NCBI RefSeq assembly: GCF_016469035.1
Contig: NZ_JAEHJZ010000018.1
Coordinates: forward strand, 124,001 to 188,000
Reading direction: 5' to 3'
From: Gelidibacter salicanalis
Lineage (GTDB): Bacteria > Bacteroidota > Bacteroidia > Flavobacteriales > Flavobacteriaceae
DNA: 64,000 nucleotides
In this document: positions 1-64,000 of the stretch, in pieces
How positions within the stretch are numbered: position 1 is the stretch's first letter
Layout of the letters: each line of letters opens with the position of its first letter
Program-made: the position numbers and the translations under genes
Notes under the pieces: generated by a model
Databases searched by the model: none
Told to the model about the DNA's origin: nothing
Seen by the model: only the letters and a program-made list of their open reading frames with translations

Positions 1-114
1 CAAAAAATAGCTGGAGTGCAATATATCTTGTCTGAAGTTGAAGATTATAGTTTTCCGTCTTTGTATAGTGTTGGTTTAGCTTGGGATAATGTTTATTATG
101 AATTATTAAAATAA
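1..114 (+). CDS. C-terminal end of an unidentified protein (5' end outside window)
   Basis: An open frame enters the window at base 1 and stops with TAA at 112-114. It encodes about 37 residues ending in LAWDNVYYELLK. The family is not recognisable from so short a tail. Its last 66 bases recur, diverged, at 2008-2075 just before the complete ThuA gene, so this tail belongs to a duplicated stretch. The next gene, a broken ThuA copy, starts 10 bases after the stop, suggesting co-transcription in the ancestral arrangement. Confidence 0.5.
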   Translation, partial: QKIAGVQYILSEVEDYSFPSLYSVGLAWDNVYYELLK

Positions 115-271
115 ACGTTTGAGAATGAGACCTTTTACAATGAAGTACTTTTTAGTAACGCTATGTATCCTTTTTATGATTAAAGCGAATGCACAAGATC
201 AGTTTCGTGTTTTATTGTTTGCCCAACATGATGATTGGCATTACAATACCATCCCTGCTGCTATTCAAGCT
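49..271 (+). repeat. Direct repeat copy A (matches 2008-2229)
   Basis: This roughly 222-base stretch holds the tail of the first gene plus the 5' end of a ThuA gene. It aligns base by base with 2008-2229, with scattered substitutions and small indels. The two copies bracket the DUF5916 fragment and the 417-residue gene, and the downstream copy leads into the intact ThuA gene. The left junction is at about 271 (CAAGCT followed by TGGAGT); the right junction coincides with the TAG stop of the 417-residue gene at 2007-2009. Confidence 0.7.
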
Positions 272-286
272 TGGAGTTGGGTTTAA
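125..286 (+). pseudogene. ThuA-domain gene, truncated 5' copy
   Basis: The frame from the ATG at 125 encodes about 49 residues closely matching the start of the complete ThuA protein at 2084: signal peptide, then AQDQFRVLLFAQHDDWHYN. The match ends abruptly at about base 271. Four foreign codons and a TAA follow, so only the signal peptide and first beta strand remain. It appears to be the upstream relic left when the DUF5916/417-residue module was placed inside a duplicated ThuA region. Confidence 0.75.
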
Positions 287-616
287 CCATTCGCCCAACA
301 CGTGGTGTTAATCTAAGCAGCGGGTACACGCATTCCAAAGTAACTGCTTAGAATAGTCGGTTTTACACCAATTTATTCCAGTTAGCTATTGGCCTTGATT
401 TCACACCTGATATTTCGTTTTAGTCAAACATTCAGTTCGATGATGTAAGTGAGATTCTGGGGTCTATCTACGCGGTTTCGATGGATTATTACACTTGGCA
501 CCGATATTTATTGTGAGTATAACCACAATTGGCTAAACGATTCGGCATTGAATAGAACACTTTTTACAGTAGAGCAGGGAGCGATGATGAAAGTAATTTA
601 TACCTATCGTTTTTAG
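272..616 (+). pseudogene. DUF5916 family outer-membrane protein, 3' fragment
   Basis: One frame reads as the C-terminal beta strands of a DUF5916 (carbohydrate-binding family 9-like) protein: LTIRPTRGVNLSSGYTHS, then NSRFYTNLFQLAIGLDFTPD, then SNIQFDDVSEIL. In-frame TAG codons fall after HSKVTA and after DISF, and a frameshift follows the SEIL stretch. The tail of the family (YNHNW, then VIYTYRF with TAG at 614-616) is readable in another frame. No start codon or N-terminal part exists. A second, similar fragment lies at 16,343-16,555, also directly upstream of a paralogue of the next gene. Confidence 0.65.
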
Positions 617-755
617 ATGAATTTTGGTTTTATCGAAATCAAATAGACAAAGAGGTCGGCTGAGTCCAGTTTATTCATGAAAGGCACAGTCAAAATATCA
701 TGACTACTTCCTAAGGAGGTAGTTTTTAAAGAGAAAACTAACAAAAGAAAACAAA

Positions 756-2009
756 ATGAAAAGAGAACTTACCTTGGCAATCTTAAGAAAATGGATTTAT
801 TTTCTTTCACTTCTCTATACGGTTGATGGAATTGCCCAAGAAGAATCAAAGAAATCTCTTAAACTTTACATTGATTGTGATTGTGAGCAGAACTATATCC
901 AACAGGAGATAATCTTTGTGGACCACGTAAGAGACCAAGCTCTAGCCAATATAAAACTTTTTATTTATGATATTGCCAATGGCAGCGGTGGCCGAACCTA
1001 TACATTGGACTTTAATGGATCAGGCGATTATAAAGAAATTATAAACGAAAAATCTTTTGATACCAACACAAACATGTCTCCCGACGATATTCGTAACGGT
1101 CTAGTAGAAAAAATAAAATCGGGACTGCTCAAATATGTTATGGAATCAAATCTGGTGGACAAGGTCGTTTACAAGATTTCGGACGAAGGCCTTGCGGAAC
1201 GCCAGGATATTGATTTTAACGACCCTTGGGACAATTGGCTATTTGAAATTTATGGTGAAGTCGAGTTGGACAAGGAATCGAGCAAAAAGAAATTCGAATA
1301 TGAGCTGGGATTAAAAAGTGATCGTGTCACCGAGAAATGGAGAATTCGGACAGATCTTCAACTGAAACAGGCCAATAACAGATTTGCCAGTGAAGACGAA
1401 ACGTTTACCACCGACCGCGCTATGTACTCAGTCGAAGGAAGTGTTGTACGAAGTATCTCCGGTCACTGGTCCATAGGTATATTCACGAGCGCGCTCCATG
1501 ACACTTTTAAGAACCTCGATTTCCGTTACTCTGTTTCCCCAGCTGTCGAATACAGTATATTTCCGTACAACGAGGTGCTCAGGAGGGAAATTACTTTTGC
1601 CTACAAAATCGGATATTTTCATAACGATTATATCGAACCTACCCTGTTTTTTCAATCGCAGGAGGGTATATTCAATCATTCTCTGCAGGTTGAGTTACGA
1701 TTTAGACAACCTTGGGGAAACTTGGATTCAAAATTGAAGGGCTCCAGTTTTTTAAAAGATTTTTCAAAGAATAGTTTGCAACTTAATAGTAGTATATCAG
1801 TTCGAGTGTTCAAAGGACTGGCAGTAAGGTTTTCAGGAAATTTCGAAATTGTCCATGATCAGATTAACCTTTCTGGCGGCAGTGCCTCGATAGAAGATAT
1901 CCTGTTGCAACAGAAGCAGATAGCAACGGACTTTGAGTTAAACTTAAGCATTGGGCTGAGCTATACTTTTGGTTCTGCGTTCAATACTATAATCAATAGC
2001 CGGTTATAG
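756..2009 (+). CDS. Exported protein with periplasmic N-terminal domain and C-terminal beta-barrel (copy 1)
   Basis: The product has 417 residues. A hydrophobic signal segment (residues about 10-27) ends in GIAQ. A Cys-containing domain follows (YIDCDCEQNYIQQ, then IANGSGGRTYTLDF). From about residue 160 the sequence is rich in alternating aromatic strands (WLFEIYGEVELD, YSVSPAVEYSIFPYN, LSIGLSYTFGSAFN), as expected of an outer-membrane barrel. I do not recognise a named family. The 421-residue protein at 16,693 is a close paralogue. Both follow a DUF5916 3' fragment, so the two genes probably travelled as a pair. The stop codon is exactly at the edge of the duplicated flank. Secretion is supported; function is unknown. 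Confidence 0.75.
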   Translation: MKRELTLAILRKWIYFLSLLYTVDGIAQEESKKSLKLYIDCDCEQNYIQQEIIFVDHVRDQALANIKLFIYDIANGSGGRTYTLDFNGSGDYKEIINEKSFDTNTNMSPDDIRNGLVEKIKSGLLKYVMESNLVDKVVYKISDEGLAERQDIDFNDPWDNWLFEIYGEVELDKESSKKKFEYELGLKSDRVTEKWRIRTDLQLKQANNRFASEDETFTTDRAMYSVEGSVVRSISGHWSIGIFTSALHDTFKNLDFRYSVSPAVEYSIFPYNEVLRREITFAYKIGYFHNDYIEPTLFFQSQEGIFNHSLQVELRFRQPWGNLDSKLKGSSFLKDFSKNSLQLNSSISVRVFKGLAVRFSGNFEIVHDQINLSGGSASIEDILLQQKQIATDFELNLSIGLSYTFGSAFNTIINSRL

Positions 2010-2229
2010 CTTTCCACCTCTATTTAGTGTTGGTCTAGCTTGGGAATATATTTATTATGAATTATTAAAATAAACGTTTGACTATGAAACTTTTTACAAT
2101 GAAGTATCTTTTATTAACTATAAGTTTCCTTACAATGATTAAAACAAATGCGCAAGACCAGTTTAGTGTTTTATTGTTTACCCAACATGATACTTGGCAT
2201 TACAATACCATCCCTGTTGCAGTTCAATC
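2008..2229 (+). repeat. Direct repeat copy B (matches 49-271)
   Basis: The sequence begins at the last two bases of the preceding stop codon. It repeats the tail of the gene at 1-114 and the 5' end of ThuA, but here it continues into the intact ThuA gene. In this copy the tail of the upstream gene has no open frame, so it is a non-coding relic that may still supply the ThuA leader. Confidence 0.7.
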
Positions 2230-2836
2230 TTTTGAAGAAATGGCAGTAGAAAATCAGTTTAAGTTTGATTGGACACAAAGGCCTGATGATCTAATAGAAA
2301 AATTACCAGAATATGATGTAGTCATATTTATGAACGCCAATGCCAATTTTTTGACGCCAACGCATATGATTGCTTTAAAAGCATTTATGAAACGAGGAGG
2401 AGGCTTTGTGGGCATACACGGAACAGCAGATGGTGAAAACGAAAATGCTTGGTTTGATGATCTTGTTGGAGCGAAATTTGTTAATCATCCAAAATTGCAA
2501 GCAGCAATTGTAAACGTAGAGAATAGTGATTTTCCAGCAACATGGCATCTGCCAAATAAATGGCTTCGTAGTGATGAGTGGTATAATTTTGAAAATATGA
2601 ATTTAGTTAAGCTAAATATTCTACTGACTGTTGATGAAGCTTCTTATGATTTTACTGCGGGTTATGATGCTATCCCCTTGAAAGGTATGGGAAAGATGCA
2701 TCCTATTTCATGGTATCAAGAGTATGAAGGAGGAAGATCGTTTTATACGGCTTTGGGCCATAAACCAGAATCGTTTAAAGATAAAAACTTTTTAAACCAC
2801 ATTTTTGGTGCTATTTATTGGGCTAAAGGCGATTAA
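2084..2836 (+). CDS. ThuA-domain secreted protein
   Basis: The product has 250 residues from the ATG at 2084; an in-frame TTG lies six bases upstream. A signal peptide (MKLFTMKYLLLTISFLTMIK..NAQ) precedes a ThuA fold, which resembles class I glutamine amidotransferases and is often linked to trehalose or other sugar use. Visible family landmarks are FSVLLFTQHDTWHYNTIPV, YDVVIFMNAN, RGGGFVGIHGTAD and TALGHKPESF near the C-terminus. It precedes the SMP-30-like gene by 15 bases, so the two probably form one transcription unit. The substrate is unknown; a role in sugar catabolism is inferred from the neighbouring glycoside hydrolases. Confidence 0.85.
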   Translation: MKLFTMKYLLLTISFLTMIKTNAQDQFSVLLFTQHDTWHYNTIPVAVQSFEEMAVENQFKFDWTQRPDDLIEKLPEYDVVIFMNANANFLTPTHMIALKAFMKRGGGFVGIHGTADGENENAWFDDLVGAKFVNHPKLQAAIVNVENSDFPATWHLPNKWLRSDEWYNFENMNLVKLNILLTVDEASYDFTAGYDAIPLKGMGKMHPISWYQEYEGGRSFYTALGHKPESFKDKNFLNHIFGAIYWAKGD

Positions 2837-2851
2837 TTCCATTAAGAATAT

Positions 2852-3793
2852 ATGAGAACTAAATCAAAAAAACAGACTTATAACTATTGTCTAAATGTAA
2901 TTATCATCAGTTTGCTTCTGATAATAAATATATCTTGCCAAGCGCAGAAGAACCTAAATACAGCAATAATTGCCGATGGTGCGCAACTTACTTTAGTGGC
3001 TGATGGTTTCGAATTTACAGAAGGTCCTGCCGCGGACAAAGAAGGCAATGTCTATTTTACAGATCAACCCAATGACCGCATCCTAAAATGGAACGCTATT
3101 GATAATACGGTTTCAGATTATATGAAACCATCGGGTCGTTCCAACGGACTTTATTTTGACAACCAAGGAAATTTATTGGCCATTGCCGATGAACAGAATG
3201 AAATATGGTCTATTGATGTAGATAAAAAAGTAACCGTGCTTCTTGCTAATTTTGAAGGTAAAAAATTCAATGGTCCCAATGATCTTTGGGTGGATAACAA
3301 AGGAGGTGTTTATTTTACTGATCCCTATTACCAACGTTCTTGGTGGGAGCACAAAGAAGATCAACAAAAATATAGAAGAATTTATTATATAACACCAAAT
3401 AGTACTAGTGTTAGGATTGTGGCAGATGATAATTTTATTCAACCTAATGGTATTATAGGGTCTCCAGATGGTAAAACACTTTATATCGCCGACATTGGAG
3501 CAGATAAAACGTTTGCTTATCAAATTAATGATGAAGGAACTCTTTCTAATAAAAAGTTATTTGTAAATAAAGGATCGGATGGGATGACTTTGGATAATAT
3601 GGGTAACGTTTATCTAACAGGAAACGGAGTAACTGTTTTTAATTCTGAAGGGAAACAAATCGAAAAAATAGAAGTGCCTCAAGACTGGACTAGTAATGTT
3701 ACCTTTGGTGGGAAAAATCAGAACATACTCTTTATAACGGCATTAAATTCTGCGTATACACTAAATATGAATGTTAGTGGTGAAAGATATTAA
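2852..3793 (+). CDS. SMP-30/gluconolactonase-like lipoprotein
   Basis: The product has 313 residues. The N-terminus is basic and hydrophobic and ends in a lipobox-like IINISC at about residue 29, so it is probably a periplasm-facing lipoprotein. The rest is a six-bladed propeller of the SMP-30/gluconolactonase/LRE family. Metal-site and active-site signatures are FEFTEGPAADKEGNVYFTD, FNGPNDLWVDNKGGVYFTD and QPNGIIGSPDGKTLYIAD. Enzymes of this family open sugar lactones with a divalent metal. With the ThuA gene just upstream it likely belongs to oxidative sugar breakdown; the exact lactone cannot be deduced. Confidence 0.85.
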   Translation: MRTKSKKQTYNYCLNVIIISLLLIINISCQAQKNLNTAIIADGAQLTLVADGFEFTEGPAADKEGNVYFTDQPNDRILKWNAIDNTVSDYMKPSGRSNGLYFDNQGNLLAIADEQNEIWSIDVDKKVTVLLANFEGKKFNGPNDLWVDNKGGVYFTDPYYQRSWWEHKEDQQKYRRIYYITPNSTSVRIVADDNFIQPNGIIGSPDGKTLYIADIGADKTFAYQINDEGTLSNKKLFVNKGSDGMTLDNMGNVYLTGNGVTVFNSEGKQIEKIEVPQDWTSNVTFGGKNQNILFITALNSAYTLNMNVSGERY

Positions 3794-3810
3794 TCATATA
3801 TTCTTATTCA

Positions 3811-3847
3811 AAAAAAGAGTTACTATCAACGGTTATAACTCCTTTTA
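3811..3847. terminator. Probable bidirectional terminator between convergent genes
   Basis: An A-tract, GAGTTA (3817-3822), a 13-base loop, TAACTC (3836-3841) and a T-rich tract form a short hairpin with A and T flanks. It lies between the convergent SMP-30 and GH43 genes, where a two-way terminator is expected. The stem is only six bases. Confidence 0.4.
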
Positions 3848-3863
3848 TCAAACTAAACACTAA

Positions 3864-5038
3864 CTAATCAATATATGGCTTTAGCGGAACAATAGGTCCG
3901 TCTTCATTATAAATTATTTCAGCTAATTTAATAGATCTTAAATGGGTGACTCCTTTCGAAAGCGAGGAGTCATGGTAAAATAAATACCATTTTTTATCTA
4001 CTTCACAAATAGAATGGTGTGAAGTCCAACCAACCACAGGTTCTAATAGTATCCCTTTGTAAGTAAATGGACCATAAGGATTATCACCTATTGCATAACA
4101 AATAAAACAAATAAGATGTGTATCACCGGTAGAATAAGAGAAATAATAGCTACCGTTGTATTTGTGCATCCAGGAAGCTTCAAAAAAGCGTCTACAGTTA
4201 TCTCCAGCTAATAGTAAATTACCCTCCGCGTCTAAAATTTCTAGTTGTTTTGGAGGTTCAGAAAATTCCAATAAATCATCCGTCAGTTTTGCGACAAGTG
4301 GTAATAATGCAGGCTCATTATCTTTAGGAATGAAGGCAGTAGGATTTTTAGGCTCATTTGGATTAAAACTTTCAGTTCTCCAACGTTGTAATTGGCCGCC
4401 CCAAAGACCTCCAAAGTACATATAATAGTTGCCATCATCATCTTTAAAAACAGCAGGGTCTATGGAGAAACTGCCTTTAATTGCTTCGGGTTGTGCTGTA
4501 AATGGACCTGTCGGTGAAGCACTTATGGCGACGCCAATTCTAAAGATTCCATCATAAGCTTTCGCCGGAAAAAACAAATAGTATTTGCCATCTTTTTCAT
4601 GAGCATCTGGAGCCCATAGCTGTTTTTCAGCCCAAGGAATATCGTCAACATGGAGCGCTAAACCGTTATCTATAGCTTCACTATTTATGGAATCCATAGA
4701 AATAACATGGTAATCTTCCATTGCAAAATGACTTCCCAAATCATCAAAAGCTTCTCCTGCATCGATATCATGGGATGGGTAAATATATATTTTTCCATTA
4801 AAAACATGCGCCGATGGATCTGCAGTATAGATGTGAGTTATTAGGGGTTTAGAAATTGCTTTTTTGTTTAATCTATAGAATTCCCCGAGGCTCTGCCTCG
4901 GAGGTTTTAAAGGAAAGTTTGAAAACGGATGGTTTTCATTAAATGTTAAAACTTTCTTCCGTTGAATACCCCGACGGCTCTGCCTCGGGGATTATTTATT
5001 TCTGTAAAGTCAATATGTTTAACAGTATCTTCTGGCAT
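3864..5038 (-). pseudogene. GH43 beta-xylosidase/arabinofuranosidase, split by a REP-like doublet
   Basis: The ancestral start is the ATG at 5038-5036 (MPEDTVKHIDFTEIN). About 120 inserted bases at 4876-4994 shift the frame, and the initial frame ends in TAA within the insert. After the insert the frame resumes with RLNKKAISKPLITHIYTADP, so the codons for the general base (ADPSAH) lie downstream of the insertion but have no ATG. The first in-frame start-like codon is a TTG at 4739, after that Asp. The remaining body shows the other GH43 catalytic marks, FSIDPAVFKDDDGNYYMYFG (pKa-modulating Asp) and FFEASWMHKYNG (general acid Glu). The enzyme would release pentoses from xylo-oligosaccharides. 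No signal peptide is seen, so it was probably cytoplasmic, working with the transporter upstream at 5051-6487. Initiation from the TTG would lack the general base, so activity is doubtful. Confidence 0.75.
4876..4994. repeat. REP-like palindromic doublet inserted in the GH43 gene
   Basis: Two direct copies of a hairpin unit lie 86 bases apart: 4878-4903 (GAATTCCCCGAGGCTCTGCC and onward) and 4964-4992 (GAATACCCCGACGGCTCTGC and onward). Each can fold on itself through CCCCGA/TCGGGG or CCGAGG/CCTCGG. The AT-rich spacer contains further inverted repeats such as GGAAAGTTT against AAACTTTC. The layout resembles REP doublets mobilised by Y1-type REP-associated transposases, though no such gene is in the window. 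The insert separates codon 15 of the GH43 gene from the rest. Confidence 0.65.
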
Positions 5039-5050
5039 TGTATTAAAATT

Positions 5051-6487
5051 TTAATTAATTCTTCTTTCATTTAAATCCTTTTCAATTTGTACTTCCATGT
5101 TTTTATTTATTTCATAGAAGAACAAAAGTCCAGTACCTACTAAAAAAGGAATTGCAGCGTAAATACTAACAAGCATTTTTGTACCCATAATTGCGCTGTC
5201 CGATTGTATTGGAAGATCCGCACTATATCCATAACTACCTAAAATACCCGTAACAAGCGCACTACCAATGCTTAATCCACCCTTTAAACCAACCATCATT
5301 GCTGAAAATATAATAGCTGTGGCGCGGCGGTTTGTTTTCCATTCAGAATAATCCGCTACGTCTGCAATCATTGCCCATAAAAGAGGAATGGTAATTCCGT
5401 AGAAAAAACCGTGAAATATTTGTGATAGAAACATCATACCAACAGCAGTTGATGGAATGATATAAAAAGCTAAAATGAATAATGTTGAAACAAATAAGAA
5501 GATTCCAAAGATGTTACGTTTTCCATATCTATCAGCTAAACCTTTGGAAAACATAATCCCTACAATCATAAAGCTAATGCCACCGGCATTAAATAATCCG
5601 AAGCCAGCAGAAACGGGATTTCCGCTAAAAAAATTGAATCCAATTCCTGATAAAAATGCCAAAATAGGTTCTAAAAATTGTGTCAACGCAGTTTCATCAA
5701 CGTAGTTTTCAAAATAATACACATACGAGCCTCCTTTGATTGCTAAGGTTATAAACACCAACGCGGTTAAAACAAGCATGAGTATCCAAGGTCTATTTTT
5801 TACTAAATCTCCTATGTCTTCTTTAAGAGTTGATTTTTGTTCAGGTTTAGGAACAATACGTTCTTTTGTAGTGAAAAATGTTATTAGCAACATAGCAGAT
5901 CCAATAATTGCCAACCAAGTCATTACTATTTCAATTCCCACAGCTTTGTCTCCACCACCAGCAGTTTCAATTATTGGCAACATAAATACTTGAACAAAAA
6001 ATTGAGCTACCATTACAGCCACAAAACGATACGATGAAATGCTGTTACGTTCACCCATATTACCCGTAATGACACCACTTAAAGCCGAATAGGGCAAATT
6101 ATTGGCGGCGTATAGCATCAATAAAAGGGTATAGGTAATTACGGCATAAATAACTTTTCCTTTGTAACTAAAATCTGGAGTGCTAAAGGCAAGTAAAGCC
6201 ACAATACCCAATGGTACTGCCGTCCATAAAATCCAAGGACGAAATTTACCCCATCTGGTATTGGTTCTATCGGCAATTGCACCCATAATTGGATTAAAAG
6301 CAAAAGCTGCAACGAGACCTACCGATAGTATGATTATGGAAGCATCATTGGGTTTTAGACCGTAAATGTCTGTATAGAAATAGGCCAAATAAGTCATTAA
6401 TGTTTGGAAAACAAGGTTTGCTGCCAAATCTCCAAGACTATATCCTATTTTTTCTTTTACTGATAACTTTTGCACATTAGTCGTCAT
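5051..6487 (-). CDS. GPH-family sugar:cation symporter (MFS)
   Basis: The product has 478 residues with about 12 hydrophobic segments. The N-terminus (KLSVKEKIGYSLGDLAANLV) and the loops NPIMGAIADRTNTRWGKFRP and LPYSALSGVITGN are typical of the glycoside-pentoside-hexuronide:cation symporters, such as MelB and the xyloside transporters. It sits four bases downstream of the GH10 gene and just upstream of the GH43 gene on the same strand. It therefore probably imports xylo-oligosaccharides across the inner membrane for cytoplasmic cleavage. A long insert between transmembrane segments near residues 255-290 (FENYVDETALTQFLEPILAF) is common in Bacteroidota members. The substrate is inferred from the neighbours. 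Confidence 0.9.
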   Translation of the reverse strand: MTTNVQKLSVKEKIGYSLGDLAANLVFQTLMTYLAYFYTDIYGLKPNDASIIILSVGLVAAFAFNPIMGAIADRTNTRWGKFRPWILWTAVPLGIVALLAFSTPDFSYKGKVIYAVITYTLLLMLYAANNLPYSALSGVITGNMGERNSISSYRFVAVMVAQFFVQVFMLPIIETAGGGDKAVGIEIVMTWLAIIGSAMLLITFFTTKERIVPKPEQKSTLKEDIGDLVKNRPWILMLVLTALVFITLAIKGGSYVYYFENYVDETALTQFLEPILAFLSGIGFNFFSGNPVSAGFGLFNAGGISFMIVGIMFSKGLADRYGKRNIFGIFLFVSTLFILAFYIIPSTAVGMMFLSQIFHGFFYGITIPLLWAMIADVADYSEWKTNRRATAIIFSAMMVGLKGGLSIGSALVTGILGSYGYSADLPIQSDSAIMGTKMLVSIYAAIPFLVGTGLLFFYEINKNMEVQIEKDLNERRIN

Positions 6488-6491
6488 GATT

Positions 6492-7631
6492 TTATTTATT
6501 TTTTAAGGCTAATACACTGAGATAGGCTTTTTTAGGTTCATAGTTTCTATCAAACAATAATGGGTGATTTGTTCTGCCTTTTATGGGCCAATTATTTAAC
6601 CAAGATTGTCCATCATTAACTCCCCAAAATGTTACTCTATCTATTTTATCCTTATGTTTAAGGAAAAGTTTAAAAATATCTTCATAACGTTTGGCTAATT
6701 GAGTTTGCGCTGAATCTGAAAGTTTTTCTGGATATGGGTTCATTTTTGGGTCGTTCTCAAATTGTTCATAACTTTGCTCGACAGCAGCACCGTTTAAATC
6801 CCAAGGGTTAGGAAGTACGGTAACGTCTAATTCGGTAAAACTAATTTTAACACCCAGATTGGAATAAGCAATAATACTATTCTCAATATCTTCTATAGAT
6901 GGACCTTCTAAGCTCCAATGGGCTTGCATGCCAACCCCATCTATTTTAATACCCTGCTCTTGCAGTTTTTTTACAAGTCTTACTACACCAGCTCTTTTTT
7001 CTGGTTTCCAAAGATTATAATCATTGTAAACTAATTTTGCATCAGGATCGGCTTTAGCAGCTAAATTAAATGCAAGCGCTATGTAATTATCGCCCATAAC
7101 TTCATAAAAATGTGAAGTTCTTAAGCTGCCATCTTCATTTAAAGCTTCGTTTACCACATCCCAAGTATCTATCTTACCTTTATATCTTTTTACAATAGTA
7201 TTTATATGATTCTCTATATTTTTTGCCATTGTAATGCTGTCTTTTACATCTTGCATCCATGGAGCCAACTGGCTGTGCCAAACTAGGGTGTGACCAACAA
7301 TATTCATGTTGTTTTTTTGTCCAAGTGCTACATATTTATCGGCAACATCAAAATAGAATGTATCTTTTTGTGGATGAATTTGTTCCCATTTCATATCGTT
7401 TTCAGGAGTAATGGAATTAAACTCTTTTATAAGAACTGTATTTGTTAGAGAATCTGTTTGATTTATTTGGGAATTACTGATGGCAGCTCCTATTAAGAAA
7501 TCGTTTTTAAATGATTCTTTAAGGGAAGTAAGTTGTGCAATGGAGTCTTCTTTTTCTGTATTGTTTTTACAATTTAAAAAAACTGTAAAAGCTATCATAA
7601 TGGAAAATAGTGTCGTTAGTTTATGAGTCAT
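6492..7631 (-). CDS. GH10 endo-1,4-beta-xylanase (lipoprotein)
   Basis: The product has 379 residues. A signal peptide ends in the lipobox VFLNC (Cys21), so the enzyme is likely anchored to the cell envelope. The catalytic domain is a full-length GH10 TIM barrel. Landmarks are FNSITPENDMKWE, GHTLVWHSQLAPWM, the acid/base Glu162 in WDVVNEAL and the nucleophile Glu267 in FTELDV. GH10 enzymes cut internal beta-1,4-xylan bonds with retention of configuration. It is the first gene of a minus-strand unit with the GPH symporter (4-base gap) and the split GH43 gene, a compact xylan-degradation operon. Confidence 0.95.
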   Translation of the reverse strand: MTHKLTTLFSIMIAFTVFLNCKNNTEKEDSIAQLTSLKESFKNDFLIGAAISNSQINQTDSLTNTVLIKEFNSITPENDMKWEQIHPQKDTFYFDVADKYVALGQKNNMNIVGHTLVWHSQLAPWMQDVKDSITMAKNIENHINTIVKRYKGKIDTWDVVNEALNEDGSLRTSHFYEVMGDNYIALAFNLAAKADPDAKLVYNDYNLWKPEKRAGVVRLVKKLQEQGIKIDGVGMQAHWSLEGPSIEDIENSIIAYSNLGVKISFTELDVTVLPNPWDLNGAAVEQSYEQFENDPKMNPYPEKLSDSAQTQLAKRYEDIFKLFLKHKDKIDRVTFWGVNDGQSWLNNWPIKGRTNHPLLFDRNYEPKKAYLSVLALKNK

Positions 7632-8138
7632 AATTATGAAATTATTTTAAATTTTTTTTTATAAAATTAATTTGCTTAAAACTACTTTTAAGCAGTTTAG
7701 CGTAATAAAAGAAAATCGACAAATCTTAAAACAATTGTTGCATTTTCTGATATTTAGTGGCATTAAAGAGTATTTAAATAAAAGCATGACTAATTTCCTT
7801 TGATTTCACGATTGGTTTAAATTGAAATAACCAATTAATTTTTGGTTGTTAATAATGATGATAAACCAATAGTCGAGGCCACAAGTATTCTCCTCCATCA
7901 TTTAGATGGTTTCAAAATTTACTGGTTGTTCTTGACGTAGAAGTTACTTTTTATATGATTTTTTTGGTGCTGAAAAAAGCTATGACTCATTCTCTTTAAA
8001 CTCTATCGTCCAAACCTGTGACACATCATTTTCGCAAATTGGACCTAAGCGTAAATCTGATTGTTATTTTATTGACTTACATCAAAAAATTTGACTTGAG
8101 ATAACATTAGTTTTGCAATTGAAATAATAAAAAAACAA
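7632..8138. other. Divergent intergenic region between the xylanase operon and ribB
   Basis: This AT-rich stretch of about 500 bases has no convincing gene. It must carry the promoters for the xylanase operon (minus) and ribB (plus). A Bacteroidota-type -7 element TAGTTTTG lies at 8108-8115, 24 bases before the ribB ATG. A TTTG at 8090-8093 is closer than the usual -33 spacing, so the promoter assignment is tentative. No FMN riboswitch signature was found. Confidence 0.4.
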
Positions 8139-8801
8139 ATGGTACTTACAGAATTAGATAGATTAAAAATATTTGCAAACGACAGTCAAGAACGATTAGA
8201 AAAAGCATTAATAAATCTTCAAAGTGGAAAGGGAATTATCTTAATAGATGATGAAGACAGAGAAAATGAAGGAGATTTAATATTCTCTGCTCACAATATG
8301 ACTAATAATCAAATGGCACTCATGATTAGAAAATGTAGTGGTATTGTTTGTCTTTGTTTGACTAATGAAAAAGCTAACTTACTTAACTTACCTTATATGG
8401 TAAAGGAAAACACAAGTAGTTTCCAAACACCTTTTACCATTTCTATTGAAGCAAAAGAAGGTGTGACTACAGGAGTTTCTGCCAAAGACAGATTGAAAAC
8501 CATCCAAGTTGCCTGCAATGAAATCGCTAAAAGCAATGATTTAGCGAGGCCTGGTCATATCTTTCCTCTAAGGGCTAATAATAATGGCGTCCTTGAAAGA
8601 AAAGGTCATACTGAAGGTAGCGTAGATTTAATGAAATTAGCAGGCTTAAAACCAGAAGCCGTACTGTGTGAATTAATGAACGACGACGGGACAATGGCTA
8701 ATGCAGACACGATTACACAATTTGCAAATGAGAACGATTTGATTGTCCTAAACATAAAGGATATTATTCATTACCGTAAATTTGTAAGAGACTACAAATA
8801 A
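8139..8801 (+). CDS. ribB: 3,4-dihydroxy-2-butanone-4-phosphate synthase
   Basis: The product has 220 residues and is a stand-alone RibB domain of normal length. It converts ribulose 5-phosphate to 3,4-dihydroxy-2-butanone 4-phosphate and formate for riboflavin synthesis. The Mg-binding acidic loop [10 protein letters not shown] (residues 37-46), [16 protein letters not shown] and RPGHIFPL are all present, followed by [17 protein letters not shown]. There is no GTP cyclohydrolase II domain. The stop TAA is immediately followed by the ATG of a Crp/Fnr regulator, so the two are co-transcribed. This is probably an extra ribB rather than the housekeeping ribBA, because no other rib gene is nearby. 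Confidence 0.93.
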
Positions 8802-9377
8802 ATGGCAAACTATATTGAACTCACTAAATTCATAAAAAAGAATATTAATATTGAAGACAAAGATTTAAAAATCGTGTTATCTTATTTTAAAACAATAAAA
8901 AAAAGTAAAAATGACATTTTACTTTCAAATGGAAAAAACAGTCAGGTGAGTTATTTTGTAAAAAAAGGTTGTTTAAGACTATTTTACATTGATGAGGAGG
9001 GGAAAGATGTTACACGTTATATTGCATTTGAGAATCAATTTGCTACAGAACTTGTTAGTTTTATAACAAATGAACCTGCACAAGAAACTATTCAAGTCAT
9101 TGAAAATAGTGAACTTTTATACATCACTCACGATGACTTCAGGCATCTCATGATAATTGTTCCCAAATGGAGAGATTTTTATAATATCTATTTAGAAAAA
9201 GCATATGTTAATAATTCGAAAAGATTACACTCATTTACCGCGCTAGATGCATCAGAGCGATACAAGCAATTGTTTAAAATTAACCCAAATATTGTGAAAC
9301 GTCTACCCAATAAAACAGTCGCTTCTTATATCAATATATCTCAAGAAACTTTGAGTCGGATAAAATCTAAAATCTGA
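8802..9377 (+). CDS. Crp/Fnr family transcriptional regulator
   Basis: The product has 191 residues. The N-terminal cyclic-nucleotide-binding-like jelly roll (ILLSNGKNSQVSYFVKKGCL, then DEEGKDVTRYIAFENQF) is followed by a helical linker and a shortened C-terminal HTH (RLPNKTVASYINISQETLSR). The typical cAMP-binding Arg/Ser pocket (RSA) is not evident, as in many Bacteroidota homologues that sense other signals. The ATG directly abuts the ribB stop. No cysteine cluster for an iron-sulphur centre is seen. It likely controls its own unit or stress-responsive flavin supply; that target is an inference from position only. Confidence 0.85.
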   Translation: MANYIELTKFIKKNINIEDKDLKIVLSYFKTIKKSKNDILLSNGKNSQVSYFVKKGCLRLFYIDEEGKDVTRYIAFENQFATELVSFITNEPAQETIQVIENSELLYITHDDFRHLMIIVPKWRDFYNIYLEKAYVNNSKRLHSFTALDASERYKQLFKINPNIVKRLPNKTVASYINISQETLSRIKSKI

Positions 9378-9391
9378 TTCCGAAAAGGAAT
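9377..9391 (+). terminator. Small hairpin after the Crp/Fnr gene
   Basis: ATTCC, GAAAA loop, GGAAT (9377-9391) starts at the last base of the stop codon and is followed by AATTTCATT. The five-base stem with a weak T tract may act as a terminator for the ribB-crp unit. Confidence 0.3.
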
Positions 9392-9506
9392 AATTTCATT
9401 GTATTGCCTGTTTAGACTATAAGGATTGCAACATATTTATCATAAAGTGTTTGTTTTGTGATACCCGAAAAATAGAACTCCCTGTACATTTACTTAAAAA
9501 AATATT

Positions 9507-10925
9507 ATGCTAAAAACGATAAAAAATATTGTAATAATTTCAATGGCTCTTTTTTGTTTTATTGGATACAGTCAAACTGAAACAAAAGCAAAATATGTGT
9601 TTCTGTTTATAGGAGATGGTATGGGTGCAAGTCAGATTTACACTGCTGAAATGTATTTAAATGCAAAGCCTGGCGAAATTAAAGTAGAACCACTTTTAAT
9701 GAATAGTTTTCCGGTACGCACAAATATGACCAACTATTCAGCAAGTTCTTATGTTACCACATCATGTGCAGCAGCAACTGCAATGTCAACAGGTTTAAAA
9801 ACGAATAATGGGATAATTGGAAAATCTCCCAATCAAAAAATAGATTACGAAAACATATCTCAAAAAGCAAAGAAGGCAGGTTTTAAAGTCGGTATTTTAT
9901 CTAGTGTAATGATAGATCATGCCACTCCAGCATCCTTTTATGCACATCAAAATTCTCGTGATATGTATTACGAAATTAGTATGGAGCTACCCAATTATAA
10001 TATTGACTATTTTGGAGGCGGGGGTTTCCATTATCCAGAAGGAGAAAATGGAGGGCAACCCAATTCATATGAAAATGCGATAAAAAAAGGCTATACCATT
10101 GCCAACTCTCATGAGGAGATTAATAAGTTAAAACATGGAGATGAAAAAATAATTGCAATAAATCCTGATATGTACCCTTCAGGAGAATTTTACTGGGCAA
10201 TCGATAAAAATGAAGAAGCACTTACTCTAGCTGATTTTACAAAAAAAGGGATTGAAGTGATGGATAATGATAAAGGTTTCTTTATGATGGTTGAAGGAGG
10301 TAAAATTGACTGGGCATGTCATGGAAACGATGGTGTAACCATGATACATGAAGTACTTGCATTAAATGAAGCTGTTAGGGTGGCTTATGAGTTTTATAAA
10401 GAGCGACCCGATGAAACATTAATAATAGTTACCGCCGACCATGAAACAGGTTCTTTGTATCCTGGAATCAATTATGCTATGAATCCTGAATTGTTAAAAT
10501 ATCAGAAAATTTCTGTTCAAGAATTTAAAAGAAAAATGACAGATCTTAAAAACACAAACCCAGAAGTATCATTTAATACGCTTTCAGATCTAATACAGGA
10601 AGACTTTGGATTAGGTAATAGTGAAATAGGTTTGACTTTGGACAAAGACGAATTAAGCATGCTAAAATTAGCCTATAACGCGCAGTTTAAAAAAAATAAT
10701 GCAGTAGATGCTGATGCAGATTATTTAGATAAAAATGATGTGAATTCTATTGCAGAAACAGCAGCTTATATTTTGAATAAAAAGGCAGGAATAAGTTGGG
10801 GGTCTGGTGATCATTCAGGTACGCCAGTTCCTGTTAAGGTAATTGGAAAGGGCCAAGAAGAGTTCTCAGAATATTTCGACAATACCGATTTACCTAAAAA
10901 AATACAGAAACTTATGGGTATATAA
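9507..10925 (+). CDS. Secreted alkaline phosphatase (PhoA superfamily)
   Basis: The product has 472 residues. A signal peptide (residues 1-22, ending FIGYSQ) is followed by metal-binding FLFIGDGMGASQIY (Asp37). The nucleophile region is YVTTSCAAATAMSTG with Ser86. Metal ligands follow in DHATPASFYAH, MVEGGKIDWACH, VTADHETGSLYPG and WGSGDHSGTPVPV. The enzyme would release phosphate from monoesters in the periplasm. The residue before the nucleophile is Thr, where classical PhoA enzymes have Asp, and a Cys follows it. No pho-type regulator is adjacent. Its location between xylan genes may be incidental. Confidence 0.9.
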   Translation: MLKTIKNIVIISMALFCFIGYSQTETKAKYVFLFIGDGMGASQIYTAEMYLNAKPGEIKVEPLLMNSFPVRTNMTNYSASSYVTTSCAAATAMSTGLKTNNGIIGKSPNQKIDYENISQKAKKAGFKVGILSSVMIDHATPASFYAHQNSRDMYYEISMELPNYNIDYFGGGGFHYPEGENGGQPNSYENAIKKGYTIANSHEEINKLKHGDEKIIAINPDMYPSGEFYWAIDKNEEALTLADFTKKGIEVMDNDKGFFMMVEGGKIDWACHGNDGVTMIHEVLALNEAVRVAYEFYKERPDETLIIVTADHETGSLYPGINYAMNPELLKYQKISVQEFKRKMTDLKNTNPEVSFNTLSDLIQEDFGLGNSEIGLTLDKDELSMLKLAYNAQFKKNNAVDADADYLDKNDVNSIAETAAYILNKKAGISWGSGDHSGTPVPVKVIGKGQEEFSEYFDNTDLPKKIQKLMGI

Positions 10926-10971
10926 ATGAATCATTTTAGATGAAATTCTTTTAAAAATATCCGCAATTAAT

Positions 10972-11796
10972 ATGAATGTGATGTATCCATCTCAAGGAAA
11001 TTATAATTTTAGTGCAGCAGATGCTATTGTTGATTTTGCACAAGCAAATGGTATGAATGTTCACGGACATGCATTAATATGGCACAATGCAACACCTTCT
11101 TGGGTTGAAAATTTTGCAGGAACAAATGCTGAATTTGAAGCAATGGTTAAAGATTATATTACAACCACTTTAACAAGATACAAAGGGAAAGTTCGCTCTT
11201 GGGATGTAGTGAATGAAGCTTTTGAAGATGGATCAGGTCATCCACTTAGAAATTCTGTTTTTAGACAAAAAATGGGAGACGATTATATTAAAAAATGTTT
11301 CCAATTTGCGAGAGATGCAGATCCAGACGTATTACTTTTTTACAACGATTACAATATGGCTTCAAGTTCAACGAAAAGAGCCGCAATGTTTAAATTGGTT
11401 GATGATTTAGGTGATTTAATTGATGGAGTAGGTGGTCAAATGCATATTTCATACAACGGTCCTTCAGCTTCTCAAATTCAAAGTTTTGCAGATGGTGTGG
11501 TTTCTAGAAATTTAAAACTACATTTTGCTGAATTAGACATTAGAGCAAATCCTGATAACGATTTAACTTCTCTGTCAAATGAAAGAGCTGAAGCACAAAG
11601 AGCAAAATACACAGAAGTGGTATCTATTTATAATTCAATTCCTTTGGAAAATAAATTTGCCATAACGGTTTGGGGTGTACGTGATAATGAATCTTGGTTG
11701 ATTGATTTCTGGGGAAATCCTGATTGGCCTTTATTATACGATGCTAATTATGCTAAGAAAGCATCTTATTACGGCTATCTAGAAGGACTTCAATAA
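10972..11796 (+). pseudogene. GH10 xylanase, 5'-truncated
   Basis: The 274 codons match GH10 from the second strand of the barrel onward: MNVMYPSQGNYNF, GHALIWHNATPSWVENF, acid/base Glu in SWDVVNEAFED and nucleophile Glu in HFAELDIRAN, ending ASYYGYLEGLQ. The signal peptide and first ~70-80 residues, including the substrate-binding NDMK region normally just before MNVMYP, are missing. The 46 bases between the phosphatase stop and this ATG do not encode them. A deletion therefore fused the phosphatase 3' flank to the middle of a xylanase gene. Internal codons are intact, so the loss may be recent. The remaining protein would lack a secretion signal and a complete barrel. Confidence 0.85.
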
Positions 11797-11816
11797 CAAC
11801 AAAATTTAATCTATTT

Positions 11817-11877
11817 AAACGGGTTTGCAAATTTGAAAATAACACTATTTTTTTTGGATTTGCAAATCCGTTTTTTT
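11817..11877 (+). terminator. Strong rho-independent terminator after the truncated GH10 gene
   Basis: AAACGGGTTTGCAAAT (11817-11832) pairs with ATTTGCAAATCCGTTT (11858-11873), with one G-T pair, across a 25-base loop. A run of T residues to 11877 follows. It lies 20 bases after the stop of the truncated xylanase and 14 bases before the next xylanase ATG, so it separates two units. Confidence 0.8.
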
Positions 11878-11891
11878 ATATATAAAATATT

Positions 11892-12986
11892 ATGAGAAAT
11901 AAATTCAAGACACATTTTTATTTATTCGTTTGTGTAATAGCAATTTGTAGTTGTAAAAATAAAGAAAACATTAAGGTAGCGGAAGGTCTAAAAGACTATA
12001 CAACCTTTCCCATAGGAACGGCTATTAATATTAAAATCTTAATGAATGATGCTGAACTTCAAAAAACACAAAAACAGAATTTTAATAGCATTACGGCCAC
12101 TAATGATATGAAAATGCAGTCCATAATACCGACTGAAAATAATTATAATTGGAAGACTGTCGATACCATTTTGAATTATGCCGAAACACATAATCAGCGA
12201 TTATTTGGACATAATTTAATTTGGCATAGTTCTACTCCAGAATGGGTTATAGCTAAAGCAGAAAAAGATAGTCTATGGTTAGATAGCTTTATGAAAGAAT
12301 ACATAACACGTTATGTTGGACGTTACAAAGGTAAAGTTGCTGCTTGGGATGTTGTTAATGAGGCTTTTGAATCAAAAGGTGGCGCATATCGGGAAACGAT
12401 TTGGTACAACAAATTGGGCAAACGCTATATAGCTGATGCCTTTAGGTATGCACATGAAGCCGACCCTGATGCAGTCTTATTTTACAATGACTTTAATATT
12501 GAACGCGATACCTTAAAACTTAATGCCATGCTCAAAATTGTCGAAGAATTTAAGGCTGAAGGTGTTCCGATTTCTGGAATAGGATTTCAGATGCACATTC
12601 GTATGGATATCCCAGATGAAACCATTGCATATGCACTCAAAAAAGCGGCGGCCACAGGTTTACAAATCCATTTGTCTGAAGTTGATATTATTTTCAATAA
12701 GCACGATGACACGAAGGAAGGAGGCGTTGAAACCTATTCGACCATAACTGATGAAATGAAAAAAGCCCAAGGAGAAAAATATAAAAAACTGGTTTTGATG
12801 TACCGTGAAATCGTACCAAAAAAGCAACAATACGGTATCACATTTTGGGATTTTACAGACCGGGATACATGGATAAGAGGATTTTTTAATATTCAAGATT
12901 GGCCCTCACTATATGATGATAATCTTCAACCCAAGCCAGCTTATTTTGGATTCAAGGAAGGGCTTGAAGCAGAACTTAAAAACTAA
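11892..12986 (+). CDS. GH10 endo-1,4-beta-xylanase (lipoprotein)
   Basis: The product has 364 residues. The lipobox AICSC (Cys21) predicts envelope anchoring. Complete GH10 landmarks are present: FNSITATNDMKMQSI, GHNLIWHSSTPEWV, acid/base Glu157 in WDVVNEAFE, FYNDFNIE, GFQMHIRM, and nucleophile Glu263 in HLSEVDI, ending TFWDFTDRDTWI. The insert NKHDDTKEGGVETYS after the nucleophile strand is slightly longer than usual. Its TAA overlaps the ATG of the GH43 gene (TAATG), so the two are translationally coupled. Together they degrade xylan to xylose at the cell surface or in the periplasm. Confidence 0.95.
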   Translation: MRNKFKTHFYLFVCVIAICSCKNKENIKVAEGLKDYTTFPIGTAINIKILMNDAELQKTQKQNFNSITATNDMKMQSIIPTENNYNWKTVDTILNYAETHNQRLFGHNLIWHSSTPEWVIAKAEKDSLWLDSFMKEYITRYVGRYKGKVAAWDVVNEAFESKGGAYRETIWYNKLGKRYIADAFRYAHEADPDAVLFYNDFNIERDTLKLNAMLKIVEEFKAEGVPISGIGFQMHIRMDIPDETIAYALKKAAATGLQIHLSEVDIIFNKHDDTKEGGVETYSTITDEMKKAQGEKYKKLVLMYREIVPKKQQYGITFWDFTDRDTWIRGFFNIQDWPSLYDDNLQPKPAYFGFKEGLEAELKN

Positions 12987-14698
12987 TGAGAATAAGTCGG
13001 TTCATAGCGTCAATGCTGATAATTTCAGTTATTTTCAGTTGTAAGAAAAAATTGAACAAAGAAGATTCAAAGCAACATGCAACTGTGGAGGCCACAATAA
13101 ATAACCCCATTCTGAAAGGTTTTTATCCTGACCCCAGTATCATAAAAGTTAAAAGCGATTATTATTTGGTCAATTCCTCTTTCGCTTATTTTCCGGGCTT
13201 GCCTTTATTTCACAGTACTGATTTGGTCAACTGGAAACAAATTGGACACGCCATGGACAGACCTGAACAACTCAATCTTGACGGATTGGGGGTTTCCAGA
13301 GGCTTGTTTGCACCTGGCATCAGTTATCACAACGACAGGTTTTATATTGTCTGTACTTTAATCGATAATGGAAACAACTTTATCATACATGCAAAAAATC
13401 CTGCTGGACCATGGAGCGACCCTGTGTTTATTCCGCAATTGGATGGCGGAATTGACCCCTCATTATTTTTTGATGATGACGGGAAGTGTTATTTAATTTA
13501 TAACAGTGTACCACCAGATAATAAAGGTGATTACGACGGACATCGAACCTTGAGATTGTACCAATTTGACATAAATAATAATAAAGTAATTGGCGAGGAA
13601 CATATTGTGGTCAATAAAGGTGCAAAGCTTGAAGATAATCCCATCTGGATTGAAGGGCCACATATCCTAAAAAGAAACGGTTACTACTATTTAATTGCTG
13701 CGGAAGGTGGCACTAATTACGACCATTCGGAAGTCGTTTTTAGAAGCAAATCGGTATTAGGACCTTATGAAAGTTACACCAACAACCCGATTTTGACACA
13801 GCGCCATTTAGATCCGAAACGTCCAAACCCAATTACGACGACGGGTCATGCCGATTTTGTAAAAGATGATTTGGGCAATTGGTGGTCCGTGTTTTTAGGT
13901 TGCAGACCTTATCCCGAAAATCAATACAATACAGGTCGTGAAACTTTTATGGCACCAGTAAGCTGGGAAAATGATTGGCCAAAAATCGATTTGGGCGGCG
14001 ATATCGTGAAATCCAAATATACTATAGAAATCAAAAATCCACTTGATACCACTATTGATTCCAATTATCTAAGAAATTATTTTTATGACGATTTCAAATC
14101 TGAAAAGTTAAATTACAAATATGCCTTTTTGAGAACGCCACGTAATTCTTGGTATAACATTGATACGACAAATGCAGGTCATCTAATTATAGATACAAGA
14201 CCAGAATCAGCCTCAGAACTTGTAAATCCGAGTTTTATTGGGCACCGTCAGGAACATTTGAAAGGTGAGGTGGTTACAAAGCTTGAATTTTCAACAGATA
14301 AGCCCAATGAAAAAGCTGGTCTTTTAATTTTTCAAAATGAAAACCATTTTTATTTTCTTGCCAAATCATTCCAAAATGGAAATCCAGTTGTTCAGCTATT
14401 AAAATCTGATGCATCGGGGTTGATTGAATTGGCTTCAGTTCCCATCAAAAATCCTGAAAATGCAACCTATTTAAAAGTGGAAGCAGATTTTGGGAACTAC
14501 AATTTTTATTATTCCGATGATGGGAAAACATACAGTTCAGTTGCAAAGAATATCGAAGCCAAATTTTTAAGCACTGAAGTCGCTGGCGGTTTTGTTGGTG
14601 CTTTTTATGCGATGTACACCACTTCTTTAGGACAAAGATCTACGAATAAAGCCAGTTTTGATTGGTTTCAAAATACAAATTTAGATGAAGAAAATTAA
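12986..14698 (+). CDS. GH43 beta-xylosidase with C-terminal concanavalin-like domain (lipoprotein)
   Basis: The product has 570 residues with lipobox VIFSC (Cys19). The N-terminal five-bladed GH43 propeller shows the catalytic triad: Asp49 in GFYPDPSI, Asp157 in GGIDPSLFFDDDG and Glu223 in WIEGPHIL. From about residue 365 a beta-sandwich of the GH43 C2/DUF1349 type follows (YFYDDFKSEKLNYKYAFLR, then EKAGLLIFQNENHFYFLAKS). This architecture is typical of exo-beta-1,4-xylosidases and arabinofuranosidases. It overlaps the xylanase stop by one base, and its own last 14 bases overlap the start of the isomerase-like gene, so the three genes are one coupled operon. Confidence 0.93.
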   Translation: MRISRFIASMLIISVIFSCKKKLNKEDSKQHATVEATINNPILKGFYPDPSIIKVKSDYYLVNSSFAYFPGLPLFHSTDLVNWKQIGHAMDRPEQLNLDGLGVSRGLFAPGISYHNDRFYIVCTLIDNGNNFIIHAKNPAGPWSDPVFIPQLDGGIDPSLFFDDDGKCYLIYNSVPPDNKGDYDGHRTLRLYQFDINNNKVIGEEHIVVNKGAKLEDNPIWIEGPHILKRNGYYYLIAAEGGTNYDHSEVVFRSKSVLGPYESYTNNPILTQRHLDPKRPNPITTTGHADFVKDDLGNWWSVFLGCRPYPENQYNTGRETFMAPVSWENDWPKIDLGGDIVKSKYTIEIKNPLDTTIDSNYLRNYFYDDFKSEKLNYKYAFLRTPRNSWYNIDTTNAGHLIIDTRPESASELVNPSFIGHRQEHLKGEVVTKLEFSTDKPNEKAGLLIFQNENHFYFLAKSFQNGNPVVQLLKSDASGLIELASVPIKNPENATYLKVEADFGNYNFYYSDDGKTYSSVAKNIEAKFLSTEVAGGFVGAFYAMYTTSLGQRSTNKASFDWFQNTNLDEEN

Positions 14699-15968
14699 GT
14701 TTTTATTGGTCTTGATGATATCATCTGTCTTTGTAATGTCTGGTCAGGAATCGGAGCTTAACCAACAAGCTCTTTTAAGACATTATATTGGCACTTGGTA
14801 TAGTACAGATACCATTACGGATACGGAAGTAGGCGCGAACCCATCTATAAAAATGACCGTTGAGCCGAGCATAAACGCTGAAAATGCCTTGCATGTAAAA
14901 GTTTTTGAAAAAGCTGGCAACACCTGGCAAACAATATTAGTTGAACTTATTAGCTATGATAAGACCAGCAATCAAATTGTGGCGTTGGGCACGAATATAA
15001 ATCATGGAAGCTTCGTTGGTTCTGGCCGTTTTTTAAATGATTCTCTCTGGGTGATGAAAGACAAGGACTTCAATGGCAAGCCTACTTTAGACGTCAAGTT
15101 TGAGTTTAAAAGCTTGACTGAAGTCCTGTTGACAGGAACAGATTACAAGACAAATAAAACTTGGAAGGTGAAGTATATCAAACAAAATCCAAAAGATAAA
15201 CAGATCGGGATTCAGTTGGTTTCTGTTCGAAAAAAAATGCTCGATAACCCAGAGAAAACCTTGAATGAATTAAGTAGGATGGGCTTTAGTTTTATTGAAT
15301 CGTTTGTATATGATATCGGGAAGTTCTATGATTACACACCAATTGAGTTTAAAAATTTGGTAGAATCCCAAGGTCTTAAATTTAAGGGTTCTATGGTTTT
15401 TAAAGATATGCTCGGTAAAGATGATAAAGAAATTATGACTTGGTGGAACCAATGTGTGAAATCTCATAAAGAAGCTGGTGTGACTTTTATAACCACTTCA
15501 AATAATGAAATTGATAAGGTAAAAACACTTCAAGATTTAGAAAGGCTCTGCAAGCTCTATAATAGGATAGGAAAGTTATGTCAGGAGAATGGAATAAAAT
15601 TTGGAATTCACAATCATACCAAAGAATTCAAAACGGTCGAGACTACCGTCATGTATGATTATTTGCTCAATAACACGAATCCTGAATATGTATTTTTTGA
15701 AAGTGATTTATACTGGATGAAAGTAGCTGGAATTAACCCGGTAGACTATTTTATTACCTATCCCAACCGCTTCTTAAGTTGGCACTTGAAAGATGACACC
15801 GAATTGGGTGCAAGCGGAACCATGGATTTTCAAAAAATATATTCCCATTCCGAGAAAGCTGGATTGCTTTATCCAATAGCGGAAGTAGAACAGTACAATT
15901 TTGACCCTTTGTTCAGCGTGGAAATGGCCTACCAATATTTGTATTATTTAATCCTTGGAGAAAAATAA
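14685..15968 (+). CDS. Secreted sugar isomerase/epimerase-like protein with N-terminal beta domain
   Basis: The product has 427 residues. A signal peptide (residues 1-20, VFVMSGQ) is followed by a lipocalin- or heme-binding-like beta domain of about 140 residues that starts LLRHYIGTWYSTD. From about residue 165 comes a xylose isomerase-like TIM barrel (AP endonuclease 2 superfamily). Likely metal ligands lie in GIHNHTKEF, FFESDLYWMKVAG, SWHLKDD and IAEVEQYNFDP. Export of a sugar isomerase fold is typical of Bacteroidota polysaccharide loci but not well characterised. Coupling to GH10 and GH43 suggests it acts on a released xylan component. A reaction cannot be assigned. Confidence 0.8.
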   Translation: MKKIKFLLVLMISSVFVMSGQESELNQQALLRHYIGTWYSTDTITDTEVGANPSIKMTVEPSINAENALHVKVFEKAGNTWQTILVELISYDKTSNQIVALGTNINHGSFVGSGRFLNDSLWVMKDKDFNGKPTLDVKFEFKSLTEVLLTGTDYKTNKTWKVKYIKQNPKDKQIGIQLVSVRKKMLDNPEKTLNELSRMGFSFIESFVYDIGKFYDYTPIEFKNLVESQGLKFKGSMVFKDMLGKDDKEIMTWWNQCVKSHKEAGVTFITTSNNEIDKVKTLQDLERLCKLYNRIGKLCQENGIKFGIHNHTKEFKTVETTVMYDYLLNNTNPEYVFFESDLYWMKVAGINPVDYFITYPNRFLSWHLKDDTELGASGTMDFQKIYSHSEKAGLLYPIAEVEQYNFDPLFSVEMAYQYLYYLILGEK

Positions 15969-15979
15969 TTATAAAGCTT

Positions 15980-16342
15980 ATGCAAAAGACAGCACAGTTA
16001 AAAATAATCAGTAGTTTTTTCCATTTAATATTTACGTTGATTGGACAAGTATAAAATTCGACACTGTGGAATGCAAGAGCATTCTACAATGCTCAATACG
16101 AGCCAGAAACGGGAATTTACCACGGCGCAGGTCAAGATTTTAATAGTTGTAAGGATTACATGAATGCCGTGGGTAAAGCACATACACCAGTTATTTATAT
16201 GACCTATATCAATATCAATCAGGATATTGAGGGGATTACAAAATGGGGCGAAAAATTGCTGAAGGATTTGGAAAGTCTTCCAGAAGAATAGATATCACAG
16301 ATAGGATTGACCTATACTGGAGGAAAAGATACAGGAGCAGGA
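15980..16342 (+). pseudogene. GH26-like glycanase, truncated and frame-broken copy
   Basis: The frame from the ATG at 15980 has in-frame stops after FTLIGQV and after ESLPEE. It nevertheless reads YNAQYEPETGIYHGAGQDF, HTPVIYMTYININQD and TKWGEKLLKDLESLPEE, matching the intact protein at 18,295. Similarity ends at about 16,342, inside the glycine-rich GGKDTGAG segment. There the sequence switches directly into a DUF5916 3' fragment in the same frame. This mirrors the ThuA/DUF5916 junction at 271. It is a relic without catalytic residues. Confidence 0.8.
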
Positions 16343-16555
16343 CTCGATTTTACACCCGATATTTTGTTTTCGTCAAACATTCAGTTTGATGATGTAAGTG
16401 AGATTCTAAGGTCCAATACCCGTTTTCGATGGATATTTACACCATGTACTGATACTTATTGTGTGTATAACCACAATTGGCCAAACGATCCGGCAGTGAA
16501 TAGAAGACTTTTTACAATAGAAAAGGGAGCGGCGATCAAGGTAATTTATAAATAA
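16343..16555 (+). pseudogene. DUF5916 family protein, 3' fragment (second copy)
   Basis: About 70 codons encode the C-terminal strands of a DUF5916 protein: LDFTPDILFSSNIQFDDVSE, RFRWIFTPCTDTYCVYNHNW and KGAAIKVIYK, stopping with TAA. It matches the last part of the relic at 272-616. The open frame runs on from the GH26-like fragment, producing a chimeric 82-codon frame from the ATG at 16,307. There is no complete domain, so it is scored as a remnant. Confidence 0.7.
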
Positions 16556-16692
16556 TGATTTTAGATAAATTTTGTTTTTACCGAAATCAAATAGACAAAG
16601 GGGTCAGTTGAGTTCAGTGTATTCATAAAAGGCACAGCCAAAACATCATGTCCACTCGCGAAGAAGGTGGTTTTCAAAAAGGAAACTAACAA

Positions 16693-17958
16693 ATGGAAAA
16701 AAATATAGTAAGAGAACATACTTTGGCAATCATAAGAAAATGGATCTTTTTTCTTGCACTCCTCTGTTCGGTTGTTGGTGTTTCTCAAGAAGAATCAAAG
16801 GCAGCTCTTAAACTTTTTGTTGATTGTAATTGTGATCAAAGCTACATCCAACAGGATATAAATTTTGTGGACCATGTACGGGACCAAGCTCTGGCCAATA
16901 TAAAACTTTTTATTTATGATATTGCCAACGGCAGCGGTGGCCGAACCTATACATTGGACTTTAAGGGATCGGGCGATTATGAAGGGATCATAAACGAAAG
17001 GATTTTTGACACCAATACCAACTTGTCGCCCGATGATGTTCGTAAAGGCCTAGTAGAAAAGGTAAGATCGGGACTGCTCAAATATGTTATGGAATCAAAC
17101 CTGGCGGACAAGGTCGTTTACAAGATTTCGGACGAAGGCCTTGCGGAACGTCAGGATATCGATTTTGACGACCCTTGGAACAATTGGCTATTTGAAATTT
17201 ATGGCGAAGCCCGGTTGGACAAGGAATCGAGCAAAAAGGAATTTGAGTATGAGCTGGGATTAAAAAGTGATCGGGTCAGCGAGAAATGGAGAATTCGGTC
17301 AGATTTTCAAATGAACCAGTCAAATAGTAGATTTTTCCGTGAAGACGAAACGTTTACCAGCGACCGCGTTCTGTATTCAGGCGAGGGAAGTGTTGTACGC
17401 AGCCTTTCCGATCACTGGTCCACGGGTATATTCACGGGCGCACTCCATGATACTTTTAAGAACCTCGATTTCCGTTACTTTGTTTCCACAGCTGTCGAGT
17501 ACAATATATTTCCGTACAACGAGGTGCTTAGGAGGGAAATTACTTTTGCCTACAAGATTGGATATTTTCATAACGATTATATCGAACCTACCCTGTTTTT
17601 TCAATCGCAGGAAGGTATGTTCAATCATTCTTTGGAGGTTCAGTTAAGATTTAGACAACCGTGGGGAAACTTGGACTCAAGGTTGAGGGGTTCCAGTTTT
17701 TTAAACGATTTTTCAAAAAATAGCTTGCAACTTTATAGTAGTATTTCCGTTCGAGTTTTCAAGGGTCTGGCAGTACGTTTTTCAGGAAATTTCGAAATTG
17801 TCCATGACCAGATTAACCTTTCTGGCGGCAGTGCCTCTATAGAAGATGTCCTGTTGCGACAGAAGCAGATTGCAACGGACTTTGAGTTAAACTTAAGCAT
17901 TGGATTGAGCTACACTTTTGGTTCTGCATTCAATACTATAATCAATACCCGGTTATAA
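16693..17958 (+). CDS. Exported protein with periplasmic N-terminal domain and C-terminal beta-barrel (copy 2)
   Basis: The product has 421 residues and is a close paralogue of the protein at 756-2009: the same signal region (WIFFLALLCSVVGVSQ), FVDCNCDQSYIQQDINFVDH, IANGSGGRTYTLDF, YGEARLDKESSKK, and a barrel ending LSIGLSYTFGSAFN. DNA similarity extends through the 130-base leader and the DUF5916 fragment upstream, so the repeated unit is larger than the gene. Both copies are uninterrupted, whereas the DUF5916 partner is broken in both. That suggests continuing selection on this gene or recent copying. Function is unknown. Confidence 0.75.
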   Translation: MEKNIVREHTLAIIRKWIFFLALLCSVVGVSQEESKAALKLFVDCNCDQSYIQQDINFVDHVRDQALANIKLFIYDIANGSGGRTYTLDFKGSGDYEGIINERIFDTNTNLSPDDVRKGLVEKVRSGLLKYVMESNLADKVVYKISDEGLAERQDIDFDDPWNNWLFEIYGEARLDKESSKKEFEYELGLKSDRVSEKWRIRSDFQMNQSNSRFFREDETFTSDRVLYSGEGSVVRSLSDHWSTGIFTGALHDTFKNLDFRYFVSTAVEYNIFPYNEVLRREITFAYKIGYFHNDYIEPTLFFQSQEGMFNHSLEVQLRFRQPWGNLDSRLRGSSFLNDFSKNSLQLYSSISVRVFKGLAVRFSGNFEIVHDQINLSGGSASIEDVLLRQKQIATDFELNLSIGLSYTFGSAFNTIINTRL

Positions 17959-17962
17959 CTTT

Positions 17963-18184
17963 ATGGACTTACTGAAAGGTAGGGCAAGAACAGGAAGGCT
18001 TCTGAAATATGGAGAAAATGGTAGTCTTACCAATTTTATAGTAATGAAGTTGGTTTACGAATATATGATGAATAGAAATAAGAATCTAATATTAAAATAT
18101 TACCTCGTGGAACAAATTGTCGCTAATGGTGCGTTTAAAGAAACTGGTAGTAGTATCCGTTTGGACTTTGATTTTAAATTTTAA
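17963..18184 (+). pseudogene. C-terminal fragment of an outer-membrane beta-barrel protein
   Basis: The short frame encodes 73 residues with no signal peptide. The end (LVYEYMMNRNKNLILKYYLV, then KETGSSIRLDFDFKF) has alternating strand residues and a terminal Phe, as in outer-membrane barrel proteins. It begins only four bases after the 421-residue gene. It is probably the 3' remnant of the gene that once preceded the GH26-like gene. The family is not identifiable. Confidence 0.45.
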
Positions 18185-18294
18185 TGCTATTGAAATAGCA
18201 GTTTGTACTTATTTTAATTTAGTTAAAATATATGATAAAAACTTATAAAGTGAATGGCGTAAAATTTATTCAAAAAACAAATAAATTAATTTGT

Positions 18295-19287
18295 ATGAGA
18301 TTCGTAATGTTACTTTTTTTTCTAATGGTTTTAAAAGTTCATGCTCAAGATACTAAGATTCTCCATGAGTTTTACAATGCCAAATACGAGCCAGAAACGG
18401 GAATTTACCATGGCGCAGGGCAAGATATTGATGGTTTTAAGGATTATATGAATGCTGTGGGTAAAGAACTTACGCCAGTTATTTATATGACCTATGTCAA
18501 TATCAACCAGGATATTGAGGGGATTACCAAATGGGGCGAAAAATTGAGGAAGGATTTAGAAAGCCTACCAGAAGGATTGATTCCCCAAATAGGATTGGCC
18601 TTTACTGGAGGAAAAGATAAAGGAGCAGGACGAGATAAGGATGTCGCCGAAGGTAAACTGGACAATCAATTAAAAGAATTTTACAAGCAACTTTTAAAAT
18701 TGGACCGACCAACATATACACGAATCGGCTATGAATTTGAAGGCGATTGGAATGGTTATACGCCCAAATATTATCGTGCAGTATTTAAGAAAATTTTTAA
18801 TGATTTTAAAATTCAAAATATAAAGTCAGCCACGGTTTGGTGTTCGGGCGGTGGCTCGGCAAATTTTATGAATCATGAAGAGCTCATGGAATTTTACCCT
18901 GGCGACAGTTATGTAGATTGGTGGGGCATCGATATATTCAGTCCGGATGAATTCAGTAATCCCGCGTTAAAAGCCTTTTTTGAGCTGGCAGAAGACCATA
19001 AAAAGCCTGTTATGATTGGCGAAGCCACACCGAGATACGTGGGAGTATCAGAAGGGAAAAAGTCTTGGGACAATTGGTTCAAACCCTATTTCGAGATGCT
19101 AAATGATAATCCGGGCATTAAGGCATTTTGCTATATAAACTGGGATTGGGCATACTGGTCTGATAAAATCGGATTTCAATGGCACGACTGGAAAGATGCC
19201 AGAATCGAGACAAATGCTATTGTCTTGGACGCCTACAAAATAGCAATTTCCAAAGAAAACATAATCCACTTAAAAGATATGAAATAA
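18295..19287 (+). CDS. GH26-like secreted beta-glycanase
   Basis: The product has 330 residues from the ATG at 18,295 (MRFVMLLFFLMVLKVHAQ, a clean signal peptide). A longer start at 18,232 would add 21 polar residues before it. The domain is a GH26-type TIM barrel: PETGIYHGAGQD, WGEKLRKDLESLPEG, IGYEFEGDWNGY with the probable acid/base Glu, WGIDIFSP, and MIGEATPRYVG with the probable nucleophile Glu, then CYINWDWAYW. GH26 includes beta-mannanases and marine beta-1,3-xylanases. The location beside xylanases makes the latter possible, but the specificity is open. A broken copy lies at 15,980. Confidence 0.75.
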   Translation: MRFVMLLFFLMVLKVHAQDTKILHEFYNAKYEPETGIYHGAGQDIDGFKDYMNAVGKELTPVIYMTYVNINQDIEGITKWGEKLRKDLESLPEGLIPQIGLAFTGGKDKGAGRDKDVAEGKLDNQLKEFYKQLLKLDRPTYTRIGYEFEGDWNGYTPKYYRAVFKKIFNDFKIQNIKSATVWCSGGGSANFMNHEELMEFYPGDSYVDWWGIDIFSPDEFSNPALKAFFELAEDHKKPVMIGEATPRYVGVSEGKKSWDNWFKPYFEMLNDNPGIKAFCYINWDWAYWSDKIGFQWHDWKDARIETNAIVLDAYKIAISKENIIHLKDMK

Positions 19288-19557
19288 TTACTGCTATTTC
19301 AGGGAGTCAAGAATTTTTGAAGTCAAATCAAAATTTTAAGTGCTGAACACTACGGAAGCGGTTTGCAAACCAGCGTTCAAATGCCGTTTAGTATAATGTA
19401 CTAAGTGGCGATTTTAAATAGTTCGTATATGTTTTCGATTGTCTGAGTAATGGACTTATCAGTTAGCGGAAATATACCTGTTGCCCCGATTCTTTCACAG
19501 TATCCCATGTTTTTAGTTGTAGATAATATATGTGTGTTCAGATGAATTATTCATATT

Positions 19558-20529
19558 TTATTTAAAAACCTCAATAGAATTTAATTCAGGACTACCGCCT
19601 TGGTTACCGCATCCAGCCGCCATATAAATCTGATTATTATGTACTACAGCGTTCGTCCCATGGCGCCCTACTTGTAACGATGGCATTTGTGACCATGTTT
19701 CAGAAACACTGTCAAAAACGTAAGCTTGTGTGTTGGCGGCTTTGTTTTCTGTTTCTCCACCAATAAAGACGATCTTATCGTTTAAGACGACACAGCCACC
19801 ACCTGCTGACGGGGCAGGAAGCTCTGCTTCGTAAGTGCTCCATTTTTCAGTTGAAAACTCAAAATAATCTACAGTCGGATTAACTTTTCCAAAGAAGGCT
19901 TCAAAGTTGTCAGCCTCATGATAGCTAGTATTTCGACCACCAAGAACCACTAATTTATTATCAACCACCGCAGCACTGCTGTGATCTCTTATAGTAGGCG
20001 CATCTGGTAAAATGGTCCACGTATTTTGTTTTGGGTCGTAAACATCAAACATAAACGTGGTGCCTTTTGTATGTCCTTCGGTAATACCATTGGCTATATA
20101 AATCTTATCCTTATAGACCGTTACACCTGCTGCACCACGTCTTCTCTGTGATGGTATTTCCAAAACAGCTTCCCAACTATTGGCCTCAGGATTAACTTTG
20201 AAAACATGGGTCAAAGGTGTTTCATTAGGATAATTGCCAGTAAAACCTCCAACGATATAAATGGAACCAATGACAGAAAGTGGTGTAATGTGATGGACTT
20301 CAAAGGGTGTGTTCTCCAGCGCAATCCAGTTTTGTGTGACCACATTAAATACATCAATGGGCTTAATGCCACGACCGCCAATAAGATAGAGTTGGTCTTG
20401 ATGGGACACAAATCCACATTCGTGTCTTGCTGTACAGGCAGTTTCGGTTGAAATAGTGGTCCAATTTTGTTGCGCGTTGATAAAATTAAAATATAACGAA
20501 AGGATTAAGAAAGTATACGTTTTTTTCAT
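19558..20529 (-). CDS. Secreted Kelch-repeat beta-propeller protein
   Basis: The product has 323 residues with a signal peptide (residues 1-19, FNFINAQ). Six Kelch blades are visible by their double-Gly or aromatic motifs: LYLIGGRG, IYIVGGFTG, IYIANGITE, LVVLGGRN, IVFIGGE and IYMAAGCG. The family includes galactose oxidase-like and N-acetylneuraminate epimerase-like proteins, but the Cu ligands of galactose oxidase are not seen. The start is nine bases downstream of the Gfo/Idh/MocA stop, so the two form one unit. A sugar-binding or sugar-epimerising role is inferred from context. Confidence 0.85.
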   Translation of the reverse strand: MKKTYTFLILSLYFNFINAQQNWTTISTETACTARHECGFVSHQDQLYLIGGRGIKPIDVFNVVTQNWIALENTPFEVHHITPLSVIGSIYIVGGFTGNYPNETPLTHVFKVNPEANSWEAVLEIPSQRRRGAAGVTVYKDKIYIANGITEGHTKGTTFMFDVYDPKQNTWTILPDAPTIRDHSSAAVVDNKLVVLGGRNTSYHEADNFEAFFGKVNPTVDYFEFSTEKWSTYEAELPAPSAGGGCVVLNDKIVFIGGETENKAANTQAYVFDSVSETWSQMPSLQVGRHGTNAVVHNNQIYMAAGCGNQGGSPELNSIEVFK

Positions 20530-20538
20530 AGTTGAATA

Positions 20539-21672
20539 TTAAAGTAATGGTCTCAAATCTAAATAGTTTGGAACATCATTAAGCTGGATTAATTTACCAT
20601 TCTGCGCTGCCGACTCTTGGATTTTTTCAATTAAATAAAGGTCTCGTAATCCCATTTCCCCAGAAACGATTGTGTTTGTGTCATTCAGAACATTCAGTGC
20701 AAAAGCGTCTATTTGCAATGCTTGTTGATTTACGTTTTGTACTTGCATTGGGCCATCTGGTGTGCTGCCACTCAATCCGTCATAGTTAAAAGATGGATTC
20801 AATTCCAAAGTGCCTTTTTCGGTTTTAGCGGTCAGATAAGAGGCAAATGGCGTTTCGTAGCTTGTCTTGCAGTTCGCTTTTCCTGAAGGAAAGGTCATTT
20901 CCCATTCCATAGTGCCTTCTACATCCTTGAATAATGCACTGTTTTTTGTTGAAGCCTTAGCTCGCAATTCTGTCGGAAGTTCACCAAAAGTATAAATGCA
21001 GCCTTGCAAACAATAAATACCTAAATCCATCAACGGTCCGCCACCAGCAAACTTCTTTTTGGTCCGCCAACTATTTGGGTCATTCAATGTAAACGAAAAG
21101 TCGGTGTTAATGTCCATACGGTTGCCATATACTTTATTCTGTCCTAAACGCATCATTTGGTCATTGAAAGGGTCAAAATGCAATCGGTAACCGATGGATA
21201 ATTTTTTGTTGGCCGCTTTACAGGCTGCATTCATTTTTTTACAATCGGCAACAGAGGTCGCCATCGGTTTTTCACAAATGACATGTTTGCCTGCTTTCGC
21301 TGCTCTAATGGTAAATTCCGCATGCATGCTATTCGGTAATACCACATAAATAATGTCAATTTCAGGATTATCTTTTATGCTGTCGAAGTTATCATAGTTA
21401 TAGACATTCTCTTTTTTGATGTTGTATTTAGACATCCAAACGGCTTCTTTCGCTTCAGTTCCGGTGACGATACCCGCGAGATAGCAATGCTTTGTTTCCA
21501 AAATTGCGGGCGCCAATTGATGCGTTGCATAATTTCCCAAACCTACCAAGGCAATGCCCAATTTTTCTTTGCTATCAAATGGTTTGCAACTCAATAAAAA
21601 TGGCATTTGGGAGGCGAGTAGCGTGCCGCCAGAAATGTGTAGCAGTTGTTTTATAAAAGGTCGACGATTCAT
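20539..21672 (-). CDS. Gfo/Idh/MocA family oxidoreductase, exported
   Basis: The product has 377 residues. The N-terminus NRRPFIKQLL matches a twin-arginine signal, followed by a hydrophobic stretch ending MPFLLSC, so the folded enzyme may be exported by Tat and lipidated. The Rossmann domain shows IALVGLGNYA and the family motif VICEKPMATS. The C-terminal alpha/beta domain has RTKKKFAGGGPLMDLGIYCL. It resembles glucose-fructose oxidoreductase-like enzymes, which oxidise or epimerise sugars with tightly bound NAD(P). It precedes the Kelch gene and follows the decayed mutarotase, all on the minus strand. Confidence 0.88.
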   Translation of the reverse strand: MNRRPFIKQLLHISGGTLLASQMPFLLSCKPFDSKEKLGIALVGLGNYATHQLAPAILETKHCYLAGIVTGTEAKEAVWMSKYNIKKENVYNYDNFDSIKDNPEIDIIYVVLPNSMHAEFTIRAAKAGKHVICEKPMATSVADCKKMNAACKAANKKLSIGYRLHFDPFNDQMMRLGQNKVYGNRMDINTDFSFTLNDPNSWRTKKKFAGGGPLMDLGIYCLQGCIYTFGELPTELRAKASTKNSALFKDVEGTMEWEMTFPSGKANCKTSYETPFASYLTAKTEKGTLELNPSFNYDGLSGSTPDGPMQVQNVNQQALQIDAFALNVLNDTNTIVSGEMGLRDLYLIEKIQESAAQNGKLIQLNDVPNYLDLRPLL

Positions 21673-21793
21673 AACTTGTTTCTTTCCTTAAAATTAAGAA
21701 AACGAAAGTATTCCTATTAAAACTTTTTAATCATTTAATGGTAGTAATGATGCAGTAGAGCAAATCTGAAATAGAAAATGTACGTGAATCAAT

Positions 21794-22462
21794 TTAATTG
21801 CTAAACTTATAAATGCATAATGAGTGGTAAACTTCACCGCGATTTAGAACAGTGGAAGGGAATTCTGGCTGGTTAAGGACTATCAGGAAAATGTTGACTT
21901 TCCAAACAAAATGCAGCATTTTTTGAATAAGATGACCCATTTTTTCTTGTTTCCATTTCGTTGAGAAAGTTTCCACTAAAAAATTGCATTCCAGGTTCGG
22001 TGGTCAAAACTTCCATTATGATTCCGGATTTTGGAGCTTTCACTGTTGCGGCCAATTTAAGTCCGTCGCCATTCAAAATATAATTATGGTCATAGCCAAC
22101 GCCAATTTTCAGTTGTTCATTTTGCTTTTCGATGTCTTTTCCAATGGGTTTAAAACTTCTAAAATCAAATGGCGTTCCTTAAACCGATGTTGTATTGATG
22201 GGAATTTGGTCTTCACTGACTTCAGAAAAATAGTCCGCATTGATTTGAAGTGCGTGATGTTTTAACGTGTCAATACCTGCGCCCTCCAAATTAAAATAAG
22301 AATGGGGGGTGAGATTAATAGGAGTGCTTTTATCGATTTTTGCGGAATATTCAATTTTCAGTTCGTTGTCGTCGGTAAGCGAATAAAGCACTTCAACATT
22401 TAGATTTCCTGGATAGCCTTCCTCGCCATCTTTGGAAAGATAGCGCACCTTTAATTTAAAAT
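21794..22462 (-). pseudogene. galM: Galactose mutarotase (aldose 1-epimerase), truncated and frameshifted
   Basis: Fragments in different frames reconstruct the C-terminal two thirds of GalM: YLSKDGEEGYPGNLNVEVLY, STPINLTPHSYFNLEG (with the catalytic-type His), NADYFSEVSEDQIP, then a TAA and frame change, MNGDGLKLAATVKAPKSG, TTEPGMQFFSGNFLNE, and the tail NQPEFPSTVLNRGEVYHSLC. The first ~100 residues are absent. Sequence upstream of 22,462 does not resemble GalM, so the 5' end was probably lost when the neighbouring accessory block arrived. It cannot make a working enzyme. Confidence 0.8.
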
Positions 22463-22492
22463 CTGAAAAGAGGAACTAACTAAAATTCCATT

Positions 22493-22529
22493 TTTTGAGG
22501 GTTTATAGGGCTTAAAACGACCCTCAAAA
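22493..22529. terminator. Inverted repeat / terminator-like hairpin at the island boundary
   Basis: TTTTGAGGGT (22,493-22,502) and ACCCTCAAAA (22,520-22,529) form a perfect ten-base inverted repeat around a 17-base loop, flanked by T and A tracts. It lies between the galM remnant and the stop of the Fic gene. It could terminate the Fic transcript or be part of the element end; the sequence alone does not decide. Confidence 0.5.
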
Positions 22530-22617
22530 TTTAGTGACACCAAATTAGCCCCTTTTTATGAAAACTTTAAAATTACAAGAAGGGATTATAGTCAATTTAA
22601 CTTAAATGGAATCATAT

Positions 22618-24177
22618 TTAATTTATCGAGTCTATTTTAGCTATAGGTGTTCCCTTTAAGCCTGCCTTAACCAAATAGGTAATATATTCTGCAAATGGTT
22701 TTATATCTTGGCCAAAGCTAGCACTCTTAAAAGCATTCATATATTGATCCCGTTCCTCAACAGGGATAACAGTCCAAGGGTAGCCTCCTGAGGCAAGCAT
22801 TACGTTCATTAAAAACCTTCCCATACGTCCATTACCGTCCATATATGGATGTGTATATACAAAAATAAAATGGCCTAATACAGCTCTAACGCTAGCGTGT
22901 TCTTCATTTTCTATTAATTCAAATAACAAGGGCATTACGTCACGCACACCTTCTTTGTTTATTGGTGTATGCTTAGATTGGCTTATATATACCTGTCCAT
23001 TTCTGTATCCAGCCAAATCTGAAGCTTTCAGTAAACCAACAGCGATACTCGGAGAAAATAATTCTCGATACCAATCGCCATGATCTTTATCAACTACTTT
23101 TCCTGAATTTTCTCCCTCTAAAATTCTAACGACACTTTCTTTTACAGTCTTAAAAGCCTGCCAATAACCTCTTGCTGCCATAGCGTCCTTTTGCTTACGG
23201 TCTTGTTCATTTTCTTTAGCATCCCATGCACCAGTCCTTACACGTTCAATGAGTGCAAGTGTTACTGTATACCTTTCAATAGATAAAGAATGATAGGCAT
23301 CTGTTATGTAAATTTCTTCTATATTTTTAATGTAGGCTGTTTTATCTTCTGGTATTCCCGGAGCTTTTGGAAATACATCTACGATATCCTTTCTCATATT
23401 ATGCCACATCAGTTTAATACGATTCACATAAGGTGAACGTTCCCGTAAATCGAACTTAATAGGTGTGGGTTCTTCAAAAGGGTCTGACTCCCTAACATCG
23501 TAGCCGGCTGATTTCATGGTTTTTAAAATATCATCCGCGATTTTGTCTTGTCCTAAATTTCTAAAGGCTCCGACCAACCTGCCTGCAATAGTTGAATGAC
23601 CGCCATCAAGTAAAATACTTAGCAGTTCAGAAGCATCTTTAACCATCATTAGAGCGGTTCGGGATTCTATAGACTGTTTTGTGAATACGGATGGTGTGGA
23701 ATAAACTATAGATGATGCTAGATTAACCACCCTGATGCCATTTAGCACTTCTATCTCTGCCACATTTGGCAATGTAGATTTCATAACAAAAAGAGATGTT
23801 CCAAATAGTAATGAAGTGGGTAAGTTGTTGCCTTTAGAGGAACGTATGATTAATTGCGTTGGAACAGAATTATTTCCTGCATGAAGCATTAGGGATTGTT
23901 CAGCAGACACACAATAATCATCCCCATATCTATCTTCTAAATATCTCGCACAAAATTCCCAAAAGGAAGAAAACCAAGAAGTACTATCCCCTTTTTGCTC
24001 ATCATGCGGTGCAGCGATGTACCATCCTTTAATAACCTCACGAATAAATCCATTCTTAACCAATCGCTCTCTATGTACTCTGGTCAAATCAGACGCTTTT
24101 ATGGCAACCAATTCTTGATCTTGAATTATTTTTAATTTTTCTAATGATTTGGCTAATTTCTCTCCTGGTGTTGCCAT
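22618..24177 (-). CDS. Fic family protein with N-terminal AbiEi-like winged helix
   Basis: The product has 519 residues. Residues about 1-60 resemble the winged-helix antitoxin-type N-terminus of AbiEi (LTRVHRERLVKNGFIREVIK, then GWYIAAPH). The Fic core is C-terminal, with a full catalytic motif HPYMDGNGRMGR (residues 443-454), as in proteins that AMPylate targets. An inhibitory-helix-like HSLSIER precedes it (residues about 290-300), but Arg replaces the usual Gly/Asn. The combination suggests a one-protein, self-regulated toxin or a defence/regulatory Fic. Repeated operator-like DNA lies just upstream at 24,199-24,274. It is not part of an obvious operon. Confidence 0.88.
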   Translation of the reverse strand: MATPGEKLAKSLEKLKIIQDQELVAIKASDLTRVHRERLVKNGFIREVIKGWYIAAPHDEQKGDSTSWFSSFWEFCARYLEDRYGDDYCVSAEQSLMLHAGNNSVPTQLIIRSSKGNNLPTSLLFGTSLFVMKSTLPNVAEIEVLNGIRVVNLASSIVYSTPSVFTKQSIESRTALMMVKDASELLSILLDGGHSTIAGRLVGAFRNLGQDKIADDILKTMKSAGYDVRESDPFEEPTPIKFDLRERSPYVNRIKLMWHNMRKDIVDVFPKAPGIPEDKTAYIKNIEEIYITDAYHSLSIERYTVTLALIERVRTGAWDAKENEQDRKQKDAMAARGYWQAFKTVKESVVRILEGENSGKVVDKDHGDWYRELFSPSIAVGLLKASDLAGYRNGQVYISQSKHTPINKEGVRDVMPLLFELIENEEHASVRAVLGHFIFVYTHPYMDGNGRMGRFLMNVMLASGGYPWTVIPVEERDQYMNAFKSASFGQDIKPFAEYITYLVKAGLKGTPIAKIDSIN

Positions 24178-24198
24178 TTTATTAATTTGGGATAATAC

Positions 24199-24274
24199 TA
24201 TTAATTAACGATGTGTTATTGTTATTTTTTAAAGATGTACTTATGTTATTAATTAATGACGTGTTATTATTATT
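24199..24274 (-). promoter_or_regulatory. Two 28-bp direct repeats upstream of fic (probable operators)
   Basis: TATTAATTAACGATGTGTTA (start of copy 1, 24,199-24,226) recurs as TATTAATTAATGACGTGTTA (start of copy 2, 24,247-24,274), with 25 of 28 bases identical and a 48-base period. They begin 22 bases upstream of the fic start codon. A TATATTTG on the minus strand (24,291-24,284) could be the -7 element. The winged helix at the N-terminus of Fic is a natural candidate to bind them. From 24,275 to 24,582 nothing else convincing is seen. Confidence 0.6.
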
Positions 24275-24582
24275 GATTGATGCAAATATATCAAATAAAC
24301 ATTGATGTACACATGAATAAACTGTTAAAAAATGACATTTTATATTTGATGAATAGAGTAAAAATCTTAAAAGATCAATTAAAGTAAGATGTCTTGGAAT
24401 TGATTGCTTGATACAATGGCAATCTTATTTAAAGTCAATTGTAAATTTCAAAAATATTTTTAGTAAACTTTCAAGAAAACAACTAATATTCACTATTCTT
24501 CTCGAAAATTTACTAAAGTGTCATTTAGCTACTACAATTGAAAATAGTAGATTGGCAGACGAAAGTGGATGTTCCAAAGAAA

Positions 24583-24711
24583 ATGATATTTAAAATCGGA
24601 GATTATTTGATTGATGAGGTCAGAGATAAATATGCATTGGATTTATCTTTTAAAGAAATAGATAGTATTGCAGAACAAATAGTTGACATCGCCAAAATTA
24701 GATATAAATGA
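24583..24711 (+). CDS. Small hypothetical protein (43 residues)
   Basis: MIFKIGDYLIDEVRDKYALD and onward ends in AKIRYK, with TGA overlapping the next ATG (ATGA, 24,708-24,711), which suggests translational coupling. The protein is acidic and amphipathic, with no cysteines or signal peptide. Small proteins of this kind can accompany YgjP-like peptidase genes in restriction-modification loci. It may also be the 3' end of a deleted gene. Confidence 0.4.
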   Translation: MIFKIGDYLIDEVRDKYALDLSFKEIDSIAEQIVDIAKIRYK

Positions 24712-25358
24712 TGAAAGATTTTATCGATTTTGGATCACAGCGAATAGACTATACGATACGTTTTTCAAACAGAAAAACATTGGGTATAACGGTAAATCCA
24801 GAAATGGAAGTTGTAATCAATTCGCCTGAAAACACAACTAATGAAGTCATTAAAAAAAAGGTCAAGAAAAAAGCGCCTTGGATTTTAAAGCAGCAAAGCT
24901 ATTTTTTGTCCTTTCATCCCAGAACTACAAAAAGAAAATATGTAAGTGGAGAGACTCATTTATATTTGGGCAGACAGTATCGTTTAAAGTTAACACCATC
25001 CGATAAAAACGAAGTAAAATATAAAGGTCGTTTTATTGAGGTTTACACGTCAAGCAAGGAAAAAGCGGAAACTTTGGTATTAGAATGGTATAGATTACGA
25101 GCAAAATCTAATCTAACCTTTGAAACATTGGACAAGATTTCAGATGCGCTAGGTGTGGTCATTTCAAATCCTTCAATAAATGGAAAACCAACAGTTAAAT
25201 CTAAAACTGTAGGAAGAGACATGCAAATTGTTTATAAATGTCAACAAAAAGTGATTGAATCCGATTTAAATTCGGCATCTGTTACAAAGAAAAACGCATT
25301 TTTGGCTACAACTATAGAAAGTATGAACGCATATCAATATACTGCTGGTCAAATTTAA
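24708..25358 (+). pseudogene. Chimeric frame: YgjP-like metallopeptidase 5' part fused to the 3' end of a HigA/XRE antitoxin
   Basis: Residues 1 to about 135 match the YgjP/DUF45 peptidases found in type I restriction loci (YTIRFSNRKTLGITVNPEME, KKAPWILKQQ, YLGRQYRLKL, EWYRLRAK). The zinc-binding HExxH of the family, which should follow, is absent. From about SNLTFETLDKISDALGVVIS the sequence instead looks like the last HTH helices of an XRE/HigA-type regulator, with a roughly 55-residue tail ending MNAYQYTAGQI. Six bases later comes a SecB-like gene. The frame is therefore probably a deletion fusion, not a functional peptidase; the tail may be a chaperone-addiction segment. Confidence 0.55.
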
Positions 25359-25364
25359 AATATT

Positions 25365-25799
25365 ATGACTTACAACCAACTGGGTTTTGCATTCACAGGG
25401 TTACGTACCGTTTCTTTTGCCTCGATTGATGTGGCCTATAAAAAAACAGGAACTGTCAACTTGATTTCTAAAGTTGGTTTCGGCGTGGATATTGATGAAC
25501 ACGTTATATCTTGTAACGTTAAGTTCTCTTTTGAGAAAAAAGTAAATCAGCCTTTTCTGATTTTGGAAGTCCAAGCTATTTTTGATATCGAGAAGAACGA
25601 TTTTATAAACAAGGTAAAACAGGGTGATGGTTCTTATTTAGTTTCAAAAGGATTAGCTATTCATTTTGCAGTTTTAACTGTCGGTTCAGCGAGAGGAATT
25701 CTTCATGCTAAAACAGAAGGTACCGTTTATAATGAGTATTTACTTCCAACCATTGACGTTAAACAAATGGTAGAAGAAGATGTTGTCTTCAGGTTGTAG
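25365..25799 (+). CDS. SecB-like chaperone (probable toxin-antitoxin-chaperone type)
   Basis: The product has 144 residues and no signal peptide. The strand order (VDIDEHVISCNVKFSFEKK, FLILEVQAIFDIEKNDF, then HFAVLTVGSARGILHAKTEG and EYLLPTIDVKQM) resembles the SecB fold: two central strands, a conserved IFDI-like motif, and a helix ending in a proline-containing strand. It follows an HTH-antitoxin tail by six bases. In toxin-antitoxin-chaperone loci, SecB-like proteins protect HigA antitoxins. No toxin gene remains next to it, so it is probably an orphan. Confidence 0.6.
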   Translation: MTYNQLGFAFTGLRTVSFASIDVAYKKTGTVNLISKVGFGVDIDEHVISCNVKFSFEKKVNQPFLILEVQAIFDIEKNDFINKVKQGDGSYLVSKGLAIHFAVLTVGSARGILHAKTEGTVYNEYLLPTIDVKQMVEEDVVFRL

Positions 25800-25953
25800 A
25801 TAGTATCTACTAAAGATATAAACCCCTACCTCCAGCACATACTCATTCCCTCAATCGGCAAAAATCTGCATTGTATAAAAAGGTTTGTTATAGCATCTTA
25901 AACCCAGTCATTTCCACAATATATTTGATTTGTTTTAAGATGAATATTTAAAC

Positions 25954-26027
25954 TTGAGCCGATATATTAACCTAATCAACTCAAAAATTTAGTATATTTG
26001 AGCCGAATAAATATTTTAATCGGCTCA
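25954..26027 (+). promoter_or_regulatory. Promoter and GAGCCGAT operator repeats of the DUF4172-Fic gene
   Basis: TTGAGCCGAT occurs at 25,954-25,963, TGAGCCGAA at 25,999-26,007, and the reverse complement ATCGGCTCA at 26,019-26,027, ending two bases before the ATG. The middle copy overlaps a Bacteroidota -7 element TATATTTG (25,993-26,000). Binding there would block transcription, so this looks like an autorepression site, perhaps used by the C-terminal HTH of the Fic protein. No -33 match was found. Confidence 0.6.
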
Positions 26028-26029
26028 TC

Positions 26030-27142
26030 ATGATTTATAATTGGCAGCAACCGGAATGGCCTAACTTTACTTATTCTTTCGAGAAAGTAGAGGATCTGTT
26101 GTTTGACTATATGTGTCGTGTAGGTCAGTTAGAGGGTTATTTAGAGGGCTTGGATCGAGAGGAACAAGTGGAAGCTGTCATACAAACTATGGTTGCCGAA
26201 GCCATGAAGTCATCAGAAATCGAGGGAGAATATCTAGAGCGAGAAGATGTCAAATCTTCTGTAAGAAATAATCTTGGACTCAATATGCCGAAGGATTTGG
26301 TTTCAGATCAAAGAGCAACAGGAATGGCGGCTTTACTCACGGATGTTCGGGAAACCTTTTCGGATCCACTGACACAAAAAAAACTTTTTGCTTGGCATTC
26401 ATCATTAATGATGGGAGCAAAAGATGTTGTTGTAGGAACCTGGCGCACCCACAACGAACCGATGCAGGTTATCTCTGGAGCTCTAGGTAAACAAAAAGAA
26501 CATTTTGAAGCGCCACCTTCCGATGCTGTTCCGAATGAAATGAAACAATTTCTACAATGGTTTAATGATAGTAGTCCATCAGGCAAGCATCCCATCAAAA
26601 AACCTATTATACGATCAGCAATTGCACATTTGTATTTTGAGAGTATACATCCTTTTGAAGATGGGAATGGGAGGTTGGGAAGATGTATTTCTGAAAAGGC
26701 ACTTTCTCAATATGCAAACAGACCCATACTAATAAGTCTGTCGAGAGGTATTGAAGCTGATAAACGCGCCTATTATCACCAACTTGAAAAAGCACAAAAA
26801 TCAAATGATATAACGGAGTGGCTAGCTTATTTTGTTAAAACCGTTCTTATTGCGCAAGAACAAACAACACAAGAAGTAGCTTTTACCTTAAAAAAAGCTC
26901 GTTTTTTTGACCGCTTTAATGAGCAATTAAATGATAGACAATTGCGTGCAGTTCAAAGAATGTTAGAAGAAGGCCCAAAAGGTTTTGAAGGAGGAATGAA
27001 CGCCCGTAAATATATAGGCATCACAAAAACCTCAAAGGCTACTGCCACTCGGGATCTTCAAGATTTGGTTAGCAAAGGTATATTCATTCCAATTGGTGGT
27101 GGCAGGAGTACACGTTATGAGCTAGCTTTAGAAGTAGAATAA
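26030..27142 (+). CDS. DUF4172-Fic family protein with C-terminal HTH
   Basis: The product has 370 residues. The N-terminal DUF4172 segment (YNWQQPEWPNFTY) precedes a class II inhibitory motif SSEIEGE (residues 61-67), in which the Glu normally blocks ATP binding. The Fic core has HPFEDGNGRLGR (residues 207-218), a complete AMPylation motif. The last ~70 residues form a winged-helix domain (YIGITKTSKATATRDLQDLV). It is thus an auto-inhibited AMP-transferase with a built-in DNA-binding domain. No separate antitoxin is adjacent. Repeated sites in its own promoter fit autoregulation. Confidence 0.9.
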   Translation: MIYNWQQPEWPNFTYSFEKVEDLLFDYMCRVGQLEGYLEGLDREEQVEAVIQTMVAEAMKSSEIEGEYLEREDVKSSVRNNLGLNMPKDLVSDQRATGMAALLTDVRETFSDPLTQKKLFAWHSSLMMGAKDVVVGTWRTHNEPMQVISGALGKQKEHFEAPPSDAVPNEMKQFLQWFNDSSPSGKHPIKKPIIRSAIAHLYFESIHPFEDGNGRLGRCISEKALSQYANRPILISLSRGIEADKRAYYHQLEKAQKSNDITEWLAYFVKTVLIAQEQTTQEVAFTLKKARFFDRFNEQLNDRQLRAVQRMLEEGPKGFEGGMNARKYIGITKTSKATATRDLQDLVSKGIFIPIGGGRSTRYELALEVE

Positions 27143-27998
27143 TGTCATTACATTAAAATCCGTTCCACCCCATTCCTCTACATTTCGCCAGAAAAGGCCT
27201 GTCCTGAGCGAAGTCGAAGGGCTTCATTCCGAGAAAAGAGGTTCACTAAACCATCTTGAACCCAGTCGCAGAAAAAGCGACAGCGTCCGCTTCAGAAACA
27301 AATCACTTCATCCTTTTAATCCACAAAGTTTTAAAATTCAGAACGAGACGGACTGCATAATCGGTCGCGCACTCCCTTTTATAAGTCCTTACTCATCCTG
27401 AATTTTAGTAGTGGTTACTGAAAAGGTAACGCGACGGCTCTATGGGAAGTAAATGGAATTAAATGAATCGCACGTTCATTGTCCTTATACAGTTGTTCTA
27501 AAGTGGTACAACCATTAAAATCCCACTTAATCAAGTTCATTTGAAAAGGAAAACACCTCTGGATATAATAAGTATATGGATATATGTCATTTTGGCAACC
27601 AATTGACAGCATTTTAACCCAAATTATATGGCTTAACTATTGGTTTATTTAAATGACGGTCAAAAATTTAAAGACAAATAATTCTGGTGTTTTTTTGAGG
27701 ATAGTTTAAGAACTTAAATTTAATTCTGTTAAAAAATGGATTGTTACCAATCATCCAGATTTGGTTTTTTAGCTTTTGATAAAAAGTATGGAAGCACCGA
27801 AATGAAATGAAGGAATGGAATAGCAAGAGGGTAACGGGCAGAGCCACGTTACATATTCCTTTTCGTGTATAAATCATTGATTTTCAATCATTTGAAAGTT
27901 AATTGATTTTTTAGATTTCTTCAATTTGCGTCAAATGCCCCCAAACAGCCTGTAAACAGGGATGGATTTACGTCAAACACACAAAAAAGCGAAAGAAA
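27143..27998. other. Non-coding stretch upstream of the mobilisation genes
   Basis: About 850 bases without a gene I can support. Contents include a short REP-like sequence around 27,198-27,221 (TCCTGAGCGAAGTCGAAGGG) and an inverted repeat AAAATTCAG (27,333-27,341) against CTGAATTTT (27,398-27,406). A minus-strand frame at 27,415-27,612 has 65 codons and no recognisable features. The last ~70 bases probably hold the transfer origin (separate entry). The GC-richer part near 27,170-27,440 looks like debris of earlier insertions. Confidence 0.5.
27929..27980 (+). promoter_or_regulatory. Candidate oriT / relaxosome site
   Basis: CGTCAAA occurs at 27,929-27,935 and again at 27,972-27,978, bracketing CCTGT-AA-ACAGG (27,949-27,960) and an adjoining GGGATGG. 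The site lies just 20-70 bases upstream of the BtgA-like gene, the usual place for oriT in mobilisation modules of this kind. It could also be a BtgA autoregulatory operator. The nick site cannot be identified from the sequence. Confidence 0.35.
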
Positions 27999-28400
27999 AT
28001 GGATTCATTCATCACTATCAGGTTCAAAAGGAAAACTGCCAAACGTTTTCAGGAATTTTCAAGAACTCATTTCAAATCGCATACCGATGCCATGGCAACT
28101 ATGCTCGCTTTTTTCTTTTACAATGAGATCTCTCCAAAGGAAAATTTTGGTCCGACAGGGAGGACTATTGCAGTTAGTTTAAATACCGTTGAGACTAATT
28201 TGCTGAAACGGTTGAATGCGATTATTGCCATTCAGCGGGATATTGAAAAGACCCAAACCAAACCGGCCCTGGCCATGTTGGAATCGCTTTTTCAAACCGA
28301 AGAACCCAAAGACAAAACTTTGATTTTAGAGAAGAAATTTATCGAAGAAAAGAAGACGGTACGATTTGAGGAGAAACGAAACACGACCAACGAACTTTAA
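27999..28400 (+). CDS. btgA: BfmA/BtgA family mobilisation accessory protein
   Basis: The product has 133 residues and is basic. The N-terminus FITIRFKRKTAKRFQEFSRT resembles ribbon-helix-helix mobilisation proteins, followed by SHTDAMATMLAFFF and a helical middle (LLKRLNAIIAIQRDIEKTQ). In Bacteroides mobilisable elements, BtgA assists the relaxase BtgB at oriT. Here it lies 11 bases before the BtgB-like gene. The charged C-terminal tail (EEKKTVRFEEKRN) is typical. It acts in the cytoplasm at the transfer origin. Confidence 0.85.
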   Translation: MDSFITIRFKRKTAKRFQEFSRTHFKSHTDAMATMLAFFFYNEISPKENFGPTGRTIAVSLNTVETNLLKRLNAIIAIQRDIEKTQTKPALAMLESLFQTEEPKDKTLILEKKFIEEKKTVRFEEKRNTTNEL

Positions 28401-28411
28401 TTTTTTGAGCT

Positions 28412-29443
28412 ATGTATATAACCATTACATCCCAAAAAATGGGCGGGAACTATTCTAAAAGTGCAACGGATTTCGTGGGCTATTTGGAGAAAGAGAATCA
28501 AGGTTTGGAACAGGAAGACATGGAATGTTTTTTCAATCAGTTTGGCGATGAAATTTCAGCAGAAGAAGTGATTAAGGAAATCGATGGCAATACTGCAAAA
28601 TTGGAAAATATGGAGCCTAGATTCTATTCAATAACAGTCAGTCCCTCCAAATATGAATTGGGAAAATTACAGGACAACAGTGAAGATTTAAAAAAGTACA
28701 GCCGTGAGCTGATGAAGGATTATGTAACGTCGTTTAATCGGGAAATCAACGGAAATCCGGTTACCATTGATGACATAAAATACTATGCTAAAATTGAGCA
28801 TCAACGCACATTTAAGGGATCAGACCTGCAGGTGCGGGAAAACCAACCTTTTGCCACGAAAATATTACAGCTTAAAACCGACATCCGCAAAATTGGAAAC
28901 GGTACGATGGAAGGAAATATTAAATATAAAGAGAAAGAAATAACAAAATTGGAACGGGAAGCGCCACACCAACAGGAAGGTAAACGGATCGTTCAGGGAA
29001 TGGAAAAGGAGGGAAGCCAAAGTCATATCCATATCATCGTGAGCCGAAAGGATGCGTCCAACAAATTCAGCTTGTCTCCTGGAAGCAAGTATAAAGCGTC
29101 CAATGTAGAACTGAATGGGAAGGAGGTCAAGCGTGGTTTTGATCGGGACAGTTTTTTTGAGAAGGCAGAAAAAACCTTCGATAAGACTTTTGGATACCAT
29201 CGAAACTTTGCGGAAACCTATCAAGCGAGGAAGGATTTTATTAAGAATCCAAAGATCTATTTTGCAGCACTGATGAAATTGCCTACCAATGAAAAAGCAT
29301 TAGCCTTCAAATTGATGGGCAAAACAGGCCTGCCGATGATGCCTAGCATTCCCGTTACGCAAGGACAATTGGCAATGAAACTGTTTAAAGGTCTGCGACG
29401 TGGTGTGGAAGTCGCCATCAAATCAAGTTCCATCGGCATCTAA
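28412..29443 (+). CDS. btgB: BtgB family relaxase (DUF5712)
   Basis: The product has 343 residues. The N-terminal MYITITSQKMGGNYSKSATD is typical of the BtgB/DUF5712 family, named clindamycin resistance transfer factor BtgB in Bacteroides. The metal-binding histidine motif SHIHIIVSRKD lies at about residues 204-214, with SLSPGSKYK after it. A Tyr near YYAKIEHQRTF is a possible nicking residue. The enzyme should nick one strand at oriT and lead it through the coupling protein. It overlaps no neighbour, and the coupling-protein ATG follows its stop by ten bases. Confidence 0.85.
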   Translation: MYITITSQKMGGNYSKSATDFVGYLEKENQGLEQEDMECFFNQFGDEISAEEVIKEIDGNTAKLENMEPRFYSITVSPSKYELGKLQDNSEDLKKYSRELMKDYVTSFNREINGNPVTIDDIKYYAKIEHQRTFKGSDLQVRENQPFATKILQLKTDIRKIGNGTMEGNIKYKEKEITKLEREAPHQQEGKRIVQGMEKEGSQSHIHIIVSRKDASNKFSLSPGSKYKASNVELNGKEVKRGFDRDSFFEKAEKTFDKTFGYHRNFAETYQARKDFIKNPKIYFAALMKLPTNEKALAFKLMGKTGLPMMPSIPVTQGQLAMKLFKGLRRGVEVAIKSSSIGI

Positions 29444-29453
29444 ATTTAGAATT

Positions 29454-31034
29454 ATGTATCTGGACAATCTTTTATCGACACTTTTAATAATTGGTGTGAC
29501 CAGTAGCATTTTCTATGGCATATATAGGATAAGCAGGTATGCCTTTGTGATCAATTTTCTGATGCTTGGTATTTTTGTTTTTTTTCTAAGTGAAGACATC
29601 CAACTCGTATTATTAGCACTCTATATAGTTTGTCCGCTAATTTTGGTTAACGTAGGCATGTATGTGTTCCTGCATAAAAATGAAGCGCCAATCAATGGAA
29701 ACCTCAAATATCAGGTCAACTTTGCCACCGATAAAGGAAATTTCAAAATCGACAACATCAAACGAGGGGCATCAATTATTGGTTCTGCGGGAAGCGGCAA
29801 AACTGAGAGTGTTGTTTATGGTTTTCTAAAACACTTCCGGAAAGAAGGCTTTTGTGGAATCATCCACGATTATAAAGATTTTGAATTGACCGAAATGGCC
29901 TACCCACTTTTTAAAAATGGCAACATCCCATTTAAGATCATTTCCTTCGACAAAATCATCCATAGGGTAAATCCTATTGCGCCACGTTATCTGGAGAACG
30001 AGGAGAGCGTCAATGAGGTGTCGCGGGTATTGATCGAAAACCTATTGGAACAAAGGGAGTCTGGAACATGGGGAACAACCAAATTCTTCAATGATGCTGC
30101 GGAAGGTCTGATAGGAGGATTGATTTGGAAACTAAAAACGGACTATCCCGAATTCTGCACGCTGCCTCATTTGATTGCCGTATATCAATACTTAAATACC
30201 GAAAGCCTTATCAAGTTTTTGGAAACCAATACCACATCAAGGGCAATGGCAGATGCCTTTGTCAGTGGGAAGGATTCTGAACGGCAGACCGCAGGTGTAA
30301 AGAGCACCTTGGCCAATGCACTGAAACGAATTAGTACACAGCGTATTTTTATGGCATTGTCAGCAGATGAAGTGCCTTTGAATATCAATGATGATGACAA
30401 TCCCGCCATCATTTCCATTGTGAACAATCCGAAATTTGAAACCTCTTATTCGCCTGTTATCGCTACGATCATCCACACCATAACCAAGCAAATGAGCGTT
30501 CGCAATAGTAAACCTTCATTTCTTTTGATGGAAGAAGCGCCTACCATTCGCTTATTGAATATGCACCGGATTCCTGCTACATTGCGGAGTTATAATGTAT
30601 CCACCATCTACGTGATGCAGGACAAGATCCAAAACGATATGATGTATGGGGATAAGGCGAGCAAGGCTATTTTGAGCAACCTTTCTTACCAGTTTTTTGG
30701 AAAGGTCAACGATCCTGATACTGCGAAGTATTACGAACGCTTTTTTGAAATTATTAAAGATCCAACCAAAAGTGTGAGTCGAGGTTATAATCTGGACTTT
30801 GATACGCGAGTTACTACAGGAGAAAAGGAAATTCCGAAAATAAGGGCAGATGTATTCTTTAGATTGAAACAAGGCGAATTTATCACTTATGCAGATGGTA
30901 AAGATAAAAAGGTTCAGTTTAAATTGGCTAATATCCAAAGAGAGTTGCCAGCAGATGCTAAAGAGTTTTCTAATGCAGATTTAGAAGCTAATTTTGAACG
31001 GATTTATCGAGAAGCAAAATCAATATTTGGATAG
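29454..31034 (+). CDS. VirD4/TraG-type conjugative coupling protein
   Basis: The product has 526 residues from the ATG at 29,454; an in-frame GTG-like extension upstream overlaps the relaxase gene and is unlikely. Two or three N-terminal transmembrane segments (residues 1-73) precede the motor domain with Walker A GSAGSGKT (residues 110-117). Walker B-like SFLLMEEAPTIRL and the arginine-finger region follow (YVMQDKIQNDMMYGDKASKA). It would couple the relaxase-DNA complex to the secretion channel. Genetically it belongs with btgA and btgB here, apart from the main tra operon by about 5 kb of inserted genes. Confidence 0.9.
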   Translation: MYLDNLLSTLLIIGVTSSIFYGIYRISRYAFVINFLMLGIFVFFLSEDIQLVLLALYIVCPLILVNVGMYVFLHKNEAPINGNLKYQVNFATDKGNFKIDNIKRGASIIGSAGSGKTESVVYGFLKHFRKEGFCGIIHDYKDFELTEMAYPLFKNGNIPFKIISFDKIIHRVNPIAPRYLENEESVNEVSRVLIENLLEQRESGTWGTTKFFNDAAEGLIGGLIWKLKTDYPEFCTLPHLIAVYQYLNTESLIKFLETNTTSRAMADAFVSGKDSERQTAGVKSTLANALKRISTQRIFMALSADEVPLNINDDDNPAIISIVNNPKFETSYSPVIATIIHTITKQMSVRNSKPSFLLMEEAPTIRLLNMHRIPATLRSYNVSTIYVMQDKIQNDMMYGDKASKAILSNLSYQFFGKVNDPDTAKYYERFFEIIKDPTKSVSRGYNLDFDTRVTTGEKEIPKIRADVFFRLKQGEFITYADGKDKKVQFKLANIQRELPADAKEFSNADLEANFERIYREAKSIFG

Positions 31035-31187
31035 AATTTAAATTTTTGATATATACTATTAGAAAATTTGTGCTAATTGGACTGAATTCGTTTTATTGTA
31101 ATTCTAATTTTGAGCATTGTTAGAGGTAATCAACAAGACCTTAACATAATATTATGTACTTTGGTAACTTTAACTTTTAACCAACCA

Positions 31188-31943
31188 ATGTCATCAACCA
31201 TTAATCAAAATCCTGAGCAAATAGCGCGCGACAGAATCGATACAATGTTGCGAGAAGCAGGATGGACAGTTCAGTCCAAAAATAAAGTTGATTTATCTGT
31301 TAGTAGAGGAGTTACTGTGCGCGAATACCTTATAGATGTTGGACCTGCCGATTATGTGCTTTTTGTAAACCGTAAACCAGTCGGAATAATAGGAGCAAAG
31401 CGCGAAGATGAAGGACACCGCCTTACGGGTGTCGAGGATCCATCTTCTAACTATGCCAATGCCAAATTAAAATACCTAAATAACGATCCTTTGCCTTTCG
31501 TTTATGAAAGCACAGGTACCATAACAAGATTTATAGATTACCGAGATCCTAAACCTCGAGTACGCAACGTGCTTTGGTTCCATAAACCAGAAACAATTGC
31601 CGATTGGCTAAAGAAAGGAAAAAGCCTTCGTAAAAGATTATTGTCACTTCCTGATGTCGACGAAACAGGACTCCGTCCTGCTCAAATTGTAGCTGTTAAC
31701 AATCTAGAGCATTCTTTTAAAAAGAACCGCCCCAAAGCTTTAATACAAATGGCCACGGGTGCCGGCAAAACATTAACGGCAGCAACCTTTGTATACCGGT
31801 TGTTAAAACATGCAGATGCCAAACGTATCCTGTTTTTAGTAGATACCAAAAACCTTGGAGAACAGGCAGAACAGGAATTTATGACCTTTCAGCCCAATGA
31901 CGATAACCGGAAATTAACCGAATTATACAATGTGCAATTGTAG
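31188..31943 (+). pseudogene. hsdR: Type I restriction enzyme R subunit, N-terminal remnant
   Basis: The 251 codons from the ATG at 31,188 encode the HsdR nuclease domain (AGWTVQSKNKVDLSVSRGV, then DYVLFVNRKPVGIIGAKRED, where the usual catalytic motif is GxxEAK) and the start of the helicase with Walker A MATGAGKTLTAA. The frame ends at VQL with TAG at 31,941-31,943; a complete subunit has about 800-1,000 residues. The next bases belong to the 3' half of an hsdS gene, so one deletion removed the rest of hsdR, hsdM and most of hsdS. The GAKRED in place of GxxEAK may be an additional loss. Confidence 0.85.
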
Positions 31944-32330
31944 ACAAAAAGATGGATTTAATAAAAAGTATGTGGGTTATTGGATTATTTCTAAATCCGG
32001 AGGAGTTCATTATCTGAACGAGAATCAAAAAGGAGCGGTGAAAGCAGGATTAAATCTAAGTGACCTAAAAACTTTTCCTGTACCGATCTGCTCAATTAAA
32101 GAACAACACCAAATCGTCCAAGAATCGAATCCCGTCTATCCGTTTGCGATAACGTAGAAACGGGCATCAAAGAAAGCTTAATAAAAGCCCAAGCACTGCG
32201 TCAAAGTATTCTTAAAAAAGTATTAGAGGGCCAGTTGTTAAATGATGATGAAATTGCGAAATGTAAGGCAGATAAAGATTACGAACATGCCAGTGGTTTG
32301 ATGGAGAGGATAAAATCAGAAAGGAAATGA
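31930..32330 (+). pseudogene. hsdS: Type I restriction specificity subunit, 3' remnant with frameshift
   Basis: One frame reads KKYVGYWIISKSGGVHYLNE, then LSDLKTFPVPICSIKEQHQI, the second target-recognition domain end and conserved region of HsdS. After VQE, one missing base shifts the frame. In the next frame the family tail continues: IESRLSVCDNVETGIKESLI, then ALRQSILKKVLEGQL, ending in TGA at 32,328-32,330. It overlaps the hsdR remnant by 14 bases at the deletion join. There is no methyltransferase gene in the window. Confidence 0.8.
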
Positions 32331-32376
32331 TGCATTTGGAATGGAGAATTAGGAATAAAAAAAATGATAGAATCGA

Positions 32377-32399
32377 GTTGTCGCATTTTTTGCAACAAC
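32377..32399. terminator. Hairpin after the hsdS remnant
   Basis: GTTGTCGCA (32,377-32,385) can pair with TGCAACAAC (32,391-32,399) with one mismatch around TTTTT. It may be the old terminator of the restriction locus; there is no trailing T tract, so the call is weak. Confidence 0.3.
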
Positions 32400-32502
32400 T
32401 TAAAAAGCTAAATTAGCAACTATCGCAAAATAGGCGACAGTTCAAAAAAAGTGGTAGGTCAAGATTTCCGACACACCACTTAAAAACATAAAAATAAATA
32501 AA

Positions 32503-32533
32503 AGTGTTAGGTGCAAATTTTGCACCTAACACT
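32503..32533. promoter_or_regulatory. Perfect 31-bp palindrome upstream of the RhuM/Doc gene
   Basis: AGTGTTAGGTGCAAA (32,503-32,517) and TTTGCACCTAACACT (32,519-32,533) are exact reverse complements around one T. The palindrome ends 11 bases before the RhuM-like ATG, covering the expected leader. It could be an operator or a stable mRNA hairpin limiting translation. A looser inverted repeat GTGGT...ACCAC precedes it at about 32,450-32,480. Confidence 0.65.
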
Positions 32534-32544
32534 AAAGACAACAA

Positions 32545-33528
32545 ATGAAAGAGCAAAACCAAATAGAGATATATCAAGATAAGGAAACTGGTATTACTGT
32601 AGATGTAAAACTAGATGGAGAAACTGTTTGGTTGGATCAATATCAACTTGAAGCTCTTTTTGATACGGATAGAACTTCCATTGGTCGTCATTTAAGAAAT
32701 ATTTATAAATCTAATGAATTAGATAAAGAAACAACTAGTGCAAAAATTGCACAAGTTCAACAAGAAGGAGATAGAGACGTAAAAAGAAATATTAATGTTT
32801 ATAACCTTGACGCAATTCTATCAGTAGGATATAGAGTTAATTCTAAAAAAGGAACTGCTTTTAGAATATGGGCAAATTGTGTTTTAAAAGACTATTTAGT
32901 TAAAGGCCATGCCATTAATGAAAAACGTTTAGCTCAAAAAGAACAAGAAGTAAAACTATTAAAAGATGGCATTCAAATTTTATCCCGAACCGTTGGGAGG
33001 GCCATTGAAGGTAAGTTAGCAGATGATGAATGGCTAGCTGTCTTCGCCAAAGGTTTAAGTTTATTGGATGATTATGACCACGAACAATTAGATGCCCAAG
33101 GTTTAACCACAAGAGAAGCAGAATACCCAAGTTTGGAAGACTATCACAAATTGATCAATCAAATGCTAACAGAGTTTGATTCAGATGTTTTTGGTAAAGA
33201 AAAAGATAAAAGCTTTGAAAGTTCCGTTGCCCAAATTGCAAAAGGATTCGGAGCGGATGATTTTTATCCCACATTGGAAGACAAAGCAGCCATGCTTCTA
33301 TATTTGGTAGTAAAAAACCATTCGTTTGTAGATGGAAATAAACGCATTGCAGCAGCTTGTTTTTTAAAATTTTTACAGCAAAACAATATGCTTTTTAATA
33401 AGCAACAGCAACCCATAATCAGTAACGATACACTAGCCAGTTTGACACTTTTTATTGCTTCTAGCAAACCAGAAGAAATGGAGACCGTAAAGCGATTGGT
33501 AATTAGTGTGTTAAATAGAAATACATAA
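32545..33528 (+). CDS. RhuM-family protein with C-terminal Fic/Doc domain
   Basis: The product has 327 residues. The N-terminal RhuM domain (QYQLEALFDTDRTSIGRHLR, VYNLDAILSVGYRVNSKKGT and FRIWANCVLKDYL) is followed from about residue 190 by a Doc-type Fic domain with HSFVDGNKRIAAA (His259). Doc motifs with Lys in place of the second Gly usually phosphorylate rather than AMPylate. RhuM genes commonly accompany type I restriction loci in Bacteroidota, and here the gene sits just after the hsdS remnant. It is intact although its restriction partners are lost. A strong palindrome lies upstream. Confidence 0.88.
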   Translation: MKEQNQIEIYQDKETGITVDVKLDGETVWLDQYQLEALFDTDRTSIGRHLRNIYKSNELDKETTSAKIAQVQQEGDRDVKRNINVYNLDAILSVGYRVNSKKGTAFRIWANCVLKDYLVKGHAINEKRLAQKEQEVKLLKDGIQILSRTVGRAIEGKLADDEWLAVFAKGLSLLDDYDHEQLDAQGLTTREAEYPSLEDYHKLINQMLTEFDSDVFGKEKDKSFESSVAQIAKGFGADDFYPTLEDKAAMLLYLVVKNHSFVDGNKRIAAACFLKFLQQNNMLFNKQQQPIISNDTLASLTLFIASSKPEEMETVKRLVISVLNRNT

Positions 33529-33609
33529 AATTACCGACTCGACAATAATATCAAAAATATGGAACTATTGACCAATTAAATAGACGCGAAAGTAACTTAA
33601 CACACTCGG

Positions 33610-33815
33610 AGAACAATTAAAGAATGAAAGATTAGTAATTGGCGAATCCGAATTTCAAAAACCTTATGACGCATTAAAACTTACTTATGCTAAAAAGAAA
33701 TCTATGAACTTAATGCTAAAAGTTATGTGTTCTATAAGCAAAGACTTTTTTCAAAAGGTTTGTTAATTGATAATGGAATGAATACAATTGGAGGCGCTCC
33801 TTTTCGACAGGCTCA
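33610..33815 (+). pseudogene. Short decayed coding remnant, unidentified
   Basis: The first part reads EQLKNERLVIGESEFQKPYD and onward to YAKKKS; a shift then gives YELNAKSYVFYKQRLFSKGL and GMNTIGGAPF in another frame. The two halves look like one broken protein tail. I do not recognise the family. It is followed by a GACAGGCTCAG repeat typical of short intergenic REP sequences. Confidence 0.3.
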
Positions 33816-33883
33816 GTCAACTTTCAGCGTTTAAGGGTACACGCTTGAACCAGAATCCTAACATAAAAAACAAATTTAAAAGA

Positions 33884-34447
33884 ATGAAAAAAATCACATT
33901 GACCCTAATCTTCTGCGGACTAACCTTAATCGGAAAATCCCAAACTGTAAGTGTCGAAAAATCAATTTTCGGAATACAAACTGGTTTTTTATGAATTTGG
34001 GTACAAAATGAATCAAAATTAACCAATCTCATTGCGTTGAGAAGCGAAATTGGTCTCGATACAGGGGTTTCCATAAGCGATGGCAATAATATAACGGGAT
34101 TTCTGCTCACGCCTGTCTTAACACTCGAACCTAGATGGTATTACAATTTGAACAAGCGAGCAAGTAAATCAAGACGGACAGATGGAAACAGCGGAAATTT
34201 CATCTCAATAAAGACCACATATCATCCTGATTGGTTTGTCATTTCTAATGAAAGTAACCTTAATTTTATTACTGATATTTCTATTATACCAACTTGGGGA
34301 ATTAGGAGGAATATCGGTGATCATTTTAATTACGAAGCAGGATTCGGCGTTGGTTATTTGCATTACTTTAAAAAAGACAACGTAATTTTTATAAGTGAAC
34401 CTGATGTTGCAGTGAATTTACATTTGCGCATTGGATATCGGTTTTAA
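33884..34447 (+). pseudogene. Small outer-membrane-type protein interrupted by one TGA
   Basis: The frame from the ATG at 33,884 encodes a signal peptide (LTLIFCGLTLIGKSQ) and continues for 187 codons to the TAA at 34,445-34,447. A single in-frame TGA lies at 33,992-33,994 after GIQTGFL. The rest is barrel-like (LRSEIGLDTGVSIS, LEPRWYYNLNKRA, YEAGFGVGYLHYF, NLHLRIGYRF with terminal Phe). Restart from the TTG at 34,037 would lack the signal peptide. A single substitution would restore the gene, so the decay is recent, or the base may be a sequencing error. Confidence 0.65.
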
Positions 34448-34605
34448 AATGTAAAGGACATAACAAGTTCGATTATATTGAGGTTAGGTCAGTCGCACTC
34501 CTGATTACTCGATTGGAAAGTTATGATCGTGCAAATTTGAAGTTGCTACTCATCACACGCAACCAAATCACTGATTTTGTATCTATTATAAAAAACGACA
34601 GCCTA

Positions 34606-35130
34606 ATGCAAAGCAAAATCTACATTATTACATTACTTTTAATCAGCAGCTTCATATTTTCCTGCTCATCAGATGACGATTTGAATTATCAAAGTGACTT
34701 TGAAAAGAGTCAAAACGTTTGGTTGGATTTTAAAGAATCATCGGATAATTCTTATAAATATACCGTTGGTTCAGGATCTTGGGCTGGTTCGTATAAGGAA
34801 ACTACCATAAGCGTGTCTAATGGTGTGATTATTGAACGATATTTTAAATATACCATTACTGACGGACTATCAGAAGATATTCCAAAAGAGGAATTAGAAT
34901 GGACTGAAAACGAAAATGAAATTGGTATTCACCAAAATGGAGCAGAACCTATTACACTAGACGAGGTTTATGAAAAAGCCCAACAAGATTGGCTAATTAA
35001 AAGAAATAATACCCAAACATATTTTGAAACTGAAAACAACGGAATAATCTCAACTTGTGGATATCGAGATAAAAATTGTGTGGATGACTGTTTTATTGGA
35101 ATAAATATTAAAAGCATCGAAACCTTATAA
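34606..35130 (+). CDS. Hypothetical lipoprotein
   Basis: The product has 174 residues from the ATG at 34,606, chosen because it starts a clean lipoprotein signal (LLLISSFIFSC, Cys22) followed by SSDDD. The mature part is acidic, with SGSWAGSYKETTISVSNGVI, resembling a small beta domain. Four C-terminal cysteine-region residues (STCGYRDKNCVDDCF) may form disulfides. No named family is recognised. The gene is one of a string of small envelope-protein genes between the restriction scar and the transfer operon. Confidence 0.65.
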   Translation: MQSKIYIITLLLISSFIFSCSSDDDLNYQSDFEKSQNVWLDFKESSDNSYKYTVGSGSWAGSYKETTISVSNGVIIERYFKYTITDGLSEDIPKEELEWTENENEIGIHQNGAEPITLDEVYEKAQQDWLIKRNNTQTYFETENNGIISTCGYRDKNCVDDCFIGINIKSIETL

Positions 35131-35388
35131 ATCTGCATAACATCTTAGTCTAAAAGATGTCCATCAGTACAAACTTGATAAATGAAAAAGACTCTGATTT
35201 TTGAAGAAATTTTAAAATAAAAAGGAATTCAATAAAATCTAGGTAGAAAAACCTCGGGTTGATAAGAATCATGTCAGCGAGAATTTCACAAACAAAATTT
35301 TGATTTCTAACACCAAATTAATTGAATACAACAGACCACAAATTGGATTTATTATAATTTAAGAAACGATATCTAAAAACTATGACCA
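35131..35388. other. Intergenic stretch with a decayed reading frame
   Basis: About 260 bases. A short open tail (KPRVDKNHVSENFTNKILIS, then NRPQIGFIII and TAA near 35,360) suggests the end of a lost gene. No regulatory element stands out. Confidence 0.3.
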
Positions 35389-35940
35389 ATGAAAACAATT
35401 ATTACGTTATTCTTGTCAATCGTAATTTTATCATCTTGTTCTAATGATAATTCGAATTTAGATACCCAAGAGTTTATTCCTGGAGAAGTTTCAGTTGGAA
35501 TAAAGAGTGGAACAGATATTAATGAGGTATTTGACTTCATAAACCAATTTGAACTCGAAGTTGATAATGTTAACTCATTATCTTTTACGTCTAACTTACC
35601 ACCTGATAGCCTACAGTATGTCTTAGACAATTTAAACGAAAAAGATTATACAAATGATGGCGTAAACTGGTTCGTAACTGGTTATTTACATGCTCAAACT
35701 AACGAAATATGGATATTCCCAAGACTTTTTGATATGAATAATATCGATTATCAACAAGACTGGCTAATATCAATGGACCAATTAGAACTGAACCACAAAC
35801 ACAATGTAGAATTGAATAGTGGTATCATTCGGTTCAAAGTTATGGAAGGTCAAGAGTCTGAATGGAAAAAGCAGTTCGAAAGCTTTGATATAGTCGATTG
35901 GGCCGAATTGAATTACGTTGCGGATATTGAATTAAATTAG
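35389..35940 (+). CDS. Hypothetical lipoprotein
   Basis: The product has 183 residues with lipobox IVILSSC (Cys17) followed by SNDNS. The mature part is acidic, with EVSVGIKSGTDINEVFDFIN and a final DWAELNYVADIELN, a pattern reminiscent of the inhibitor-I9-like propeptide fold (strand GEVSVGIK, helix, strand). It has no catalytic motif. It stands alone, with a REP-like palindrome downstream. The fold suggestion is a guess from strand pattern. Confidence 0.65.
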   Translation: MKTIITLFLSIVILSSCSNDNSNLDTQEFIPGEVSVGIKSGTDINEVFDFINQFELEVDNVNSLSFTSNLPPDSLQYVLDNLNEKDYTNDGVNWFVTGYLHAQTNEIWIFPRLFDMNNIDYQQDWLISMDQLELNHKHNVELNSGIIRFKVMEGQESEWKKQFESFDIVDWAELNYVADIELN

Positions 35941-36001
35941 GATTAAAAAATTGTGTGCTTAACCATTTATAGATTATTGCTTGGACTGAGCATGCTTGGG
36001 A

Positions 36002-36019
36002 TCCCGATAGCTACTGGGA
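36002..36019. repeat. REP-like palindrome
   Basis: TCCCGATAGCTACTGGGA is palindromic with one mismatched pair. The same type of sequence (TCCCGAT...ATCGGGA) occurs at 57,077-57,094. It lies between the convergent lipoprotein genes. Confidence 0.5.
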
Positions 36020-36162
36020 GTGGGTTTTTCAAAACCAAATTTTTTTAGAGAGGTTCGGTGCTAATAGAGCGCGCTTTAAATCAAACTTTTGATATTCAAG
36101 TGGACCAAGTCTAAATACAAAATTATTGCTGAACCAATCCAAATAATGATCAACGAAAAAAA

Positions 36163-36528
36163 TTAAAAAGACACTTTTTCCCTAGGATCTCTAACCGTTA
36201 CTTTCCATTCTGCGTCCAGCCTTACCAGTTTAAATACTCCAGGCGTTTTATCGTAAGCCGTCGAATACTTTATCCATGCTACGTTGCTTGCGGTGTTTTC
36301 ATCAATGAGTTTAAAATCAGTTTCTGAGCTTTTTGGTTTGACAAACATTTTCTGGAAGTTTGAATAGGTCACAAAACCTTTAGTTGTTGTATGTTTTGTG
36401 AGTGTGGCTTCATCGCCTTGATAAAAGCTTTCTGCGACTATTTCTGCAATTGCAGATGGCGATGAGTCATTCGTTCCCGAACAGGAAATAAACAGCAATA
36501 TAAGCGAGCAAAAGAATATTCTTTTCAT
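36163..36528 (-). CDS. Small DUF4878-like lipoprotein
   Basis: The product has 121 residues with lipobox LLFISC (Cys16). The mature part (AIAEIVAESFYQGDEATLTK, then WIKYSTAYDKTPGVFKLVRL and WKVTVRD) resembles the NTF2-like DUF4878 fold. It is the last gene of the minus-strand transfer operon, seven bases after traN. It could contribute to the transfer apparatus or to surface or entry exclusion; this is inferred from position. Confidence 0.65.
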   Translation of the reverse strand: MKRIFFCSLILLFISCSGTNDSSPSAIAEIVAESFYQGDEATLTKHTTTKGFVTYSNFQKMFVKPKSSETDFKLIDENTASNVAWIKYSTAYDKTPGVFKLVRLDAEWKVTVRDPREKVSF

Positions 36529-36535
36529 AACAGTA

Positions 36536-37390
36536 TCAGTTTGGATTATTAATATATCTATGTGATATTTTCAATTCAATATTACGTTCGCCATCTTTTT
36601 CGTTCAGTTCCAAAATTGCCCTACGGTCATTGGACAATGAAAACTTGGGCATCACATAAACGAATCGAACCGTTTCATTTTCTACAATTTTAGTAGGCAA
36701 ATTATACTTAAAAAGAGGTTCTTGATATAGCCGCTGTAACGATTTCTTTTTTCCTTTTTGTCTTGTTTCAACGGATAGATTCAAGAAATTCAAATCATAA
36801 TCCAAAGTAGAATTATTCTCAACCTGAATAACAAAGTAGAGGGCTGACTTATCAAAAACAATATTTTCAACACTTAAAACGATGCCTTCGTTTTGTTTCT
36901 TAATCCGACCGATGCGCTGTTTTCTATCCAGAAGATACCTACAGAATTTTTCATAATAATACGTACCGTAATCAACACTTTTCTCAGTGGTTTCAACAGG
37001 GATCGAATCCTTTACTTTTGGCTTTTCATTCCCAATACTACTAGAGATTGGAATGAAATAATTGAGCTTTGAAAGTTTTTCTTTATACCCTATAATATAC
37101 GAAAAAACGGAGCCATCTTTATTGACTATCAGAAGATTGCTTTCTTTCCCCGGTTTTGCCTGGAGCAATCCAAAATACTGTTCTTTTTCACGATTGTAAG
37201 TAAAGACAAAATTCTCTGCCCCAGTTATTCCCTGTCGAATAGGTTCAGGAAAAAATAGCGCAACGTTTTTGGTGTCATTGGCATAAATAGTGTCCAGAAC
37301 TTGGGATGCTTGCATTGAATCTTGTGCTGAGCAAAGTTGTGATACAAACGTGCAAATTAGAAGAGCAGAAATAATCATATAGTTTTTCAT
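36536..37390 (-). CDS. traN: Conjugative transposon protein TraN (DUF4138)
   Basis: The product has 284 residues with a signal peptide ending QLCSAQ. Visible family marks are TIYANDTKNVALFFPEPIRQ, ENFVFTYNREKEQYFGLLQA, LLIVNKDGSVFSYI and the C-terminal KIVENETVRFVYVMPKFSL. TraN is thought to be the VirB9-like periplasmic/outer-membrane channel component of the CTnDOT-type transfer system. It follows traM by 29 bases. Length is close to the family norm. Confidence 0.88.
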   Translation of the reverse strand: MKNYMIISALLICTFVSQLCSAQDSMQASQVLDTIYANDTKNVALFFPEPIRQGITGAENFVFTYNREKEQYFGLLQAKPGKESNLLIVNKDGSVFSYIIGYKEKLSKLNYFIPISSSIGNEKPKVKDSIPVETTEKSVDYGTYYYEKFCRYLLDRKQRIGRIKKQNEGIVLSVENIVFDKSALYFVIQVENNSTLDYDLNFLNLSVETRQKGKKKSLQRLYQEPLFKYNLPTKIVENETVRFVYVMPKFSLSNDRRAILELNEKDGERNIELKISHRYINNPN

Positions 37391-37419
37391 AAGAGTCGGA
37401 TTTAGAAGATCAAATAGGC

Positions 37420-38349
37420 CTATGGCCTTGGTTTAAGAATCAATTTGTAATTATTAAGTACAGTTACTTTAACGCTTCGATTGTTGCGTTTAAGCACCTT
37501 AGTAATTCCATTGACTTGCGGAACTGATGGGATGTTGATATCGCCAATGATATCATCCAAAACTTCATTGGTGGCTTCAGCGCGGAAATTGTTTTCGACA
37601 TAAATTCCTTCACTGCCATCTTGTAGATCGAAAGCTTTGAGCTTTATGGGATGATGATCGATATTCTCAATATTAATCAAAGCGCGATTAGGCTGAAAGG
37701 TGATGAATCCGAAGACGACCGTATTCTTTGGCATCAGTCTATTGTTGATTTTTGCCGCTGTTGTGAGACGCATTCTTAATCTGGCATTTGCCTTTACAAT
37801 TTGATCCCCATCTACAACTACATAAATGCTCTCATCGGTATGGCCGAGTGTGGCACTATCATTTGGCTTTGGCGAAGCGGCGAAAAAAAGTTGATGTTCC
37901 AATCCGAGCTCTTTGGCTTGAATTTTTTGTTCCGTCTTGATTTCGACGGAATCAATCTGTTTTGCATCCATTCGAGTCACTTTTACTTGTTTAAAGTTTT
38001 GATAGCGTTTCTCGGAGTATTGGATTTTACCGGAGTTGTAAATACTATCTACAATGCGTTCTTTTTCTCGTTGTGGCAAATCGGGATCGTAAAAGCCCAA
38101 AGAATCAATCAGTTTTTCATTATAGATACTGGGTGCATTGGTCTCGCGAACCTCTTTAAGGTCATTAATGGCATCCAATTTTGAATCATACTGTTTTTGG
38201 TTTTCTTTCAAATCTGGGATTAAGGTTTGCTTAAGGTTCTCATTTTCACTTTTGTCATCTCCCATGATCAGGAGTGAATAGGAAATAAGGAAAATGAAAA
38301 TCACTGCCAATACTGCAGCAAAGACTATTTTATTTTTTTCTATTTTCAT
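37420..38349 (-). CDS. traM: Conjugative transposon protein TraM
   Basis: The product has 309 residues. One N-terminal transmembrane helix (FAAVLAVIFIFLISYSLLIM) is followed by a charged coiled stretch and a C-terminal VirB10-like beta domain (NARLRMRLTTAAKINNRLMP, FQPNRALINIENI, KAFDLQDGSEGIYVEN). It would span inner membrane to outer channel. The start overlaps the end of traK by 20 bases, which supports tight operon structure. Confidence 0.9.
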   Translation of the reverse strand: MKIEKNKIVFAAVLAVIFIFLISYSLLIMGDDKSENENLKQTLIPDLKENQKQYDSKLDAINDLKEVRETNAPSIYNEKLIDSLGFYDPDLPQREKERIVDSIYNSGKIQYSEKRYQNFKQVKVTRMDAKQIDSVEIKTEQKIQAKELGLEHQLFFAASPKPNDSATLGHTDESIYVVVDGDQIVKANARLRMRLTTAAKINNRLMPKNTVVFGFITFQPNRALINIENIDHHPIKLKAFDLQDGSEGIYVENNFRAEATNEVLDDIIGDINIPSVPQVNGITKVLKRNNRSVKVTVLNNYKLILKPRP

Positions 38350-38953
38350 TTTGAATTTTTTTTAGAGTGTTTTCGAAGTAATCGGTAATCAATAATCCGT
38401 GTGGATTGTTGGGGAAGTTTCGGTCAACCATGATCAGGTTTCCTTTGGAAATCAATTCATAAGTGTCGGTTATGACGCCTCTGTTGATTTCAAAAATGGT
38501 AGTGGTCGTGAAACTATATTTTCCATTCTCTTCATTTAGATTGGAATCCATACGGAGCACTTTTTGAACCAATGAGTATTGTAATAATCGATTATAGACG
38601 CCATCCGCTTTTTTCTGACGATAGAGGTTGTCTACGGAACTATTCCCTAGCCAAAGCGCTTTTTTTAAATTTCGTTCATAATTGCTCGCATCAATATTAT
38701 AAAAGTAATTGTGGAACTGTTCTAAATGTGCCAATGCTTCAACAGCGAAATTTTCCTTCTGAGAAACGAGTTTCAGTGGAATGACACTGCCATCTGTGTT
38801 GATGGCGAACGCACTATTAACGGCATTTTTATTGGTCGTAAAAGCCATCCAAAGCGAGAAGGAGCTTGATAAAAATGCACAAACGATAACGGCTAAAACG
38901 ATGAGCCGGTTTAACTTTAGGATGCCATATATATTTCTGTACGGAGTTTTCAT
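38330..38953 (-). CDS. traK: Conjugative transposon protein TraK
   Basis: The product has 207 residues with one N-terminal transmembrane helix (LIVLAVIVCAFLSSSFSLWM). The rest is VirB8-like: KENFAVEALAHLEQFHNYFY, ERNLKKALWLGNSSVDNLYR and a terminal strand NLIMVDRNFPNNPHGLLI. TraK is the inner-membrane assembly factor of the channel. It lies ten bases after traJ. Confidence 0.9.
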   Translation of the reverse strand: MKTPYRNIYGILKLNRLIVLAVIVCAFLSSSFSLWMAFTTNKNAVNSAFAINTDGSVIPLKLVSQKENFAVEALAHLEQFHNYFYNIDASNYERNLKKALWLGNSSVDNLYRQKKADGVYNRLLQYSLVQKVLRMDSNLNEENGKYSFTTTTIFEINRGVITDTYELISKGNLIMVDRNFPNNPHGLLITDYFENTLKKIQNENRKK

Positions 38954-38963
38954 TTAAATTGGT

Positions 38964-39806
38964 TTAACTATTGAACAATCTGAGTGTGAATGACGTGGCA
39001 CGGCTGTATAATTTGAATTTCAGAATTACTATAAAAAAAACTGAGCCCAGCTGTACCACAGGAGCAAAAAAGCCTTGACCTACATCCGTTCCAAAAAGAC
39101 TTGGCCAAAAATTTGTATTGATTTCAGTATAGATGGCGTTAATGAATATGTTGACCAAAAAGAATGCTGGTACCAGCATATAAACCGCCGCGTATAATTT
39201 GAAAAAAGAATAGGCAAGTGATCTGAATTTTTCAAATACGGCCAAGCTAATGACCAATGGAAAAAATGCTTGCATAATTCCCAGTAGAAAATAGCGTTCG
39301 GCTAAAAACAGCGGATAAATAAATAAATCCAAAATCCAAAGAAAGAGACTGATTATAAAAGCCAATATCTTAAAACCATATAGCGGCGTTATCAATGCTT
39401 CATAAAGTAATGTCATCGCATTTTTTGCGACATCAAAAAGATGTATGTCTTCTTCTATTGGAAGGTCCTGTAATTGCAAGGGAAGTAAAGCAGGAGCGGT
39501 GGCACGATATTGGCCTTCAATTGCGACCAGGATACCATCAAAGAACCCTAATACTTGAGTTGAGAATATGACCAATAGAACTATTGCAAAATTCTTTGCG
39601 AGTTCTCCTGGAGTCAATCCCCAAGTATAGCCGTCCTTATCGGCAACACCTTCATTATATTTTTTGAGAATATTGACCAGGAAAAATAGTACAGCGAGTG
39701 TCTTCATGCCTGCAATAGTGTATTGTGAGAAACTACTGTTCTGTATCGTTTGGAAAACCGTATCGATGTATTCCAATCCTATTCCTAAAATGAAAGTTGC
39801 GGTCAT
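38964..39806 (-). CDS. traJ: Conjugative transposon protein TraJ (VirB6/TrbL-like)
   Basis: The product has 280 residues and is polytopic, with about six hydrophobic segments (MKTLAVLFFLVNIL, FAIVLLVIFSTQVLGFFDGI, ILAFIISLFLWILDLFIYPL and others). This is the expected form of the VirB6-like inner-membrane pore protein TraJ. It lies two bases after the upstream traI-like gene. No enzymatic motif is expected or seen. Confidence 0.87.
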   Translation of the reverse strand: MTATFILGIGLEYIDTVFQTIQNSSFSQYTIAGMKTLAVLFFLVNILKKYNEGVADKDGYTWGLTPGELAKNFAIVLLVIFSTQVLGFFDGILVAIEGQYRATAPALLPLQLQDLPIEEDIHLFDVAKNAMTLLYEALITPLYGFKILAFIISLFLWILDLFIYPLFLAERYFLLGIMQAFFPLVISLAVFEKFRSLAYSFFKLYAAVYMLVPAFFLVNIFINAIYTEINTNFWPSLFGTDVGQGFFAPVVQLGSVFFIVILKFKLYSRATSFTLRLFNS

Positions 39807-39808
39807 CT

Positions 39809-40441
39809 CTAATATTCTGTTTCACGGTTATTAATTTTGTCCTGCATTTTCCGAAATGAAATGATATCCTTATAGCGTTTTGTTTTGGTTTTAATATTGG
39901 AAACCATTTCCGTAGATTCCAGTTCTTTTTCTTTTAGAATTGCTGTACGTTCCGCATCGGTCATTTTTAGATAATCGCTCGATAGAATTTCGTCTATAAA
40001 ATCGAGTGTATTTAAAGAGTTTTCAACAATCGAAGTGAAGGATTGTGACACCCTTGATACTTCATCAGGTTTTATGAAAGGACTGTCTAAAATGTCCCTC
40101 AAATCATTTTGCATCACCTTGAGAAGGCGTTGGTTATTCCTTCCAATTTCTCGAACTGCGTTTAATTGCTTGACCACATCATTGACCTTTTCAATATTTT
40201 CTTTTTGGGTTTTTAGAAACTGTACGGTTTTGATAATGTTTGCGGTCTGTTTGCCGGATTCTATCAATTGTTTTACCAAGCTGATAAAATTGGTGTTGTC
40301 ATACGTGGGCATTCCCTGGCACACAGCGCGTGCAGGCAATAAAAAGGTTATAATGAGTATAATTAACAGCGTTGCTGTTTTTGTTTTACCCACAACCTTT
40401 CTATTGTTAAAGTGTTCCTGAATTTTCATTGCGTTTTTCAT
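39809..40441 (-). CDS. traI: Conjugative transfer protein TraI (DUF4141, VirB5-like)
   Basis: The product has 210 residues. A late signal peptide (TATLLIILIITFLLPARAVC) is followed by a helical coiled-coil body (VKQLIESGKQTANIIKTVQF, then IEKVNDVVKQLNAVREIG), matching the DUF4141/TraI proteins of CTnDOT-like elements. By analogy it could be a periplasmic VirB5-like pilus or channel component. Position between the VirB4-type ATPase and traJ matches the CTnDOT gene order G, I, J, K. Confidence 0.75.
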   Translation of the reverse strand: MKNAMKIQEHFNNRKVVGKTKTATLLIILIITFLLPARAVCQGMPTYDNTNFISLVKQLIESGKQTANIIKTVQFLKTQKENIEKVNDVVKQLNAVREIGRNNQRLLKVMQNDLRDILDSPFIKPDEVSRVSQSFTSIVENSLNTLDFIDEILSSDYLKMTDAERTAILKEKELESTEMVSNIKTKTKRYKDIISFRKMQDKINNRETEY

Positions 40442-40445
40442 AGTA

Positions 40446-42848
40446 TTAGGATTTAGAAGTGAATTCCTTTATAGCCAATTCCATATTATTGGTCTTTTTA
40501 TAAATGGCCATTATGGCCTCGTTTTCCTGTCCATCGGTTAGATAGGCGGCATACACTTCCTTGGGAACTTCAAGCCTAAAAATGTTGCTTTCCTTGCCGA
40601 TTTTGATAAACATCTCGGTATACTTCCGTGGACCGGAAAGATTGTTTTTGATGGATTTCAATTGGTTTAAATCGTGGCTGGAAAGATTGAGCCGTTTAAC
40701 CAGTTCAGTATATCCTTTTTCATTGTTCAGACTGTAAATGACCTGTGTGTTTTCAAGGATGCTTGCAGATACTGAGTTATTTGGAAGCTGATTAATGGAT
40801 TGCAGAATAATCCCGATAGCACCATTTTGTTTACGTATGGCCTGGTAATAGAATTCCACACTTTCCAGAACATTTTCGAACTTCAGTTGTTTGGCAAATT
40901 CATCAAATAGGATGATGCCTTTTTCAGCACGATTTTTCCAGATGGTGCGTTGGATTGCTGATTTAATTAGTTTCAACATTACGGACAGGATTTCCTTGTT
41001 ATCCTTGACTTCATCTAGTTCAAAAATGATCAAACGTTTATCCTCGATTTTATAGGTCTGGTCTTCGCTAACTTCAAACAGAAAACTATAGAGACCATCG
41101 CCGACATATTCAGACATAACGTGCAAGAAGCTCTTGACGTTAAAATAATCGGGATGGATTTTAAGGGTGTCCAGAAGATCTTCCTGATTCCTTTCCATAA
41201 AATTGTAGAAACCTTCCAAGGAATGGTTTTTTGAAGTGCTGTCATAATAATGACGCAGGATCTTTTTGACGGAAACCGATTGTGCCTTGGTCACTTTAAG
41301 GTCTGAAGCAAACAATTCAAAAAGAAATACTGATAAATCTTCAAGAAGTTCAGGAGCTAAGTCAGATATATTGCTGATGTAAAATGGATTAATACCCAGA
41401 TTCTTTCCACTCTCATAACGCAGTACGGTATACTGTTCAGGATACAATTTTGCGAATTTCGTATATGAGCCCCCCAAGTCGATAATGACCAGACGAACGC
41501 CACTTTCAAAATATTGACGCAGGATATTATTCGCCAGAAAGGATTTGCCCTCGCCTGTCGGAGCGAATATGGCAAAGTTCCGGGCTTTGATGCGTTTCTT
41601 ACGGTCATCCCAAACATCCTTTAAGACAGGGATGTTGTGTGCTCTATCGTTGAAAATAATTCCTGTAGGGTCCGATTTGTAATTGGTATTATTGATGAAC
41701 AGGCAGAGTGCATGTTTCAAATCCGTCACATACATATCGGTATTGCTGAAATTTGAAGAAAAGCAGCAATAACTGTTCTGTATATAGTTCTTTCGTTCTT
41801 CGCCTCTTGGATAGTAGGGGATGATATCCAATTCTTTGAATTCAGTCTTAATTTTAGAACCTATCCGAGCTAAATTTTCTGGATTTTTATCCCAATAAAT
41901 GATATTGAGATGACCACGGATAATGCGCGAATTATCATCGGCATTAATCTGGTCAAGGATGTGTTGGATTTTGCCGAGAACAACTTTGTTCTGTGAGCCA
42001 AAATTTGAACTTTTATTCAGTTCCTCCACCTTCTTATCGAGTAGCTTTCGCCACTTATGTTTGTCGTCCAAATAGATGATCTGGTTAACAATATGGTTTT
42101 CATTAAGCGTAAGCCCTAAACCATCAATAAAACCTTGATGAAATACGAAGTCGTCAGAAGTGAATTTCTCATTGGTCTTGCTACTCTGTACACTTTCGCC
42201 AAAGCACAGTTCGCTATTGATGGCAAGGGCATCAAAATGGTTTTCGCCAATAGTGACGCTTTTTTTTTCAAGTAAAATATCGGTGTCGAATCCTTCGTTG
42301 AATCCGTTGAAATATGAATTTGTCATTTCTTGTATTTGTTCTGATGCTAGCGCAACGAGCTCGATTTTTCGACTGTTATTGATAAAGGAAACAGAATCAC
42401 TGACAGCACCGATAAAACTTTTTACGTTATCATCCATTTTTTGAACTATGTCCTTGGCAATCTTTCGGAGTGGATTGACGTATTTTGGATTGTTTAATGC
42501 TTTGTTCTTGGTAAGTATGAAGAACAGGAAACAACGGTGTTCCATATATTCACGACCCTTAAAATGCTCGTGCGTTGATTTTTCCAAAAAGGTCGAATTT
42601 GGTAAGGGTTCGGAAGTATAAGATTTTTTGATGTAAATGTCCTGTTTGTGAACGACCGTTCCAACTGACAACGATTTTAACGCCTGAAACCAGGCACCGT
42701 GCACATCTTCAAAATCCTTTTCAGATAATGAGTAAATTTCAGGTAGAGTTGCTTCATAACACAAAACCACATTGCCATTATTGGCAAAGATGATATTGTC
42801 CTGGATATCCGCAATCGGACGATATGCTGTAAGGTTAATCTTGTCCAT
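40446..42848 (-). CDS. traG: TraG-family conjugative transposon ATPase (VirB4-like)
   Basis: The product has 800 residues. The N-terminal half (YRPIADIQDNIIFANNGNVV, then TNMYVTDLKHALCLFIN) is the VirB4 barrel domain. Walker A APTGEGKSFLANNIL is near residue 430 and Walker B GIILFDEFAKQL near 650, then GIILQSINQLPNN. It energises assembly of the channel at the inner membrane. Its start overlaps the traF stop by 14 bases. The name traG follows the CTnDOT scheme and should not be confused with VirD4-type TraG. Confidence 0.93.
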   Translation of the reverse strand: MDKINLTAYRPIADIQDNIIFANNGNVVLCYEATLPEIYSLSEKDFEDVHGAWFQALKSLSVGTVVHKQDIYIKKSYTSEPLPNSTFLEKSTHEHFKGREYMEHRCFLFFILTKNKALNNPKYVNPLRKIAKDIVQKMDDNVKSFIGAVSDSVSFINNSRKIELVALASEQIQEMTNSYFNGFNEGFDTDILLEKKSVTIGENHFDALAINSELCFGESVQSSKTNEKFTSDDFVFHQGFIDGLGLTLNENHIVNQIIYLDDKHKWRKLLDKKVEELNKSSNFGSQNKVVLGKIQHILDQINADDNSRIIRGHLNIIYWDKNPENLARIGSKIKTEFKELDIIPYYPRGEERKNYIQNSYCCFSSNFSNTDMYVTDLKHALCLFINNTNYKSDPTGIIFNDRAHNIPVLKDVWDDRKKRIKARNFAIFAPTGEGKSFLANNILRQYFESGVRLVIIDLGGSYTKFAKLYPEQYTVLRYESGKNLGINPFYISNISDLAPELLEDLSVFLFELFASDLKVTKAQSVSVKKILRHYYDSTSKNHSLEGFYNFMERNQEDLLDTLKIHPDYFNVKSFLHVMSEYVGDGLYSFLFEVSEDQTYKIEDKRLIIFELDEVKDNKEILSVMLKLIKSAIQRTIWKNRAEKGIILFDEFAKQLKFENVLESVEFYYQAIRKQNGAIGIILQSINQLPNNSVSASILENTQVIYSLNNEKGYTELVKRLNLSSHDLNQLKSIKNNLSGPRKYTEMFIKIGKESNIFRLEVPKEVYAAYLTDGQENEAIMAIYKKTNNMELAIKEFTSKS

Positions 42849-43119
42849 AATTGAAGCCTGAATTTCGTTTGTTACTGATGATACTTGGAAAAGCCTTGGC
42901 CATTTGAAATAGTTGTGGGTGGTCCGTAATCCGAATCAAGGTGATGTAGAGCGCTGCATTAAATATCAATATCCCTATAATCATCCCGAAGCTGAATGAG
43001 AAGATGATGACCAATAGCGAAGCAAGTATGGCCACCATCATTAACGCAAACAGGGAAATGGGCAGTCCAAAAATGACCGCTCGTTTTCTGATATTTTTAT
43101 AGATCTCAAATGTTTTCAT
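42835..43119 (-). CDS. traF: Conjugative transposon protein TraF (DUF4133)
   Basis: The product has 94 residues with two adjacent hydrophobic segments (PISLFALMMVAILASLLVII and GMIIGILIFNAALYITLI). This is typical of VirB3-like TraF/DUF4133 proteins. It overlaps the ATPase gene by 14 bases and follows traE by 31 bases. Confidence 0.88.
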   Translation of the reverse strand: MKTFEIYKNIRKRAVIFGLPISLFALMMVAILASLLVIIFSFSFGMIIGILIFNAALYITLIRITDHPQLFQMAKAFPSIISNKRNSGFNYGQD

Positions 43120-43150
43120 ACCGCTTGGTAATTAAATCTCTCTTAGAGAG

Positions 43151-43438
43151 TTAGACTACGATTCCTATGAGATAAGTGAAAATACCGACGACAGCTCCTG
43201 CAATGAGGACAAAGACTAGAACACGGGTAATCCCTTTTTTTAGATCTGCATTCTCTCCAAAAAAATGTCCTGCGTTAAAAAGGAAACCAATAAGGAATAT
43301 GACCCCTAAAATGATGGGAAAAATTGTTCGAATGGTGTTGGAGACATCATCAACTGAATCTTCAATACCACCAATTTGTGCAAAAAGCGAAGTGGATAGC
43401 AGAGAAAGAAATGTTGCCAAATAGAGTGATTTTTTCAT
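43151..43438 (-). CDS. traE: Conjugative transposon protein TraE (DUF4134)
   Basis: The product has 95 residues with a signal peptide (LATFLSLLSTSLFAQ) and two transmembrane segments (IFPIILGVIFLIGFLFNAGH, VLVFVLIAGAVVGIFTYLIG). It is VirB2-pilin-like in form and belongs to the DUF4134/TraE family. It is the first gene of the minus-strand transfer operon. The region 43,439-43,627 must hold divergent promoters; TATATTTG near 43,481-43,488 fits a -7 element for the plus-strand amidase. Confidence 0.88.
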   Translation of the reverse strand: MKKSLYLATFLSLLSTSLFAQIGGIEDSVDDVSNTIRTIFPIILGVIFLIGFLFNAGHFFGENADLKKGITRVLVFVLIAGAVVGIFTYLIGIVV

Positions 43439-43627
43439 AACGGAAAAATTTAGATTTTTGATTCGTTTTCGTTAGTTTAAATTTACATATATTTGATTAT
43501 AAAACATTGAAAATCAGTTAATTATAAATAAAATATTGTTTGAATTAATTTGAATTCGGTTGCTGTTAATTGATGTCAAATTCTATGGAATTTTGTAGTA
43601 GTGTTGTTGATAACCTGAAAATTGAAA

Positions 43628-44257
43628 ATGAGAAAAGCGCTCAAAAACGTCTGTTTTATGATTTTGCTCTTAAAAATGTGTATCATTTTTGGGCAGGAAA
43701 CGACAACCAAAAAACGAATTGTAATTGATGTTGGACACGGTGGAAAAGATTCTGGTGCTATCGGAATAAATGGCATCCAAGAAAAGGATGTTGTATTGGA
43801 GATTGCGAATGAGATCCTGAAGCTCAACGAACAATCTGAAAAACCGTTGGATATTTATTTGACGAGATATAGCGATACGCTTATTTCGTTATCGGACAGA
43901 ACCAAGTTGGCGAAACTATTAAAAGCGGATGTGTTTATTTCTTTGCATTGTAACCATTCCAATAATCCTGAGGCAAGGGGTATAGAGGTTTATACTTCAA
44001 GAGATCAAGGGAAATATTATATGGAATCCATATTTGTCGCGTATCAAATTGAAAAGATGTTATGCAAAACGGTAGGTTATGAAAGTCGTGGTGTGAAGTT
44101 TGCAAATTTTCAGGTTTTGCGAGAAATCAATAATTATTCTGCATCAATGCTTTTGGAACTTGGATTTTTGAGTAATGTCGATGAAGCCAGCTATATTTCA
44201 GATACCGATAATATCCAACATATCGCATTGGCCATGCTGCTATCCATACAAAATTAG
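43628..44257 (+). CDS. N-acetylmuramoyl-L-alanine amidase (Amidase_3)
   Basis: The product has 209 residues from the ATG at 43,628; an in-frame TTG lies two codons upstream. A signal peptide (MILLLKMCIIFGQ) precedes an AmiC-like domain. Zinc ligands are visible in DVGHGGKDSGAIG, IQEKDVVLEI and SLHCNHSNN, and the catalytic Glu in MLLELGFLSNVDEASYI. It would open peptidoglycan so the transfer channel can cross the wall. The gene is divergent from traE. A 32-codon frame (44,264-44,362) after it is not convincing. Confidence 0.9.
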   Translation: MRKALKNVCFMILLLKMCIIFGQETTTKKRIVIDVGHGGKDSGAIGINGIQEKDVVLEIANEILKLNEQSEKPLDIYLTRYSDTLISLSDRTKLAKLLKADVFISLHCNHSNNPEARGIEVYTSRDQGKYYMESIFVAYQIEKMLCKTVGYESRGVKFANFQVLREINNYSASMLLELGFLSNVDEASYISDTDNIQHIALAMLLSIQN

Positions 44258-44364
44258 TAGTATTATGAAAGATATTTTTTTAGAATTAACGAAGAGTTTG
44301 AAAACCATTGTTCAGCAATTTATATCTGAAGTAATTTTATTATATAAGTCTTTCAGAAGTTGAT

Positions 44365-44586
44365 TTATTTCCTCTTATCCCCAGCTTTTGTATCAATAGC
44401 AATCAAATTAAACAGTTCCTGCATCCTGCTTCGCACCCGATGTCCATAAAATAATTCTAACTCATCTGCACTTAAGTTGGATGTAGCATGTGTTTTGACT
44501 TTAGTATTGGTCTCCAAAAAAAGTTCGTAACGGGACAAGAGCACTTCAGCCATCACATTGAGATCCTTTCCACAGCCCACAGGCCT
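44365..44586 (-). pseudogene. Internally deleted copy of the DnaC/IstB-like ATPase gene
   Basis: About 72 codons match the 56,379-57,041 protein: the Walker A stub VGCGK is joined directly to DLNVMAEVLLSRYELFLETN and on to FNLIAIDTKAGDKRK. About 180 bases between the P-loop and DLNVM are missing; GGAAAG/GGAAGG at both edges of the deletion suggests slippage. The 3' 200 bases differ from the intact gene at about 19 positions. Upstream of the P-loop the sequence is unrelated. The two copies are direct repeats around the 44.6-56.4 kb cargo block. Confidence 0.85.
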
Positions 44587-44678
44587 GGAAAATGGAATGA
44601 CCTATTATCCACCATGTTATGGAAGGATGGAGATATTGAAACAAAATTATTTCCTATTTTTATAAAATACGAATCAGC

Positions 44679-45107
44679 CTATTTTATAATGCTATCTTTA
44701 ATAATAAAATTGAAAAGTTGTGTTGTTAAGGAATGACTAATTATATGAGCTTTGGTGTAAAATTCATTTATTATCTGCTCACATTCACTTGAATTAGGTA
44801 TGAGCAGATCATATTGTTCAGTCTGCAAGATCTTTTTCAATTCCAATCTTAACGCTCCCTCCTTAAAAACCCTCTTTTTCTTAAAATCATCCATTCTTTG
44901 CCATCTATTATGAAATGATTGATAATAACCATAGTGCCGAGATAAATAAAGATGAGGTATATTGTTTTCTTGCTCTGAACTGTTTTCAGGTAAAACGGTA
45001 AAGAAAGTTACTTCTGAATTCGTTTGTCGTGCAAAATCGACGGTATATGAATAACGCTCATAATCAATATGCTGAATATCGAAAGGATAAAATATTTTTG
45101 AAGTCAT
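44679..45107 (-). CDS. Universal stress protein-like (C-terminal half degenerate)
   Basis: The product has 142 residues from the ATG at 45,107 (MTSKIFYPFDIQHIDYERYS). A longer frame to 45,245 would overlap the kinase gene. The opening (strand plus helix YTVDFARQTNSEVTFFTVLP) is like UspA family proteins of Bacteroidota. The usual ATP-binding G-2x-G-9x-G-S/T loop is not evident, and the sequence YDLLIPNSSECEQI stands where it would be. It is the last gene of a minus-strand group with a two-component system. A role in envelope or osmotic stress is inferred. Confidence 0.5.
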   Translation of the reverse strand: MTSKIFYPFDIQHIDYERYSYTVDFARQTNSEVTFFTVLPENSSEQENNIPHLYLSRHYGYYQSFHNRWQRMDDFKKKRVFKEGALRLELKKILQTEQYDLLIPNSSECEQIINEFYTKAHIISHSLTTQLFNFIIKDSIIK

Positions 45108-45165
45108 TAAGTAGCGATTATTAACATTAATATTCCCAAAACATAAAACCAAATTCTTAAGGGAA

Positions 45166-46419
45166 TTATAATTCAGAAAAAAATAAGACAAATCGGTGAA
45201 TTCCCTCGTGATGTTTATATTCAAGGGTAAACCCATAAAGTTCACAAATTTTACGGTTTATAGCTAAACCAAGACCCATAGATTCCGACGAATACTTATT
45301 CTTATGAAAGCGCTTAAAAAGTTTCTCCGGTTCTTCACTTAAAACATCTCCAGAATTTTCAATTACAAATTTTTCATTATCCAAACAAAGAAAAATAAAA
45401 CCCTCTTCTTTGTTATGCTGGATGGCATTCTTTATAAGGTTTGTAAATAGAATATTAGCCAGAATAGGGTCTAAAATCAAAATTTTATCAATGAGGGTTG
45501 TTTTAAGGTCATTTTTTTTAAATGCTATCATCTCCTCAAAGTTGTTCAATACATCTTCAACTATTTCCTTAATATTCAAATTCTGATTTTGATTGAATTC
45601 TTGGTTTTCAATTTTAGAAATTAAGGCAAGGGATCTACCTATTTTTGATAATTTAGTGGTTTCTCTATAAGTTGCCTGCACCATTTCTATCTCTCTTTCA
45701 TCGAGATTTTTACTTTCTAACAACAATTCCATTTTATTTCGCATCACCGCTAATGGTGTTTGCATTTCGTGCGAAACATTTTCATTAAATTCCTTAAGAT
45801 TTTGAAAATCCAATTCAATTTGGGTTATTAGAGAACTTACTACATTGTTGAGTTCTTTAAACTCGTTCACATCAGAAGTTTCAAAACACACCTTGTTTTT
45901 CTTCGTAATATCGTAACTGCGCAGTTTTGTTAAATTCTTAAAGAAAGGATTCCATAAATGTTTTGAGATTTTTTGATTTAAAAAAAACAGACCTGTTAAC
46001 ATTAATAATAAAATTAGCGCTGTTGTAACAAACAGACCTCTAATTAGATCATCGCTATCTAAGAGAATGTTTCTAAGCGTTATTTTATACCTTTCCTTGC
46101 CAATAGGGGTGTGAAATTCATAGTTCCTATAGGGGATTAAATCTTTTTCATACATTTCGTAGATTAAGGTATCCTTGAAAACATTGGTGTACGGTAAATT
46201 ATCCTTAATCGATATTATGTCTACAATATAATTAGAGGATGGAAGTTTTCCTTGTTCTTGAAATGAATAGTTTATGCGTTCGCTTTCATGTTTCAATTTT
46301 TCATCTATATCATCATAAACCATAAATTGAATGGAATAGTAAAAAATAATAATCGTCAACAAAGAAAAGAGAGAAAGAAAAATGAAATAGTATTTGCTGG
46401 TTTTTTCTAATAACTTCAT
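45166..46419 (-). CDS. Sensor histidine kinase
   Basis: The product has 417 residues. Two transmembrane helices (residues about 10-33 and 128-148) enclose a small periplasmic sensor. The H-box is FNENVSHEMQTPLAVMRNKM with phospho-acceptor His217. N-, G1- and G2-box regions follow (NLIKNAIQHNKEEGFIFL, FVIENSGDV, SMGLGLAINRKICELYG). The start overlaps the regulator's stop by four bases (ATGA). The extracellular signal is unknown; the neighbouring cation transporters are plausible targets. Confidence 0.93.
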   Translation of the reverse strand: MKLLEKTSKYYFIFLSLFSLLTIIIFYYSIQFMVYDDIDEKLKHESERINYSFQEQGKLPSSNYIVDIISIKDNLPYTNVFKDTLIYEMYEKDLIPYRNYEFHTPIGKERYKITLRNILLDSDDLIRGLFVTTALILLLMLTGLFFLNQKISKHLWNPFFKNLTKLRSYDITKKNKVCFETSDVNEFKELNNVVSSLITQIELDFQNLKEFNENVSHEMQTPLAVMRNKMELLLESKNLDEREIEMVQATYRETTKLSKIGRSLALISKIENQEFNQNQNLNIKEIVEDVLNNFEEMIAFKKNDLKTTLIDKILILDPILANILFTNLIKNAIQHNKEEGFIFLCLDNEKFVIENSGDVLSEEPEKLFKRFHKNKYSSESMGLGLAINRKICELYGFTLEYKHHEGIHRFVLFFSEL

Positions 46420-47099
46420 TCTTGATCACTAAATTTATAGCCTACTCTATAGATAGATTTGATATAGTCTTGTCCACCGAAATCTGAGATTTTTTTTCGC
46501 AAATTAGCTAGATGTGTATATATAAAATTAAATGAATCTGAATTTTCTATATGGTCGCCCCAAATATGTTCTGCAATGGCTTCCTTTGTCAGTAAGCGAT
46601 TTTTATTAGCGATGAAGAAATTGATAATATCATATTCTTTTTGTGTTAGAGTTAAAGCTTGTTCATTTACTAAAACCAAGCGTTTTTCAGGTATTATTTT
46701 TATTTCATTGAAAATAATATCGTTGCTACCATTATAAATCTTTCGCCTGTACAGTGCTTTTATCCTGGCATTGAGTTCTGGCAGATAGAAAGGCTTTGTC
46801 AAATAATCATCTGCGCCCAATTCCAACCCATTTATTTTATCATCTAAAGCATTCTTTGCCGAAATGACAATGATGCCCACATCAATATTCTCTTGCTTAA
46901 CTTCTCTTATAATATCCAACCCGCTACCATCTGGTAATGTAATATCAATTACTAATAAATCATATTGAAAATCATTTATTTTTGACAATGCTGATTGATA
47001 ATCTTTAGCAATCTCGCATACATTGCCTTCACGCTCAAGATACTCTTTAATGTCTTTTAATAATTCTATATTGTCCTCAATAACCAATATTTTCATCAA
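46416..47099 (-). CDS. OmpR/PhoB family response regulator
   Basis: The product has 227 residues. The receiver domain has acidic pocket IEDN, phospho-acceptor Asp52 in LVIDITLPDGSG, and Lys102 in GADDYLTKPF. The C-terminal winged helix reads LTLTQKEYDIINFFIANKNR, then YTHLANLRKKISDFG and YRVGYKF. It is coupled to the kinase by the ATGA overlap. It probably regulates the cargo block that lies upstream on the same strand. Confidence 0.93.
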   Translation of the reverse strand: MMKILVIEDNIELLKDIKEYLEREGNVCEIAKDYQSALSKINDFQYDLLVIDITLPDGSGLDIIREVKQENIDVGIIVISAKNALDDKINGLELGADDYLTKPFYLPELNARIKALYRRKIYNGSNDIIFNEIKIIPEKRLVLVNEQALTLTQKEYDIINFFIANKNRLLTKEAIAEHIWGDHIENSDSFNFIYTHLANLRKKISDFGGQDYIKSIYRVGYKFSDQE

Positions 47100-47127
47100 T
47101 AAGCATTTTAAATTATAAAAACCACCA

Positions 47128-47451
47128 TTAATTTGTTTGTTTTGATATTTTCTCTGAGGATTGATAGATTTTATTGAATTTCAACTCTAACTTTTCATAT
47201 AGTTCGTGACCATCTTTAAAAGAGCCACCCTCCTTTAAATAGAAATATAAATTGTCAAAATTAACAATTAGTTCGTTCATTTGTCCTACGGGAACATTTA
47301 ACTCGTTTTTATATGTCAGCCAATTATTGCTAATCAAACTGTTGGTGTTTTGATTTACATAGCTTAACGCTAGCGAGTGATTTAGATAATTTTCAAGTAA
47401 AATTCGTTTTTTCAAACAATCAAACGCAAGAGAAAATGATTTAAGTTCCAT
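47128..47451 (-). CDS. Hypothetical protein
   Basis: The product has 107 residues, helical, with no signal peptide and no known motif (FSLAFDCLKKRILLENYLNH, then LKEGGSFKDGHELYEKLELK). It lies 28 bases upstream of the response regulator on the same strand, so it may be co-transcribed. It may be a cytoplasmic adaptor; this cannot be tested from sequence alone. Confidence 0.55.
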   Translation of the reverse strand: MELKSFSLAFDCLKKRILLENYLNHSLALSYVNQNTNSLISNNWLTYKNELNVPVGQMNELIVNFDNLYFYLKEGGSFKDGHELYEKLELKFNKIYQSSEKISKQTN

Positions 47452-47555
47452 AAGTCCTATATACCTTAATTTGTTTTGTGATATCTATTTCTTTTATTAT
47501 TTGGAATATATTTATACGATCCTTATATAGGTGAATTCTAAATCAAAAAAAGATT

Positions 47556-47812
47556 TTAAAAATCAAATAAATCACCTAAAAAAGAATCCCGCTTCTTTTT
47601 TCTATAATCAGGATGTTTTTGATCAAACTTGGTATATTCTTGTTGTGAATCTTTACTTTGTCGATAGGTTTGAGTATTTTCAGAAGAACGCTCGATAATT
47701 TAGTCAAGTTCTCCACGATCTAACCATATACCTCGGCAATCTGGGCAATAGTCAATTTCTACACTTTACGGTCAGTCATTTCTAAGTTCCTAGTACAATT
47801 TGGACATTTCAT
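47556..47812 (-). pseudogene. TFIIB-type zinc-ribbon protein, frameshifted
   Basis: From the ATG at 47,812 the frame reads MKCPNCTRNLEMTDRKV, then a TAG. After a shift the second half follows: VEIDYCPDCRGIWLDRGELD, a TAA, then IIERSSENTQTYRQ and the tail KKKRDSFLGDLFDF with TAA at 47,558-47,556. The CPxC...CPDC pairs and the WLDRGELD motif identify the zf-TFIIB family. One frameshift and one nonsense codon inactivate it. Confidence 0.75.
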
Positions 47813-47863
47813 TTTTGAATGTTTTTTATATTATTAGTTCCTCATCTTAATCAGATACCGTAA

Positions 47864-48175
47864 TTAATTGAGAATATTTTGCAATGATTTCATAGTTTTA
47901 TTCGACATAGAGTCAACCTTGTTTGCAATGGAATCTACCTTGGAACGATTCTTTTCAAATAGAGAATCTAGCTCCTTTATTTTACCTGTTTTTAATTCAA
48001 CCAAAGAGTCAATATTTTTAAATTTATCTGTTTTTGCAGTTACAATTGAATCAAGTTGCTCTGCTTTGTTACTTAAGCTATCAAGGTTTTCATTAACTTT
48101 ATTATTCATTTCACTACACGACATTAATAAAAATATCATTATAGACGATAAACTGTATTTTAAAATGTTTTTCAT
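47864..48175 (-). CDS. Small coiled-coil lipoprotein
   Basis: The product has 103 residues with lipobox FLLMSC (Cys20). The mature part is a long helix with heptad-like repeats (LDSLSNKAEQLDSIVTAKTD, then IDSLVELKTGKIKELDSLFE), like Lpp-type periplasmic coiled coils. It is the first gene in front of the zinc-ribbon remnant. It may tether or space the outer membrane; that is inferred from form. Confidence 0.65.
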   Translation of the reverse strand: MKNILKYSLSSIMIFLLMSCSEMNNKVNENLDSLSNKAEQLDSIVTAKTDKFKNIDSLVELKTGKIKELDSLFEKNRSKVDSIANKVDSMSNKTMKSLQNILN

Positions 48176-48326
48176 GATTTCCTATTTTATATTTCCTTTT
48201 ATTAATCCTATTACAATCATTTTATGTTTGAAATTTGGTACTAATGTATAATGTAATTCTTTAGCAAAATATAAGAAGGGTAAGCGTTTTGTTTTTTATT
48301 GGAATATAATCCTCAATTTAAAAAAA

Positions 48327-49100
48327 TTACAGTTCACTAATAAAAATCAAAAAAACTACTCCAATCGCGATTCTATAATATCCAAAATGTTTGAATCCGT
48401 AATTCTCTACTATTTTTAGAAATATTTTTACCGCAAACCAAGCACTAATAAAAGCAACCAACAAACCAATACCCAATAATTTTAGTTCATAAGCGGAAAA
48501 AGAAATTGGTGTTTTAAGCAAATCATAGCCCGTAGCAGCAAACATAGTCGGTATTGCCAATAAGAATGAAAATTCAGTTGCTTGTTTTTTGTTAAAGCCA
48601 TTGAATACGCCGCCTACGATGCTTGCAGCCGCTCTCGAAGTTCCCGGTATCATTGATAAGCACTGCATAAGCCCTATGTAAAAAGCATTTTTATTTGATA
48701 TTTGCTCTAAGCTCTTTATTTTACTTTGGGTGTTTACCACCCTTCTGTCAATTAGTATTAAAACTACACCTCCTATAATTAGTGATATAGAAACCACGAT
48801 AGGATCGAAAAGTACATCCTTAATAAAATCGTATGCCAAAAAACCGATGATGGCAGTGGGAATAAACGCAATAAATAATTTGATGTAAATATCAACACTT
48901 TGAAAAAATCGTTTTATATACATTAAAGCTATAGCAAGAACAGCCCCTAACTGAATAACAATTTCGAAAGTTTTTACAAATTCATCATCGTGAATTTTCA
49001 TTGCCGAAGAGGCGAGAATCATGTGCCCAGTAGATGAAACGGGAAGAAATTCTGTTAGTCCTTCGATGATTGCTATAATTATAGCCTGTAGTACATTCAT
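48327..49100 (-). CDS. uppP: Undecaprenyl-diphosphatase UppP (BacA)
   Basis: The product has 257 residues with about eight transmembrane segments. The catalytic motifs are EGLTEFLPVSSTGHM (residues 14-28) and PGTSRAAASIVGG. It recycles undecaprenyl pyrophosphate for cell-wall and glycan synthesis, and in extra copies can give bacitracin tolerance. It is adjacent to apbE (one base between) in a minus-strand operon. A copy on a mobile element suggests an accessory role alongside the chromosomal enzyme. Confidence 0.95.
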   Translation of the reverse strand: MNVLQAIIIAIIEGLTEFLPVSSTGHMILASSAMKIHDDEFVKTFEIVIQLGAVLAIALMYIKRFFQSVDIYIKLFIAFIPTAIIGFLAYDFIKDVLFDPIVVSISLIIGGVVLILIDRRVVNTQSKIKSLEQISNKNAFYIGLMQCLSMIPGTSRAAASIVGGVFNGFNKKQATEFSFLLAIPTMFAATGYDLLKTPISFSAYELKLLGIGLLVAFISAWFAVKIFLKIVENYGFKHFGYYRIAIGVVFLIFISEL

Positions 49101-49101
49101 A

Positions 49102-50100
49102 TTACTCTTGTAAAAATTTATTAGAACTCCATACTTTTAAAGAATCATTTTCTGAAAAAATTAGAAAGCCCTCAATAGCGAGCTTGTCTTCAATAAATTG
49201 TTTTGCCTTATTGAGCCCCATTGCCATACAGGCCGTTGCTAGCGCATCTGCCTCGGTTGACGCTTTAGATTTGATGCTGGCGCTCAACAAATGATGCGAT
49301 ACGGGAAAACCTGTTTTCGGGTCTACAATATGAGAATGCTTGTTACCTAGGCTATCTGAATAAAATTTTCTGTAACTTCCTGAAGTGCTTAAACCCACAT
49401 CGTTCAAATAAACGGTATTTATTACCGCTCTTTCTGACATTGAAGTGGTGCTGCTGGGTTTTTCGATGCCGATGAGCCAGATTTTTCCCCTAGGATTGTT
49501 TCCTTTGGCATACATTTCTCCTCCAAGTTCAATCATATAGTTTTTTACACCACTTTTATTTAAAATAGACGCAATTGCATCGATGGTATATCCTTCGCCT
49601 AGGGCGCTCAAATCAATTTCAACTCCTGTTTCCGTGGTCTTTATCAGATTTTTTTCAATGGAAATGTTATTCTTAAAATCAGTCAATTTTAGTAATTGAA
49701 CAACTTTTGAGGTATCTATTTCAGCCCTATTCTCAAATCCATTTTTCCATTCACTTATTAAAGGATAAATAGCTGGATTAAAATATCCGTTTGATTGGTT
49801 ATAATAGTATTGTGCCTTTTTGAGCATATCCACAAAAGTAGGCGATGGGTCTTTATAAACCCCTGTTCTGTTTAAAACAGAGATTTGCGAATTTTTATCA
49901 TAGGTATTGGCCGCACGGTCAACTGCTTTAAAAACAGAGTCTATTTGTTTTGAAAAATCAATATGAGAATCAATTTGAATGTTATATTCTGTACCAAAAA
50001 CCACTCCTTGTAGTGTTTTGTAGGTTTCTTTGTTATTAGTTTTACAACTCACTAAAAACAACAACACAACTACACAAAAAAAGTAGATAGCTCCTTTCAT
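49102..50100 (-). CDS. apbE: FAD:protein FMN transferase (ApbE), lipoprotein
   Basis: The product has 332 residues with lipobox FLVSC (Cys19). ApbE motifs are IDLSALGEGYTIDAIASIL (flavin-binding), LGGEMYAKG, DVGLSTSGSYRKF, HIVDPKTGFPV and STEADALATACMAMG. The enzyme attaches FMN to Thr of redox proteins such as RnfG or NqrB/C. No such acceptor is nearby. It is packed between uppP and corA, with zero or one base gaps. Confidence 0.95.
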   Translation of the reverse strand: MKGAIYFFCVVVLLFLVSCKTNNKETYKTLQGVVFGTEYNIQIDSHIDFSKQIDSVFKAVDRAANTYDKNSQISVLNRTGVYKDPSPTFVDMLKKAQYYYNQSNGYFNPAIYPLISEWKNGFENRAEIDTSKVVQLLKLTDFKNNISIEKNLIKTTETGVEIDLSALGEGYTIDAIASILNKSGVKNYMIELGGEMYAKGNNPRGKIWLIGIEKPSSTTSMSERAVINTVYLNDVGLSTSGSYRKFYSDSLGNKHSHIVDPKTGFPVSHHLLSASIKSKASTEADALATACMAMGLNKAKQFIEDKLAIEGFLIFSENDSLKVWSSNKFLQE

Positions 50101-50973
50101 TTACAACCAGTTTTTACGTCTAAAAAACAGCAACGTAATTAAAGAGGAAAGTACCATAAAACCAATAGCAAATGGATATCCCCAAGTTTTGTCCAATTCT
50201 GGCATATACTTAAAATTCATACCATACATACTGGCTATTAAGGTGGGTGCCATAAAAATAACAGTAACTACCGTGAAAATTTTTATGATTTGGTTTTGCT
50301 CTATATCAACTAAACCAAGAAAGGTGTTTTGAAGAAATTCGAGCCTGTCGAAATTAAAATTAGTGTGTTCTAATAAAGAACCATAATCTTTTATTATTAT
50401 TCGTATGGTGTCATATTTATCTGTTGAAAAAAAATAAGTTTTAAAAGTGGCGGACAGTATTCTTTGCTTTTCTATAATATTTTCACGTATGGATATGGTG
50501 GTTTCTTGTAAGGCGGTTATTTTATCCGTTGTGCTTTTTATAAAGTCCGCATCAAAATCAATACTTATCTCGAGTAGGGTCAAAAAAACATCAATACCGT
50601 TTTTAGGTCGATACGGCTTTATTTTATGATAATAGGCATGAGAAAAAGTTTTATAATCCTTTTGACGTTGGTTAATTAAAAAATTGTCTTTTAAAATAGA
50701 TGATATGGGTTCATTTATGAAGTTTTCATTTTCGGTGCTTAAAAAATTAAGATTTATGCCTATCTCATTATCAGATTCAATATATTTTGAACTGGATTCA
50801 ATTTCTTCTCTTTCTTGCCGTGTAAATAGCTCTATTTTTAGCGTTGTTTCTTCGAAATTTTTATCTTCTTCTGTTGGGTCAATCAAATTAATCCAAATAC
50901 AGTTGGAAGCCACAGCATCTAATCCGGATGTTATTTTCAGTTGCCCATTTTCTCTACTTGTGAATTTTATCAT
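50101..50973 (-). CDS. corA: CorA-family divalent cation channel
   Basis: The product has 290 residues. The long cytoplasmic domain is followed by two C-terminal transmembrane helices with the selectivity motif YGMNFKYMPEL between them and a terminal RRKNWL. It would import Mg2+, Co2+ or Ni2+. The start at 50,973 is the only good ATG. It abuts apbE directly. A second CorA lies at 53,032. Confidence 0.9.
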   Translation of the reverse strand: MIKFTSRENGQLKITSGLDAVASNCIWINLIDPTEEDKNFEETTLKIELFTRQEREEIESSSKYIESDNEIGINLNFLSTENENFINEPISSILKDNFLINQRQKDYKTFSHAYYHKIKPYRPKNGIDVFLTLLEISIDFDADFIKSTTDKITALQETTISIRENIIEKQRILSATFKTYFFSTDKYDTIRIIIKDYGSLLEHTNFNFDRLEFLQNTFLGLVDIEQNQIIKIFTVVTVIFMAPTLIASMYGMNFKYMPELDKTWGYPFAIGFMVLSSLITLLFFRRKNWL

Positions 50974-51021
50974 TTGACCGCTGTCTTAACTTTTTAGAAA
51001 TCCCATAACTTACGCTTGTCA

Positions 51022-51984
51022 TTATTGTTTAATAATAAGATAAGTTATATACATTGCGTAAGTAATTATAAAAAACATTCCATTCCAGCGGTCAATATGG
51101 TTTTTCTTACCTATTACTAATGCTATAATTAAAAAACTGCTTGCAAGTAATACGGTTAAAATGTCTGTATTATTTTCTGCGGCAAAAGGTAACGGCTTGA
51201 TTAAAGAGCTTATTCCCAAAATCCACAGTAAATTGAAGATATTTGAACCTACAACATTACCTATTGCAATATCTGTGTTTTTGCGGTATGCAGCAACGGC
51301 AGAGGTGGCTAATTCAGGTAAGGAGGTTCCAACCGCTACAATAGTCAATCCTATAAATGATTCGCTTAATCCATACATTTTAGCAAAAACTATTGCTCCA
51401 TCAACAATCCACTTACCTCCAAAAAACAAGCCCAAGCAGCCCAAAACGATATATAAAATGGATTTATTGGTTGAGTACCTAATTATGTCATCTGTTGAAA
51501 TAGTAATGTCTTTTTCTTTCGATAATTTAAAGATATAGGCCATAAAAAGCAAAAAGAAAAATAAAAGCAGTATGCCATCCCAAAAACTCAATTCGTGCTT
51601 TACAGTATCAAAAGGTAATTCAGAATTAACAAGAAAGCCTACAAGTAATATAGCAGCTATAGAGAAAGGTATTTCTGAAAAAACTGTACTGTTTTTTAGC
51701 GGTAATGGATAAATTATCGCTGAAATACCAATAATCAATAATATATTAGAAATATTACTTCCAAGAATATTTCCTACAGCTATACCTGCACTGCCCTCTA
51801 TACTCGCCATAATATTTACAATCAATTCAGGCATTGATGTGCCAAAGGATACTATCGTTAAGCCTATAACTAAATCTGACCAACCAAAAGTCTTTGCGAT
51901 AGAAGAGGCTCCTTTAACTAATATATCTGCCCCTTTAATTAAAAGAGCAAAGCCCAAAACGAAGAGTGTTATTGTAATTACCAT
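51022..51984 (-). CDS. Calcium/sodium antiporter (CaCA family)
   Basis: The product has 320 residues with about ten transmembrane segments and the two inverted alpha repeats GLTIVSFGTSMPEL and GLTIVAVGTSLPEL that bind Ca2+/Na+. It belongs to the YrbG/CaxA-like K+-independent exchangers. It lies 48 bases upstream of corA in the same direction. The normal length and both repeats intact suggest it is functional. Confidence 0.95.
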   Translation of the reverse strand: MVITITLFVLGFALLIKGADILVKGASSIAKTFGWSDLVIGLTIVSFGTSMPELIVNIMASIEGSAGIAVGNILGSNISNILLIIGISAIIYPLPLKNSTVFSEIPFSIAAILLVGFLVNSELPFDTVKHELSFWDGILLLFFFLLFMAYIFKLSKEKDITISTDDIIRYSTNKSILYIVLGCLGLFFGGKWIVDGAIVFAKMYGLSESFIGLTIVAVGTSLPELATSAVAAYRKNTDIAIGNVVGSNIFNLLWILGISSLIKPLPFAAENNTDILTVLLASSFLIIALVIGKKNHIDRWNGMFFIITYAMYITYLIIKQ

Positions 51985-52066
51985 AAAATAGTGTCTATTA
52001 AAAGAGTTTTTTTTGATTCCTGACTGTGTTGTTGTAGCTTGTGCCTAACCGGTAGTGGTATATACA

Positions 52067-52942
52067 TTAATTAATGTTTTTCGTGAAGATATTTTTAAAT
52101 ATTTTTACCAGTATCAAGGCAATAATTCCCACAACCAAGCCTGTAATAAATTCGGCTAAAAGTGCTGGTAATGCCTTTAGAAGTTCGTGAACGAAGTGTA
52201 CATTATGTAAAAATATGCCACCAGCAACTAGAATAAGGGCTATAGTACCAATAACGGCTAAACTTTTAATAATCTTAGGTAGTGCCTGTACCAATATATT
52301 ACCAACAGTTTTTCTTATCCCATTTTTATTATTACTCAACTTAATTAATTTAAAGCCCAAGTCGTCCATTCTAACTATAAGTGCTACAATGCCATAAACC
52401 CCAACCGTTGCAATAAGTGCTACAAATGAAACCACTAAAATTTGAGTGGTTAAGGATTTCTCTAAAACAGTGCCAAGAGCTATAATTACAATTTCAACAG
52501 ATAAAATAAAGTCGGTTACAATAGCCGATTTTATTTTATCTTTTTCATGTGTTAAGATTTCACTTTCTGATAATTCTTTGGTTTCAATTGCACTTTTAGG
52601 ATGTTTATGGGGTATTAGATATTCGTAAATTTTCTCTGCACCTTCATATGCCAAATAAACAGCACCAATCAATAATATGATAGTAACTGCCCAAGGTACA
52701 AATGCACTTAAAAGAAATGCCAGCGGTAAAATAATGAGTTTGTTTAAAAATGAGCCTTTTGTAATGGCCCATAAAACCGGCATTTCTCTTGAAGAAACAA
52801 ATCCTGATGCTTTTTCGGCATTTACTGCCAAATCATCTCCTAAAATACCTGCTGTTTTTTTGGTGGCAATTTTACTCATTGCGGCAACATCATCCATAAG
52901 TGCTGCGATATCATCTAGTAATGCAAAAAATCCTGATGCCAT
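52067..52942 (-). CDS. DUF808 family membrane protein (YedI-like)
   Basis: The product has 291 residues. The N-terminus MASGFFALLDDIAALMDDVA is the family hallmark, followed by EMPVLWAITKGSFLNKLIIL and about six transmembrane segments. DUF808 proteins have no established function, but here the gene sits with ion transporters. A possible transport or regulatory role with CorA and CaCA is inferred. Confidence 0.9.
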   Translation of the reverse strand: MASGFFALLDDIAALMDDVAAMSKIATKKTAGILGDDLAVNAEKASGFVSSREMPVLWAITKGSFLNKLIILPLAFLLSAFVPWAVTIILLIGAVYLAYEGAEKIYEYLIPHKHPKSAIETKELSESEILTHEKDKIKSAIVTDFILSVEIVIIALGTVLEKSLTTQILVVSFVALIATVGVYGIVALIVRMDDLGFKLIKLSNNKNGIRKTVGNILVQALPKIIKSLAVIGTIALILVAGGIFLHNVHFVHELLKALPALLAEFITGLVVGIIALILVKIFKNIFTKNIN

Positions 52943-53031
52943 ATATTTTATTCTACTTTAATTGTTCGTTATCTATTTTTATGTACTCCTAAGGTGTCTG
53001 TTCCTTGCCGTATTTACTGGATATTTAGTTT

Positions 53032-53910
53032 TTAAAATATCTTTTTTAATTTAAACCAAACATAGATGACTAGTGCGACAAACACCATTACACCTAATGT
53101 TATGAAATAACCATTTTGCCATCTCAATTCCGGCATTATGTCAAAATTCATTCCGTAGATACCAGCTATAAAAGTCAATGGTAAAAAGAATGCCGAAAAA
53201 ACGGTCAACAGTTTCATTACATCACTACTTTTATGCGCAGTTATGGATAAATAGGTGTTTAAAATAGAATTGGCCTCTTCTATGGTTTCTTCATATTGCA
53301 AGAGATAATTAAGTGCGGTATCTTTTATATCACTTATAGTTGTGTCCAATTCTGTTGCTACAGAAATGTTATTGAGAACGTTTTGGGTTAGTTGCAACAA
53401 CTTTTTAGAAATTCGTGCTTCAGATTTTTGGTAATACAATGACTCGATGGAAAGCTTAAGTCCGTTTTTTAGAAATATTTCTTTTTCAAACTCATCCATT
53501 TTACTGCTTTGTATTTCAAGTGGATGCTTATAGGTCAGCAGCATATTGTCTATGATTTTCAACATTAGTGCTTGACTGCTATGATAAGTGTCCGGAACAT
53601 TTTTCAAGAAATCGAAATCAGCTCTGTGGATAGTCAAAAGATTATTGTCATTAATAAAAAAGGCTATTTTATTTGATAATTCCTCCACTGTAGTGGCATT
53701 TTTCATTGCTTCAGAAGTATAGGCCCGTAGAATAATAAACGTATAATCATTGATTTTTTCTATTTTGGGTAAATGACCGTGTTGTAAACTATCTTCCAAT
53801 AAATTAAAATCGAGATTAAAAGGTTGGTCTAGACTTTTTAGTTCATCTTGAGTTGGGTTTTTAAGGTCCGTCCAAGTGAAGTTGCTAAATGTTTTAGTTG
53901 TCCTGCTCAT
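53032..53910 (-). CDS. corA: CorA-family divalent cation channel (second copy)
   Basis: The product has 292 residues: cytoplasmic funnel domain and C-terminal YGMNFDIMPEL motif with transmembrane helices (LLTVFSAFFLPLTFIAGI, FITLGVMVFVALVIYV). It differs strongly from the CorA at 50,101, so it is not a recent duplicate. Its first 17 bases overlap the end of a decayed thioesterase gene. Its GMN loop is intact. Confidence 0.9.
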   Translation of the reverse strand: MSRTTKTFSNFTWTDLKNPTQDELKSLDQPFNLDFNLLEDSLQHGHLPKIEKINDYTFIILRAYTSEAMKNATTVEELSNKIAFFINDNNLLTIHRADFDFLKNVPDTYHSSQALMLKIIDNMLLTYKHPLEIQSSKMDEFEKEIFLKNGLKLSIESLYYQKSEARISKKLLQLTQNVLNNISVATELDTTISDIKDTALNYLLQYEETIEEANSILNTYLSITAHKSSDVMKLLTVFSAFFLPLTFIAGIYGMNFDIMPELRWQNGYFITLGVMVFVALVIYVWFKLKKIF

Positions 53911-54389
53911 TCGTAAAAAAAGGTTTCATTTCATTACTAATTTGCTCTCTTAAAGTCTTTAACTTCTGAGCATAATTTGCCATTTGCTTTTCTTTTTGAG
54001 TTTTAGGTATCCATTTTTTACAACTGTTGGTTCTTCAGTTTCGTCCACAGATACAAATACAATGACACAATGCGTTTTTTTTCAAAATCTGGTTGTTCGA
54101 AATTTCTAAAAAACACATCTACAGCTATGTGGATACTTGTATTTCCTGTCTAAATTACAGATGCGACAATCTTAATCACGTCACCTTTACTTACAGGCTT
54201 ATAAAACCTAATACCTCAAACATAAATGGTTACGCAATAATTACCGACCCAATTTCTTGCGCAGGTGTAGGCTGTTTGGTCTATCCTTTTCATAACAATT
54301 CCACCGTGAACTTTACCTCCAAAATTTACATCTGTAGGTTCACTGATAAAATGAAATGATATTTTGCGACTATTTTCATTTTTATTCAT
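53894..54389 (-). pseudogene. Acyl-CoA thioesterase (hotdog fold), broken
   Basis: From the ATG at 54,389: ISFHFISEPTDVNFGGKVHG, then VMKRIDQTAYTCA, GIRFYKPVSKGDVIKIVASV and GNTSIHIAVDVFFRNF, the YciA-type hotdog domain. A TGA and a TAG interrupt it, and a frameshift follows FEK. In the shifted frame the family tail reappears (TQKEKQMANYAQKLKTLREQ and on), stopping 17 bases inside corA. It overlaps the methyltransferase stop by eight bases, so the three genes once formed one operon. Multiple lesions show it is dead. Confidence 0.8.
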
Positions 54390-55014
54390 TTGATTTAATA
54401 GGTATTAATGCGTTCCCTGAATTTTGTTTGACTAAACTTGTAATTCTACAATTATAAATAAAGGCAGGTGGAAGATTCCATAATGCAAAATCTACTTTCA
54501 CTTCTTTAAACAAGCTCTTAAACAAACCGTGCTTATTAAGGCTATACTGATATTGAACAAAACGACCATTAACACTTAAATAGCGCTTTATTTTATTCAA
54601 CAGTAGGTTGGTGTCTGCCTCTTCAAATAAAGAAATTGGAAGACTTGATATTACATAATCAACTTTATTTATAGAATAAGCTTTCATCACTTTATCAAAA
54701 TTTAGCGCCGATGTATGGTATATGTTGAGATTACAGTTGTCTTTAAACTTGTTTTTAGAGTATTTGTAAAATTTGGGGTTTGTTTCAAAAGAGTAAATGG
54801 TGGTGTCTTGATTTACTTTTTTTAATATTTCTTTGGTAATACATCCATTGCCCATTCCAAACTCTAAAATGATTTTCGGTTCATTAAAATTTAAGCCCTT
54901 TAAGCACTTGTTTATTAAGTGTTTAGAGCTTGAGCCAATAGTGCCACTTGTTTTTATGGTACTTATATATTCTAGTGAAGAGATTTTCATTTTATTTGCA
55001 ATTTTAACCATCAA
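54382..55014 (-). CDS. PmtA-like phospholipid N-methyltransferase (class I SAM)
   Basis: The product has 210 residues. Pre-SAM segment TSGTIGSSSKHLINKCLKGL and motif I ILEFGMGNGCITKEI resemble the PmtA and KsgA-type methyltransferases. Then FETNPKFYKY and the catalytic-type VISSLPISLF follow. A phospholipid or small-molecule substrate is suggested by similarity to PmtA, but rRNA dimethylases share the motifs. It precedes the thioesterase remnant in a lipid-related group. Confidence 0.7.
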   Translation of the reverse strand: MMVKIANKMKISSLEYISTIKTSGTIGSSSKHLINKCLKGLNFNEPKIILEFGMGNGCITKEILKKVNQDTTIYSFETNPKFYKYSKNKFKDNCNLNIYHTSALNFDKVMKAYSINKVDYVISSLPISLFEEADTNLLLNKIKRYLSVNGRFVQYQYSLNKHGLFKSLFKEVKVDFALWNLPPAFIYNCRITSLVKQNSGNALIPIKSNE

Positions 55015-55184
55015 TTCTTTAGCAATATTTAAGTTGAGTATCCATTTGTTTTTTTGAAGGCAGTTTCAACTTATTTCTCCTTTCAAAAGGCAAATAAAAA
55101 ATTTAATCATCTCTTAAGTTTTGCTAAAGATTAGTATTCTATGTTTAGGTTTTTTATTAGTTAACAGTTTATATTTGATAAAAA

Positions 55185-55805
55185 GTGAGTTTTCGAAAAT
55201 TTAAAAAATGGTTTATTAGGTTAGTTGTTTTGTTCGTGCTGTTTACCGTTTTTATAAATTTTTATATACTTACTTTTTCCTCACATTACCTTTATGATAC
55301 TGCTGATAAAATTCCTAAAACAACTTATGGTATGGTTTTAGGGACAAGTAAATATTTGATAAAAGGCGGTAATAACTTTTTTTATGTTGAACGAATGAAA
55401 AGTACAGCAGATTTGTACCACTCAAATAAAATTGATACTATCATTGCAAGTGGTGACCACTCAGACAAATATTACAATGAACCTTTACAAATTAAAAAGT
55501 CTCTTATTGCCCTTGGTGTCCCAGAAAGTAAAATTATTTTAGATGAAAAAGGAATTAATACGTTTCAATCCCTAAAGAATTTTAAAAAAAATCATCTCAA
55601 CAATCCTGTAATTATTATTACCCAAAAGTTTCACAACCAACGGGCTATTTATTTTACTAAAAATCTTAAATTAAATGCCATAGGAATCAATGCCGAAAGC
55701 CTTCCTTTTACGGTTGCGCCAAAAACGTATATACGAGAATATTTCGCTAGGGTAAAAGCATTTATAAATGTTCAATCTTATATCCTCACAAACGTGTCAA
55801 TCTGA
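55185..55805 (+). CDS. SanA/YdcF (DUF218) family membrane protein
   Basis: The product has 206 residues from a GTG at 55,185. One N-terminal transmembrane helix (LVVLFVLFTVFINFYILTF) is followed by the DUF218 domain: YGMVLGTSKYLIKGG, IDTIIASGDHSDKYY, GVPESKIILDEKGINTFQSL and VIIITQKFHNQRAIYF. SanA-type proteins affect envelope barrier function and vancomycin sensitivity in enteric bacteria. It is divergent from the methyltransferase. Confidence 0.85.
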   Translation: MSFRKFKKWFIRLVVLFVLFTVFINFYILTFSSHYLYDTADKIPKTTYGMVLGTSKYLIKGGNNFFYVERMKSTADLYHSNKIDTIIASGDHSDKYYNEPLQIKKSLIALGVPESKIILDEKGINTFQSLKNFKKNHLNNPVIIITQKFHNQRAIYFTKNLKLNAIGINAESLPFTVAPKTYIREYFARVKAFINVQSYILTNVSI

Positions 55806-56378
55806 ATTTAATAGGAGAGTTCTCTATTATTTTTGCTTCAGTATTTGACACATATGTGAATCATTAACCGGCTGACTTTATTATGTTTCAATTTATTTTG
55901 TATTTTCTTGCGTACTCAAATTTTAAAAGTGTGTTGCATTTTTAAAATATCAGTTGTTTAGGGTATAGGCACAAAAAAAATGATTCAATCCTGATAAAAC
56001 CTATTGAGAATCAATCTTTTTGATGCAATGGATGCTTCGAAAATACTTCTATTATTGTTAAAGGATTCATATGCCGTACGCTTTTTTCATCTTCTGATAA
56101 ATTAACTGCGGCCAACCAATTTACCCTTTTGAGGTTGACTGGTAAATTGGTGCTCCACACTAAAAGTTGATATCCTAATCCGCGTGAATGAAAGAATGGC
56201 AAGGAAGTTCTAAAGCCTAAAGAAAAGGATTGTTGTGTATATTGCTCTTATGGAACAATTACTTTTTCGCCAATTCAAGAAGGAAGTCGTTGTTATTGAA
56301 AATTTTATATTCAGCATTAAAGAGTAAATAATTAGTAGTAGTCCTGTAAAGATAATTATTCATCAAAAGTCTTTTAAG
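55806..56378. other. Non-coding stretch at the right end of the cargo block
   Basis: About 570 bases with no supported gene. A minus-strand frame at 56,011-56,202 (63 codons, GLGYQLLVWSTNLPVNLKRV) looks like a fragment but matches nothing I know. The right-hand edge (56,350-56,385) joins the intact ATPase gene's 3' flank. Confidence 0.45.
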
Positions 56379-57041
56379 TCATTTCCGTTTATCCCCAGCT
56401 TTTGTGTCAAAAGCAATCAAATTAAACAGTTCCCTCATCCTGCTTCGTACCCGATTCCCATAAAGTACTTCCAATTCATCTGCACTTAAGTTGGATGTTG
56501 CATGTGTTTTGATTTTAGCATTGGTCTCCAAAAAGAGTTCGTAACGGGACAGGAGTACTTCTGCCATCACATTGAGATCCCTTCCATAAAATCGTCCTGC
56601 GGGCTCAATGCCCAAATCATCAAAACAGAACGATTTCGTGTTTCCGTAATCTTCGATTGTTTTAAAACCAAGATGATTATAACTAAACGTGACATTGCGG
56701 CAAGGAATGACTTCATAAGGTCGTTGCGTAGGCACAATATGGCGCACGAGCTTCATTAAGCTGGTCTTTCCACAGCCCACAGGACCGCAAAGAAGTATCC
56801 CTTTATCCGGGTCTATATCATTTTTCTCGCAATAGTCTTTGTCCTTTATAAAATAATGGCACAGTTTGCGAATAACTGTAATGTCTTTATCATAAATCTT
56901 AAAATGGTTTCCAAATAAGGATTTTCCCTTGACAGCCAGATAGGTCAGGATGAGATCAAAATCATAAATGATGTGCTTACCATCAAATTCGCCCAGTGAG
57001 TATTCCACATCATCTTCAATAATTTTAGAGGGGTTGTCCAT
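56379..57041 (-). CDS. DnaC/IstB-like AAA+ ATPase (probable helicase loader)
   Basis: The product has 220 residues from the ATG at 57,041 (MDNPSKIIEDDVEYSLGEFD). The alternative start at 57,089 reads through the upstream gene. Walker A is CGPVGCGKTSLMKL (about residues 86-99), Walker B FCFDDLGIE, sensor-1-like THATSNLSADEL, and the arginine finger region NRVRSRMRELF. Size and motifs match DnaC/DnaI-type loaders and IstB ATPases. It overlaps the initiator-like gene by 17 bases and would deliver replicative helicase to the element's origin. A partial copy lies at 44,365. Confidence 0.8.
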   Translation of the reverse strand: MDNPSKIIEDDVEYSLGEFDGKHIIYDFDLILTYLAVKGKSLFGNHFKIYDKDITVIRKLCHYFIKDKDYCEKNDIDPDKGILLCGPVGCGKTSLMKLVRHIVPTQRPYEVIPCRNVTFSYNHLGFKTIEDYGNTKSFCFDDLGIEPAGRFYGRDLNVMAEVLLSRYELFLETNAKIKTHATSNLSADELEVLYGNRVRSRMRELFNLIAFDTKAGDKRK

Positions 57042-57846
57042 AATCTTTATTTTTAGTGGTTCGCAGGTTGTCCTTGTCCCGATATCCATCGGGATGGGAC
57101 AGTTGATTTTTGTTTGGTTTGTTTGCTTCGGAATATAGCGCTGTTCTATCCATCCAGTTAGCGGCTAAAGCACGCCAATCTCGAATGTCTTTACCATCAC
57201 TTGTTTTCCAATTCCGATTTTCATAGTGCTCGAAGAATTTTTTTCCTTCATCAGCAGTAAAACTTTTTTCTAAAAAAAAATTAATAACGGCCTGCCAGCC
57301 CTTTGGTTGTTTTATAATGTTTACTTGTTTGGTATTGTTTATAGTAGATCCCATTTTAAGTCCTGTGGTGGGACTGTAGTGTCCCATGACAGGTTCATAA
57401 TTGGGACTGTGGAGTTCCGCAACCTGTTCCAATATGGGACTGTACTCCCCTGATATGGGACTGTAGTGTCCCAGAGTCGGTTTGTTTTTGGGACTGTAGA
57501 GTTCCGCCACATGTTCTAATATGGGACTGTCACATCCCATATTAGCCCCATCATCTGTGCAAAGAATGGACATCTTTATTTTGCTTCCCTTATAAGGACT
57601 TTTGGAAGGAAAATATGAAAGATAATTCCATGAGTTTAGGTCGGTCACACACCTATGGTAGCTTGATTTTGAACGGATTTTGGAGGCCGTCATCAAATCC
57701 GTTCGATTCACATAGAATTGAATTGCAAACCGGCTACTGTTCCATTCTTGGAACAGTGCCATATAGAGACTGATGTGTGGAGGATTTAGACGGTCATCCA
57801 AAAGAAATTTTTCATAGGCCGCATTGAGTAGTTTAATGTAATTCAT
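57025..57846 (-). CDS. Winged-helix replication initiator-like protein with internal iterons
   Basis: The product has 273 residues. Residues 1-95 look like a DnaD/Rep-type winged helix (ISLYMALFQEWNSSRFAIQF, then MTASKIRSKSSYHRCVTDLN). Residues 106-159 carry six repeated S-P units (YSPILEQVAELHSP and similar), which are the translation of DNA repeats with 33- and 21-base spacing. The C-terminal part (FLEKSFTADEGKKFFEHYEN, then WRALAANWMDR) is a DnaD-C-like helical motif. A 5' HTH gene and 3' ATPase gene flank it. A phage lambda O-like initiator role is inferred from this arrangement; no direct family match is claimed. Confidence 0.65.
   Translation of the reverse strand: MNYIKLLNAAYEKFLLDDRLNPPHISLYMALFQEWNSSRFAIQFYVNRTDLMTASKIRSKSSYHRCVTDLNSWNYLSYFPSKSPYKGSKIKMSILCTDDGANMGCDSPILEHVAELYSPKNKPTLGHYSPISGEYSPILEQVAELHSPNYEPVMGHYSPTTGLKMGSTINNTKQVNIIKQPKGWQAVINFFLEKSFTADEGKKFFEHYENRNWKTSDGKDIRDWRALAANWMDRTALYSEANKPNKNQLSHPDGYRDKDNLRTTKNKDYGQPL
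57070..57100. repeat. REP-like palindrome inside the initiator 3' end
   Basis: TCCCGAT-ATCC-ATCGGGA (57,077-57,094), flanked by GTCC and GGAC, encodes residues near SHPDGYRDKDN. It matches the type at 36,002. The reading frame is preserved through it, so it extends the C-terminus of the protein. Confidence 0.55.
57370..57538. repeat. Six iteron-like GGGACTGT repeats (candidate replication origin)
   Basis: GGGACTGT occurs at 57,370, 57,403, 57,436, 57,457, 57,490 and 57,523. Spacings are 33, 33, 21, 33 and 33 bases, that is about three or two helical turns. Most copies continue into an imperfect palindrome such as GGGACTGTAGTGTCCC (57,370-57,385, 57,457-57,472). They lie in the coding sequence of the winged-helix gene. 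Direct, phased repeats next to an initiator and a loader gene are typical of iteron origins. Confidence 0.65.
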
Positions 57847-57849
57847 GGC

Positions 57850-58134
57850 TTAGTAATTTAGGTTGTGCTGCACACGATTTGCAGTCAAAATTTCTTGGAT
57901 TTCTTCGGCATCATAATAAATGATTCCTCCAACTTTGGTGTAAGGTAAGGTGCCATTGATACGAAGATTTTGTAATGTGCCCGGACTTACCTGAAGCAAG
58001 TCCATGACCTCAGAAGATTTGAGGTATCTTTTCAATTTCCCTTTAGACTGTTTGGTTAAGAGGTTTTTAATGTCATCGAGCAGTTCCATTTTGAATTCCC
58101 GAAGATCGTCGGTGGTAATAATACTTGTTGGCAT
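57850..58134 (-). CDS. Helix-turn-helix excisionase-like DNA-binding protein
   Basis: The product has 94 residues. The MerR/excisionase HTH (YLKSSEVMDLLQVSPGTLQN) is followed by LRINGTLPYTKVGGIIYYDA, the wing. Such small HTH proteins accompany Bacteroidota conjugative elements as Xis-like or replication regulators. The stop is three bases before the initiator-like gene's start, so the three genes form one operon. Confidence 0.85.
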   Translation of the reverse strand: MPTSIITTDDLREFKMELLDDIKNLLTKQSKGKLKRYLKSSEVMDLLQVSPGTLQNLRINGTLPYTKVGGIIYYDAEEIQEILTANRVQHNLNY

Positions 58135-58144
58135 AATAACATGG

Positions 58145-58222
58145 TTTTGTAGAAAGGGACTATCGCATTGCTGTCAATCATTTTGATAGCCCCTGACCAG
58201 ATTTGACTTTCGTTCTACAAAA
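58145..58222 (-). promoter_or_regulatory. Inverted repeat in the promoter of the HTH-initiator-loader operon
   Basis: TTTTGTAGAA (58,145-58,154) and TTCTACAAAA (58,213-58,222) are exact reverse complements 58 bases apart, in the leader of the minus-strand operon. A second, inner pair (TCAATC against GATAGC region) is weaker. The repeats may be operators for the HTH protein. The rest of 58,135-58,406 shows no gene; a further AGTCCC...GGGAT pair at about 58,255-58,270 echoes the iteron core. Confidence 0.5.
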
Positions 58223-58406
58223 TTGTTGGATATTGTTGATGAATCATCAATAGTCAGTCCCAAGGTGGGATGTTTTTTTCAAAATAAAATTTGAGTCGTT
58301 TTGGTATTGGAAGGTAAGGAAAGACAAGGTTTTTGACTCCAAATGATCTCAAAGTAAATGGAAAATGGAAGGGGTCAAGAATTCCCAAGTTGGGATCATC
58401 TATGGA

Positions 58407-59246
58407 TTATTCATCAGAATCTTCAAACCGCATTTCGAGGGAATCCTTGAGCTTGTCCACAAATTTGGTCTTATTGGATTTTCTGGCCCTGATCTCTATA
58501 AAAGTGTGGTAGTAGTTGCCCAGTCCAATGTTGAACATTTGCTCAAATAGGGATGCCAATTCCTTTATGTCGGCGGTGCCGCTGTTGATGGCCCCGCTGC
58601 TGTGAAGCGCGTAGATCAGTTCAGTGAGTTCCGTTTTGCTTCCCGTCCAGAAAAGTTTAGAAGATGATTGCTTCATAGCGTTATTATAAGTGTCTGTGCT
58701 GGTCTGTAGTTTTTCTATTTCCTGTTGCAGGTATACAATCAACATGTCGTAGGCAATTATGGTGGCCACGGTGGTGTCCTGACAGGTAGAAAACTGTTCG
58801 TCTATAAAAAAATGGTAAGATTCTGTAGGTAACCGTAAATCCGACTTACCTCGGATAAAATATTCTTCATCCAGGGTGGTTGCACCTCTGCGATAGTAAT
58901 GGTAGAACTCTAAATTATCATTAAAGAATACCTGCAATTTATCGATATGGTTGTTGAGATACCTTATTTGAAATTTAGAGCTGCTCCGTGGACGTTTACT
59001 TTCAATATTAAAGAGTCGTACATAGTAGATGAGCCTGCTGAAAATTTGTGGCTTAACATGCTTAAAAAAGCTGATCTCCTCATATTTCGAACCAAACCCC
59101 TTTTCAATAACTTCATTCCGAAGTTGTTTGATGCAGGTTTCAGTCTTGGCAATACTATGTTCTGCCCTATATAAAATATCATCAGTCTCAAACTCCAAAG
59201 ATTCAAGTTTTGATTCAAATTCTGATATTAATTCCTGGTATCTCAT
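58407..59246 (-). CDS. rteC: RteC family regulator of element excision
   Basis: The product has 279 residues. The helical body (ISFFKHVKPQIFSRLIYYVR, YYRRGATTLDEEYFIRGKSD and YDMLIVYLQQEIEKL) is that of RteC, which in CTnDOT activates excision after antibiotic sensing. The C-terminal HTH-like region reads KTELTELIYALHSSGAINSG. No rteA/rteB two-component genes or tetQ are adjacent, so its activation must differ. It lies 26 bases downstream of the synthase gene on the same strand. Confidence 0.88.
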   Translation of the reverse strand: MRYQELISEFESKLESLEFETDDILYRAEHSIAKTETCIKQLRNEVIEKGFGSKYEEISFFKHVKPQIFSRLIYYVRLFNIESKRPRSSSKFQIRYLNNHIDKLQVFFNDNLEFYHYYRRGATTLDEEYFIRGKSDLRLPTESYHFFIDEQFSTCQDTTVATIIAYDMLIVYLQQEIEKLQTSTDTYNNAMKQSSSKLFWTGSKTELTELIYALHSSGAINSGTADIKELASLFEQMFNIGLGNYYHTFIEIRARKSNKTKFVDKLKDSLEMRFEDSDE

Positions 59247-59272
59247 TGCAATCTGGGGTCATACGTTTATCC

Positions 59273-61675
59273 TTATCGAGATTCCAATAAACCCATGAGT
59301 TCCAGTGTGTAATTGTCAGCAGTTTGTATGTAGGCATACTTCCCTTCAACACTGGCCCCAAGTTTTCTTTTTTCAAATGCTGCGGTCATTCCCAGGTCAA
59401 TGTGTTCAAAATTTAAATGGATTGCCCTTTTGATGGTCTGATAAAGTAACTGTCGGTAGGTCTGGTAAGTTTGGAGATGGTCATAATCGATTCCCACCAA
59501 AGAAGGGACGTAAGTGCGGTTCTTGTTTTTATAGCAGAACATGACCCCTATAATCCCTTCAGTGGCTTCCGGGGCTTTAATGGTTATAAACTCCCAATTT
59601 GGACTTTCTGACATGTTCTCGAATAATTTTGTGGGATATGAAAAAGTGTTCAGGCCTAAATTGTTTTTTCGGACCTTGTCATACAGTTTTTTTACCTGGA
59701 TTATTTGAGAGTTATCCAGCTCAGAGAGTACGGATATTTCCAATGTAGGTTCGTGGGCCAATATGTCCTTTCTATAATGTCTTCGGCTCCGCGATGAAAG
59801 ACTGTCAATGTAGTTTTCAATGGATTCGTTTGGTCTTAAAGTGATATGGCATGAGTCTGGCATCTGAACCCTAAAATAACCTTGCCCCTGAAAATAGCTA
59901 TGCAATCTGTCGTTCTCGCTAAAATCGCGCAGGGAGACCATTTTTGAATTTGTATCCTTCTCTAATTGTTCCAAGGTTGCCATCAGTTTATTTAAGGCCT
60001 CGTTCTTTAGGGGATGGTTGTCATCTAAATAAAGATGGTTCCCTTCAGTGAAGAGACATCCTAAACTTAAAACGTTTGATGTCATGTAATAGGGGTCCGT
60101 CAGACGTTTTTCTTCAATAGTTTTGGATGCGATTGCATTTGCAAGCATATCGTCCTTCCAGAGAGAGGAGGACAATAGGGCCGCCAATACAAGTCGGTTC
60201 TTTTGGTCATATATTAGTAAATACCAAAAGGACCAATTATGTTCCTTCAATTCATTGTTGTTAAAAGTCTCTTCAAGAAACTTCATGCCATCCCAGTCTT
60301 GAACACCTTTTTTCCCTAAGGACGTATTCCAGGCCGACTTATCTATATTTAAAATGGAATTTTCTAAACGTATGGTTAAATTTTCATGGTTCAAATGTTT
60401 CGGGTTGGACTTTGATTCTAGTTTGAATGCTTGATGGACGCGGTTCAGATCAGTATGCGTTTCTTCCAGAGCCTTTGGCAAATGGTATTCCATGGCCTCG
60501 ACCAAGGCTTTTATTTCTTGCATTTGATTGTGTCTGGAGATCGTAATTCTGACACCGGTATTTTTTACTGGAACGGCTGGGAAAAGCCCAAGATTGACAT
60601 AAAAGCCCTCCTTCATCAAGCGGTTGACAAAATTATAACCTGTGGTTGGGAGCCCTGTGCCAATATAAAATACCGGAGACTCATTGTTATGTATCAGTGG
60701 CAGATCAGTCAACGCGAGTAGTTCGTTGAAATAATTTATTTTTAGCTCTAAATCTGATTGTAAATCGTAGATCTCAGGAGATAAATGAATGTCGGCGGAA
60801 GCAATTGCAGCAGCCACGGAGGCAGGTTCCAACTGAGCAGAAAATGTCAGGGGTCCACCAAAATTTTTAATCTTTCTATGTAATTTTTCATTAGGGCAAA
60901 TCAAAACGGCGCCACTAGCACCGAAAGTTTTACTTAATGTTCCAAACAATAGCATATTTTGCGGTAATTCTTTTAGTACAGACATTACATAACCTGAACC
61001 GTGTTTTCCTCTCCAGCTCATTCCATGAACATCATCTATGTAAAGATGTAACTGGGGATACTTTTGAGATAGTTCCATTAGGTCCTGTAAAGGGGCAAAA
61101 TCCCCAAACATAGAATAAACCCCATCTGCCATATACCATATTTTATTAACTTTATTTCTTAATTCTTTGATATAGTATTCCAACATATCCATATTACTAT
61201 GTCTGATCATCCTTAGAGTTACACCTTTCGATTTTAAAACCGCGGTAGCACTTTGTACGCTCCAGTGCACCTGGTGGTCTAAAATCACCGCATCCCCCTC
61301 CCTTACAGCGGTCGGGATAACAGCTAAATGCCCGAGTGTACTATTTTTTGTAATGAGTATGGGGTGCTCGTACATTTTAAAAATTTTCTCTTCGAGTGGC
61401 GCATAGAGCGGATGTGAAATATATGTTTTAGATAAAGGAAACTGGGTTCCATATTTTTTAATTGCATTTATTGCTGCCTTTTTAAGCCTTTTATCCTGTT
61501 CAAGTCCTAGGTATCCCGTCGTTCCGAAATGAAAGGAAGATTTACCATTAACTTTTATTTGTCGTCCATTTAACTCATTGCCTTCTGCATGAAGATGGAT
61601 TACTCCGGCCCTGGTTGCATTGGTTATTACTTCATCAACCGTATCCAGAAAGTTATTGTGTTTAATCTTAGCCAT
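59273..61675 (-). CDS. Bifunctional alpha-oxoamine synthase-like PLP enzyme fused to a GNAT/FemAB-type acyltransferase
   Basis: The product has 800 residues. Residues about 30-400 are a fold-type I PLP enzyme of the alpha-oxoamine synthase group, with LYIDDVHGMSWRGKHG (PLP ring Asp and His217), LLFGTLSKTFGASGAVLIC with the Schiff-base Lys249, and NFGGPLTFSAQLEPASVAA. Such enzymes condense an amino acid with an acyl-CoA (KBL, BioF, serine palmitoyltransferase, CqsA). Residues about 420-800 resemble Acetyltransf_6/GNAT proteins (LRPNESIENYIDSLSSRSRR, then EGIIGVMFCYKNKNRTYVPS and HIDLGMTAAFEKRKLGA). The fusion could make and then N-acylate an aminoketone, giving a lipid or diffusible signal. 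The substrate is unknown. It ends 26 bases before rteC, so it may be co-transcribed with it. Confidence 0.8.
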   Translation of the reverse strand: MAKIKHNNFLDTVDEVITNATRAGVIHLHAEGNELNGRQIKVNGKSSFHFGTTGYLGLEQDKRLKKAAINAIKKYGTQFPLSKTYISHPLYAPLEEKIFKMYEHPILITKNSTLGHLAVIPTAVREGDAVILDHQVHWSVQSATAVLKSKGVTLRMIRHSNMDMLEYYIKELRNKVNKIWYMADGVYSMFGDFAPLQDLMELSQKYPQLHLYIDDVHGMSWRGKHGSGYVMSVLKELPQNMLLFGTLSKTFGASGAVLICPNEKLHRKIKNFGGPLTFSAQLEPASVAAAIASADIHLSPEIYDLQSDLELKINYFNELLALTDLPLIHNNESPVFYIGTGLPTTGYNFVNRLMKEGFYVNLGLFPAVPVKNTGVRITISRHNQMQEIKALVEAMEYHLPKALEETHTDLNRVHQAFKLESKSNPKHLNHENLTIRLENSILNIDKSAWNTSLGKKGVQDWDGMKFLEETFNNNELKEHNWSFWYLLIYDQKNRLVLAALLSSSLWKDDMLANAIASKTIEEKRLTDPYYMTSNVLSLGCLFTEGNHLYLDDNHPLKNEALNKLMATLEQLEKDTNSKMVSLRDFSENDRLHSYFQGQGYFRVQMPDSCHITLRPNESIENYIDSLSSRSRRHYRKDILAHEPTLEISVLSELDNSQIIQVKKLYDKVRKNNLGLNTFSYPTKLFENMSESPNWEFITIKAPEATEGIIGVMFCYKNKNRTYVPSLVGIDYDHLQTYQTYRQLLYQTIKRAIHLNFEHIDLGMTAAFEKRKLGASVEGKYAYIQTADNYTLELMGLLESR

Positions 61676-61900
61676 ATCTTATTTTATAAAAATTTTCCTT
61701 TTCAAGCTAGGATAAAAATCTATTATAAATTTAACTGTCAAACAAAAAAGTCTTTTTAGAACAGTAATTCGTCTTTTCGTTCAAATCCCATTAAATCCTA
61801 AGATAATAACTTTATAGAGTGTCAAGAATATCAAGTATGATGTTCTGGTATGAGTCATTGGAATTTTGTTATATATTAGTGATATCTAAATTGTTAACGG

Positions 61901-62272
61901 ATGGTTGTGGATGGGACTTATGCTAAAATGTGGATTTCTAAGGGGATCCTTTATTTTGTCTATAAAGAAATTTATGAGATCAATAGGATTATGGCCAAGC
62001 AGATCGTTAGTCAACGCTTACAACTACAGAATGAAAATTCATATCCTATATTTTGCGATCTAAGGGCAGTTAAAAACGCCCAAAAGCAAGCCAGGGATTA
62101 TTTGGCCATTGAAGGTGCCTATATGACTACTGCACTCGCACTGCTGGTGGAAGATGAGCACTCTATGGTAATCACTCAGCTTTATATAAAAACAAGTAAT
62201 CCAACCTATCCTACGCGTGTATTTACAAATAAGGAAAAAGCACTTTTGTTCTTGCAGGATTATAAGGAGTAA
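61901..62272 (+). CDS. Small STAS/SpoIIAA-like protein (DUF7793-like)
   Basis: The product has 123 residues, soluble. The alternating strand-helix pattern (MWISKGILYFVYKEIYEINR, then YPIFCDLRAVKNAQKQARDY and TRVFTNKEKALLFLQDYKE) resembles STAS/SpoIIAA-like domains such as the DUF7793 group seen near AraC regulators in flavobacteria. There is no signal peptide. It is divergent from the synthase gene, with 225 bases of shared promoter between, and is followed by the AraC gene after 20 bases. The family name is tentative. Confidence 0.6.
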   Translation: MVVDGTYAKMWISKGILYFVYKEIYEINRIMAKQIVSQRLQLQNENSYPIFCDLRAVKNAQKQARDYLAIEGAYMTTALALLVEDEHSMVITQLYIKTSNPTYPTRVFTNKEKALLFLQDYKE

Positions 62273-62292
62273 TCATTAATAAAATAATAATC

Positions 62293-63219
62293 ATGGACAA
62301 GGAAATTAGCAACGAAGAAAAAATAAGGTTTAATTCTTTGTATCAGCAAATTATTGAAATTGCCTGTGGTAATTTTATGTTTCGTCAAGAACCTTCAGGT
62401 CGAAGAGATCCTATAGATACTATTACAGTATTACTGAACATGATGTCCGAAGAGATTAATTATTCCTGTTTTAATGCTCAGCAGTGGAATGAACATCCGG
62501 AATTTCTTTTTTCGATATTTTTAAATACAAATTACCATATAACGTCGTATTCTTCTGGAACTTCCAAAATTTTAAAATGGTATGATGACAATTTGGACAG
62601 ACCAGTTTCGGAAATACTTTCAGACAATTCGATAAAACTGTTAATGTCGGAACTTGAAATAAATTCTGTTAAAACATATCAGCGCTTAATCCCATTAGAC
62701 TTTCTAACAGAAAATAAGGGCGTATATAGAGTTTCGTGTACGATTCAAAAGATGGTAGGCATAAATTCGAATTTTTCTTTTGCTATTACAGCTTTCCGCT
62801 TCGGACATAAAAATGAAGAGGAGGAAGTGAAAGAAAAAAACTCCAGTGGCCAAGGAATGTTGGAAAAAAAAGAAAGTGCAGCAACCAAACTCCTTCTAAA
62901 ACAAGTTCGACTCTATATTCTGCGAAATCTGCATACGGAACTGCCCTCCCTGAAGCAATTGGGACTTATTCATCGTACCAATAGAACTAAGCTCAAAGAA
63001 GGATTCAAGAAATTTTATGGTACAACCATTCCTCGGTTCCACATGCAAAAAAGACTCGAAAAAGCTGCGTTATTAATTCGAAGTACTGAATTACCGTTCT
63101 CCATAATTGCCCAGAAATGTGGGTTTAAGGATCACTCTCATTTTTCTAAAAATTTTCGGCGTCAATATGGTCACACTCCTTCAGTCTACAGAAAGGAAAA
63201 TGCCTGGTCAATACAATAG
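62293..63219 (+). CDS. AraC family transcriptional regulator
   Basis: The product has 308 residues. The N-terminal 190 residues contain a PAS/GAF-like region (IIEIACGNFMFRQEPSGRRD, FLTENKGVYRVSCTIQKMVG), unlike the usual cupin sensor. The C-terminal double HTH is complete: LGLIHRTNRTKLKEGFKKFY and STELPFSIIAQKCGFKDHSH. It probably controls the divergent synthase gene and its own operon. The ligand is not known. Confidence 0.9.
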   Translation: MDKEISNEEKIRFNSLYQQIIEIACGNFMFRQEPSGRRDPIDTITVLLNMMSEEINYSCFNAQQWNEHPEFLFSIFLNTNYHITSYSSGTSKILKWYDDNLDRPVSEILSDNSIKLLMSELEINSVKTYQRLIPLDFLTENKGVYRVSCTIQKMVGINSNFSFAITAFRFGHKNEEEEVKEKNSSGQGMLEKKESAATKLLLKQVRLYILRNLHTELPSLKQLGLIHRTNRTKLKEGFKKFYGTTIPRFHMQKRLEKAALLIRSTELPFSIIAQKCGFKDHSHFSKNFRRQYGHTPSVYRKENAWSIQ

Positions 63220-63436
63220 CAGAATAGCATTACGTCTTTAGCAACCATTTTCTTTGGTGTTATTTCATGACATTTACTATTGTAAATAAAAAGTAGTTGA
63301 AAGCTTAATATGCTTTCATGCTTCCTTTTAAACCTGGAAAGTTTACACCATAAAGAAAATTTACAAATCTTTTTGCGCAGAAAGTAGGAGAAGCCGAAAA
63401 TCCTTCAAAGAGTAGGTGTTTATTAAACTTTATATT

Positions 63437-63718
63437 ATGAAAAAGTTATTTTTAATTCCAGCAATGGCACTTCTTGTTGTTCTAGGCATGTCCTTTACAA
63501 ATTTGGCAAGTGCTAACAAAGTTCAACCGGAAGTGTTTGCGAGTGATTATATTTTCGCAAATGGTAATTGGCGAGCAGTCCCGGAACAAAACTGTACGAG
63601 TGGTACAGTCACTTGTCGAGTTCAGTTTGGTGCAAATGGACCAATTTATGATCTATATGATGAAATGGATCTTTCTACCAAGAAAAACCAAAGTGATGGA
63701 ACTGTAATTGTTCTTTAA
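63437..63718 (+). CDS. DUF6520 family small exported protein
   Basis: The product has 93 residues from the ATG at 63,437; an upstream ATG at 63,416 would add seven residues. A signal peptide (LFLIPAMALLVVLGMSFTNL) precedes a short mature part with two cysteines (QNCTSGTVTC) and a YDLYDEMD segment. The DUF6520 group is common in Flavobacteriia and uncharacterised. A strong terminator follows. It may be a secreted peptide; a link with the upstream AraC module is only positional. Confidence 0.8.
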   Translation: MKKLFLIPAMALLVVLGMSFTNLASANKVQPEVFASDYIFANGNWRAVPEQNCTSGTVTCRVQFGANGPIYDLYDEMDLSTKKNQSDGTVIVL

Positions 63719-63735
63719 GTGGATTAATGTAGAAT

Positions 63736-63761
63736 AGCCTACTGAATATTTTCAGTAGGCT
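63736..63761 (+). terminator. Rho-independent terminator after the DUF6520 gene
   Basis: AGCCTACTGAA (63,736-63,746), TATT loop, TTCAGTAGGCT (63,751-63,761) make a perfect 11-base stem, followed by TTCTTT. It lies 17 bases after the DUF6520 stop. Confidence 0.9.
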
Positions 63762-63798
63762 TTCTTTAACATATCATCAAAGCATTTAATTTTTTTGT

Positions 63799-64000
63799 TT
63801 ACTCTGGCAACACCAGGAAATTTTGCAAATCCTCCCTTTTGATATAATCTGTAATTGCACGATTCACATCCTCAACGCTTATGAAATTTTCTAATATTCC
63901 GGGATATTTCAGAATATATTCCTCGTAATCTCTTTCCTGTTCCAAACTCTCTTTTAGGAATTGAGGCCAGAAATTGAAATAACCAAACGAATTGATTTGA
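63799..64000 (-). CDS. C-terminal part of an unidentified protein (5' end outside window)
   Basis: An open minus-strand frame enters at the window edge and ends with TAA at 63,801-63,799. It encodes about 66 residues: NSFGYFNFWPQFLKESLEQE, then EEYILKYPGILENFISVEDV and FLVLPE. It is acidic and helical, with no motif I can place. The frame is convergent with the DUF6520 gene across the shared terminator. Confidence 0.5.
   Translation of the reverse strand, partial: QINSFGYFNFWPQFLKESLEQERDYEEYILKYPGILENFISVEDVNRAITDYIKREDLQNFLVLPE

Follow-up and report, generated by a model that had tools for sequence, protein, structure and literature searches.

The locus studied here, in a 64-kb stretch of the genome of Gelidibacter salicanalis (the window, meaning the whole stretch of DNA that was analyzed), raises the question of whether a mobile element can hold the start of its own replication within the gene of the protein that recognizes that start. 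For this element of a marine member of the Bacteroidota, such an arrangement seems to be present. We consider it probable, at roughly three chances in four, that the locus is an intragenic iteron origin, that is, an initiator gene that carries its own replication origin in its coding sequence, with the encoded protein as the presumed binder of the repeats and the repeats as the presumed site of origin activity. An origin located inside its initiator gene means that binding sites dictate part of that protein, and our findings also suggest that the excised element can copy itself in the manner of a plasmid.

The initiator gene (57025..57846, minus strand) is an ORF of 273 aa. A search of the window for exact copies of GGGACTGT identified six, all on the plus strand, versus 0.62 expected, and none of 100 shuffles reached six. 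These copies start at 57370, 57403, 57436, 57457, 57490 and 57523, in steps of 33, 33, 21, 33 and 33 bp, and their number, positions and spacings were as given in a first-pass annotation of this DNA. When one mismatch was permitted there were 29 matches versus 22 expected, and therefore it is the exact cluster alone that stands out. The array (57369..57540, unstranded, 51% A+T), which we propose as the origin core, consists of six units on the plus strand: TGGGACTGTA at 57369..57378, 57435..57444, 57456..57465 and 57489..57498, TGGGACTGTG at 57402..57411, and a sixth unit, TGGGACTGTC, at 57522..57531, whose final base deviates from the family consensus. Inverted repeats are present at 57369-57386 (TGGGAC/GTCCCA) and at 57456-57473. 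The family site TGGGAYKGTR has five matches in the window, every one of them within the array. The annotation had the repeats on nearly one face of the helix, which is correct for neighboring sites but not for the array as a whole, as simple arithmetic at 10.5 bp per turn gives a drift of ~0.57 turn from the first unit to the last. Similarly, the range it assigned to the origin, 57025-58134, does enclose the initiator gene but also takes in a separate HTH_17 gene at 57850-58134.

Initiator copies in the same genome comprise that of the window, C56 and C242 (95% protein identity), and the divergent C273. Our close set was assembled from the best 80 of 203 relatives on genome contigs, nearly all of these 80 being from named Flavobacteriaceae or related taxa, and three of the host's own copies, giving 83 loci with 73 distinct genes. 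The linkers encoded by the repeats in these 73 genes contained 279 tripeptides of the form Y/H-x-P, and in 269 of them the third codon positions were C, T and C. The codon before CCC ended in T in 277 of the 279, versus 121 expected from codon use elsewhere in the same genes. The middle residue, by contrast with these fixed wobble bases, swapped freely (R 91, H 87, N 52, S 31, Y 9, D 3, E 2, G 2, P 1 and C 1), and most of the residues found are products of [AC][AG]T. As read from these sequences, the DNA appears to allow two bases at two places of the middle codon and the protein to follow. Read on the opposite strand, the common site is TGGGAYKGTR, for which there were 262 matches in 54,987 bp of gene versus 18 in 811,739 bp of flank. 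The steps between YACNNTCCC sites in the linkers were 33 bp in 187 of 196 cases, 66 bp in six and 21 bp in three, the 21-bp step being that of the host's own copies. Four linker sites were present in 49 of the 73 genes, three in 18, five in three, two in one and one in two; at least two YACNNTCCC sites were found in 72 of the 73 distinct window-type genes (71 when the linker alone was counted).

A homolog from another family of the class, L112, is flanked by HTH_17-like and loader-like genes and has five TGTCRAAAATG units at exact 23-bp intervals, their phases in the gene being 1, 0, 2, 1 and 0. As one repeat is read there in all three frames, selection on the protein cannot be its source. In L111 the TGTCCCAA units have phases 0, 0, 2, 0 and 2, and L159 has related repeats within its gene at steps of 23, 34 and 34 bp. 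Relatives of L112 were matched in 6 of 247 genomes, and the repeats were weak or absent in the three of eight rows that passed an ORF filter (L160, L164 and L169). Together, the swapping of residues over fixed wobble bases and the three-frame unit of L112 bear out the proposal in the annotation that a constraint on the DNA shapes the protein, and the fixed wobble positions contradict the opposing pattern that it had described, in which repeats are conserved at the amino-acid level only, with free synonymous changes.

Divergent homologs were collected from genomes of the class (a match in 43 of 395) and of the family (a match in 93 of 299), as well as from phages, viral contigs (5 loci) and one plasmid. 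In a comparison of 121 genes, which as relatives are not independent, with 500 synonymous recodings per gene (p ≤ 0.05), linker repeats exceeded synonymous recoding in 74, and a control stretch of the N-domain did so in 20 versus 6 expected, which indicates that the test is lenient. Among the 48 rows of the wider search, some of which are window-type, there was an excess in the linker in 21 and in the control in five; for roughly half of this wider homolog set, repeats could not be demonstrated. The annotation had noted that homologs without repeats would speak against an origin, an objection that fails for the window-type genes but has some force for the divergent rows.

The AlphaFold2 model of the window initiator had pLDDT values of 87-97 for residues 1-90, below 50 for residues 99-177 and 82-90 for residues 181-230. 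The repeats are predicted to encode a disordered linker between a winged-helix N-domain (residues 1-95; 57562..57846, minus strand), our proposed iteron binder, and a small helical C-domain. The annotation had placed a winged helix at the N-terminus and suggested comparing it with known structures. The predicted model agrees with that placement, and the structure comparison returned a RepA_N plasmid initiator as the top match for the predicted N-domain. A fold search with the C-domain gave nothing usable, and a sequence search against solved structures gave no meaningful match. Pfam and NCBIfam searches of the window initiator found no family above cut-off, and PF06970 (RepA_N) at E ≤ 1 had no match in it or in nine homologs. 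In PHROG searches its sole match was phrog_28809, whose function is not annotated, and the O-like families did not match it. Phage homologs matched O-like, DnaD-like or replication-initiation PHROG families, with L154, L156 and Freya matching O-like families.

The gene order around the initiator was highly conserved. The adjoining gene (56379..57041, minus strand) encodes a 220-aa DnaC-like AAA+ helicase loader (PHROG 50, DnaC-like helicase loader, 5.6e-15), and it overlaps the initiator end by 17 nt when the in-frame ATG at 57041 is taken as its start, the longest ORF beginning at 57089. An overlap, without a length, had been noted in the annotation for a DnaC/IstB-like AAA+ gene. A DnaC-like loader gene was 3' of the initiator in 83 of 83 close loci, and with the iterons within the initiator gene this agrees with the lambda O-P-like layout that had been claimed. 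A loader neighbor was also found for 42 of 59 divergent genes (41 of the 49 longer genes and one of the 10 short homologs). Upstream are an excisionase-like HTH_17 gene (57850..58134, minus strand; Pfam HTH_17 3.8e-10, with PHROG excisionase matches), present in 82 of 82 close loci that had sufficient flanking sequence, and RteC (58407..59246, minus strand; Pfam RteC 1.2e-82), a regulator known from CTnDOT-type elements, whose gene preceded the initiator in 77 of 79 that had sufficient flanking sequence. Also encoded in the window are a TraG-family conjugation ATPase that passes the NCBI cut-off, TraM- and TraN-like proteins below theirs, and a coupling-protein-like product. The tra block is ~1.9 kb from the replication module in copy C242 versus ~12 kb in the window. 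Based on rteC, the TraG/TraM/TraN-type genes and the nearness of the tra block in C242, the initiator module is part of a CTnDOT-type conjugative element. In the window, 44370-56373 is occupied by ~12 kb of non-conjugation genes (sensor kinase PorY, a response regulator and others) that do not intervene between the tra block and the replication module in C242.

A winged helix and its cognate sites would also suit a repressor, and it is possible, if unlikely, that the repeats are operators through which an initiator-like protein, chiefly a DNA-binding regulator, would repress or tune its own operon at a position within the gene, with no replication start there. Short homologs of about 93-110 aa that have the N-domain only do exist (L101, L102, L105, L113 and L117-L121), with the loader mostly absent next door, and these are possibly regulators. 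However, the long form has a C-domain and, in every close locus, the loader gene next to it, the sites are hundreds of bases beyond the likely promoter, and several phage homologs match replication-initiation PHROGs. We give appreciably less credence to the idea that the repeats serve excision or transfer as binding sites of another protein of the element (HTH_17, RteC or a relaxase). The HTH_17 and RteC genes do adjoin in nearly all close loci, and the HTH_17 gene is within the block common to three host copies, but no HTH_17 was found beside L122-L127, nor at E ≤ 1e-3 in the phage loci L154, L155, L156 and L087, though linker repeats are present in all of these, and the identified transfer genes of the window are 14-29 kb from the array.

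It is improbable to a still greater degree that the repeats act in mRNA, as hairpins or attenuators. At some sites the GGGAC...GTCCC arms would be able to pair in RNA, but changes in the left arm do not go along with those in the right: the inner arm pair (-9,-2) was C/A, which is non-pairing, at 149 of 272 sites and C/G at 89. We rejected an RNA hairpin as the inner arm pair shows no covariation, judged by pair counts at the 272 sites. A mere protein repeat, in which a proline-rich linker was copied by tandem duplication, has a negligible probability and was rejected as well, for although the window array consists of two 82-nt blocks that are 80% identical to each other, residues vary over fixed wobble bases and the L112 unit is read in three frames.

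Repeat type tracks the recognition residues of the winged helix: GTAGT-type repeats occurred in 7 of 10 genes with neither K60 nor H64 in the helix and in none of 101 with both. Units of the GTAGT type were found in the phages Freya, L154, L155 and L156 and in L092 and L100, AAAAATTGG-like units in L122-L125, and the ACAAG type in many other homologs. L122-L127 constitute a subgroup that has neither HTH_17 nor loader neighbors. The three host copies, compared in 100-bp bins, were 93-100% identical in every pair across 57201-58200, which contains HTH_17, the N-domain and the iterons. Downstream, identity to the window dropped to 80-93% at 57001-57200 and to 63-80% within the loader gene. Upstream, C56 was 72-85% identical beyond 58300, with a 97% patch at 58701-58800, and C242 remained 96-100% identical to about 58900-59000. 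This pattern indicates that recombination homogenized HTH_17, the N-domain and the iterons together, as a cassette that breaks off abruptly toward the loader and whose upstream limit varies by copy. More broadly, the module at 56373-61536 in the three same-genome copies (C89, C56 and C242; L089 and L090) is a mosaic of nearly identical and diverged stretches.

Based on these observations, we propose that copies of the winged-helix N-domain, probably as dimers, would bind the mid-gene TGGGAYKGTR iterons, and that this binding would melt neighboring DNA. The C-domain would bring in the AAA+ loader encoded next, the loader would place the host helicase DnaB, and theta replication of the excised circle would follow. 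The linker encoded by the iterons would serve as a disordered tether in which the identity of residues hardly matters, and its amino acids would for that reason follow the DNA. The proximity of the operon to rteC and an excisionase-like gene raises the possibility that excision and replication are induced jointly, and the gene order suggests that RteC may drive the initiator operon. An A+T-rich tract at 57311..57340 (unstranded; 80% A+T versus 59% for the gene) may be an unwinding element. The richest 30 bp of the window initiator gene are near 57258-57287 (93% A+T), and among the genes the mean A+T at +30 to +60 beyond the array was 78% versus 59% for whole genes, with 76% and 71% at +90 to +150. 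A melting site beside the array is plausible, though the A+T profile does not single it out.

Elements of the Tn916/ICEBs1 type are able to replicate in their excised form, via a relaxase and oriT. According to the available text of PMC4489591, R391 (SXT/R391) replicates from oriT by TraI. Unlike these relaxase and oriT systems, the window element would use an initiator-iteron origin. For CTnDOT, the portion of PMC10865816 available describes an RteC that activates the excision operon and a rolling-circle replication from oriT. The window resembles CTnDOT in its RteC and TraG/TraM/TraN-type genes and differs in the iteron origin proposed here, none being mentioned for CTnDOT in that portion (PMC10865816). 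A literature search of titles and abstract openings, with subscription papers mostly outside it, found no intragenic iteron origin in a Bacteroidota integrative element.

The closest parallels are from phages and plasmids. In lambda, the O gene has iterons and an A+T-rich tract in mid-gene and the P loader gene next to it (available sections of PMC7466680), and the window likewise has iterons inside its initiator gene and an adjacent loader gene. Unlike lambda, the window module belongs to an integrative conjugative element and has rteC and an excisionase-like gene as neighbors, its protein lacks the O-like PHROG match that phage homologs have, and its loader is DnaC-like. The RepA_N initiators of Gram-positive plasmids, staphylococcal ones among them, are a second known precedent, besides lambda, for an origin inside an initiator gene. 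In those of pSK41 and pTZ2162, as set out in the accessible part of PMC5703833, a winged-helix N-domain binds Rep boxes central in rep, the central part encoded by the origin is a linker, and the C-domain is small and helical. Taken together, the available texts on lambda O (PMC7466680) and RepA_N (PMC5703833 and PMC7145576) furnish the model, in which the initiator binds intragenic iterons, the linker encoded by the origin is expendable at the protein level, and the C-domain recruits the replication machinery. The window shares with RepA_N its mid-gene iterons, and the best structural match of its N-domain is of that family, but it differs in having no PF06970 match in the ten proteins searched, its own AAA+ loader gene and a Bacteroidota host. 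Semi-palindromic iterons around an A-tract, of the RepA_N type, were seen in L111 and L112, whereas the window sites are partly palindromic and have no A-tract. The joint homogenization of N-domain and iterons in the host copies is similar to pPR9, in which the N-domain and origin were exchanged as a block (same part of PMC5703833).

Phages and plasmids provide known examples of such a system, and the variant described here is an unnamed family on Bacteroidota conjugative elements. What our analysis adds is evidence that the constraint acts on nucleotides, a homolog whose repeat is read in three frames, the co-variation of repeat type with the recognition helix, the cassette common to the host copies and the parallel with RepA_N. 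The window family is an unusually clean case of DNA-binding needs overriding the protein, in that unrelated residues replace one another over invariant wobble bases and all three frames of one repeat are used, and the co-varying recognition helices and iterons make a DNA-recognition code directly testable. In the available text of PMC10865816, the usual picture of CTnDOT-type elements is of chromosomal passengers whose own replication is limited to a short rolling-circle phase in transfer. If our reading is correct, a built-in theta-type origin would change the view of element stability, copy number, compatibility and gene dosage, and the origin would offer a replicon for marine Flavobacteriia. 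We put at about even odds the broader proposal that a widespread Bacteroidota initiator family makes many integrative elements plasmid-like, with an origin in the gene, a linker written by DNA, a specificity cassette of N-domain and iterons, and theta replication tied to excision under RteC. A single one of 72,556 plasmid records had a homolog, Marivirga p1 (L091, NZ_CP129969.1; 27% identity). Several ORFs of this plasmid look frameshifted or broken and a recombinase is present, and it thus gives weak support to a plasmid function. The GC skew minimum was at base 42 of the record in Freya_1 and at 24551 in the Marivirga plasmid, adjoining the initiator end, but the totals of both are strongly biased and we base no conclusion on these positions.

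Several minor features were observed in and near the initiator gene. A short palindrome, TCCCGAT/ATCGGGA, is at 57077-57094 in the 3' part of the gene, and near this position the homologs L131 and L152 have a different insertion, IERSRDAK. In L004, a 128-aa ORF (1806-2192) precedes and overlaps the initiator. At 58156-58193, between the likely promoter and HTH_17, GGGGCTAT could pair with ATAGTCCC (as read along the gene) in a hairpin that a T-rich run follows, perhaps an attenuator; GGGACTAT at 58156 would be part of this hairpin and not of the iterons. The interval between rteC and HTH_17 has the inverted repeats TCCCAAGGTGGGA and CCCAAGTTGGGA, at 58258-58270 and 58384-58395, which are perhaps regulator sites.
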